DNA of 38,260 nucleotides from a virus: IMG/VR virus record IMGVR_UViG_3300030419_001215, positions 1-38,260 of that record. One strand, written 5' to 3'. Below, piece after piece: positions 1 to 38,260 of this stretch (the first letter of the stretch is position 1; the number at the start of each line of letters is the position of its first letter). Under the pieces are notes generated by a model. The model did not search any database, was not told the DNA's origin, and saw only the letters and a program-made list of their open reading frames with translations. Made by a program: the position numbers and the translations under genes.

Positions 1-100
1 TACTAGCTCCGACAGTCAAACTTGTACTGCTACTCAAGGTTGAAGTGATCTCTGCTTGGCAGGGGGAAGCCAATAGCAGCAAGATTAATAACTTCTTCAT
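1..100 (-). CDS. Secreted protein with N-terminal signal peptide, partial
   Basis: This gene reads leftward off the window edge, so only about 33 residues are visible. They begin with MKK, run through a leucine-rich core and reach a small-residue cleavage-like end (SPCQA before EI), then a Ser/Thr-rich stretch. This is a classic signal peptide. The cysteine is not in a good lipobox, so signal peptidase I processing is more likely than lipoprotein modification. The ATG overlaps the stop of the upstream membrane protein gene as ATGA, which suggests coupled translation. The start resembles small secreted or virion proteins I recall from marine cyanophages, but this is memory and not a search. 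Its function is unknown. Confidence 0.65.
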   Translation of the reverse strand, partial: MKKLLILLLLASPCQAEITSTLSSSTSLTVGAS

Positions 101-540
101 GTCAATTTGCCTGTCTCAGGATCAATTTTTTTACCCGTGAGTTCATCAACTTTTGGCTTATCTGGCACTAACTTTACTGGAGTTTCAATTCTTACTATAG
201 TATAAGGGACTCCGTTGTCATAGCCTGCTCCTTGAGCCTTCTTTTTCTCTTCATCAGCTTTGTAAGTTCCATCTCCTCTTTTCTTTGCAGTCTCAAGCCC
301 GAAACTAGCTAAAGCTCCCGTGAAAACACTTGCTATGAAAGTCGGATCTATTCTTTCTTGCTCCCCTAATCCTGGGATAGTTACATAATTAAGTGTTAAT
401 ATAAACCCCGACCAAACGACAACTCCCAATCTGACAAATGTAGAAAGAACTTGTAACTGTTCTTGCTGATCATCTAATCCTTCTTTCAATTTTTGCAAAG
501 GATTCTTTTTCTTTTGCTCAGATGGTTTCTTTTCTTCCAT
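97..540 (-). CDS. Small membrane protein with two helices; holin candidate
   Basis: The 147-residue protein has a charged Lys/Gln-rich N-terminus. Two hydrophobic segments follow, at about residues 37-56 (LGVVVWSGFILTLNY) and 66-82 (TFIASVFTGALASFGL). After these comes a long charged tail ending in a Lys/Asp/Pro-rich stretch. Two helices in a short protein, its place downstream of the terminase genes (T7 keeps its holin gene 17.5 beside its terminase genes) and the lack of any other lysis gene make a holin plausible. A virion membrane protein is the alternative. It is the third minus-strand gene after terL, and its stop overlaps the start of the next gene. Function is inferred from topology and context only. 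Confidence 0.6.
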   Translation of the reverse strand: MEEKKPSEQKKKNPLQKLKEGLDDQQEQLQVLSTFVRLGVVVWSGFILTLNYVTIPGLGEQERIDPTFIASVFTGALASFGLETAKKRGDGTYKADEEKKKAQGAGYDNGVPYTIVRIETPVKLVPDKPKVDELTGKKIDPETGKLT

Positions 541-592
541 GAAATTCAGTGGTAGGCCGTCCTACACTAGGCATAATTCTTCATTTTGAACA

Positions 593-769
593 GTGGAAGA
601 AATCACAGCAGCAATCATTGGCGCATCTGTCAGTGTCCTTATTATGATTTTAAGCAATGTAAGTAACCGCCGTGATCGAGATACTCGAGAGCTATTTAGA
701 CGACTCAATGCATTAGAACAAACCGTCGCCGGACATCATCCACCACAACGTGACTGGAGAAAACGCTAA
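593..769 (+). CDS. Tiny single-helix membrane protein on the plus strand
   Basis: This 58-residue ORF starts at GTG, with an in-frame TGA two codons upstream, so no longer form exists. The N-terminal half is a hydrophobic helix (ITAAIIGASVSVLIMIL). The C-terminal half is charged and heptad-like (DTRELFRRLNALEQTVAG), ending Arg/Lys-rich. This is the layout of small phage membrane proteins such as spanin-like or holin accessory proteins. It lies between two minus-strand genes and reads against them, and its last bases overlap the end of the minus-strand gene at 766-996. No good Shine-Dalgarno sequence is visible. The composition looks like a real protein, but expression from this strand would need its own promoter. 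Confidence 0.5.
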   Translation: MEEITAAIIGASVSVLIMILSNVSNRRDRDTRELFRRLNALEQTVAGHHPPQRDWRKR

Positions 770-996
770 AGAGGATTCTGAGGAAAGACTGCCAAGTGTT
801 CTACAGGAAAATCCAACTGTTCCCATACATCACTATTCCCTGCAATCTCCCATGCCATATCCTCTGTTTCAGCTATCACAACTGTCTGGAAGCCACCAGG
901 ATATAAAGACTCATAACCAACAAAAGCAGAAGGGACACGCACAACCCATCCTCTAGGTCTGTACTTAGTGGTTTCCGTAGGTCTTGATCCATCCAC
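766..996 (-). CDS. Conserved-looking small protein downstream of terL
   Basis: This 76-residue protein has no family that I recognise. A longer in-frame ORF extends upstream inside terL, but GTG at 996 is preceded by CAGGAGCGAAGA, a strong AGGAG ribosome binding site at good spacing, so I choose that start. It then overlaps the last 32 bases of terL in another frame. The sequence is compact and mixed alpha/beta in feel, rich in Trp, Pro and Glu, with no membrane segment. Co-transcription and probably translational coupling with terL are implied. A role in packaging or in a small virion component is possible but unproven. Confidence 0.65.
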   Translation of the reverse strand: MDGSRPTETTKYRPRGWVVRVPSAFVGYESLYPGGFQTVVIAETEDMAWEIAGNSDVWEQLDFPVEHLAVFPQNPL

Positions 997-2695
997 TCTT
1001 CGCTCCTGGTTTTGACATTTTTTCAAGAGGGACACCAAGTATTTGTGCATCGAGAATGCTCTCAATATCACCTTTATACGCTGCCAATTCCAAGTCCCAG
1101 AGTTCTTGTTCACGTTCTTTAATAGCTCTATCTTCATCTATAGCAAGAGACTCGTTCCAATACTGAACTGCACCAGCTAATGAGTCTAATCTGTCATCAT
1201 GTTGTAAACATTGTTTGTCGACAGTGAGATGAGTTAATTGATGAAACAACTGATATGCCAAAGCTGTCTCTACGGAATCATCATCTCTAGCTTTGGAATC
1301 ATCTTCAATTACCGAGCGATTAAAAATCAACCGATGTTGATTCATCACTGGTTCAAGAGCATTAATAATTCTTCTTTCCTTCTGGACGTTGCTCCTGGTC
1401 GGTTCAATCGTACAAGGATAGATATTTCTTAAATATGGCTGCAGGAGGCTCTCCATCATGCCTTGACCAAACTGATCTTCCAAGAGGATTAACTTAACCT
1501 TTCTACGCTTTGCAGCCTCTGCCAGACCCCTTAGAACAGGCTCGGTATATCCTTCACGGAAGGAACCCACCTCCAATACAAATAAATTTCCATTGAGATG
1601 AGCGACAATAGAATAAGCAGTTTCATCTAGACCCTTACCTGAAGGATCTATAAACATTACACAGCCTTGGAAATCAATCCACTGCCCATGTATAAACGCT
1701 GGCCTGTGATAATAATCTCCACTAAATCCAACAGCAGGTAAATCATTAATCCGATATTCAGCACCTGAAGACCACACTACTTTTTCTGGTGCTTCCTGAT
1801 TTACTTCTAAAACGATTAGGTCAGATAATCTAAGAGGGAAACGATTTAGATCACTGAGGGTTGTATCTAGTTGAAACTGAAGCGTGAATTGCGATTTACC
1901 ATAACTAGCTTCTCTTTCGACCAAATCCATCTCATTAAAACGATCAGGATCAGTTGGCTCATTAACATGTTCGACACAATTATCTAATATCATTGGTGCT
2001 AGAGATGCACCATATTTCTGTGGTTTCTTTGGATATCTAGAAGGCCAAACTCTACAGGTATAGCCTTTCTGTTGGAGCTTATTATATATACTTTCTTCCG
2101 TCTGAGGCGTACCCAGGAACATAATTTCTCCCCCTGGTTTCAGGATCGCATTAAATTCTCCGACAGATACAATTAATTTCTCTCTCATCCCTACAGTCCA
2201 AGCTGTATTAGGAACCTCGCAGTCATCTGCAAGTATTAAATCTGCTCTACTACCAGTTAACTGTCCAAAAATACCGACGGACTTAACAGACGGTGACTGA
2301 TCTGGTGTCGCTGGCCTTACATCAAATCTATTACTAGCACTTCTTTGCTCATCCCTATCTGGTTCTAAGCACTTCAATATATCCATTTCCCTAATCAGCC
2401 TTAAACAAAACTGTGCAAAGTCATCTGCTCGCATCTTGCTGGCAGATACAACCATGATTTTCTTCTGTGGATCATTCCTTAACAGCCACAACACATAGGC
2501 TGCTGCCATCCAACTCTTACCAACACCACGAAAAGCTTCAATAATCCTTCTCTTTGGTCCATCTTGCATGTATTCAGCTATATCTAACTGAACCGGTGTG
2601 GGATTAGGAAGTTGTAAATGCTTCCATACGACAACTAAAAAGTACCTAAAGTCTTCCCTAAACTGCTCAGGTAACGGTACCCACTTCTCTTTCAC
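965..2695 (-). CDS. terL: Terminase large subunit (T7 gp19-like packaging ATPase and nuclease)
   Basis: This is the motor that drives concatemeric DNA into the prohead and cuts it at genome ends. The 576 residues carry the ATPase domain with a Walker A variant RGVGKS (about residues 56-61), Walker B DLILADD (152-158) and the coupling motif FLGTPQTE (194-201). The C-terminal RuvC-like nuclease has acidic residues in MFIDPSG (Asp350), LLED (406-407) and HDDRLD (499-504). Length matches T7 gp19 (586). The start is GTG, four bases after the terS stop. In T7 and most relatives terL lies at the right end on the same strand as the other genes. Here it is on the opposite strand, to the left of the early genes. 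Confidence 0.95.
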   Translation of the reverse strand: MKEKWVPLPEQFREDFRYFLVVVWKHLQLPNPTPVQLDIAEYMQDGPKRRIIEAFRGVGKSWMAAAYVLWLLRNDPQKKIMVVSASKMRADDFAQFCLRLIREMDILKCLEPDRDEQRSASNRFDVRPATPDQSPSVKSVGIFGQLTGSRADLILADDCEVPNTAWTVGMREKLIVSVGEFNAILKPGGEIMFLGTPQTEESIYNKLQQKGYTCRVWPSRYPKKPQKYGASLAPMILDNCVEHVNEPTDPDRFNEMDLVEREASYGKSQFTLQFQLDTTLSDLNRFPLRLSDLIVLEVNQEAPEKVVWSSGAEYRINDLPAVGFSGDYYHRPAFIHGQWIDFQGCVMFIDPSGKGLDETAYSIVAHLNGNLFVLEVGSFREGYTEPVLRGLAEAAKRRKVKLILLEDQFGQGMMESLLQPYLRNIYPCTIEPTRSNVQKERRIINALEPVMNQHRLIFNRSVIEDDSKARDDDSVETALAYQLFHQLTHLTVDKQCLQHDDRLDSLAGAVQYWNESLAIDEDRAIKEREQELWDLELAAYKGDIESILDAQILGVPLEKMSKPGAKSGWIKTYGNH

Positions 2696-2699
2696 TTAC

Positions 2700-2936
2700 T
2701 CAAGCCCTTCTCTTCTTAAAGGCTACGACATTCTCTATATCTGGTAACTGTTTCGCTAATTCCCCAAAAGCTGTACCTTCCACTGGCTGCGCTGTAATCT
2801 GATTATCCTTTAAAAACTGCCTGATAATATTTATTGTCGCTGGATTCTCATCCCCTTCTCTTAACTTATCCAACAAATAATCCGCTAACTCTGAATGTAA
2901 GTCACTAAGTACATCCGTTGTCTTCTTTTTACTCAT
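2700..2936 (-). CDS. terS: Terminase small subunit (T7 gp18-like)
   Basis: The small subunit recognises DNA and regulates the large subunit during packaging. The 78-residue product is short, charged and helical (SDLHSELADYLLDKL), with a basic C-terminal end (KKRR), comparable with T7 gp18 (89). I choose the ATG at 2936, whose product begins MSKKK and which follows AAAAGGGATTAGTC, over an upstream in-frame ATG at 2984 that would add an unusual MRPPPIL leader. Assignment rests mainly on its position: it ends four bases before the terL GTG. It is the first gene of the minus-strand block, so its promoter should lie in the divergent region to its right. Confidence 0.75.
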   Translation of the reverse strand: MSKKKTTDVLSDLHSELADYLLDKLREGDENPATINIIRQFLKDNQITAQPVEGTAFGELAKQLPDIENVVAFKKRRA

Positions 2937-2973
2937 GACTAATCCCTTTTTACTAATCATACACAGTATTGGC

Positions 2974-3032
2974 GGGGGTCTCACCCACCACAGGAAGACC
3001 CCCTTGTTAGCTCACTGGTAAGACTAGCTAAC
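2974..3032. repeat. Two adjacent perfect hairpins beside terS
   Basis: GGGGGTCT (2974-2981) pairs with AGACCCCC (2996-3003) around a 14-base loop that contains CCCACCACA. GTTAGCT (3006-3012) pairs with AGCTAAC (3026-3032) around a 13-base loop. No T-tract follows either stem in either direction, so they are not typical intrinsic terminators. They lie in the leader of the minus-strand operon and could act as operators, RNA-processing sites or packaging-linked structures. Confidence 0.6.
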
Positions 3033-3194
3033 CTTATTAATTCTACTCCCCAAATCCATTACTATCACTAAGTGTCCATATATGAATAGAAGTTATTCCT
3101 TATCCCCCTCTATTAGATATCTGTTAGATCCCCACAGTTCCTATTTTTTATTGGAAAAATGTGAGGGGTTAATCGTTATGTAGGACGGAGAGAA

Positions 3195-3244
3195 ATACCC
3201 CCCATGCGTGTCCAAAATATGTCCAAATAAGGGGGAGGGGGTAT
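3195..3244. repeat. Inverted repeat enclosing two phased TGTCCAAA copies
   Basis: ATACCCCC (3195-3202) is the exact reverse complement of GGGGGTAT (3237-3244). Between the arms are two direct copies of TGTCCAAAWTA starting at 3209 and 3220, exactly 11 bases apart, or one helical turn. A third related copy, TGTCCATAT, starts at 3073. A second G5 run (3231-3235) flanks the right arm. The pattern looks like a protein-binding array rather than coding sequence. Confidence 0.5.
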
Positions 3245-3298
3245 AGGTTCATTGGTATCACTCGACTTTTAATGCCTGCATAACTGTGTGTATGACAG

Positions 3299-3328
3299 TT
3301 ACGCAAGGCTATTCGGTCGATTTATAAG
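3299..3328 (+). promoter_or_regulatory. Possible host sigma-70-type early promoter
   Basis: TTACGC (3299-3304) and TATAAG (3323-3328) are separated by 18 bases and point toward the early genes. The -10 box matches five of six consensus positions but the -35 box is poor. It is the best pair I could find in this region. Other weak pairs exist, so treat it as a candidate only. Confidence 0.2.
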
Positions 3329-3430
3329 CAGTTCTCAGTACTTGTATTTCTTTTAGTTTATAACCGCAAGCGAGCCGAAACAGGAACGAGGGGGTGACGA
3401 ATCCGGCAAGTCTGATATAGTGAAGGAGTA

Positions 3431-3440
3431 CCCACCACAA
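3431..3440 (+). promoter_or_regulatory. CCCACCACAA box, 6 nt before start codon
   Basis: Full-length copy of the recurring box, preceded by TA and ending six bases before the ATG at 3447. It supports that ATG over the in-frame GTG at 3420, which would translate the box as coding sequence. Confidence 0.6.
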
Positions 3441-3446
3441 TTCGTT

Positions 3447-3662
3447 ATGGAGTCATTAAGAGACAGTCTTGATCAAGTTAGTTATGCCTTAGAGGATGCC
3501 GAGAAAGTAGTTGATGCTCTCAAGGAACTAAGGAAGGTAACAACAGAAGAGGACTGGTCCAAGATGAACGACATGCACCAAGGATTTCTAATGGAGTTAT
3601 TGGATGCAGCATGTGACCTGGAAGAGACCATGAAGATGGACCAGGACAAAGACGATAAGTAA
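3447..3662 (+). CDS. Small acidic early protein, function unknown
   Basis: The first plus-strand gene encodes 71 residues, strongly acidic and almost entirely helical, with heptad-like spacing (SLRDSLDQVSYALEDAEKV) and an Asp/Lys-rich end. I do not recognise a family. The reading frame is open from a GTG at 3420, but ATG 3447 sits six bases after a CCCACCACAA box, as at other genes here, so I prefer it. Being first downstream of the control region, it is probably expressed immediately on infection. Early podovirus proteins of this size often bind and modify host enzymes, which is an analogy and not evidence. Confidence 0.7.
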   Translation: MESLRDSLDQVSYALEDAEKVVDALKELRKVTTEEDWSKMNDMHQGFLMELLDAACDLEETMKMDQDKDDK

Positions 3663-3672
3663 CCAGGCTTAG

Positions 3673-3716
3673 GGAATGGTTCAACTCCATTCCTCGTCAT
3701 TCCCTCAAAAGAGGGA
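3673..3716 (+). repeat. Tandem hairpins between early genes
   Basis: GGAATGG (3673-3679) pairs with CCATTCC (3687-3693) around a 7-base loop. TCCCTC (3701-3706) pairs with GAGGGA (3711-3716) around AAAA. No T-tract follows. The pair ends four bases before a CCCACCACAA box. The arrangement recalls RNase III processing hairpins between T7 early genes, but that role is inferred. Confidence 0.6.
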
Positions 3717-3719
3717 CTA

Positions 3720-3729
3720 CCCACCACAA
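3720..3729 (+). promoter_or_regulatory. CCCACCACAA box, 9 nt before start codon
   Basis: Full-length copy of the recurring box, directly after the tandem hairpins and ahead of ATG 3739. Here a conventional GAGGA ribosome binding site also lies between box and ATG, so the box is not simply replacing a Shine-Dalgarno sequence. Confidence 0.6.
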
Positions 3730-3738
3730 AGAGGATTT

Positions 3739-4050
3739 ATGCTTTCACCTTTATTTCTTGCACTAGAGGAAAGATTTGATTCTATTGATGAGTGCCGAGA
3801 CGTTGCCCGATATGGGTGCGGAATGGGAGTTAATGGCTTTATTTACTACTGGGAAACAAAGAAATTTTTCAATGAACACCAAGTAGAAATCGAGGCCTAT
3901 CTTGACGGTATTTATGGGGAATCACTTCTAGAAGACTTGAGCAAGAATAATGGAACTATTGACCAAATCATTAATGAAATGGTCTGGATAGTTGTTAGAG
4001 ATCATTGCAGTTGTGTCGCTGGTAAAGCTGACGAATTGCAAGCGGTCTGA
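3739..4050 (+). CDS. Small early phage protein (DUF7222-like)
   Basis: The 103-residue protein contains a Cys-rich segment, DVARYGCGMGVNGFIYYWET, and the phrase FNEHQVEIEAYL. These resemble a small phage protein family I recall as DUF7222, whose function is not known. I choose ATG 3739, which has GAGGATTT just upstream and the CCCACCACAA box before that. The longer upstream extension is low quality and would be translated through the hairpins. The gene sits among early genes and may act on the host. Family naming is from memory of the motif. Confidence 0.75.
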   Translation: MLSPLFLALEERFDSIDECRDVARYGCGMGVNGFIYYWETKKFFNEHQVEIEAYLDGIYGESLLEDLSKNNGTIDQIINEMVWIVVRDHCSCVAGKADELQAV

Positions 4051-4059
4051 CTCTCTCTC

Positions 4060-4095
4060 TCTGTCCTACGGGACAGACTGAGGGACTCACCCTCA
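4060..4095 (+). repeat. Tandem hairpins between early genes
   Basis: TCTGTCC (4060-4066) pairs with GGACAGA (4071-4077) around TACG. TGAGGG (4079-4084) pairs with CCCTCA (4090-4095) around five bases. A run of CT dinucleotides precedes them. No T-tract follows; CCCACCA begins at 4101. This is the second occurrence of the hairpin-hairpin-box order. Confidence 0.6.
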
Positions 4096-4100
4096 CAAAT

Positions 4101-4107
4101 CCCACCA
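4101..4107 (+). promoter_or_regulatory. CCCACCA box ahead of a GTG start
   Basis: A shorter copy (CCCACCATTT) after the tandem hairpins. The nearest start, GTG 4123, is 15 bases further on after an AT-rich spacer. It is one of the weaker matches. Confidence 0.4.
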
Positions 4108-4122
4108 TTTAATTTATTTATC

Positions 4123-4266
4123 GTGGCTAGACAAACTATTGCTTCACTAACAGAAGAAAAGAATAATCTTCTTTCTGAGTTAGAAGAACTAAGACCAATT
4201 AAAGAACAATTAAATTCTTTAGCTGTGGTCTTAGCAGTTGTTTTTATTCTTGGAGTTCTTTTCTAA
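4123..4266 (+). CDS. Tiny tail-anchored membrane protein
   Basis: The 47-residue ORF begins at GTG in the context ATCGTGGCTA, which is also the start context of the capsid gene. It has a coiled-coil-like N-terminal two thirds (ASLTEEKNNLLSELEEL) and ends in a hydrophobic helix (LAVVLAVVFILGVLF). That is the architecture of a tail-anchored inner-membrane protein. Its stop is followed immediately by the ATG of the next gene. The biased composition and the neat fit between genes support coding despite the small size. Function is unknown; an early membrane-acting protein is a guess. Confidence 0.6.
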   Translation: MARQTIASLTEEKNNLLSELEELRPIKEQLNSLAVVLAVVFILGVLF

Positions 4267-4545
4267 ATGAAACTCACACTCACGCTTGAGACTGACAACG
4301 CTGCCTTTAACACAGGCAGCGAACTTAGTCGAATCCTTCATAAGCTCGCCACTATGGGGCAATGGGATAACCTTCATTCATATTATGGAGAAGGGGAACA
4401 AAAGCTAAGAGATAGCAATGGCAATGTCTGTGGCACTTGGTCCATTGTGGATGAGGAAGACATTGAATTAAGAAAAGAAGAAGCACCAACAGGCACACCT
4501 AAAGCTTTATTTGGTGACTATCGGTACACGTGCGAGCCTGATTAA
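4267..4545 (+). CDS. Small conserved phage protein, function unknown
   Basis: The 92 residues open with a beta-like strand (MKLTLTLET). A helix containing ELSRILHKLATM follows, and then LRDSNGNVCGTWSI. The combination of a hydrophobic N-terminal strand and a LRDSNGN-type turn is familiar from small early or middle proteins of podoviruses and siphoviruses, all of unknown function. The ATG abuts the stop of the preceding tiny membrane protein, so the two are probably co-translated. There are no membrane segments or metal-binding clusters. Confidence 0.75.
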   Translation: MKLTLTLETDNAAFNTGSELSRILHKLATMGQWDNLHSYYGEGEQKLRDSNGNVCGTWSIVDEEDIELRKEEAPTGTPKALFGDYRYTCEPD

Positions 4546-4725
4546 ATGATCAGGCATAGCATTGGGACAGCGCTAGGTTTAAGTATCTACGCTGTCCTCT
4601 TTTTGTCACTGTCTAACTCACCGGCAGTACAACAACCAACGAGGGATAACAGTGCGGAGTCTCAATTGAGCAGGCGTGTCAACCCTCGACTAACTACCCA
4701 CCAAGGATTCAATGCCAAGACCTAA
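4546..4725 (+). CDS. Possible small exported or membrane protein
   Basis: A 59-residue ORF begins with ATG directly after the stop of the previous gene and runs 14 bases into the next gene. Its N-terminus has a plausible signal or anchor (IGTALGLSIYAVLFLSLS) followed by a polar tail. Against it, the same DNA contains a strong terminator-like stem and further dyad symmetry, and there is no ribosome binding site. The region may really be a non-coding spacer that happens to be open. Confidence 0.35.
   Translation: MIRHSIGTALGLSIYAVLFLSLSNSPAVQQPTRDNSAESQLSRRVNPRLTTHQGFNAKT
4565..4604 (+). terminator. Intrinsic terminator-like hairpin in the early region
   Basis: GGACAGCG (4565-4572) pairs perfectly with CGCTGTCC (4590-4597) around a 17-base loop, followed by TCTTTTT (4598-4604). 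Stem and T-tract fit a Rho-independent terminator for early transcription. The loop is longer than usual, so leaky termination or an RNA-processing role is also possible. It overlaps the doubtful ORF at 4546-4725. Confidence 0.5.
4640..4688 (+). repeat. Dyad symmetry upstream of the RHH regulator gene
   Basis: CGAGGG (4640-4645) pairs with CCCTCG (4683-4688). Within the loop is the perfect palindrome CTCAATTGAG (4661-4670). The downstream gene encodes a ribbon-helix-helix-like protein, and such proteins bind short palindromes, so the palindrome could be an autoregulatory operator. The outer stem continues the pattern of a structure just before a CCCACCA box. Confidence 0.4.
4697..4704 (+). 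promoter_or_regulatory. CCCACCAA box, 7 nt before start codon
   Basis: Copy of the recurring box, TACCCACCAAGG, seven bases before ATG 4712. The GG at its end could double as a weak ribosome binding site. Confidence 0.5.
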
Positions 4726-4897
4726 AGATCACTCGGACATACGCATCACACTTGCGCCAAACTACAAGGCTATCGTTGATGAACATGCTGCTCTGAAAGG
4801 AAAAAGAGTAGGTGTAGTTATACGAGAACTAGTAGAGACATGGTGTGCTGACGAAAGGGCAAACGCATGGCTTCAATCTCAAAGAGAGAAGGGCTAG
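4712..4897 (+). CDS. Ribbon-helix-helix-like DNA-binding protein
   Basis: The 61-residue product has the size and pattern of Arc/CopG-type repressors. An N-terminal strand (DIRITLAP) comes first, then a helix (YKAIVDEHAALKG), a short turn and a second helix (VGVVIRELVETW). Such proteins dimerise through the strand and place it in the major groove. Basic residues lie at both ends. It precedes the zinc-ribbon and RNA polymerase genes, so it may repress an early promoter or its own operon. The palindrome CTCAATTGAG about 40 bases upstream is a candidate site. The fold call comes from the pattern only. Confidence 0.6.
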   Translation: MPRPKDHSDIRITLAPNYKAIVDEHAALKGKRVGVVIRELVETWCADERANAWLQSQREKG

Positions 4898-4901
4898 ACT
4901 C

Positions 4902-5135
4902 ATGTCTATTACTTCAACTAAGAAGATCATCTGCACAGATGGTAAGTGCATAGTCACCGAACACTATGCACCCATGCGTAAAGCTTCCCGAGTAGGGAGT
5001 GTAGGTAAAAACATCAAGTGCCCTCATTGTGAAAGAACAGTGAGGGCTTTTAACTTGAGCTTTCCCAGTCTCACTTGTCCCACTTGTAAGACTGATGTCC
5101 CTAAATATGAATGGATGATTGAACGTGGATCTTGA
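4902..5135 (+). CDS. Small zinc-ribbon protein
   Basis: The 77-residue protein carries two cysteine pairs, CPHC and CPTC, about 20 residues apart, which form a zinc-ribbon-like site. A further Cys pair (CTDGKC) lies near the N-terminus. ATG 4902 is chosen because AGAGAAGGG lies upstream at suitable spacing and it begins four bases after the previous stop. A longer in-frame reading inside the previous gene is unlikely. Its 3' end slightly overlaps the RNA polymerase start. A nucleic-acid or host RNA polymerase partner is typical for such proteins, but there is no direct evidence here. Confidence 0.7.
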   Translation: MSITSTKKIICTDGKCIVTEHYAPMRKASRVGSVGKNIKCPHCERTVRAFNLSFPSLTCPTCKTDVPKYEWMIERGS

Positions 5136-7497
5136 TACCGAACTAAAATGGGAAGACAAGATGAGTCTCAGCGGTCAACAATACCGGAGATATAAAGAGA
5201 ACTCACGCAAGCTCACAAAGGCACAGTCTCTGTCTTCTTGGGGAGAGGGACTGTGTTCTTTTGGTTATGAGAAAATCATTGAGCATGTAGAAGACATTAA
5301 AAAAAAGGTTGAGTCAGGTGTGGCTGGTATTGCACACTCCCAACTCAAACCCCTATTACAGCTTCCTTCTGAAGTGGTAGCAGGCACCACAATGAGAACA
5401 ATAGTAGATCAATTAACTATTGCTCCAAGTCTTCATCAATTAGCAATGGAATTAGCTGATAGATTGTGGATAGAAGCAATGCTTAATCGTTTAACTAAAA
5501 CGCAAATCAAAAAATATCAAAGAAGCAGACAACGTAAGCGACATAAGATAGAAAGCCTTAAACATATGCAGAATACAGAAGAATGGACAGCTAAAGAACG
5601 TATGACTTGTGGAGCTACATTAATATATATAGCAGAAAAAGAGACAGGTTTAATTAAAATTATTCGAGATGATTTACCTAATAAAAAACGTAGAGTTGTT
5701 CAACCTACAGAAGAATGTATGAAGTGGATTAGTGATGCTCAGTATGCAGACGAACTAATGACACCTCACTATTTACCTACACTTATACCACCTAAAAAGT
5801 ATAATAATAAATTAAAAGGCGGATACCATAACAAGAGAATAGCAATTGATTTATTTAAATCTAACAACGAATTACTCTCTAAGATATCTAAAGGTAACGA
5901 ACCTTATATACAAGCAGCAGAAATCCAAGCGAATGTAGCCTGGAGAATTAAGTCTTGGATGTTAGATGCTATTACACATGCTTACGAACAGAACCTAGAA
6001 GTAGGTTGTTTAATACCTATTAATGGCTGGCCCATTCCTCCATATCCTAAGCACCTAGATGAAGATGATCCTGCTGTATTGAAATGGAGAGTTAGAGCAA
6101 GATCATTACATATAAAGAACGAGGCAAGTAAAAGCCATAGGATTCATAACGCTATCTTGCTTAATGTCGCTAGACAAATGGCAAGTAAAGGAGAATTCTT
6201 TTTTCCTGTTCAACTAGATAAGCGAGGAAGATTTTATTACCGTCCGCCATACTTAAACCCACAAGGCAATGACTTAGCCAGGTCATTATTGGAGTTCGGT
6301 TACTACACATATATACAAACAGAAGAACAAGCCCATTGGTTACGCATACATGGAGCAAATTTATATGGACTTAAGTCTGACTGGAGGACTCGTATCGATT
6401 GGGTAAAAGAACACGACCAGTTAATCAAAGGAGCAGGTAATGATCCTTGGGCTAACCCTCAGTTTTGGATGAGAGCAGATAAGCCTTGGTCTTTTCTTTC
6501 TTTCTGTCGTACCTATTACGAGTGGAGTCTTGATGGTCCGGCGTATAAATGTCATCAACCTGTAATGCTGGACTGTACTGCATCTGGAATACAGCATTAC
6601 TCAGGATTTCTAAGACATGAAGGCATGGCTGAGATGGTGAACTGTAAGAACAGTGATAAGCCACAAGATATTTATGCAGTTGTTATGCAGAAAGTTAATG
6701 ATCGACTAAGAGATGAGAAAGATGAGCACGCTAGGAAGTGGTTAATGCTTCAACCTGATAGATCATTAGCTAAGAATCCTGTGATGTGTATTCCATACGC
6801 CGCTTCATACTCAGGCTTTTATAGCTTTGCTTATAAGTGGGGAATTAAAAGAGCTAAAGATCTATATGGGAATAAAAATTGGATGAGTAAGAAAGGATCT
6901 GCCAGTACTATTCATTACATGGCAAAGATATTGCATGAAGAAACTAGCAAGACAATAGAGCCAGCAGTCCAAGCAATGACATGGTTTAAAGCTGTAGGTT
7001 CAGCGGCTGGCAAAGCTAATACACCACTAAGATGGACAACACCTTCACAATTATTAGTACATCAACAATATAATAAGACTCAAGATAGACGAATAAGACT
7101 TAAGTATTCATCAGACATTTGCTTAGATATTAGAGTCAAAGAAGACTGTCCTACACTGAATACTACTAAGATGAGTAACGGTTTAAGTGCAAACATAATA
7201 CATTCAATGGATTCTGCTTTGATGTGTGCTACAACTATTAATGCGACAGCAAAAAATGTTATCAACATAGGAGGTATTCACGACTGCTTCATCGCAACTC
7301 CCAGTGAAATGAGTGCATTAAGAGATGCAGTTCGAGAATCTTTTGTCGATATCTATAAAGATGATTGGCTAACAAGAATCAAGACTGAACTTAAAGCACA
7401 AATTCCCAAGACAAAACAAGAGGATCTACCTTCTGAACCCCAGCTAGGTAACTTCGATCCAACACACACACTGTCCTCAAATTATTTCATCACTTAA
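5125..7497 (+). CDS. T7-type single-subunit RNA polymerase
   Basis: This polymerase transcribes middle and late phage genes from phage promoters. With the GTG start at 5125 it has 790 residues, shorter than T7 gp1 (883), a trimming typical of cyanophage enzymes. Catalytic landmarks are visible. The palm motif DCTASGIQH has its Asp at about residue 483. R-S-L-A-K has Arg546 and Lys550, equivalent to T7 R627 and K631, then Tyr558, equivalent to Y639. IHDCF has His719-Asp720, equivalent to H811-D812. The residue after the Tyr is Ala, where T7 has Gly640. The end has the aromatic character of the T7 foot. TTG 5119 and ATG 5161 are alternative starts; the segment between them resembles the family N-terminus, so I prefer 5125. 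No lysozyme-type inhibitor is seen. Confidence 0.95.
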   Translation: MDLDTELKWEDKMSLSGQQYRRYKENSRKLTKAQSLSSWGEGLCSFGYEKIIEHVEDIKKKVESGVAGIAHSQLKPLLQLPSEVVAGTTMRTIVDQLTIAPSLHQLAMELADRLWIEAMLNRLTKTQIKKYQRSRQRKRHKIESLKHMQNTEEWTAKERMTCGATLIYIAEKETGLIKIIRDDLPNKKRRVVQPTEECMKWISDAQYADELMTPHYLPTLIPPKKYNNKLKGGYHNKRIAIDLFKSNNELLSKISKGNEPYIQAAEIQANVAWRIKSWMLDAITHAYEQNLEVGCLIPINGWPIPPYPKHLDEDDPAVLKWRVRARSLHIKNEASKSHRIHNAILLNVARQMASKGEFFFPVQLDKRGRFYYRPPYLNPQGNDLARSLLEFGYYTYIQTEEQAHWLRIHGANLYGLKSDWRTRIDWVKEHDQLIKGAGNDPWANPQFWMRADKPWSFLSFCRTYYEWSLDGPAYKCHQPVMLDCTASGIQHYSGFLRHEGMAEMVNCKNSDKPQDIYAVVMQKVNDRLRDEKDEHARKWLMLQPDRSLAKNPVMCIPYAASYSGFYSFAYKWGIKRAKDLYGNKNWMSKKGSASTIHYMAKILHEETSKTIEPAVQAMTWFKAVGSAAGKANTPLRWTTPSQLLVHQQYNKTQDRRIRLKYSSDICLDIRVKEDCPTLNTTKMSNGLSANIIHSMDSALMCATTINATAKNVINIGGIHDCFIATPSEMSALRDAVRESFVDIYKDDWLTRIKTELKAQIPKTKQEDLPSEPQLGNFDPTHTLSSNYFIT

Positions 7498-7501
7498 TCA
7501 A

Positions 7502-8146
7502 ATGGATTTCATTGATCTCAAACCAATTCAACTGACCACACCTGAAAACACAAGACTTACTTGGTCATGGCTTGTTAATGCAGATGACAAGTTCCCTCCT
7601 GCCAGATGGCAAGTAACAGCAGTCATTCCTAATAGCCCTGCTGCTGTAGAGCTAGGAGAAAAACTAGATACTTTCTATCTCAACTTTAAGAAAGCATTGA
7701 AAGCTGCCTTCCCTGACAAGAAGAAGGATGACTACAAGTGGAACGACCTACCTTATAAGTGGGCTGACCACGATGAGCTAGGTCTTAAGAATGCTTTGAT
7801 CCTCAAGTGCAATAAGAAGACACATACACAAGAAGGAACACCCAAAACACCACCAATTATTTTTGATAGCAGTCAGAAAGAACCGCTAAACGATGAGCAG
7901 AAAAGGAAATATATAAAGATTGGTCCAGGTACTACAGCACAAGTAGCCCTGTATGTCAGTCAGTACAACCTAGGTGTCGGTACTGGTATCAGGCTTACAC
8001 CTGCTGCTGTAAATATTAAAAACTTTATACCCTTTGGAAGTCAGGCTAATAGTGCTCAAGACTGGGGGTTCACAGTTGATAACGAACCCACCAAAAAACA
8101 AGATGCCACGCCATCATCAAGGAACACAGACGACTTCGACTTCTAA
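7502..8146 (+). CDS. Single-stranded DNA-binding protein (T7 gp2.5-like)
   Basis: This protein coats single-stranded DNA and organises the phage replisome. The 214 residues compare with 232 for T7 gp2.5. A central OB-fold-like region includes WQVTAVIP and, late in the protein, TTAQVALYVSQYNLGVGTG, a segment like the gp2.5 family. The last residues are DDFDF, an acidic tail ending in Phe, which in T7 contacts the polymerase and helicase and in bacterial SSBs recruits host proteins. The gene follows the RNA polymerase by four bases, its usual place. The last 44 bases overlap the endonuclease gene. Identification rests on tail, size and position together. Confidence 0.85.
   Translation: MDFIDLKPIQLTTPENTRLTWSWLVNADDKFPPARWQVTAVIPNSPAAVELGEKLDTFYLNFKKALKAAFPDKKKDDYKWNDLPYKWADHDELGLKNALILKCNKKTHTQEGTPKTPPIIFDSSQKEPLNDEQKRKYIKIGPGTTAQVALYVSQYNLGVGTGIRLTPAAVNIKNFIPFGSQANSAQDWGFTVDNEPTKKQDATPSSRNTDDFDF
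8087..8094 (+). promoter_or_regulatory. CCCACCAA box, 8 nt before start codon
   Basis: Copy of the recurring box inside the 3' end of the SSB gene, eight bases before the endonuclease ATG at 8103. The run of A residues after it replaces any Shine-Dalgarno sequence. Confidence 0.5.
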
Positions 8147-8498
8147 TAAATATAGAAGTAAGTTCGAAGCTTCCATCGCTGCTAAGTTACATGCCAAAAA
8201 TGTCGCCTTCACGTATGAATCTATACGGCTTGACTACACCCTCGAAGGAAACTACTGCCCAGATTTTATTCTCCCGAATGGTGTCATCGTTGAGACCAAA
8301 GGTCACTTCAAGTCCGAAGATAGACGAAAGATGGTTGCGATTAAGGCGCAACATCCCAATCTAGATATACGCTTCTGCTTTCAGAATGCTAATGAAAAGA
8401 TTAGCAGGAAGAAAAATAGTATGCGGTATTTTGAGTGGTGCGATAGGCATGGATTTAAGTGGTGTCATAAACAAATCCCACCCGACTGGTACAACTAA
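8103..8498 (+). CDS. Endonuclease I / Holliday junction resolvase (T7 gp3-like)
   Basis: This nuclease resolves branched DNA and helps degrade the host chromosome into nucleotides. The 131-residue product shares the T7 gp3 core: FEASIAAKL supplies the first acidic residue, CPDFILPNG the catalytic Asp and VETKG the Glu-x-Lys pair. HPNLDIRFCF and IPPDW also match gp3. I choose ATG 8103 over the upstream in-frame ATG at 8034 because it follows a CCCACCAA box and gives a gp3-like length (149 in T7). It overlaps the SSB gene by 44 bases. Confidence 0.93.
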   Translation: MPRHHQGTQTTSTSNKYRSKFEASIAAKLHAKNVAFTYESIRLDYTLEGNYCPDFILPNGVIVETKGHFKSEDRRKMVAIKAQHPNLDIRFCFQNANEKISRKKNSMRYFEWCDRHGFKWCHKQIPPDWYN

Positions 8499-8746
8499 TG
8501 ACTAAAATTTTTGCTGGCATTTATGACCCAAGCACTTCAGAAATAGAATCATCAACTGATGTCGGAGGTGCATTAGGTTTTTTCCCTGGAAAGAACTTAC
8601 CTCCTACATTTCCTGTTAACTATGGATATTACGTTGTTGTTTCTAAAGAAGGTACACCTAAATCTCCAGCACCTAAAGTACCTCTTTATCCTGTTGACTA
8701 TTTAATTTCAACTAAAGAAGGATGGGTTGTAGGGGGAGATGAGTAA
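8498..8746 (+). CDS. Small hypothetical protein
   Basis: I do not recognise this 82-residue protein. It is Gly/Pro-rich with beta-like segments (MTKIFAGIYDP, GYYVVVSKEG), no membrane helix and an acidic end. It starts at an ATG that shares its first base with the endonuclease stop (TAATG) and overlaps the start of the next gene by eight bases. It is therefore locked into the replication operon. Function unknown. Confidence 0.65.
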   Translation: MTKIFAGIYDPSTSEIESSTDVGGALGFFPGKNLPPTFPVNYGYYVVVSKEGTPKSPAPKVPLYPVDYLISTKEGWVVGGDE

Positions 8747-8921
8747 AGAAATCAGATGGATAAAGGACGGGTACTACCGAGAGGAATGCCCTGGAAACTG
8801 GGAACCCTATTACCCTGATGCACCTCCTGATACAGAGAGAGTGCAGAACATTAAGAAACGTATAGCTGAATTGCAAACCATGCTTAGACACATCAATGCC
8901 TTACACCAACGCAAGAACTAG
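8739..8921 (+). CDS. Small hypothetical protein
   Basis: This 60-residue protein has one of the best ribosome binding sites in the window, AGGGGGAG immediately before the ATG. The N-terminal half is rich in aromatic residues, Glu and Pro (WIKDGYYREECPGNWEPYYP). The C-terminal half is a charged helix (VQNIKKRIAELQTMLRHI) suitable for oligomerisation. Family unknown. Both ends overlap neighbouring genes. Confidence 0.65.
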   Translation: MSKEIRWIKDGYYREECPGNWEPYYPDAPPDTERVQNIKKRIAELQTMLRHINALHQRKN

Positions 8922-9093
8922 CGACAAGTATCGCTACAAAGTACGAGTCTCTTCTCCCAAGGGCTATGTAATTGATGAATACATCGTTGCAACTAGTAAA
9001 GAGAAGGCACATCAAAGAGCTTTAGGAAAATATGGGGAAGGGCATAAGGCTCTTGTCCTTGACTGGGAGCCAATCAATGCCGTCTTCGAGTAA
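8896..9093 (+). CDS. Small hypothetical protein upstream of primase-helicase
   Basis: This 65-residue protein has a strand-helix-strand feel (YKVRVSSPKGYVIDEYIVA, then KEKAHQRALGKYG). It resembles short basic proteins scattered through phage replication operons, but I cannot name a family. It overlaps the previous gene by 26 bases and the primase-helicase start by 17, so the translation of all three is probably linked. No cysteine cluster or membrane helix. Confidence 0.65.
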   Translation: MPYTNARTSDKYRYKVRVSSPKGYVIDEYIVATSKEKAHQRALGKYGEGHKALVLDWEPINAVFE

Positions 9094-10693
9094 GGAAGTA
9101 AGCAGAGGGCCATGCCCTAACTGCGACACAAGAAAGGGAATGATCCTCTTCGATGATGGTCATTCCCACTGCTTCTCATGTGATCACCAGATCCAACCAA
9201 AAAAAGAAAAGGAGTATCGACCAGTGTCAGTGCCTACAGCACAAAGAAGCAAGCTGCTTAAAAACTTACAGCCATTCAAGAAAGAGTGGCGTGGTCTTAC
9301 TGTCGAAACTCTTAACTTCTTTAGTTACTGCCAAGCTTTCTATCGTGAGCAGCAGGTACACGTTGCTACTTATAACGATCAACAAGGACTACCATCTGCA
9401 CAACACCTGCGATTCAGAGACAAGAAGTTTATTTGGATAGCTGACGATGGTATCAGTGGCCTTCAATTGTGGGCACAAAGTAAGTGGCGACAGAATCATG
9501 GCAAGCAAGCCAATATGTTCTGCGTTATTTGCGAAGGAGAAGTTGATGCAATGAGTGTGTCGCAAGTACAAGGCAACAAGTTTCCAGTTGTTTCGTTGCC
9601 ATCAGGTACACAGTCAGTTAAGAAAGCAATAGGCGCAAATCTTAAATGGCTTTCTCAATTCGCATGGGTTGTTATCTGTTTCGACAGTGACGAACCTGGA
9701 CAGAAAGCAGCACAGCAAGCACTCGAACTACTCCCTGCTGGCAAGGCAGCTATCTGCAGACTTCCAAGGAAGGATGCTAATGAGATGCTCCAATCAGGAG
9801 AAGGAGAGCTACTTAAAGACTTGTTGTGGAAGGCCACACCTGCTCGACCGGATTCGATCCGTGAGGCATCAACATTATGGGAAGAATTTATAAAACCAAA
9901 TGCTAAAGCTGTATGCCCATACCCTTGGACACAACTTAATAACTATGCCTATGGTTTTCGCAAGGGAGAAATGGTTACAATTGCTGCGGGATCAGGCACG
10001 GGTAAGAGCACCGTGTGTAGGGAGTTGGCTTATCACTTCCTCTCACAGAAATTAAGAGTTGGCTACATAGCATTAGAAGAGAGTTTAGCTAGGACACTTA
10101 AGGGCATAGTGGGGGTTGCACTTAACAAACCTTTGCATTTAGATGAGGAGGCATTAGATCCCCGTCACCTCAAGACGACCTTTGATTCTTTACTAGGGTC
10201 AGGTCGTCTATTTTTATACGATCACTTTGGATCAATTGATCCAGATCGTTTAGTCGAACAAATTAATTACTTGGCAACAGTAGAAGAAGTTGATGTTGTA
10301 ATACTTGATCACTTAACAATAGTTGTCAGTGGGATTGCTGACTTAGATGAACGTCGAGCTTTAGACGTTACGTGTACTAAGTTGAGACAATGTGTTGAAG
10401 CGACAGGTGTAGGTCTAATAATTGTTTCACACTTGCGTAGACCTGAAGGTAAAGGACATGAAGAGGGAGTAAAGGTATCACTCAATCATTTGAGAGGTAG
10501 CCATAGCATTGCTCAGTTGAGCGATATAGTAATTAGCTGTTCAAGAAATCAACAAGGTGATGCTGGTGAACGTAGTCAGTTGCAGCTAGGGGTTTTGAAG
10601 AATCGCTTTAGCGGTCGTACAGGCGAGGTTGATAAACTTTTATATGATGAACAGACAGGGCGACTAGTACAACCCACCACTTTTTTTCAATGA
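9077..10693 (+). CDS. Primase-helicase (T7 gp4-like)
   Basis: This hexameric enzyme unwinds DNA and makes primers at the fork. From ATG 9077, which has GGGAG upstream, it has 538 residues (T7: 566). In order: a zinc-binding domain with Cys13, Cys16, Cys32 and Cys35; a TOPRIM primase with Glu153 (CEGEVDAM) and Asp203/Asp205 (FDSDEPG); and a RecA-like helicase with Walker A GSGTGKST (305-312), Walker B VVILDH and the later motifs IIVSHLRRP and LRGSHSIAQLSD. The protein ends PTTFFQ, without the acidic tail that T7 gp4 uses to bind T7 DNA polymerase. Its stop overlaps the exonuclease start as ATGA, which leaves no room for a polymerase gene between them. Confidence 0.96.
   Translation: MPSSSKEVSRGPCPNCDTRKGMILFDDGHSHCFSCDHQIQPKKEKEYRPVSVPTAQRSKLLKNLQPFKKEWRGLTVETLNFFSYCQAFYREQQVHVATYNDQQGLPSAQHLRFRDKKFIWIADDGISGLQLWAQSKWRQNHGKQANMFCVICEGEVDAMSVSQVQGNKFPVVSLPSGTQSVKKAIGANLKWLSQFAWVVICFDSDEPGQKAAQQALELLPAGKAAICRLPRKDANEMLQSGEGELLKDLLWKATPARPDSIREASTLWEEFIKPNAKAVCPYPWTQLNNYAYGFRKGEMVTIAAGSGTGKSTVCRELAYHFLSQKLRVGYIALEESLARTLKGIVGVALNKPLHLDEEALDPRHLKTTFDSLLGSGRLFLYDHFGSIDPDRLVEQINYLATVEEVDVVILDHLTIVVSGIADLDERRALDVTCTKLRQCVEATGVGLIIVSHLRRPEGKGHEEGVKVSLNHLRGSHSIAQLSDIVISCSRNQQGDAGERSQLQLGVLKNRFSGRTGEVDKLLYDEQTGRLVQPTTFFQ
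10673..10680 (+). promoter_or_regulatory. CCCACCAC box, 9 nt before start codon
   Basis: Copy of the recurring box (AACCCACCAC followed by seven T) inside the end of the primase-helicase gene, nine bases before the exonuclease ATG at 10690. There is no Shine-Dalgarno sequence. Confidence 0.55.
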
Positions 10694-11427
10694 CTCTACT
10701 AATAGATACCGACATGCTTGTTTACTCTTGCTGCTGTGCAGTAGAGGAAGACTTCAAGTTCAACGATGACCAGCATGTACTTGTCTCATCAGAACGTGAT
10801 GCATTAGATTGCATAGCCATGAGACTAGAGGAATACCAGTCTATCACTGGGGATAGAGGCAAGATCATTATGTGTCTCTCTGACTATCCAACATTTAGAC
10901 ATGAAGTTTATGGTCAATATAAAGCTAATCGAATAGGTAAACGTAAGCCCTTAGCTTTTAAGAATGTAGTCGAAGCAGTCAAAAGATATCACGATGTTGC
11001 TGTCTATCCCAACCTTGAAGCTGATGATGTGATGAGCATCCTTGCGACTGAGGAGATACACCCCACCCGTGTCATAGTTTCAGGTGATAAAGATATGAAG
11101 TCAGTACCCTGCATTCTTCTGAGGAATGGAGATCTTGAAACCATTTCTGAAAAGAGGGCAAATAGAAACTGGATGGTGCAAACTTTATGTGGTGATAGGT
11201 GCGACAACATACCTGGGTTGGTAGGTGTCGGGCCAAAAACTGCTGAAAAAATTTTGGGAGATTCAGAAACTCTTTCTGATATGTGGGATAAAGTAATAGG
11301 TGCATATGAGAAGAGGAAACTTACATACAAATCAGCATTACTTTCAGCACGACTTACTAGAATCTTGAGACATGGAGACTACGATATATATAAACAACAA
11401 GTAAAACTTTGGGAGCCCACCACATGA
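10690..11427 (+). CDS. 5'-3' exonuclease (T7 gp6-like, FEN family)
   Basis: In T7 this nuclease removes RNA primers and degrades host DNA. The 245 residues (T7 gp6: 300) carry FEN-family acidic motifs: LLIDTDMLVY at the N-terminus, LEADDVMSIL, VSGDKDM and GDRCDNIPGLVGVGPKTA, the last a helix-hairpin-helix-like DNA-binding loop. YKANR before the first cluster and KLWEP at the end also match gp6. It overlaps the primase-helicase by four bases upstream and the next small gene by four bases downstream. In other T7-like phages the DNA polymerase gene sits just upstream; here it is absent. Confidence 0.93.
   Translation: MTLLIDTDMLVYSCCCAVEEDFKFNDDQHVLVSSERDALDCIAMRLEEYQSITGDRGKIIMCLSDYPTFRHEVYGQYKANRIGKRKPLAFKNVVEAVKRYHDVAVYPNLEADDVMSILATEEIHPTRVIVSGDKDMKSVPCILLRNGDLETISEKRANRNWMVQTLCGDRCDNIPGLVGVGPKTAEKILGDSETLSDMWDKVIGAYEKRKLTYKSALLSARLTRILRHGDYDIYKQQVKLWEPTT
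11416..11423 (+). promoter_or_regulatory. CCCACCAC box abutting start codon
   Basis: Copy of the recurring box that ends at the base before ATG 11424. With zero spacing it can act neither as a Shine-Dalgarno-like site nor as a promoter with a leader. This argues for recognition of the box itself or of the start codon context. Confidence 0.5.
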
Positions 11428-11606
11428 TTGATGAAGACCTTTGGCCACCTATAGATGAAGCTCTTATCAGGAAGTTAAAAGAGATCTATCCTGATAAATG
11501 TCCTTCAATTGATACACCTGAAAGAGAGATATGGAGATATGGAGGTCAAGTAGAATTGGTTAGAATGCTTGAATCCGTATATGATGAACAGAATACTATC
11601 GATTAA
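11424..11606 (+). CDS. Small acidic hypothetical protein
   Basis: The 60-residue protein is acidic and helical (EALIRKLKEIYPD, VELVRMLESVYDE) with no recognisable family. ATG 11424 overlaps the exonuclease stop (ATGA) and directly follows a CCCACCAC box. An in-frame GTG or TTG slightly upstream is less likely. It is the last gene of the replication cluster and precedes the structural genes by five bases. Confidence 0.65.
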   Translation: MIDEDLWPPIDEALIRKLKEIYPDKCPSIDTPEREIWRYGGQVELVRMLESVYDEQNTID

Positions 11607-11611
11607 AGCGA

Positions 11612-12508
11612 GTGGCTGTACCTGATTGGAATGCTCAAATTGATCAAGCGTATGCAACGATGCTTGACAGACCTGATGGTCCCCTCGATTCTGGCAGGGA
11701 GTATTGGCAAGGTTCTATAACCGATTCATACAATCGATATAAAAACGTACAGGGATTATCAAACACTGCTGCAAGAAACAAAGCAATTTCTGATTTCAGA
11801 GCCAACATTGGCAGACATGTAGGTGTTGACTCAGGTACAAGGGGTATAGGTAAAACAAATGTTCCTGATGCAAGTGGAGGATACACATATGGAGATACCC
11901 CTCCCATTAATACTGATGTTATAGACATGAGAGGTGCTACCTATGAGTTCTCTGATGGCAGCACAATGACAGGCATACCTGCTCATTACGAAAAGGTACA
12001 AGAAGCTTTTTATAATTCTCTTGGCAGAGCACCAGGAACACAAGGAATGGTGTACTGGTCTAATGATATTCAGGCTAATATAGATAGATTAGTAGACTCA
12101 GGTATGAGTGAGGAAGCAGCTCTAACAGAAGCAACAGGCAGATTGTATGGTGCTATTGCTGCCAGTCCTGAATTTGCAAACTTAGCTTATGCTGATGAAG
12201 GTGTAGATGATACAGAATATGACATAGATCAAATCGGTGTAAATCCTCAGTATCCAACCCCATACGGATATGGAACTCCTATGCAACCTTTCATAATAGG
12301 AGGAGGAATGGGAGGAGGAGATACTACTATTGTTACTCAAGCAAATAGATCACCGACTGCTGGAGATAAGAATAATCAGCAATTAAAAATTCCACCTAAA
12401 GTAGTACAAGGTGGTAACAGACCACAGTTTTATAATAAACAACAGGCAAAAGGTGGTAACACTGCTGGTGGTGCTGGTGGTCTAGGTATTCCAGGGAGGA
12501 CTTACTAA
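11612..12508 (+). CDS. Structural protein with two DUF4214-like segments
   Basis: The 298-residue product starts at GTG. Two similar segments, at about residues 12-36 (YATMLDRP...GREYW) and 131-150 (FYNSLGRAPGTQGMVYW), match the pattern F-Y-x-x-L-x-R-x-P-x-x-x-G-x-x-Y-W of DUF4214, a domain common in secreted and virion proteins. The C-terminal third is Gly/Asn/Gln-rich, typical of a flexible virion protein. It lies just upstream of a gp7.3-like gene and the portal, where T7 has host-range and tail-associated genes. A role in the tail or in adsorption is plausible. Exact function unknown. Confidence 0.7.
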   Translation: MAVPDWNAQIDQAYATMLDRPDGPLDSGREYWQGSITDSYNRYKNVQGLSNTAARNKAISDFRANIGRHVGVDSGTRGIGKTNVPDASGGYTYGDTPPINTDVIDMRGATYEFSDGSTMTGIPAHYEKVQEAFYNSLGRAPGTQGMVYWSNDIQANIDRLVDSGMSEEAALTEATGRLYGAIAASPEFANLAYADEGVDDTEYDIDQIGVNPQYPTPYGYGTPMQPFIIGGGMGGGDTTIVTQANRSPTAGDKNNQQLKIPPKVVQGGNRPQFYNKQQAKGGNTAGGAGGLGIPGRTY

Positions 12509-12852
12509 TGTGTGGCGGCGGCGGCGGTTCTTCTAACGAAGAAGCAAGACAAGAAGCTGATGAACGGCATCAGGAAAACATGGACTTGCAAAGAGAATCA
12601 ATGGCTGAACAGAAGCGACAGTTTGAAGTGACTAGAGCAGAGAACAGGCGTAGATATGAGGAACAAAAAGCAATAGCAGAAGCAGCTCCACCACCACCAC
12701 CAGAAGAGACAGCAGGTGTAGCAACACCAGCTATTGAATCACTAAGAATACGTGGCGCTGGAAGAAAGAATTATATAACTGGCCCTGTACAGGCAACAGG
12801 TAGAAGCACTAGAAATAGGAGAGTATCAGGTGCAAGCCTTCATATCTCTTAA
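12508..12852 (+). CDS. Small virion protein, gp7.3-like
   Basis: The 114 residues begin MCGGGGGSS and continue as a long charged helix or coiled coil (residues about 10-62, rich in Glu/Arg/Gln). A Pro-rich linker follows, and then a basic tail with GRSTRNRRVSGASLHI. That tail resembles the end of T7 gp7.3 (a pattern of GRKxL...R.SGG..I), a protein placed beside the portal gene and needed for tail assembly. It overlaps the upstream gene by one base (TAATG). Similarity is short, so the call is moderate. Confidence 0.6.
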   Translation: MCGGGGGSSNEEARQEADERHQENMDLQRESMAEQKRQFEVTRAENRRRYEEQKAIAEAAPPPPPEETAGVATPAIESLRIRGAGRKNYITGPVQATGRSTRNRRVSGASLHIS

Positions 12853-12855
12853 GCT

Positions 12856-14613
12856 ATGGATTTAAATATTAATGAGATTGATTTAGTTCCAGGCAAAGGA
12901 GCTAAGAACAAACCGAAAGGGACTACGTTAGCAGGTCGATATGATCAGCTAAAAACTAATCGTGATCCGTTCCTTCAAAGGGGTAGAGATTGTAGCAAGG
13001 TAACGATCCCATCTATCTGTCCTGACTCCAATCAAGGAGATCATGGAAAACTTAAGACCCCTTGGCAAAGTACTGGAGCCAAAGGTGTAACTCACTTATC
13101 ACACAAACTTGGGACAACTCTCTTTCCTCCTAACACTCCCTTCTTTAAGTTAGAAATAGACAGCCTTGCTTTACGCATACAAGAACAAGGACCAGAAATT
13201 AAGACAGAGTTAGACACGGCATTAGTTCAAGCCGAGCAAGCAGTAATGACTCAGCTTGAGACTATGAGTGCAAGAGCCTCACTCAATCAAGCATTTAGAC
13301 AATTACTAGTAACAGGTAATGTTCTTCTTTATGTATTGCCTGATGGAATAAGAGTTATCCACCTTCAGGATTACTGTGTCGTTCGTGATCCAATGGGTCA
13401 CGTTACTGAAATTCTAATAGAAGAGGAAGTTTATCCTGAAGCATTACCTGATGGATTCCTACCTGATCAAGATAAAGAAGAAGAGAACTTAGAACCAATA
13501 AAGAAAAGTGTAAAGGTTCATACCTGTGTCAAGTTTAAAGATGAAGTAGCTACTTGGTATCAGGAATGTAAAGGCAAAGAGATCCCTAATACTTATGGTC
13601 GTTGCCCTCAAAATTGTTGCCCCTTCATCGTTTTGAGATATGACAAATTAGATTCAGAAGACTATGGACGTTCACATACTGAGCAGTACTACGGTGATTT
13701 AACTGCACTTGAATCTCTGTATCAAGCAGTGATTGAAGCAGCAGCAGCAGCCAGTAAAATTTTATTTCTTTGTAATCCCAACGGTACAACCCGACCTAAA
13801 ACCCTATCATCCGCAGCAAATGGTGCAATCGTACAGGGGAATGCAGCAGATGTAACTGTCATCCAGGCACAGAAGCAGGCCGATCTACAAATAGCTAACA
13901 CAACTATTGATCGTATCGAGAGTAGAATGCAATTTGCTTTCTTACTTAACACAGCAATCCAACGACCTGGTGAAAGAGTTACAGCAGAGGAAATCCGTTA
14001 CATGGCACAAGAACTTGAAGCAAGTATCGGTGGCTTCTACTCCATACTTACTCAAGAACTACAGCTACCTCTTGTACGTAGGTTGATTTATATATTGCAA
14101 AGAAAAGGTAAGTTGCCTGAGTTCCCTAACAGTCAGGAGACAGGAGACCCTCTGATAATGCCTAAAGCTGTAACAGGATTAGAAGGTATAGGGAGAGGTG
14201 ATGATATGAATAAATTAACTGAATTCTTAACACTTACTCAGAAAGTATTAGGGCCAGAGATATCACAACGGTATGTGAACTACGAAGAAGCACTGCGAAG
14301 ATTGGCAGCTAGTGCTTCAATAGATACGACAAACTTAGTTAAAACAAGTCAGCAACTACAGCAAGAAGCCGCTGCTGCTCAAGCTCAACAGCAACAGCAA
14401 CGTCAAGAACAGCAGATGATGGAAGCAATGAAGTCATCAGCTATGGCTAAAGTTGCAGACAACTATACCCAACCTGGATCACCTTATGGACCTCAATTCT
14501 CAGGAAACCCCGAAGACGGAGCAGCAGGAAGTATCCCCAACTCCCTCCCCGATCTCGGAGCAGCAGCAGCAGGACTCCCCAGCGGCCCCATCCCAGGAGG
14601 AGGTGAAGGTTGA
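12856..14613 (+). CDS. Portal / head-tail connector (T7 gp8-like)
   Basis: This is the dodecameric ring through which DNA enters and leaves the head. The 585 residues (T7 gp8: 536) contain features of podovirus connectors: an N-terminal segment RYDQLKTNRDPFLQRGRDC, then THLSHKLGTTLFPPNTPFFKL, and FIVLRYDKLDSEDYGRS in the middle. Later come a helical crown region with ERVTAEEIRYMAQELE and a Gln/Ala-rich tail. The final 45 residues are Gly/Pro/Ala-rich and are encoded in unusually GC-rich DNA that also reads openly in the +1 frame. The start is ATG four bases after the previous gene, without an obvious ribosome binding site. Confidence 0.93.
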   Translation: MDLNINEIDLVPGKGAKNKPKGTTLAGRYDQLKTNRDPFLQRGRDCSKVTIPSICPDSNQGDHGKLKTPWQSTGAKGVTHLSHKLGTTLFPPNTPFFKLEIDSLALRIQEQGPEIKTELDTALVQAEQAVMTQLETMSARASLNQAFRQLLVTGNVLLYVLPDGIRVIHLQDYCVVRDPMGHVTEILIEEEVYPEALPDGFLPDQDKEEENLEPIKKSVKVHTCVKFKDEVATWYQECKGKEIPNTYGRCPQNCCPFIVLRYDKLDSEDYGRSHTEQYYGDLTALESLYQAVIEAAAAASKILFLCNPNGTTRPKTLSSAANGAIVQGNAADVTVIQAQKQADLQIANTTIDRIESRMQFAFLLNTAIQRPGERVTAEEIRYMAQELEASIGGFYSILTQELQLPLVRRLIYILQRKGKLPEFPNSQETGDPLIMPKAVTGLEGIGRGDDMNKLTEFLTLTQKVLGPEISQRYVNYEEALRRLAASASIDTTNLVKTSQQLQQEAAAAQAQQQQQRQEQQMMEAMKSSAMAKVADNYTQPGSPYGPQFSGNPEDGAAGSIPNSLPDLGAAAAGLPSGPIPGGGEG

Positions 14614-14728
14614 AGAAGGAGTAAAAGAACTAACTCCTATCAAAGCAGAGAAGACTACGACTAAGAAAAAGAAAGAGAAAGAACCACAGGTCATTAAAGA
14701 TGGCACTAATCACATCACTATTAAATAA
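14486..14728 (+). CDS. Overlapping low-complexity small protein at portal 3' end
   Basis: A +1-frame ORF begins inside the portal 3' end and runs 115 bases beyond it. From ATG 14486 the product has 80 residues: Gln/Ser/Pro/Glu-rich first, then Lys/Glu-rich, ending VIKDGTNHITIK. Portal and scaffold genes would otherwise be separated by 143 bases with no gene. The overlapped DNA is far more C/G-rich than its surroundings, as expected when two frames are constrained together. Start choice is uncertain; TTG 14453 and GTG 14605, the latter right behind GGAGGAG, are alternatives. A frameshifted portal extension is another reading. Family unknown. Confidence 0.5.
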   Translation: MDLNSQETPKTEQQEVSPTPSPISEQQQQDSPAAPSQEEVKVEEGVKELTPIKAEKTTTKKKKEKEPQVIKDGTNHITIK

Positions 14729-14742
14729 CTAATTACTTTTCA

Positions 14743-14750
14743 CCCATCAC
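14743..14750 (+). promoter_or_regulatory. Variant box CCCATCAC, 6 nt before start codon
   Basis: One-mismatch copy of the recurring box (ACCCATCACAAA), six bases before the scaffold ATG at 14757, matching the spacing of the best copies. Confidence 0.4.
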
Positions 14751-14756
14751 AAACTA

Positions 14757-15575
14757 ATGCCAGAACCAATCGTCATCTCCGAAGGAGAAACCACTGCTGT
14801 CTCACCTGAACAAGAGGCAATCTCAAAAGCAGAAGAACAAGATCGAGCAATGGTCGAAGACCATAAAGCTAGACAAGAAACTCCACCAAGTAAACTTGCA
14901 GGAAAATATGAATCAGTTGAGGAATTAGAGAAGGGATATAAATCATTAGAACAAAAACTAGGGAATAAGTCGGAAGAGATATCTGAATCAGAAGAAACAT
15001 CAGGGACTAGTAATGCTTCAGAAATCTATGGTGAATACATAGGTAGTCGCCTTGATGAAGCTGGTGTTGACTACCAAGGTATGAACACTAGATGGCAAGA
15101 GACAGGTCAGCTAGAAGATGACGACTACAAAGCATTAGAAGGTGCTGGCTTCAGTAAAGATATGGTTGAAGCATACCTAGATGGTGTGCAATACAGAGCA
15201 GCTCAAGACTCAGAACTTGCAGCTAAAGAAGTGACTGCAATCAAAGAAGAATTTGGTGGAGAACAAGTCTACGACGAAATGATTACATGGGCTGCTGGGA
15301 ATCTGGATCAAGGTGAGATTGATGCATTCAACTCTATGCTTAAGACCAGCAACCCACATCAAATAAGGATTGCTGTCGCTGGTATTCAAGCTGCTTATAT
15401 GAACAACGCACCAAGAGAACCTAAGCTAGTTGGAGGTAGAACAACTAGAGAAGATACAAGTAAATTTAAATCAACAGCACAGGTAGTAGCTGCTATGAGT
15501 GATAAACGATATGAGACTGATCCAGCGTATAGACAAGAGGTACAAGAAAAACTTAGTCGCTCAAATGTAACGTAA
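14757..15575 (+). CDS. Scaffolding protein (T7 gp9-like)
   Basis: This protein directs capsid assembly and leaves the prohead before maturation. The 272 residues (T7: 307) are acidic and largely helical. They include the recurring scaffold phrase LAGKYESVEELEKGYKSLE near the N-terminus and a Glu/Ser-rich linker after it. A helical C-terminal half follows, with a basic end (SDKRYETDPAYRQEVQEKL) that would bind capsid protein. It sits between portal and capsid genes, its invariant position. Confidence 0.9.
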   Translation: MPEPIVISEGETTAVSPEQEAISKAEEQDRAMVEDHKARQETPPSKLAGKYESVEELEKGYKSLEQKLGNKSEEISESEETSGTSNASEIYGEYIGSRLDEAGVDYQGMNTRWQETGQLEDDDYKALEGAGFSKDMVEAYLDGVQYRAAQDSELAAKEVTAIKEEFGGEQVYDEMITWAAGNLDQGEIDAFNSMLKTSNPHQIRIAVAGIQAAYMNNAPREPKLVGGRTTREDTSKFKSTAQVVAAMSDKRYETDPAYRQEVQEKLSRSNVT

Positions 15576-15683
15576 AGGGTATTATATAGATACCTAAAAC
15601 TTCTCATAGAAACAACGGCCCCTTGCGAGGGATACCCTGCGTGGAAGAGACAGTGAAGGGAAACCTTTTCTTTCTTTTTTATC
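15576..15683 (+). promoter_or_regulatory. Capsid gene leader with two hairpins; candidate late promoter region
   Basis: The 108-base spacer is the longest among the late genes. GGTAT (15578-15582) pairs with ATACC (15590-15594) around TATATAG. CCCT (15620-15623) pairs with AGGG (15628-15631) around TGCG. Then comes CAGTGAAGGGAAACC (15651-15665), which matches 11 of 15 positions of the T7 promoter initiation half. A pyrimidine tract leads to the GTG. T7 also has its strongest promoter here, but a phage promoter is inferred, not shown. Confidence 0.4.
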
Positions 15684-16661
15684 GTGGCTAATTTTACAGC
15701 TTCGAGACTGGGTTATGTAAATAACACCGGTACTGCGAACTACGCAAACTTAAACGAACTTTTCCTCAAGACATTTAGTAATGAGGTTTTGACTGCCTTT
15801 CGTAAGGCGACCGTGTTCGAGGCGCTACACACTGTACGCACGATCAAGTCAGGCAAATCAGCCCAATTTCCAATAATTGGACTTTCTCAAACTTCATATC
15901 ATACGCCGGGCACCCAACTGACAGGCAACGCTATCAAGCATGCTGAAGCTGTTATCAACATCGATGACAAGCTCGTATCAAACGTATTCGTTGCTGACAT
16001 TGATGAGGCTAAGAACCATTATGACGTTCGTAGCCAGTACACCAATGAGATGGGTAACGCATTAGCGTACACATTTGACAAGAACGTAGCAGCTACTATT
16101 GCTCAAGCAGCAAGGACTGGTACTAACTTCAACACTGATCTACCTGGTGGTACTCGTATCAAGATTGTTGCTTCTAGTAAAGCAGCTATCACAGGAGCAC
16201 AGCTAGTCAGTGCAATGTGGTCAGCAGCCGAGCAGTTTGACATCAACAATGTTCCTGAGGATGGGAGATACTTGGCACTTGGCCCAACTGAGTACTACAA
16301 AATCGCTCAGACAACAGACGTACTCAACAGAGACTGGGGTGGTTCTGGAGCATACGCAGATGGAACAGTCTTGAAGGTCGCTGGTATCAGCATCATCAAG
16401 TCAAACCATCTACCAACTACAAACCGTTCTGCTGTAACTGGTGAGAACAACACATACCACGCTAACTACACAGATAGCGTAGGCCTATGCTTTAACAAGC
16501 AAGCTGTTGGTACTGTTAAGTTGATGGATCTGAAGATGGAACAAACTGGTTCTGATGTACATGCATTATGGCAAGGTACATTCATGGTCGGATCTATGGT
16601 TCATGGTACTGGAGTCTTACGTCCAGACTGTGCTATCGAAATCTACACAGCGACAAGCTAA
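15684..16661 (+). CDS. Major capsid protein (T7 gp10A-like)
   Basis: This is the HK97-fold subunit of the icosahedral head. The 325 residues (T7 gp10A: 345) include features of the podovirus capsid family: NELFLKTFSNEVLTAF and SGKSAQFPIIG in the N-arm and E-loop region, INIDDKLVSNVFVADIDEA in the spine, and PEDGRYLALGPTEYYKI further on. The start is GTG in ATCGTGGCTA after a pyrimidine-rich leader, without a Shine-Dalgarno sequence. An intrinsic terminator follows eight bases after the stop, as in T7, where it lowers expression of downstream tail genes. I see no frameshifted gp10B-like extension. Confidence 0.95.
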   Translation: MANFTASRLGYVNNTGTANYANLNELFLKTFSNEVLTAFRKATVFEALHTVRTIKSGKSAQFPIIGLSQTSYHTPGTQLTGNAIKHAEAVINIDDKLVSNVFVADIDEAKNHYDVRSQYTNEMGNALAYTFDKNVAATIAQAARTGTNFNTDLPGGTRIKIVASSKAAITGAQLVSAMWSAAEQFDINNVPEDGRYLALGPTEYYKIAQTTDVLNRDWGGSGAYADGTVLKVAGISIIKSNHLPTTNRSAVTGENNTYHANYTDSVGLCFNKQAVGTVKLMDLKMEQTGSDVHALWQGTFMVGSMVHGTGVLRPDCAIEIYTATS

Positions 16662-16668
16662 CTATCGT

Positions 16669-16694
16669 GGGGGCTATATGCCCCCTCTTTTCTT
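16669..16694 (+). terminator. Intrinsic terminator after capsid gene (T7 T-phi position)
   Basis: GGGGGC (16669-16674) pairs perfectly with GCCCCC (16680-16685) around TATAT, followed by TCTTTTCTT. It ends just before the tail tubular A ATG at 16695. The strong GC stem and T-rich tail fit a Rho-independent terminator. T7 has its late terminator T-phi at the same gene junction. Confidence 0.85.
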
Positions 16695-17303
16695 ATGAGT
16701 TTAAATCTTACCTCTGAACTAGAGGCCGTAAACAAGGTGTTGAGAATGATGGGTGAAGCACCTGTCAACTCCTTGGCTGGTCAGTTCGGTCTTGCAAAAC
16801 AAGCACACGATACACTCAAAGAAACAAGCAGAACAATTCAATCAGAGGGATGGTCTTTTAATACTGACTACGAAAGAACCCTTACCAGAACTTCTGCCAC
16901 TAATGAAATTGAATTAAGTTCAGATATAAGCAGAGTTAAAATTGATCCTTATGAATACCCAGACAATGAGGTAGTACAAAGAGGATTGAAGTTATACGAC
17001 AGACGCAATAACACTTCTATCTTTACAGAAGATTTAAAAGCTGATGTAACTTATATGCTCGGATGGAATGACCTGCCTCAACATGCCCGTCAATATATAA
17101 TGACAAAGGCAGGAAGAATTTTACAAGACCAATTAATAGGCAGTGCAGATCTAAGTAAAATTAATATCACAGCAGAGGCAGAAGCAAGAGCACAGTTCTT
17201 AGAAGAAGAGACTAATGCAGGAGATCACAATATGATCAGGGGTAATCCTAATCACACAGGAGTATTTCAAACTTACCAACCAAGTCGTACTGTTCTTAGA
17301 TAG
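16695..17303 (+). CDS. Tail tubular protein A (T7 gp11-like)
   Basis: This is the head-proximal ring of the short tail, joining portal to nozzle. The 202 residues (T7 gp11: 196) include the family phrase EAVNKVLRMMGEAPVNSL near the N-terminus, SRTIQSEGWSFNTDYE, and YDRRNNTSIF later. The ATG lies directly at the end of the terminator T-tract, so read-through transcription is needed. The stop is followed after two bases by the tail tubular B gene. Confidence 0.93.
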   Translation: MSLNLTSELEAVNKVLRMMGEAPVNSLAGQFGLAKQAHDTLKETSRTIQSEGWSFNTDYERTLTRTSATNEIELSSDISRVKIDPYEYPDNEVVQRGLKLYDRRNNTSIFTEDLKADVTYMLGWNDLPQHARQYIMTKAGRILQDQLIGSADLSKINITAEAEARAQFLEEETNAGDHNMIRGNPNHTGVFQTYQPSRTVLR

Positions 17304-17305
17304 TC

Positions 17306-20260
17306 ATGCCTTTAATTACTTCTTCTATCCCAAACCTAATTAATGGAGTAAGTCAACAACCACCGGCACTAAGACTTGCATCTCAAGGAGAAACACAGAT
17401 TAATTGTATGCCTAGTCCTGTTGAAGGATTAAAGAAGCGATCTCCAATGAGTCATATCGCTAAACTATGGACAACTTCAGCAGGATCTAATAGACCTTTT
17501 GTTCATTTAGTAGACAGAGATGGTGTCGTTCAATATATGGTTGTCATTCAAGATGGAGCAATAAGAGTATGTGATTTAGATGGAACTGTTTATACAACAG
17601 ACAATGGGAAATTAACTGTTCCTGATGGTGTTAGCTATTTAGATATAACAGGTACACCTTCTGAAACTTTTAGAGTTGCATCTCTTGCTGATTACACCTT
17701 CATAGTTAATAGAGAAAAACCTGTTGCAATGTCCACGGATACTTCTCCTTTAGGACTTGTCGGTTCATCAATGATATTTATTAAAGGTGCTAATTACGAT
17801 ACAACTTACAAAGCAAATATCAATGGAACAGAAAAAGAATATACAACAATGCCAGCAGGAGGTAAAAAAATTCCAGCAAGTTATAGCCAATCAGGAACAA
17901 CAGCAGTAACTATTACTGCTACTAATCATGGATTAGTTGCTGGTGATGAAGTTCATATGACATTTGCAGCAGGAGAAACAGCAGTAGCAGGTACTTACAC
18001 AGTCTTAAGTGGTGGACTTACAGCTAATCAATTCTCCTATACAGCAAGTAGTTCTATTACAAACTCAGGAAACTGTGAAATTAAATATGATCCACCACTA
18101 TCAACAGTAACAATTGCAGAGAAATTAGCAGAGCAGCTAAATGATATTTCTGGCTTCACAGTTACAAATGATGAGTACATTATTCATATAACAAAAGATG
18201 CAGGGAATGATAGTTACACAATAGGAAGTAGCGACAATAAGACAGGAGAAGATACCAAAGCAATTAAAGGAGTAGTCGATGATATGGATGATCTTCCTAT
18301 CATGGCTAAAAATAATTTCATAGTCAAAGTTCAAGGAAGTAAATCTACAGACCTCGATGATTATTACGTTAGATTTGTAGGAAACTTAGAATCAACAACT
18401 CTAAAGACAGCTTCTTATACTCAGTCTGGCACTACCGTCACGGTAACAGCCATTGATCATGGCTTCACTGCTGGAGATAAATTCGAAATAATAGTTGCAC
18501 CAGGAGAAACTGCTGTTGATGGTATCTATACAGTTTTATCTGGTGGACTTACAGCTAATCAATTCACTTACACAGCAGGTACTTCACTTACAGATGCTGG
18601 TAGTTGTCAAGTAAGAGGACATAATTTCGGTGAGGGTAGATGGAAAGAAACAGTCGCACCTGGAATTCCTTATAGGTTTGACGGTTCAACAATGCCTCAT
18701 ACATTGATAAGAGAAGTAGCTAACAATGGAGATGTTTCTTTTGTCTTTCGACAATATAAAAGGAAAGATGATAATGACAATTTAGTTAGTGCATGGGGAG
18801 AACGTTTAGCAGGAGATGAAACAACTTCACCAAACCCAAGTTTTATAAATACAGATATACCTGTCGCTATTCAAAACTTAAACTTATTTAGAAATAGATT
18901 AGTTTTATTAGCTGGAGAAAATGTAATCCTTTCTGCTGCTGATGCTTATGAAAGATTCTGGCCTGAAACTGTTCAAACAAATGTACCTAGTGATCCTATT
19001 GATTTAACAACAGGTGGTACTTCTATTAACTTCCTTGTTTCTAGTGTCGCATTTGCCAATACTTTATTGCTCTTCAGTAGACATGCACAATTCAGATTAG
19101 ATGCTGGCATTAATACTGGTTCTTCTATGACACCAGACAATGCCACTATCACAGCGATGACAGCTTATGACATGGCTGCTGGTGTTGATCCTGTTGCTGT
19201 TGGTCGTAACCTTTATTTCCCGATTCCTAAAGGACCAAACTTTAGTGGTGTTCGAGAATTCTTCTTGCCGGATTCAAGTGGTTCAGTTCCTTTATCTGAA
19301 GATATAACATCAAGTGTTCCTAGATATATACCAAGTAACTTATGTAGTTTCATTGCTTCTGTATCAGAAGAGGCTCTAATTCTTATAAGTAAGGATCAAC
19401 CTAAACGTTTATATCTATATAAATTCTATTTTGAAGATGATACTAAGCTTCAATCTTCATGGTCTTATTGGGAAGTAAGCGGAGCAAAAACTATTTTAGG
19501 TGCAGGAATAATCGACAGTGATTTATATGCTGTCGTTGAATATAGCGATGGTGTTTACTTAGAACATGTAGTAATAAGACCTGAGAATGTAGATGCAGGT
19601 ACAGAAATGGAAATACTATTAGATAGAAAAACAACAGAACCAGCAAGCGGATCTCTTGCTCTTATTAATGCAGGAGCTTTAGGAGTTCAGACAACAATCA
19701 CTCTTCCTTATCCTATTGCGTCAGGAGCAGAGATGGTAGTAGTAGGAAGATACGAAGAAAATAATACTCTTCTAAGACATGGACAAGTCATTGAACCACT
19801 GTCTCAAACATCTAATTCAATAACAGTACCTGGTGATTTAAAGACAGTCGTAGGTGGTAAAACTCCACGCTTTTTTATTGGCGAAAGATATAGTATGACT
19901 TATGAATTTAGTACACCTTATATTAAAGAACAGCCCCCAGGTGGTGGTGTTGCTTTAGCTGCTGGTCCAAAATTACAAATGAGAACTTGGACTGTTGTCT
20001 TTGATGAGTCCTCTGCTTTTGAATTAAAAGTTACTCCTGCTAGTAGAGATACAAATACATATCCTTACAATGGAATTATCCTCGGTCAATCTCCTCCATT
20101 AATAGGAGATCCATCTATTCTTACGGGAACATTTCGTGTTCCTGTGATGGCAAGCAATATAGATACTAAGATAGAACTTAGTAGTACGAGTCCATTACCT
20201 TGTCGATTCCAATCAGCCGAATGGGAAGGGTTCTATCACACAAGAGCAAAGAGGCAATAG
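17306..20260 (+). CDS. Tail tubular protein B / nozzle (T7 gp12-like) with duplicated insert
   Basis: This protein forms the distal tail tube and anchors the fibres. The start SSIPNLINGVSQQPPALRL is diagnostic of the family. At 984 residues it is longer than T7 gp12 (794). Much of the excess comes from two related domains at about residues 190-260 and 369-440, each with SQSGTT or TQSGTT, a GETAV motif and TVLSGGLTANQF. At the DNA level they share GGTGGACTTACAGCTAATCA exactly, so the duplication is recent or homogenised. The C-terminus ends EWEGFYHTRAKRQ, typical of marine relatives. It overlaps the next gene. Confidence 0.95.
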   Translation: MPLITSSIPNLINGVSQQPPALRLASQGETQINCMPSPVEGLKKRSPMSHIAKLWTTSAGSNRPFVHLVDRDGVVQYMVVIQDGAIRVCDLDGTVYTTDNGKLTVPDGVSYLDITGTPSETFRVASLADYTFIVNREKPVAMSTDTSPLGLVGSSMIFIKGANYDTTYKANINGTEKEYTTMPAGGKKIPASYSQSGTTAVTITATNHGLVAGDEVHMTFAAGETAVAGTYTVLSGGLTANQFSYTASSSITNSGNCEIKYDPPLSTVTIAEKLAEQLNDISGFTVTNDEYIIHITKDAGNDSYTIGSSDNKTGEDTKAIKGVVDDMDDLPIMAKNNFIVKVQGSKSTDLDDYYVRFVGNLESTTLKTASYTQSGTTVTVTAIDHGFTAGDKFEIIVAPGETAVDGIYTVLSGGLTANQFTYTAGTSLTDAGSCQVRGHNFGEGRWKETVAPGIPYRFDGSTMPHTLIREVANNGDVSFVFRQYKRKDDNDNLVSAWGERLAGDETTSPNPSFINTDIPVAIQNLNLFRNRLVLLAGENVILSAADAYERFWPETVQTNVPSDPIDLTTGGTSINFLVSSVAFANTLLLFSRHAQFRLDAGINTGSSMTPDNATITAMTAYDMAAGVDPVAVGRNLYFPIPKGPNFSGVREFFLPDSSGSVPLSEDITSSVPRYIPSNLCSFIASVSEEALILISKDQPKRLYLYKFYFEDDTKLQSSWSYWEVSGAKTILGAGIIDSDLYAVVEYSDGVYLEHVVIRPENVDAGTEMEILLDRKTTEPASGSLALINAGALGVQTTITLPYPIASGAEMVVVGRYEENNTLLRHGQVIEPLSQTSNSITVPGDLKTVVGGKTPRFFIGERYSMTYEFSTPYIKEQPPGGGVALAAGPKLQMRTWTVVFDESSAFELKVTPASRDTNTYPYNGIILGQSPPLIGDPSILTGTFRVPVMASNIDTKIELSSTSPLPCRFQSAEWEGFYHTRAKRQ
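17875..18617 (+). repeat. Duplicated domain inside tail tubular B gene
   Basis: Two copies, about 17875-18084 and 18411-18617, encode related beta-rich segments of about 70 residues. Their strongest nucleotide match is around GGTGGACTTACAGCTAATCA, with close similarity on both sides. They are separated by about 110 residues of unrelated sequence. Confidence 0.75.
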
Positions 20261-20718
20261 CGTATCAACGGTTAACGGATATTAACGATATAAGACTGGT
20301 TGCTGAGAATATGAGAGAAGAAGATATTGCAGAAATTAGAGCACAATCTGGACTTGAACCATTAGCTAGTCTGTTCTATTGCTTCTTTAAAAGTAAACCT
20401 TGTATGACTATGATTAGCAGACATGGACACCAGATGGGAATGTGGGGCGTAGTTCCTGAATCTGAAACTTCTGGTCGTATATGGATGTTAGGGTGTCAAT
20501 CAATGTTGGATGATACAAGCGATAAGCATACTTTTCTGCGACAATCTAAAATAGAACTAAGAAAAATTCTGAACAAGTATCCAGTGTTATTTAATGTTGT
20601 TGATGCTAGGAATAAAATCCATGTCCGTTGGCTTCAATGGATGGGATTTACATTCATTAAAAAACACTCAGAATATGGACCAGAAGGTCGCTTGTTCTAT
20701 GAATTCGTGAGGATTTAA
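20221..20718 (+). CDS. gp13-like protein (GNAT-like, DUF2833 type)
   Basis: The 165-residue protein matches the T7 gp13 family, small GNAT-fold-like proteins needed for correct internal core assembly. Landmarks are the C-terminal NVVDARNKIHVRWLQWMGF and the final GPEGRLFYEFV. An N-terminal segment reads YQRLTDINDIRLVAENMREE. The start is uncertain. ATG 20221 overlaps the tail tubular B gene by 40 bases; GTG 20200 is also in frame, and ATG at about 20311 (MREED) would be shorter. No acetyl donor motif is clear, so catalysis is not implied. Confidence 0.85.
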   Translation: MGRVLSHKSKEAIAYQRLTDINDIRLVAENMREEDIAEIRAQSGLEPLASLFYCFFKSKPCMTMISRHGHQMGMWGVVPESETSGRIWMLGCQSMLDDTSDKHTFLRQSKIELRKILNKYPVLFNVVDARNKIHVRWLQWMGFTFIKKHSEYGPEGRLFYEFVRI

Positions 20719-20720
20719 TT

Positions 20721-21398
20721 ATGTGCGATGCAGTAACAGCCAGTGTAGTAATGGGTGTGATGTCAGCAGGTCTGAGCATCATGCAACAACAGGCTGCTGT
20801 TAGAGCACAGAACGCACAGATAGAATTTCAGAATCTTCAAGCAGAGCAACAGTTTGAATACAACACCCTACAAGCACAATCAAAAAGAACCGGTGAACAA
20901 CAACAAAGACAACTACAAGATGATGTAATGGTTCAGAATCTCTTCCTTGCTAATGAAGCATACGAAAGTGATATTGCTGCACTAAATTTAAGAATGATGC
21001 AAGAGAATGCAGCAGCAGGAGCAGATAAAAGAAAGACTGCATTAGCCGCATTAAAAGCAGAAGGAGAAATAATAGCTGCTGGTCGAGTAGGAAATACCAT
21101 TCAAAATCTTATTGCTGATGTTCAACGACAACAAGCAGTATTTGATTATGCAACAGATAAAAATCTTGCCTTTACTGGCAAGCAATTACAGGAACAAAAA
21201 CGTGGAGCAGGAGTAGAAAGAGCTAGCCGAATGGCAAGTCAACAACCATATTTAGAAAGAACGATATTAGATCCTATGAGACCTATTCCACGACCGAAAG
21301 TTAGCGGGCCAGGTTTTGCTGGGATATTAAGTGCTGGACTAGGTGGAGTACAAACTGGGTTTAGTGTTTACCCAGGCATGAAACAAATCTACGGATAG
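20721..21398 (+). CDS. Internal virion protein (T7 gp14-like)
   Basis: In T7, gp14 is ejected first and forms the pore in the outer membrane. The 225-residue protein (T7: 196) begins with a hydrophobic segment (VTASVVMGVMSAGLSIM) and continues as a long Gln/Ala-rich helix. It ends with a Gly-rich hydrophobic stretch (GFAGILSAGLGGVQTG). Size, composition and position before the gp15- and gp16-like genes support the call. It starts two bases after the previous stop. Confidence 0.88.
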   Translation: MCDAVTASVVMGVMSAGLSIMQQQAAVRAQNAQIEFQNLQAEQQFEYNTLQAQSKRTGEQQQRQLQDDVMVQNLFLANEAYESDIAALNLRMMQENAAAGADKRKTALAALKAEGEIIAAGRVGNTIQNLIADVQRQQAVFDYATDKNLAFTGKQLQEQKRGAGVERASRMASQQPYLERTILDPMRPIPRPKVSGPGFAGILSAGLGGVQTGFSVYPGMKQIYG

Positions 21399-21404
21399 TA
21401 AACA

Positions 21405-23690
21405 ATGGCTAGAACGCAGGGTCAAACCCGATACTCAGCAACAGGTCTTCAATCAAGGAAGAGAGCTTACACGGATGAAGCCACTGGCTCTGTCGGCACT
21501 CCTCTTAAAGGATTAGAAATTCAAGCACCTCGTCTTAATCCTCAAGCTGCACCTGTTAATTCCTTTATAAGAACAGGTAGACCTAACGCACCTGGAGCAG
21601 TTCAATTAGGTGAGCTTGCAAAACTTCCTGAACCAGCAGAGATAACCAATCTTCAAAGGCTTGCAAATGAACTTGGCTCCTTAAATGCAAATTTAAAAGG
21701 TGCTGTCTCTTCCTTTCTTAGTACTCAAGAATATATTGACGATCAAGTAAAACTAGAAGCAAAATCTATTCTTGATCAAACAGCTAAAACAGGTCGCAAT
21801 CCAGAAGAAACTCTAGCTCAGATTGCTAAAGAGATGATTGTCATCTCAAGTAACCCTGAAAATGATATTAAAGAAAGAAAAGGTGCAGAGAAAATATTAA
21901 CTCGGTTGCAAACTGATGGAAGATTAAAACGACATCTTCTTTCTGAAGCAAAGAAACAGGAAGTAATTAATAACGCTTCTAATTTGAAAGAAAAATTAGC
22001 CAATATAAATGTAATTGATCCGACAGAAGGAGAAGTACCTCTTCATTCAATACCTTCTAGTGATCCTAGATTCCTTGAGGCAATAAAACCCCATATTTAT
22101 GGTGATCATATATTAAATCCTAGAGAAAACAATGAGATCAGACCTACAATTATAAATAATATTGCTAACTATAAAGCAATACATGATAAGAAACATCGAA
22201 TATATCAGACCAAGCAATTAAGACTATCTCAAGCCAGTAGGATTAAAGGAATTGGCAACAATATAGCTACAAATGGAATGTCTTCTATCGTTGAAAGTGC
22301 TGCTGGACTACAAACAATATTAGATGAGACTCGTCTTAAGTTGCCTGGTTTAAGTATAGAAGAACTTAATAGAGTAAATGAAACTTTAATCGATGATTTA
22401 ACTCGTGGATTCTTACAAAACAACAAAGGTGGCAACACGGATGTCTTAGAAGAAATTCTTGCTAGTTTAATGGTTGGACCAATAGAAGGTAGAACAAAAC
22501 AAGTTGAAAATGCAGATGGTAGCGTGAGTACAATAATTAATGAAAAGCAAAGATGGATTAATCAGTTTGGTGGCAGGCCTTGGCTAGAAGAACAAATCAT
22601 TTCTGCTAAATATAAACTTGCACAGAATGATGAAAAAGAAGAAAGACAATATATTATATTTGAAAAGGATAAAGCTGATACATCTTTACAAGAGGGAACT
22701 GATGAAGATCCTAGTGTCTTAGAACTAATCCAGAAAAAAGATTTTGAAGGCGCAAGAGCAAAGTTAGAAACATTAAAGACAGAATACAGATCTAATGCTA
22801 TTGCTAATAATGTCGATTCTTCTGCCATTAGTGAAGTCTTAGTTCATTACGATAATGTCTTTAAAAAATTCACCCAAGCAAATTCATTTGACATGAATAG
22901 TCGAATGACAGAAATCACAAGACTATTACCAACTGCACTCCTTAGTGTTTCAGATGCTGCAACAGTATTAGATTTATTAAGGTCACTTCAAGAAGAATAT
23001 GGACACGAAAAAGAAGTTGCTGATTTTGCACTTAAAGTTAGCCAACAGCTTGATTATTCAAAGCTGCCAGACGTGAAACAACAAATGAAAGGTTTAACCG
23101 ATTTGTTAGGTGAAATAGAGAAAGATTGGAAAGATTATTCAGTACGACCTGAATCTGCTGGTGGAGAAGATTCAACTATAGAATTCTCCGAATGGGGTAA
23201 CGCTTATTCTCAAGGAATGGATATAGGAACAGAAATTATTATTAGAAATTTAAAAAACAACACACCAGGAAATATCGCAAAAGAACTTCAACAAGTAATT
23301 ACAAGAAGAAACTTAGGATTAGTCAAGGAAATTGAAAAGCAATGGTCAACAGATACAGGTGTTGAATTTGAAGGAACCTCTGAAAATGCTTTAGCAGATA
23401 TATATGATCGATTTAATCTTGAGAGAGCAGATATTGGGCCTAATAAACGACAAGAATTAATTAGAGCTGTTCAAGGTTATAAGCCGATGTTTGGCCCTGA
23501 CACGATTAGAGAGATGGCAACTCAAGCTTTTCAGGGGAAAATGGATAGGAGACTAAGACGAATTTTAAAAGAATCAGGCAAGAAGCCAGGTGATTTCTTT
23601 ATAGAACAAATGGAGAAATTCAACGGTTATATCGTATTACCTAAACAAGAGAGAGATAATCTTCTAAGATTGAACGAAGTACCCCTTTAA
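21405..23690 (+). CDS. Internal virion protein (T7 gp15-like)
   Basis: In T7, gp15 forms a tube across the periplasm during DNA ejection. The 761-residue length is almost that of T7 gp15 (747). The protein is predominantly helical and charged, with repeated amphipathic stretches and no membrane helix. Near the N-terminus it has ETLAQIAKEMIVISSNPEND. Sequence identity to T7 is low by eye, so the assignment rests on length, helical composition and the fixed order gp14-gp15-gp16. It is followed after 12 bases by the giant gp16-position gene. Confidence 0.85.
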   Translation: MARTQGQTRYSATGLQSRKRAYTDEATGSVGTPLKGLEIQAPRLNPQAAPVNSFIRTGRPNAPGAVQLGELAKLPEPAEITNLQRLANELGSLNANLKGAVSSFLSTQEYIDDQVKLEAKSILDQTAKTGRNPEETLAQIAKEMIVISSNPENDIKERKGAEKILTRLQTDGRLKRHLLSEAKKQEVINNASNLKEKLANINVIDPTEGEVPLHSIPSSDPRFLEAIKPHIYGDHILNPRENNEIRPTIINNIANYKAIHDKKHRIYQTKQLRLSQASRIKGIGNNIATNGMSSIVESAAGLQTILDETRLKLPGLSIEELNRVNETLIDDLTRGFLQNNKGGNTDVLEEILASLMVGPIEGRTKQVENADGSVSTIINEKQRWINQFGGRPWLEEQIISAKYKLAQNDEKEERQYIIFEKDKADTSLQEGTDEDPSVLELIQKKDFEGARAKLETLKTEYRSNAIANNVDSSAISEVLVHYDNVFKKFTQANSFDMNSRMTEITRLLPTALLSVSDAATVLDLLRSLQEEYGHEKEVADFALKVSQQLDYSKLPDVKQQMKGLTDLLGEIEKDWKDYSVRPESAGGEDSTIEFSEWGNAYSQGMDIGTEIIIRNLKNNTPGNIAKELQQVITRRNLGLVKEIEKQWSTDTGVEFEGTSENALADIYDRFNLERADIGPNKRQELIRAVQGYKPMFGPDTIREMATQAFQGKMDRRLRRILKESGKKPGDFFIEQMEKFNGYIVLPKQERDNLLRLNEVPL

Positions 23691-23702
23691 GAGGAAACAG
23701 AA

Positions 23703-26700
23703 ATGGAGACGACCATTATAGATGAAGAGACTAATACCGAGTCTCAAACATGGTCGGCCCCTGCAAATTTTGAAATACCTACTAAGTTTGAAGATATTCA
23801 AACTGAAGAGTTAACAGACGAACAAGACCAAAAAATTATTAATGAGTCAATTACAAATGATAAAGACCAAAAGATTATTGATGGGTCAATTACAAATGAT
23901 AAAGACCAAGAAATTATTAATAGGCACGAAGAAATATCTGGGGAGGGAGGTGAAACAACTTCCCTTTCACCAAAGTCAAGCCTTATAAAAGCGACAGGTA
24001 CATTATCTAGCTCTTTACCTAAAAATTGGGTGAATAGACAATTGGTCAGTATGATCAATCTCCCAACTCAGAAAGCTTATAACAACCTACTTGATTTCTT
24101 ATCACAACCAAAGAGCATTCTAGGAGGTCGTCAGCTTGACCCAGACGAATATTCATATGAGAAGTTTCCCTGGATGTATGAGAGGGAATTCGTATTAAAT
24201 GAAAATCAAGCTTTAATACAACTTAAAGAAGGTATAGATGAAAATCAATCTATAGCAGATGCTTTAGATCCTAATACATCACGTAGATATGAAACGAGAT
24301 TAGTTGGTCCTATCCTGAGTGGGAATCCCTTCGACCCAGATGGAGTAAAAAGATCTCTTGTTAGTATTGCAGGAAAGGAGCACGGGCTACTCGGTAGCTG
24401 GATAAAACCAAGAACAGCTAATGAGGAAGGAAAATGGGAAGATTATAATTTCCTATGGTCAGATAAGCCTCTTGCGTATGAAGAAAATATATTAACAGTA
24501 GGAGTTCCTTGGCTTCTTACTTTTGTAGCACTGTCTAGAAAAGGACAAATTAAAGCTGATGCCTTTAATTTAAAAAAAGTAGAATCAATGTTTAGACTTG
24601 GGTTATCAAAAGGGACATTAAATGGTCTCCTTTTACGACTCAAAGCAAGAGGTCTCAGAGCTTCAACAGAAGGATTAGCAACATCTGCAATAGTTAATCA
24701 AATATATGGAACACCAGGAGATACAGAGTTACTAGGAGCTGCTTCTGATTTTGTAACTGCCCTTGGTGATCAAATGGGTGTTGATCTAAGAAATCCGATC
24801 ATTGAATATTTCAACTCTGAAAATACAGCTAATGATCCATATCAAAAAGCAAAAACTAGAAATGCTATAGCTCAATTACTCATGGGGCCTATTGAAGGAT
24901 TCGTACCTGAAGGCATTGGAATGACTAAGAATCTCTTAATTAAATCAACACCTGCTGTATCAAGATCTTTATATAAAGGTTTAGCTTCTGGATTTGAAAC
25001 ACAGATTGAAAAATTCTCAGACTTTATTTTTGATTTACTCAGTAAACAGAAAGCTGAAAGTGATTTAAATCTAGCTAAGACATTAGCTAAGAAGGGTCCT
25101 GAAACTATAAAACAAATAGAAGTCATCCCCACTGAAAGAGTTACAGGAAGCAACCTTTCAAAGAAAACAGGTAAAAAGATAGAACAGAAAGGAACACAAG
25201 AAGAATTAGATGCCCAAGTTAAAGAAGCAGAAGTAGAAGTTCTTAAGACAGAAGAGAATATAGATAAGTCGATGGAGAATCTTCAGAAAAGAGATGGTTT
25301 AATACAAAAGATTTTACTAAATGAACAAAGAAAAGTTGCACAGTCTGATGCAAGAACATTAAGAGAAACAGATGCAGTATTAAAGCAAACAAGAAAAGGT
25401 CGTAAGAAGATAGAACCTGGTACACCTCATCCAACAGATCCTAATAAAGTTAGAAGTAATAATGGTAGATGGGTTACTAAGGCTTACTACGACAAAGTTA
25501 ATAAAGCATTAGCAGGGGCAGAAGAAATTAAAAAAGAAGTTGGATCTACTTTTTATCACGGGACAAGTAAAAATAATATTCAAGAAGTCAGTGGTGCAGA
25601 TGTTCAACTTTATGGCCCAGGAGTTTATTTGACCAGTTCAAAAAAAGCTGCTAGTCGTCATGGATCTAATGTTCTTAAAACACAAATAGATAGAAATAAT
25701 CTAGTTGATTTAGGTGAATTTCCAAAAGGAAATAATAAAGCTATTAATGCTTTATACGATCAATCCAGAAAACTAAGAGCAGAAGGTAAAGATGTTTTAA
25801 TTAGGAATCATCATGTTTATGGTGATCTAATTATTGCTAATCCAAAAGGAAGCCTCTTTGCAAAAGATAAGGCCAAAATTAAAGATTTAGGTGACTCAAT
25901 TAAAAAAGCAGAAGAGGTTGCTGATTCTCAAAAAACATTAGAACAAATAGAAGCAGAAACTGAATTACTAACTGACGCTGAAATTAAAGAAAAGTTAAGA
26001 GACAACCCAAAATATACAAAGTTAATAAATGATATGGATCAGTTTACGAAAGAGACAAATGAAATCCTTAAAGATATAAATCAACGACATAAAAATATAG
26101 ATAGAATTATTCGTGAAACAGATGAATACCTTGATGGATTAGATGAACAAATATTTGATCCAAAAACAACAATCGAAGACAGACTTAAATTAGAAAGAAT
26201 GTATGCAAGTGCTGATGCTAATAGACAAGATTTAAAACTAGAAAAGAAATATCAAGCTGAACATCTTACAAATGAAATAGGTACCAAAAGTGAAACTGTC
26301 GAAAATCCTTTAACAGAACGTCCTTTCTTTGATTTTGATATTAAAGGTGCAAAGCCTACCTATAGGCAAATGAAGATTGAATTTGAATCAGATGTTGATA
26401 GAGCTATTTATATAGTTACTAAAAGAACAAAAGGAAGTGCCCCTGCAAAATCAAGACCTTTATACATTGAACAATCTAATAAAAATGCAAGTAGTGCCAA
26501 TCATAGATATCTCGAATTCTTATATGAACATGGCATCGGTGATGAATTAATTCTTAAACATGCACCGAAGATATATAACAAGATGGCTGATAATTATAGT
26601 GCTAATAGTGTTTATAACTTAAAAGATACTGGTGCATGGAAGGATGGTAGCGACTTTGATTTTGAAGATATTGATGCTTTACATGGTACAGATGCAGAAG

Positions 26701-29700
26701 GATATCAATCTGCTGAGAGGTTAAGGAAACTAATAGAGAAAAATGACAAGAAGTTAACTGAAGAATATCAAAAGCTTAAAGATCCCAAAGATCCAGGTGA
26801 TCCATTCGATCCTAATAATTTTGATCAAACATCTTTTGAAGCACCTAAACTACCAATCCTACCGAGGAAAGGCGTTAAAGGTAAAGCTTACGAAACTCAA
26901 CTTACGAAAGAAACAATTATAAGTAAAATAGACAAAGGAACATTATGGAGTCCTAGTGGATTAACTAAAGCACTTTCTACTCAACAATATTTAGATATAC
27001 AAGATGTCATTTATAGAATTGCGGGACGAGATGCAAATATTTCGCTTAAACATGAATTTATAACAAAGAGAACTAAACAATCAGCATTAGCTTATGGATA
27101 CACCGATGAAGTAGCCGCCAAAATGGCGGGACAAGAGATTAATCCGAGAGGAGCATATAAAGCGACAAGCGATCTTGTCGTTGTTTCAATGATGTTTAAG
27201 AATGAATATGTTGAATACAGCAGAGCAATACAAACTGCTTTCCATGAATCCTTCCATAGATTACAAACTGCCTTCCTTACACCTAAAGAACTCGAAATAT
27301 TAAAAAAGGCAGCTCCAAAGTTTAGAAAAATAGTTAAAGAAAATTATCCAGAAATGAGCGATGAAGCAGTTAATAAACTTAGTGATAAAGAATTACAAGC
27401 TTTCGCTTTTGGAGCTTGGTCTAAAGAATCAGTTCAAGCTCAATATAAAACAACATGGATGCAACCTCTCAGAAAAATAGCAAAGATAATTGAGGGTGTA
27501 ACTCAAATTTTCAGACAAGAATATAAGACATGGGATAATTTATTTGAGGCAGCAGCTAAAGGTGATATTGCTAAAAGAGAATTTGACGGAGTAACACCCG
27601 TCATTTCAAAAGAAATATTGTATGAAATAGATCCTGACGAATTAATAGATGAAATGGGTAAGTATCAAGATGCAATTAAAAATGGCGATATAACTTTAGA
27701 CACTGCAATGGAGTCTGAAACCAGAAGATTAATTAGCCGTAGCGGTCAAACTGACTTTGTAGATAGAGATAACCAAGCATTAATTGCAATGAACGCAACA
27801 ATGGAAGATGCAATAAGAGGAGCGTTTGGAAGCAGAGAAGAAGTAACAAATATGCCAGCTTATCAACTTAGACAAGTATGGGAGAAAGCAGCAAAACAAG
27901 TAAAAGAAGATGGTTTTTCCCCTGCTAAAACTATCGAACTATATGAATACGCAAGGAAAGGTGATATTCAAGCAATGGATGATATTTACGCTGCTGCTGG
28001 AATCCTCTACCACAGAGATTTAAACCTTAAGTTAATGACAGAAGCTGCTGTTGGTTACAACGGAGCAGATACAAATCAAGGTGCTGCATTATTTGGTAGA
28101 AAATTACTTGCAAGAATGGAAGATCAAATAAAGTTAGATATTGCTTGGACATCTGTTACAAGAAAAACAGCACAGATTTTACGTCTAGCTGCTACACCAC
28201 ATGAAGACGTTTTAGCTTCTTCATTAGATTCTGGCGTCGAATTAAAAATGACTGTCAGCAAGGAAGCTGCTACAGCAGCAACTTCTAGTGGAGGCTTCGT
28301 ACCACAGACAGGATTAATAGGTGATGGTGTTTACTTTTCCACTAGTTCAACCCCTGGTCCTGTAGGTAGTGTTGAACTTTATGGAACTACACCTGAAGAT
28401 ATTTTAATTCTTGATCTTGTCTCTACAAATAAAAGAATCACAGACCTGATTAATGAATTAGGACTAGGTGTAACTAAGAAAACAAAAGATGGTATTCAAC
28501 TTACATCTCAACAACAAGCAGGAATCAAAAAATGGGCAGCAGAACAAGGATACAGTGGTATTAGATATGGAACAGACTTCACTAAAAATCCAAAGACAGG
28601 AGATCAAGTTGTCGTCTTTGATGTAAATACTGCTAATAGGATGATTGATTCAGATGCAGCAGTTCCACCACCTAAGAAAGAAGGACCATCTATAAAAAGT
28701 CTTTTACAGACAGCCTTAGAAAAGACAGAAGAAGTTCTAGGTAAAAAATTACCAAGAGACGTTAGAAAGTCTATTAAGTCAGGAGACCTAACACCAGAAG
28801 CGAAGAAAATATTAGATACACTTGCTGCTATTACTTACTCAATAAAAGATGATGCTGGTGCAAAAAGAGCAATGTCAGATTTTATTGAAAGAGTTCCAGA
28901 TGGTCAGTTAAACAGTTCAACATGGGCAAATATATATAGAAATTCCATCTTCTTTAGAATGAGAACATGGATGAAAGTGTTATTTGGTAGTGGATATAGA
29001 GCAGCAACACTTCCTATTACTCAAATAATAGGAGAATTTGGCGATCAATTAAACATGAATAATGCTCAAATAAAACTTTCACAAAGAAGGCAACATTTAA
29101 ACCTAAAAATATATTCCAAAATGATAGAAAATATTCCTTATGGACTAAGGATGATGGTTGCTGCTATGAAACATAATGAGGTATTCGTAAATCTTGGAAG
29201 AAGAAAATACGAAAACTTAAGTACAAGAAGTTTTAAAGAAAGACAAGAGCAGTTGGAATTTGACTTTGAAGCAAAAACAAGATTGACAGAACAGCCACCA
29301 GAGGGACATTTCATGTTAGATGAAAATGCTAATCCTATTGCTCAAGGATTTTGGCAAATCGCAACAACAACTTCTGGAAGAGTATTAGCAGGATTTGACA
29401 CCTTTATGGCTGCTATTACCGGCCCTTCAACAGAATGGGCAAGAATAATGGAAATGGAATTATTCAATGCAGATGTAAAAGGCTTTGAACCTGGTTCTTC
29501 TAAAGCATGGGATTGGGCTGCTAATAGAGCAGATGAAATGCTGAAATCACACTTCCAAGATGTTGATCTTGTTAATGGCGACATTATTAAAAATGGTCGA
29601 TTAACAGGCAAACATGCAAAGAAAGCAATGGATTGGGTGAACTTTACTGATTCAGTAAAAGTACAACAAGAAGAGATGAGTTATGAATACGCAGTCAGAC

Positions 29701-31268
29701 AAGCAAGAGAAGAAGGCATAACTAGTCCTTTAAAAATAGTAGAAAGAGCAGACTTCTTAATGAAAGAAGAATTAAATCAAGGCGGTGAACTCAGAGAAGC
29801 AATACAAGACGGACTTAACTTTATTCCAGATGCAGTAAGTAAAGCTCATGGCAGCGACAATCCCTGGATTTCTAACACTATGGGTATTGCAATTCCTATA
29901 ATGAAAACTCCTGCAAACCTAACTAAATCAGTTCTGAGATCAACGCCTGGATTGAACAGGGTTGTTGATAGTTACTGGAGAGATATACACAGCGAAGATC
30001 CATTTACAAAATCAAGAGCATTAGGGGAATCAGGAGTCGCTATGATAACTCTCGCCTTTGGAGTAATGATTGTAAATAGTGGATATGTCGAAGTAACAGG
30101 GCCACCTTCTTTAAGTACAGCAAGAAGAAAAGAATTAGCAGAGAAAGGATGGCAAGCGTGGAGTATTCGTTTTAAAAATCCTTGGGCTGGTGATACAGAA
30201 GACGAATGGAGTCCTTACTATTCCATAGAAATGTTCGATCAACTTGCAACTGTTTTAGGTGCAGTTGGTGCTTACACAGAGAACTACAAAGGATTAAGAC
30301 AAGAAGATAGAGATGCTCTGTTTGGAGCTGGAATGATTGCTCTTGGACAAACAGCACAAGAAATAGGAATTGGTCAATTAATTAAAGGGCCAACAAAAAG
30401 CCTTACTGATCTAATGGATTTAGTTTCAGAATTAGCCAGTACAGAAAAAACAAAAGCAGGTAGCAGAAGTCCTTGGGAATATTATCTCACTCAAAAATTG
30501 GCAGGCTACTGGCCTGGTTTTATGGATGAATCTCGCAATGCAGTTGATCCTTACCAAAAACAGATTAACCCAAGTAAACTTCCTGTTGGTTTAAATCTTG
30601 TCGAGAATGTTGCAAAGACAGTTGCAGCTAAAACACCAGGACTTTCTGATCTAATTCCTAATCGTTTACATCCTGTCACAGGTAATCCAATCGTTAGCTA
30701 CCAGACTCCTGGCAATCAAGGAATAGATAAAGATATGCCTTGGTTGAAAATGGCAAATGCAAACATGCCTTGGGGTGTAACAAAGACCAGATCACTTTCA
30801 ACTGATCCAGTAGACGAGGAAATGCTACGAATAAAAGGAAGAGGGGGTACTTTCCAGATCTGGAGCAGAAGAGCTTTTGGATTACCAGATAGAGTCTTAG
30901 ATCAAAATGAATTAAATAGATTAATAGAAATTGGTACTAAAGAAATTAAGATACACGGATTAACAATGCATCAAGCATTAACAGAAAAAATCAATTCACC
31001 TGTTTATCAATCGTTACCTTACGAATCAGTCTCATCTTCAATATCAACATCAAGAGGTCTTTCTTTAATGAAAACTATTAAACCTTATATAGACAAAGCT
31101 AAAGACGCTTTTGAGATTGAATATGACACAGGAATAGGTTCACTTGGATGGGAAATAAAAGATTTCAGAGCCGAGAAAGAAAGAAGACAGTATAACGCAA
31201 ATCGAACAGAAGCTATAATTCAAAATAGTAATACCCCGTCAGAATTTATCCAACGATTCAATTATTAA
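23703..31268 (+). CDS. Giant internal virion / polyvalent protein (gp16 position)
   Basis: At 2521 residues this is nearly twice T7 gp16 (1318). The T7 protein is injected into the host and crosses the inner membrane. I see no lytic transglycosylase at the N-terminus. Visible modules: a 13-residue repeat (about 42-73); coiled coil (about 495-560); an ADP-ribosyltransferase-like segment with FYHGT (617-621) and GVYLTSS (640-646). Next come a zincin-like HESFH (1181-1185) with a possible third ligand Glu1230 and a second ART-like segment with GVYFS (1542-1546). Finally there is a C-terminal LPD38-like region (about 2040-2170) with IPIMKTPANLTKSVLRSTP. This domain set is typical of phage and plasmid polyvalent proteins that are delivered with DNA to disarm the host. 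Catalysis is inferred. Confidence 0.85.
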   Translation: METTIIDEETNTESQTWSAPANFEIPTKFEDIQTEELTDEQDQKIINESITNDKDQKIIDGSITNDKDQEIINRHEEISGEGGETTSLSPKSSLIKATGTLSSSLPKNWVNRQLVSMINLPTQKAYNNLLDFLSQPKSILGGRQLDPDEYSYEKFPWMYEREFVLNENQALIQLKEGIDENQSIADALDPNTSRRYETRLVGPILSGNPFDPDGVKRSLVSIAGKEHGLLGSWIKPRTANEEGKWEDYNFLWSDKPLAYEENILTVGVPWLLTFVALSRKGQIKADAFNLKKVESMFRLGLSKGTLNGLLLRLKARGLRASTEGLATSAIVNQIYGTPGDTELLGAASDFVTALGDQMGVDLRNPIIEYFNSENTANDPYQKAKTRNAIAQLLMGPIEGFVPEGIGMTKNLLIKSTPAVSRSLYKGLASGFETQIEKFSDFIFDLLSKQKAESDLNLAKTLAKKGPETIKQIEVIPTERVTGSNLSKKTGKKIEQKGTQEELDAQVKEAEVEVLKTEENIDKSMENLQKRDGLIQKILLNEQRKVAQSDARTLRETDAVLKQTRKGRKKIEPGTPHPTDPNKVRSNNGRWVTKAYYDKVNKALAGAEEIKKEVGSTFYHGTSKNNIQEVSGADVQLYGPGVYLTSSKKAASRHGSNVLKTQIDRNNLVDLGEFPKGNNKAINALYDQSRKLRAEGKDVLIRNHHVYGDLIIANPKGSLFAKDKAKIKDLGDSIKKAEEVADSQKTLEQIEAETELLTDAEIKEKLRDNPKYTKLINDMDQFTKETNEILKDINQRHKNIDRIIRETDEYLDGLDEQIFDPKTTIEDRLKLERMYASADANRQDLKLEKKYQAEHLTNEIGTKSETVENPLTERPFFDFDIKGAKPTYRQMKIEFESDVDRAIYIVTKRTKGSAPAKSRPLYIEQSNKNASSANHRYLEFLYEHGIGDELILKHAPKIYNKMADNYSANSVYNLKDTGAWKDGSDFDFEDIDALHGTDAEGYQSAERLRKLIEKNDKKLTEEYQKLKDPKDPGDPFDPNNFDQTSFEAPKLPILPRKGVKGKAYETQLTKETIISKIDKGTLWSPSGLTKALSTQQYLDIQDVIYRIAGRDANISLKHEFITKRTKQSALAYGYTDEVAAKMAGQEINPRGAYKATSDLVVVSMMFKNEYVEYSRAIQTAFHESFHRLQTAFLTPKELEILKKAAPKFRKIVKENYPEMSDEAVNKLSDKELQAFAFGAWSKESVQAQYKTTWMQPLRKIAKIIEGVTQIFRQEYKTWDNLFEAAAKGDIAKREFDGVTPVISKEILYEIDPDELIDEMGKYQDAIKNGDITLDTAMESETRRLISRSGQTDFVDRDNQALIAMNATMEDAIRGAFGSREEVTNMPAYQLRQVWEKAAKQVKEDGFSPAKTIELYEYARKGDIQAMDDIYAAAGILYHRDLNLKLMTEAAVGYNGADTNQGAALFGRKLLARMEDQIKLDIAWTSVTRKTAQILRLAATPHEDVLASSLDSGVELKMTVSKEAATAATSSGGFVPQTGLIGDGVYFSTSSTPGPVGSVELYGTTPEDILILDLVSTNKRITDLINELGLGVTKKTKDGIQLTSQQQAGIKKWAAEQGYSGIRYGTDFTKNPKTGDQVVVFDVNTANRMIDSDAAVPPPKKEGPSIKSLLQTALEKTEEVLGKKLPRDVRKSIKSGDLTPEAKKILDTLAAITYSIKDDAGAKRAMSDFIERVPDGQLNSSTWANIYRNSIFFRMRTWMKVLFGSGYRAATLPITQIIGEFGDQLNMNNAQIKLSQRRQHLNLKIYSKMIENIPYGLRMMVAAMKHNEVFVNLGRRKYENLSTRSFKERQEQLEFDFEAKTRLTEQPPEGHFMLDENANPIAQGFWQIATTTSGRVLAGFDTFMAAITGPSTEWARIMEMELFNADVKGFEPGSSKAWDWAANRADEMLKSHFQDVDLVNGDIIKNGRLTGKHAKKAMDWVNFTDSVKVQQEEMSYEYAVRQAREEGITSPLKIVERADFLMKEELNQGGELREAIQDGLNFIPDAVSKAHGSDNPWISNTMGIAIPIMKTPANLTKSVLRSTPGLNRVVDSYWRDIHSEDPFTKSRALGESGVAMITLAFGVMIVNSGYVEVTGPPSLSTARRKELAEKGWQAWSIRFKNPWAGDTEDEWSPYYSIEMFDQLATVLGAVGAYTENYKGLRQEDRDALFGAGMIALGQTAQEIGIGQLIKGPTKSLTDLMDLVSELASTEKTKAGSRSPWEYYLTQKLAGYWPGFMDESRNAVDPYQKQINPSKLPVGLNLVENVAKTVAAKTPGLSDLIPNRLHPVTGNPIVSYQTPGNQGIDKDMPWLKMANANMPWGVTKTRSLSTDPVDEEMLRIKGRGGTFQIWSRRAFGLPDRVLDQNELNRLIEIGTKEIKIHGLTMHQALTEKINSPVYQSLPYESVSSSISTSRGLSLMKTIKPYIDKAKDAFEIEYDTGIGSLGWEIKDFRAEKERRQYNANRTEAIIQNSNTPSEFIQRFNY
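23826..23922 (+). repeat. 39-bp tandem repeat near start of giant gene
   Basis: A 39-base unit encoding DQKIINESITNDK occurs twice (23826-23864, 23865-23903) and begins a third time (23904-23922). The copies are almost identical in DNA, so the number may vary between strains. The repeat is in frame and extends a low-complexity N-terminal linker. Confidence 0.85.
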
Positions 31269-31271
31269 GCT

Positions 31272-33260
31272 ATGAGTTACACAGCATCATACGTAGTAAA
31301 TTCTTCCTCAGCACAAGGTACTACTGACTTCCAATTCACTTTTCCCTACATAAAAGAAGAACATATAGAGGTTTACCTTAATTACAACAAGATCACTCAA
31401 GGTTCAGGATCTAACCAGTATCAAGTAATAACTAACGTATCCCCTAAACTTATACGACTGAACACAGGTATAAGCTCAGCCAATCTAAGAGTAGAAGTTA
31501 AAAGAAACTCTTCTCTCGATTCTGCTCTTGTTGACTATGCAGATGGTTCAACACTGACGGCAAATGATTTAGACACCAGTGTATTACAAAGCTTATATAT
31601 AGATCAGGAGTTAAAAGATAACCAAGGAAGAACAGTAACTATCAGCAGCTCAACTGGATTACCAACACTAAATAGTTTAAGACTAACCGATGTTGCAGAC
31701 CCCACGGGAGCACAAGATGCTGCAACTAAAAACTATGTAGACACAAAAGACAACACCAAGCTAAATCTCGCCGGTGGAACGATGAGTGGTGCCATTGCAA
31801 TGGGCACTAATAAAATTACAGGAGCAGGAGATCCAACAGCAGCACAAGATCTTTCAACTAAAAACTATGTAGACACAAAAGTATTTGCAGCAAACCAATT
31901 AACGAATGTAGTTGTCACCTCATCTCATATAACAGATGGAACAATTGTTGCTACTGATATTGCTACAGGAACATTAGACGGTCGCTATTACACAGAAACA
32001 GAATTAGATGCCGGACAATTAGATAACAGATACTACACAGAAACAGAGTTAAACGCTGGACAACTAGACACCAGATACTTTACAGAGACTGAATGTGATG
32101 CTCGTTATTTCAGACAAGATAGTACAGAGACAATTTTAAGTAGTGCAACATGGAGTGGTAGTGATGCTTATATAGCAACGACAGGTGCAATCGATGCACG
32201 TATTGTTGATCTTGTAGATGATGTTGGTGGCTTTGTACCTATAGCAAATGAAACATCATTCCCAGATACAAATCCAGATGTAAATAATGGTGCTGGAACA
32301 ATTGTCAGCATAAAAGCTTTAGCAAGTAATTTAACTTCAAACAGTAGTGGAGTAGCAACAATCGCTAATGGCAATGTAAGTAATAGTGCGACTATTACTA
32401 TCAATGGATTAGAAAATAGCAAAACATATTCTTCAAGCTTTGGAATGCTTGTCGAGACTACATCGACACTTCATACCTATACGTTCCATAGACAAACACC
32501 AAAAGCAACAGAAGTTACAACTGTTGCTGGTATTTCTTCAGCCGTTAGTACCGTTGCAACAAATATCAATGATGTCTCTAATTTTGCTGATATCTATCAA
32601 ATAAGTTCTTCTGCTCCTACGGCAAGAAGTGATAGTAGTTCTCTTCAAAATGGTGACTTATGGTTTGATAACTCATCAAATAAAGTTTTGATGGTCAGAG
32701 ATGGATCGGCTGGTGATGGTTATGCACCAGTAAGTCCATCTCAATCAGTATTAAATGATATTGCAATTGTTTCTGGTCAAATAACTTATCAAGAAGATCT
32801 TGGAAGTATTGCTGAAGCTTTAGAAACAGGGACTGGAAATAATATCAATACAGTTGCTACAAACATTGCAAATGTAAATACAACAGCGGGATCAATTGCA
32901 AATGTAAATACAACAGCAGGATCTATCTCAAATGTAAATACTGTCGGAGGTGCAATTGCGAATGTTAATACCGTTGGAGCTTCTATTGCTGATGTAAATA
33001 GATATGCCAATGAATATAAAATTGCAAACTCAGCACCAAGCAGTCCTTCAGCAGGAGACCTTTGGTATGACGGTACTAATAACGTACTTAAATATCATAA
33101 CAACAGTGGATTCGTAGGAATCTCAAGTGGACTAACAGCAATTGTTCAAGACACAGGGCCAGCTTTAGGAGGGCATTTAGACTGTAATGATAAAAATCTC
33201 ACAGAAGTAGGTACTATAAGTGGAGATAATCTACAGCTTGACTTCGGAGGACTTACTTAG
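31272..33260 (+). CDS. Tail fibre protein with T7 gp17-like N-terminus
   Basis: Fibres contact the host surface. The N-terminal domain (about 1-150) is the T7 gp17 tail-attachment type: SYTASYVVNSSSAQGTTDFQ, FPYIKEEHIEVYL and LTANDLDTSVLQSLYIDQE. The shaft consists of repeats. Two copies of GAQDAATKNYVDTK-type sequence come first, then three 15-residue units of the type RYYTETELDAGQLDN. A late stretch of five decapeptides of type IANVNTTAGS lies at about 32860-33000. The protein ends with QLDFGGLT and has no receptor-binding tip of its own, so the following genes probably supply the distal parts. Confidence 0.93.
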   Translation: MSYTASYVVNSSSAQGTTDFQFTFPYIKEEHIEVYLNYNKITQGSGSNQYQVITNVSPKLIRLNTGISSANLRVEVKRNSSLDSALVDYADGSTLTANDLDTSVLQSLYIDQELKDNQGRTVTISSSTGLPTLNSLRLTDVADPTGAQDAATKNYVDTKDNTKLNLAGGTMSGAIAMGTNKITGAGDPTAAQDLSTKNYVDTKVFAANQLTNVVVTSSHITDGTIVATDIATGTLDGRYYTETELDAGQLDNRYYTETELNAGQLDTRYFTETECDARYFRQDSTETILSSATWSGSDAYIATTGAIDARIVDLVDDVGGFVPIANETSFPDTNPDVNNGAGTIVSIKALASNLTSNSSGVATIANGNVSNSATITINGLENSKTYSSSFGMLVETTSTLHTYTFHRQTPKATEVTTVAGISSAVSTVATNINDVSNFADIYQISSSAPTARSDSSSLQNGDLWFDNSSNKVLMVRDGSAGDGYAPVSPSQSVLNDIAIVSGQITYQEDLGSIAEALETGTGNNINTVATNIANVNTTAGSIANVNTTAGSISNVNTVGGAIANVNTVGASIADVNRYANEYKIANSAPSSPSAGDLWYDGTNNVLKYHNNSGFVGISSGLTAIVQDTGPALGGHLDCNDKNLTEVGTISGDNLQLDFGGLT

Positions 33261-33262
33261 TA

Positions 33263-34123
33263 ATGGCGAAATTATTAAAACTTCGTAGAGGTACAACCTC
33301 TCAACACAGCAGCTTTACTGGAGCAGAAGGAGAAGTAACTGTAGATACGACGAAAGATACTCTTGTCGTACATGACGGAAGTACAGCCGGTGGTATCCCA
33401 CTAGCTAAAGAATCCGCTGCTTTATCTTTAATAGATGAAGATAATATGGCTTCGAATAGTGCTACTCGACCTCCTAGCCAACAATCTGTCAAAGCTTATG
33501 TAGATGCAGGAGACGCAACAGTTCCTACAACTATTACTGTTGCAGATGAATCAACCGATACCTCTTGTAATGTAGCGTTTTTCACTGGGGCAACAGGAGA
33601 TCTAGCACCTAAAACTGGTACAAATCTAACCTTTAATTCTGATACTGGAATACTTACAGCTACTGGATTCTCAGGTCCAATAACAGGAAATGTTACAGGA
33701 GATGTAACAGGGAATGTTACGGGTAATGTTACCGGAACGGCTGCAACAGTAACTGGTGCTGCTCAAGCCAATGTTACTTCTGTCGGAACTTTAACTGCTA
33801 TTAATATTGATGGTCCTTATAGACAAGTAGCAGAAGCAGTAGGAGGTACAGCTATTGATACAAGTACAGGTAATTATTTTACAAAAACAATATCTGGTAA
33901 TACAACATTTACTTTTACAAATCCAGCAGCAAGTGGAACTGTTACCTCATTCACTCTTGAATTAACACATAGTTCAGGCACTGTTACATGGCCTTCAGAA
34001 GTAAAATGGAATACAGATACAGCACCATCATTAACTACAGGTAAAACACATTTATTTATGTTTGTTAGTGATGATAACGGTTCACGTTGGCGTGGTTCAG
34101 TACTTGTAGATTATGTAAATTAA
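33263..34123 (+). CDS. Tail fibre-associated protein
   Basis: The 286-residue protein opens LKLRRGTTSQHSSFTGAEGE and continues DTLVVHDGSTAGG, the start found in many phage fibre and tropism proteins. A middle stretch repeats GNVTG four or five times, a shaft-like motif. The C-terminal half is a Thr/Gly-rich beta domain (TFTFTNPAASGTVTSFTLEL) that resembles collagen-free fibre tips. It starts two bases after the tail fibre gene and ends two bases before the receptor-binding protein gene. It probably extends the gp17-like fibre. Confidence 0.8.
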   Translation: MAKLLKLRRGTTSQHSSFTGAEGEVTVDTTKDTLVVHDGSTAGGIPLAKESAALSLIDEDNMASNSATRPPSQQSVKAYVDAGDATVPTTITVADESTDTSCNVAFFTGATGDLAPKTGTNLTFNSDTGILTATGFSGPITGNVTGDVTGNVTGNVTGTAATVTGAAQANVTSVGTLTAINIDGPYRQVAEAVGGTAIDTSTGNYFTKTISGNTTFTFTNPAASGTVTSFTLELTHSSGTVTWPSEVKWNTDTAPSLTTGKTHLFMFVSDDNGSRWRGSVLVDYVN

Positions 34124-34125
34124 CT

Positions 34126-36180
34126 ATGGACAAAATTACTAACAGCCTTATGCAAGGTGCCGCTGGAGTTAGCGGCGATAAAACCTATGTGGATGATGTA
34201 TTCACTATGGCTACCTGGATGGGAGATGGAAATGATAATAAAGCTATTGACTGTGGTATAGATTTAGATACTCACGGTGGTATGGTTATAATAAGGAATG
34301 CTACTAATACTGGTAATTGGTATGTATTTGATACTGCAAGAGGTAAAACTAAAAGATTCAAAATAACTTCATCAGGTGAGTCTAATGAAACAGATTATAT
34401 AAAAAGCTGGACTTCAACAGGTTTTACTTTAGGGACTTCTTCTGATATTAATAATGATGGAGATAATTACATAGCATATGTATTTAGAAATTGCCCAGGC
34501 TTCTTTGAATGTATTACATATAGTGGAAACTCAAGTAGTAATCAAAATATTAGCCATACTCTAGGAGATACCCCTGGTCATGCTGTTCTCAAATCAAGAG
34601 ATAATGAGGGTCATTGGTATTGTTTTAATAAAGGTGAAAACAGTAAAGGTTGTTATTGGAATGATGATCAAGCATTCGAGTCAGGATACGATATGTTTGG
34701 CAGTGTAGGTTCTACTACTGTTAATATTAAAGATAATGGTAATGAAAACGGATGGGATTATGTACTTTACTTATGGGCAGATGATGCACAGGTATTTGGT
34801 ACTAATGGAGATGAATCTATAGTTAAAGCAGGTACATATAACGGTAATGGTGAAGATAGTAATGATTGGGATCACGACCATAAAATATCATTAGGATGGG
34901 AACCAGAATGGGTCTTAATAAGAAGAAGAGATCAAGGTGATAATTGGATATTGGCTGATGATATGAAAGGTATGAAAAGGCAATATTCAGCAACTAACAG
35001 TACTCATGTAACACCTATTTCATATTTTAATGAAACTAGTCAACCTACACCTGGTTCTTCTATTAACGATTGGATAGAATTTTATCCTGATGGTTTTAGA
35101 CTTACAGAAGATTGGTCCGCTATAAATGGTTCTGGTGCTGAATATATGTATTTAGCTATTAGGAAAAACATGCATAAACCTGCTGTTAATCCTACAGATT
35201 GTTTTGCAATGGATCGTGGTAGGACTTCACCGAAAGTTAATTATGATGATATTTGGCATTCAGGTGTCTTTAACAGTGGATTTAGAGTAGATATGTCCCT
35301 TGTTAAATCTATTGACAGCGATAACTTTGATTGGATTTGGGGTACAAGACAATGGGGTAATAGAAAAATACCAACTGATGATGGTAACTCAAACACTCAT
35401 TATCCTGCCCATGCTTGGACAAGTGATAAAGGTTGTCATGGTGATGGAATTTCTACTAACCCTCATTTCAGTGAAACAGGGATGGGTGCTTGGATGTGGA
35501 AAAGAAACCCAGGTTCCTTTACTCAAGGGATGTATACAGGAGTTTCAGCAAATGAGTTAGAAGTCAAGCATGGACTTGGTGCTAAACCTGAAATGCTTTG
35601 GATACGAAAAGCGGGGAGCGAGCATACTCTTGTTTATCATAAAGGAAACAATGGTGGCTCTAACCCACAAAACTGGTATACAAAACTAGGAGCTACTGAT
35701 ACACAACAAAACGATAATGATTGGTTAGATAACTTTGATCCCGCAACAAATGGTAATGCTCTTAGTTATTTTAAAGTAGGTGATTCTGCTTTAACTAATC
35801 AAGATGGCAATTATTATCTCTGGTGGGCATTTGGTTCAGTACCAGGAATAAGTTCTATTGGTTCTTATACAGGAACGGGCGGACATATCAGTCTAGACCT
35901 TGGCTTCACTCCGAGATTTATGATGATCAAAAGATTGACAAATGACAGTTTTCATTGGCAAGTCTTTGGATTACCAGATAAAGACAATGACAATGCAGGT
36001 ACAGGTATAGTTAGTGGTGACGACCCATCAGTTACTATGGTTGGATCATCATTCTTCCCAGATAGTTACAACTGGGTAGATCCTGAAACTGACGGTATTC
36101 AAATCGAAAATGATGGTAATTTTGTTAAAGATCGAATAAATGCAAATGGCGCTAAGTTTATATACTATGCACATGCTTAA
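34126..36180 (+). CDS. Modular receptor-binding protein (repeated DUF7483-like modules)
   Basis: From ATG 34126 the product has 684 residues and begins MDKITNSLMQGAAGVSG. It is built of about six related modules, beginning near residues 30, 130, 237, about 355 (degenerate), 471 and 579. Each has a Gly/Asn turn (YNGNG, YTGTG), then a strand like HKISLGWEPEWVLIRR or HISLDLGFTPRFMMIKR, an aromatic phrase (NWILADD, HWQVFG) and a closing Tyr/Trp-rich strand (YYLWWAF). I recall such modules, sometimes called DUF7483, from marine phage tail proteins. A carbohydrate-binding fibre tip is the likely role. An in-frame GTG at 34087 inside the previous gene is not needed. Confidence 0.75.
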   Translation: MDKITNSLMQGAAGVSGDKTYVDDVFTMATWMGDGNDNKAIDCGIDLDTHGGMVIIRNATNTGNWYVFDTARGKTKRFKITSSGESNETDYIKSWTSTGFTLGTSSDINNDGDNYIAYVFRNCPGFFECITYSGNSSSNQNISHTLGDTPGHAVLKSRDNEGHWYCFNKGENSKGCYWNDDQAFESGYDMFGSVGSTTVNIKDNGNENGWDYVLYLWADDAQVFGTNGDESIVKAGTYNGNGEDSNDWDHDHKISLGWEPEWVLIRRRDQGDNWILADDMKGMKRQYSATNSTHVTPISYFNETSQPTPGSSINDWIEFYPDGFRLTEDWSAINGSGAEYMYLAIRKNMHKPAVNPTDCFAMDRGRTSPKVNYDDIWHSGVFNSGFRVDMSLVKSIDSDNFDWIWGTRQWGNRKIPTDDGNSNTHYPAHAWTSDKGCHGDGISTNPHFSETGMGAWMWKRNPGSFTQGMYTGVSANELEVKHGLGAKPEMLWIRKAGSEHTLVYHKGNNGGSNPQNWYTKLGATDTQQNDNDWLDNFDPATNGNALSYFKVGDSALTNQDGNYYLWWAFGSVPGISSIGSYTGTGGHISLDLGFTPRFMMIKRLTNDSFHWQVFGLPDKDNDNAGTGIVSGDDPSVTMVGSSFFPDSYNWVDPETDGIQIENDGNFVKDRINANGAKFIYYAHA

Positions 36181-36189
36181 TTTTTACTA

Positions 36190-36639
36190 ATGAATTATAG
36201 AAACGACACAACCGGAGCTATTGAAACTAAAGCTAGTATCATTGCTCAATATCCAAACACCTCATTCCCTAAACCAGTACAAGATTCTGATATAGAAAGT
36301 TTAGGTTATAAAACCATTTATCCTAGTGTAGGTCCATCAACTACTAAACCATACGAATTTGCACAACATGACGGTATCGAATTAGTAGATGGTAAATGGA
36401 CTTATAAATGGAAGAAAACTACTGCTACTGATTCTGAAAAAGCAAATATTGATGCTGAAGAAGCAGCAGCAGTAAGAGGTAGTAGAACGCAAGCATTAGC
36501 TGAATCTGACTGGACACAAACCAGGGATTTAACATTATCTAATGATGCTGATTGGAAAACTTACCGACAAGCTTTAAGAGATATTCCTACTCAATCGGGC
36601 TTCCCACATACAATAACGTGGCCCACCAAACCTTCTTAG
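36190..36639 (+). CDS. Tail fibre assembly-type protein (phage tail APC-like)
   Basis: The 149 residues end in a hallmark of the phage tail assembly chaperone-like family: QALAESDWTQTRDLTL, then WKTYRQALRDIPTQSGFP and ITWPTKP. The N-terminal half has little secondary-structure signal (GYKTIYPSVGPSTTKPYEF). Proteins of this type follow fibre genes in many marine phages and probably chaperone or cap them. The final codons contain a CCCACCAA box that precedes the next gene. Confidence 0.8.
   Translation: MNYRNDTTGAIETKASIIAQYPNTSFPKPVQDSDIESLGYKTIYPSVGPSTTKPYEFAQHDGIELVDGKWTYKWKKTTATDSEKANIDAEEAAAVRGSRTQALAESDWTQTRDLTLSNDADWKTYRQALRDIPTQSGFPHTITWPTKPS
36622..36629 (+). promoter_or_regulatory. 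CCCACCAA box, 11 nt before start codon
   Basis: Copy of the recurring box inside the end of the tail assembly-type gene, where it encodes Pro-Thr-Lys, 11 bases before ATG 36641. As this ITWPTKP ending is conserved in the protein family, part of the match may be dictated by the protein. Confidence 0.35.
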
Positions 36640-36640
36640 A

Positions 36641-36826
36641 ATGAAAACTGTCGCAATTATTTCTCTAACTCTTAACTTAGGAGTTATTGGTATAGGTCTT
36701 TACGGTTACTTGAATAAAGATAAAGTAATCAATATAATTTTAGATAAGGTCAAAGGGGAAATCCCTTCATTGGTTAAAGAATCAATGCCTTCATTGCCCA
36801 CCACAACAGGATTTCCTAAATTATGA
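36641..36826 (+). CDS. Small single-helix membrane protein
   Basis: The 61-residue protein has an N-terminal hydrophobic helix (VAIISLTLNLGVIGIGLYGY) and a charged amphipathic middle. It ends Pro-rich (SLPTTTGFPKL). Topology fits a membrane-anchored lysis accessory or envelope protein. I recall similar proteins beside structural genes in cyanophages. The gene starts one base after the previous stop, and its own stop overlaps the next ATG by four bases. Function unknown. Confidence 0.7.
   Translation: MKTVAIISLTLNLGVIGIGLYGYLNKDKVINIILDKVKGEIPSLVKESMPSLPTTTGFPKL
36797..36806 (+). promoter_or_regulatory. CCCACCACAA box, 16 nt before start codon
   Basis: Exact full-length copy of the recurring box inside the end of the preceding small gene, encoding Pro-Thr-Thr, 16 bases before ATG 36823. 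The spacing is the longest of the set. Confidence 0.45.
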
Positions 36827-37344
36827 ATCAGGCGAAAGGAAGTAATATTCTTCCTAGTCTCCTCGCTCTTGGTTTAATTGGTAGCAATCTCTTTTCCCTT
36901 GTCCTATTAAGTAAGTCAGGGAATGGAATGCCTAACCTTGCAACACTTGCGACGACTGAAAACAGTGCAAGTCAAATGCGCTATACGAAAAATGAAAATG
37001 GGCTAGAAGTTCTTGTTACTCACAACATGCACTCTCCCAAAACTGTTCTCTTTACTTCAGAAAAAAGTAAATGGCACGGGAAAACAGACTATGTTCACAA
37101 AGAATATATTGCCCATCATCCTGGTGGACATGCAGGATTATCACCTGAATATCTCCAGTGCATTAAAAATAAAGGCAGTGCAGAATCTAACGGTGAGATC
37201 GTAGGAACTTCTGTTGTCACTGCAACTCCTGCTGCTACTACACTCTCTGGAATTCCAATAATAGGATGGCTTGCTAGTGCAGTTGCTGTTAAGAAAGCTG
37301 GTCAGATTGGGAAAAATGTAGGCGGTGATTTTGTAGATTGCTAA
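36823..37344 (+). CDS. Virion or envelope protein with N- and C-terminal hydrophobic helices
   Basis: The 173-residue product has a hydrophobic N-terminal segment (ILPSLLALGLIGSNLFSLVLL) and a polar centre with several His (HNMHSP, AHHPGGHAG). A second hydrophobic stretch lies near the C-terminus (LSGIPIIGWLASAVAV), followed by VGGDFVDC. It resembles a protein I recall from marine cyanophages beside the next gene, usually annotated as hypothetical or virion. No enzyme motif is visible. It overlaps the upstream gene (ATGA) and is followed directly by a GTG start. Confidence 0.7.
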   Translation: MNQAKGSNILPSLLALGLIGSNLFSLVLLSKSGNGMPNLATLATTENSASQMRYTKNENGLEVLVTHNMHSPKTVLFTSEKSKWHGKTDYVHKEYIAHHPGGHAGLSPEYLQCIKNKGSAESNGEIVGTSVVTATPAATTLSGIPIIGWLASAVAVKKAGQIGKNVGGDFVDC

Positions 37345-38106
37345 GTGGATGGAATCCCAAAAATACAAATTAATAATATTTCTATTCCTCGTAATATTAT
37401 CAATACCCCAACTCCTTCTATACTTCAAACACAACCTTTAACTCTTGATTTACAATCCCCTAATCTAATATTTGAAATCCCTGGATGTATAGAAGCTCAT
37501 CCAGATTCAGGAGGAAATAAACAACTTAAACAAGACGATAACCGTGGAGTTAAAACATATTGTGATGCAGGCATGCCATCATTTAATGCAATAGATTATA
37601 GACCAGAAGATATACAACCTACACCTCAGCCAACAACACCAAAAATAAACACAAAAAAAGACGAATCTAATTCGCAAGAAAGGAATGATGATACATCCAC
37701 GACAAATCAAAATATCAATATTCCTCTTAACATTCCATGTCCTAGACCTGGTGATCCACCTATAGGAGCTGTTGGAAAATATGGAGGAAAAATTATTGCT
37801 GGTTATGAAAAAGTTGGAAACTTATGTAAAACAATTTATGAGGACAGAACCATGCTCGAAATAATCGACACTTATACCCCACCACCAACAACGTTGATTA
37901 ATACAAGCGCAATAGCAATAGGATCTGTCCTCGGAGTTACTTTACTCGGACAACCACTTGCAAAGTTTTTTCAAAAAAAATTGAAAGGACAAGTTAAGAA
38001 ACTATCCAAAAAATTCACGAAGAAGATTCTTGCTTTGCGGGGGAAGAAACCGAAGGTGTTGTCACTTCGTGAACGCCAAGTGGAGCAGAGGAATCTAAGG
38101 AAATAG
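37345..38106 (+). CDS. Virion protein, cyanophage type, C-terminal membrane helix
   Basis: The 253-residue protein starts at GTG directly after the preceding stop. It contains IEIPGCIEAHPDS-like sequence (here FEIPGCIEAHPDSGGNKQL) and TYCDAGMPSFNAIDYRPED, then a Pro/Asn-rich linker and NIPCPRPGDPPIGAVG. A hydrophobic helix (INTSAIAIGSVLGVTLLG) and a very basic tail (KKLKGQVKKLSKKFTKK) close it. I recall this architecture from marine cyanophage structural proteins. Its last 105 bases are also read on the other strand by the gene entering from the right edge. Confidence 0.75.
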   Translation: MDGIPKIQINNISIPRNIINTPTPSILQTQPLTLDLQSPNLIFEIPGCIEAHPDSGGNKQLKQDDNRGVKTYCDAGMPSFNAIDYRPEDIQPTPQPTTPKINTKKDESNSQERNDDTSTTNQNINIPLNIPCPRPGDPPIGAVGKYGGKIIAGYEKVGNLCKTIYEDRTMLEIIDTYTPPPTTLINTSAIAIGSVLGVTLLGQPLAKFFQKKLKGQVKKLSKKFTKKILALRGKKPKVLSLRERQVEQRNLRK

Positions 38107-38260
38107 GATGAACGTGATCTATTGGCTTTTCCTTAAATGGCCTAGTTAAAATATCCGAGCAAATACTATATGCTGAGCTAGTAGGAGCGAAATTTATTCC
38201 TTGAGACTTAAACTTAGAGCACTCACGAAGCCTCGCAATCTCAAAGTCAAGCCTCTTATT
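38002..38260 (-). CDS. Minus-strand gene entering from right edge, C-terminal part
   Basis: An open frame runs from the right edge leftward for 85 codons to a TAG at 38002-38004. Visible sequence begins NKRLDFEIARLRECSKFKSQ and continues INFAPTSSAYSICSDIL, which has the look of a folded, cysteine-containing phage protein. The last third (about 33 codons) lies antisense to the end of the plus-strand gene and is more Ser/Thr-rich. It belongs to the same strand as the terminase block at the left edge, so the two blocks may be continuous in the full genome. Function unknown. Confidence 0.55.

Follow-up and report, generated by a model that had tools for sequence, protein, structure and literature searches.

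The replisome of phage T7 combines gp2.5, gp4, and gp5 with host thioredoxin. The acidic tails of gp4 bind basic patches on gp5, and when gp4 is shortened by 17 residues, processivity drops from 17 to about 5 kb (PMC12593628). Cai et al. (2022) isolated 18 Prochlorococcus podoviruses without a polymerase, which they named MPP-C, and proposed that such phages either encode a divergent polymerase or recruit one from the host, be it Pol I or, perhaps via the SSB or the helicase, Pol III (PMC9860041). Polymerase-less T7-like phages abound in surface oceans, and that work poses the question of how they copy their DNA. Both the absence of the polymerase and the idea of a host polymerase are therefore already published and not new here; our subject is what accompanies the absence at the end of the helicase.

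The stretch of DNA analyzed here, hereafter the window, spans the 38,260 bases of an IMG/VR record. This nearly whole genome comes from a T7-like (Autographiviridae) phage belonging to the polymerase-less clade that includes the MPP-C cyanophages (Table 1). With T7 it shares an acidic SSB tail ending in F, a fused primase-helicase, and an endonuclease and exonuclease in T7 order; however, T7 has gp5 and an acidic gp4 tail (...SNDTDF), and the window has neither. The MPP-C phages P-SCSP1a-u and P-SCSP2 resemble the window in having no DNA polymerase gene, in gene order (RNA polymerase, SSB, endonuclease, primase-helicase, exonuclease), and in size (37.3-37.9 kb versus 38.3 kb). Identity to P-SCSP1u is 53% for the RNA polymerase and 54% for the helicase, beside the higher terminase and capsid values in Table 1. 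The MPP-C helicases also lack the acidic-F end, although the endings themselves differ (...TTFFQ in the window, ...SDFFGEKL in P-SCSP1u, and ...ENVFGD in P-SCSP2). In helicase trees, the window clusters with P-SCSP1 and P-SCSP2, apart from MPP-A, MPP-B, and P-RSP2 (support 100), a grouping that is based on these trees and on terminase, capsid, and portal identities, where the published phylogeny used nine concatenated genes. Within the clade it is a separate lineage, and the helicases of its closest contigs are 80-82% identical to its own.

Table 1. Features of the window that bear on replication and relationship
Feature	Coordinates	Strand	Evidence
Terminase large subunit	965..2695	-	80% identity to P-SCSP1u
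T7-type RNA polymerase	5119..7497	+	phrog_414, E=1e-168
gp2.5-like SSB, C-terminus NTDDFDF	7502..8146	+	phrog_112, E=3e-11
Endonuclease I (gp3-like)	8103..8498	+	phrog_945, E=2e-45
gp4-like primase-helicase, 538 aa from 9077	9077..10693	+	phrog_239, E=2e-157
Helicase C-terminal tail codons VQPTTFFQ, replacing the acidic tail	10667..10690	+	last residues pLDDT <50
ATGA stop/start overlap of helicase and exonuclease, at the polymerase gene slot of T7-like phages	10690..10693	+	sequence
gp6-like 5'-3' exonuclease	10690..11427	+	phrog_107, E=8e-54; PF02739 and PF01367
Major capsid protein	15684..16661	+	75% identity to P-SCSP1u

Small ORFs sit between endonuclease I and the primase-helicase, whose frame is already open from position 9032. 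MPP-C phages are characterized by a lack of auxiliary metabolic genes, and a general family scan of window ORFs gave no match to psbA, hli, mazG, rnr, talC, or thyX. The tail tubular protein B gene contains a direct repeat of 174 nt (17906-18079 and 18437-18610, 72% identical).

An earlier, sequence-only reading of the window had described a replication cluster of SSB, endonuclease, primase-helicase, and exonuclease with no family A polymerase, and had taken the ATGA join of helicase and exonuclease, lying in the polymerase slot, as a clean absence. PHROGs and profile searches confirm the former, and the sequence itself the latter. Searches of the window with family A, B, and C polymerase profiles (PF00476, PF00136, and PF07733) gave no match, while in the same search PF00476 matched three polymerase-positive records at 1e-41 to 1e-50. 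No ORF in the Pfam, PHROGs, and NCBIfam scan, which covered all but some small ORFs, matched a polymerase, and the remaining large ORFs match terminase or tail-fibre families or nothing. The lineage of polymerase-less marine cyanopodoviruses that the same reading had mentioned is MPP-C (PMC9860041).

That reading also asked whether a polymerase might lie in the part of the genome missing from the window. Aligned with a near-complete relative, G007 (40.4 kb, with ends that overlap by 410 bp at 96%), the window ends at base 565 and begins at about base 1875, so that about 1.3 kb is missing, provided that the two genomes are colinear there. T7-like polymerase genes in this comparison span 1.76-2.1 kb, and the gap is thus too small for one; moreover, a profile search found no polymerase in G007, which covers the gap. 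Polymerases of families A, B, and C were likewise absent from P-SCSP1u, from P-SCSP2, and from 15 clade contigs of 37.7-60.4 kb. Together, these searches show that the window genome, like its clade as a whole, lacks the polymerase gene, which sets it apart from a T7-type replisome with the family A polymerase gp5.

The helicase of the window ends in ...GRLVQPTTFFQ, with a tail of net charge 0 in place of the T7-type acidic tail ending in F. To compare such ends, loci were gathered with seven queries, six of them helicases and one an exonuclease. Those matched by a profile of T7-like polymerases were classed as polymerase positive (224), those with helicase and exonuclease within 1.6 kb and no polymerase match as polymerase negative (201), and the rest as unknown (60). 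Taking the residues after a conserved TGRL-type anchor gave 160 distinct tails, 106 positive and 54 negative, and the counts that follow come from related sequences, not independent replicates. A net charge of -2 or lower was found in 103 of the 106 polymerase-positive tails versus 5 of the 54 polymerase-negative ones (mean net charge, -4.18 versus -0.35). A final F occurs in 87/106 versus 2/54, while two adjacent aromatic residues within the final six mark 48/54 polymerase-negative tails and none of the 106 positive ones. None of the polymerase-negative tails compared has the acidic-F ending; instead, the clade tail is short, nearly uncharged, and conserved, and mostly ends in [YF]F followed by G or Q.

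In MPP-A and MPP-B cyanophages and in Roseobacter and Pelagibacter T7-like phages, the helicases are homologous to that of the window (about 36-45% identical). Unlike the window, those tested carry a family A polymerase in the slot that separates helicase from exonuclease, and their helicase tails are, with few exceptions, acidic. One pelagiphage group has tails ending in FDE, which are acidic without the final F. L285, one of the three polymerase-positive exceptions, probably reflects a misplaced anchor, and the other two (L509 and L513) are real; the short, near-neutral tails LPQSEIF (L509/L518) and LPKDQIF (L513) show that the converse of the correlation is not strict.

The proposal that polymerase absence goes with a changed helicase tail holds across the 160 distinct tails, with no acidic-F endings and only 5/54 tails at net -2 among the polymerase-less relatives, where acidic tails would have told against it. 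Nevertheless, it rests on one evolutionary event: in helicase trees built without the tail, all polymerase-negative helicases fall on one side of a single branch (support 100), so polymerase loss counts as one event in the sample and affords no statistical test of the association. A search for independent losses among helicase relatives of CRP-125 and Pasto gave no further polymerase-negative lineage. The claim that the acidic helicase tail had been lost needs amending, since the acidic end is gone but a conserved aromatic tail has replaced it. Literature searches, confined to open-licence papers, found no report of a helicase-tail change, and the replacement is apparently a new, conserved feature of a known clade.

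Several observations bear on whether the new tail is maintained. It is conserved across helicases that are just about 52-60% identical. Where at least one member of a pair lacks the exonuclease overlap, pN/pS is 0.20 in the last ten codons versus 0.15 in the body, while pS is equal (0.570 versus 0.573), which argues that the amino acids are conserved rather than an overlapping RNA signal. Pairs in which both carry the overlap give 0.31 versus 0.14; all these ratios are indicative only, because synonymous differences are near saturation and the pairs are non-independent. Judged from these comparisons, the tail appears to be maintained by purifying selection rather than decaying as a remnant. 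In AlphaFold monomer models, the last residues have pLDDT <50 in the window helicase and in a polymerase-positive helicase alike, and both kinds of tail look like free peptides. Two candidate roles for the sequence were rejected. A canonical clamp-binding motif was ruled out, as QL[SD]LF has no exact match in the 54 polymerase-negative tails, and the loose form Qxx[hydrophobic]F occurs in 3. Also, the poly-T run at 10681-10687, considered as a helicase-exonuclease slippage site, is not conserved, and near relatives read ACTTTCTTC.

We favor the reading, at a probability of roughly 0.5, that a host polymerase extends phage primers and that the new helicase tail has been selected for another partner. 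Unwinding, priming, and the coating of ssDNA would remain phage functions; the alignment shows that the zinc cysteines and the Toprim and Walker A residues are kept, so the helicase most likely still primes and unwinds. Primers would then be handed to the host replicative polymerase, most likely the Pol III holoenzyme. Loss of a phage polymerase with basic patches would have left the acidic helicase tail without a partner, and the new tail would have been retained by selection for binding another, plausibly a host replisome protein. The aromatic tail might dock to the host replisome. The fuller proposal, that the clade re-targeted a minimal T7-like replisome to the host replicase and exchanged the acidic tail for a short aromatic docking peptide, is more tentative. 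Several points count against the favored reading: polymerase loss and tail change coincide in one event with no independent replicate, the polymerase-positive tail is modelled as equally unstructured, some polymerase-positive tails are near neutral and end in IF, some MPP-B-like tails carry an internal IFG, and there is no canonical clamp motif.

Some of these points belong as well to a rival that we consider doubtful, though it survives best, namely, that loss was passive: the useless acidic end was truncated, and the leftover aromatics serve the helicase itself, in hexamer packing or solubility, rather than docking. In some MPP-B-like tails (...IPIFGTNTDF), an internal IFG precedes the terminal NTDF, and the YFGT ending resembles this tail with its last residues removed; this offers a simpler origin by truncation, in which the aromatic residues may predate the shortening. 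The polymerase-positive LPQSEIF tail shows no obvious need for charge, either. Purifying selection on the tail across such divergent helicases argues against passive loss, as does the prediction that the tail is unstructured in the monomer.

A less likely alternative is that phage primers are extended by host Pol I rather than Pol III. Pol I belongs to family A, as does T7 gp5, and its recruitment was proposed for MPP-C, but in bacteria it is mainly a repair enzyme (PMC9860041). Nothing in the sequence favors it. Finally, a phage-encoded polymerase too divergent for profiles, also left open in PMC9860041, is very improbable, for although two ORFs of 761 aa (21405-23690) and 2521 aa (23703-31268) match no PHROGs or NCBIfam family, they sit among the virion-protein genes and, unlike a replicative enzyme, show poor conservation across the clade, the replication cluster leaves no polymerase-sized ORF unaccounted for, and polymerase-positive relatives have ordinary family A enzymes.

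If re-targeting to a host replicase is true, a phage helicase-primase drives a bacterial polymerase. The conserved tail provides a specific handle on how polymerase-less phages copy their DNA, since it is a defined peptide, about eight residues long, that can serve as bait for its partner.

The SSB tail, in contrast, carries no such information. The sequence-only reading saw in its DDFDF ending a possible sign of rewiring through the SSB, which is not borne out: distinct SSB tails end in [DE]F in 63/64 polymerase-negative and 69/72 polymerase-positive cases, and an ending common to both groups says nothing about rewiring. In the window (8103-8146), the codons of this tail, read in a second frame, also encode the beginning of endonuclease I, where 8103 is our choice of start and the mechanically called ORF opens at 8034. 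The same arrangement occurs in P-SCSP2, and dual coding could account for part of the tail's conservation.

The polymerase-less clade is wider than the described MPP-C isolates. Contigs of 58-65% G+C (L053, L124, L408, and others) share both the absence and the tail, and near-genome-length records among them have no polymerase. Their terminase and capsid proteins are 74-79% identical to those of the window, as close as P-SCSP1u and closer than P-SCSP2 (48-51%), which indicates that, by these genes, the clade reaches beyond the described marine phages. MPP-C phages infect marine picocyanobacteria; for the window, an environmental contig, a search for hosts via genome contigs yielded only metagenome bins, namely, the MAG bacterium TMED161, which contains two polymerase-less phage contigs (L418 and L419), and one weak match.

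The helicase-exonuclease slot of the G+C-rich relatives carries small genes (L052, L053, L054, L056, L058, L117, L119, L376, and L408). Directly after the helicase there is often an NrdR-like zinc ribbon (PF22811, as tested with the protein of L053), and ThyX is found in the slot by PF02511 in L054 and by sequence in L376 and L407. A polymerase hidden in the slot was ruled out, its content being the zinc ribbon, ThyX, or small ORFs.

Two clade records deserve comment. In G023 (60,395 bases; L433-L435), the first 1.2 kb recurs, 90% identical, at 38.6-39.9 kb; this suggests that the record joins two related genomes and does not represent a larger phage. P-SCSP2 (L002, OM416780), in which no recognizable endonuclease I was reported (PMC9860041), has an unannotated endonuclease I at 5209-5622 that is 50% identical to that of the window and overlaps the end of the SSB gene in another frame.
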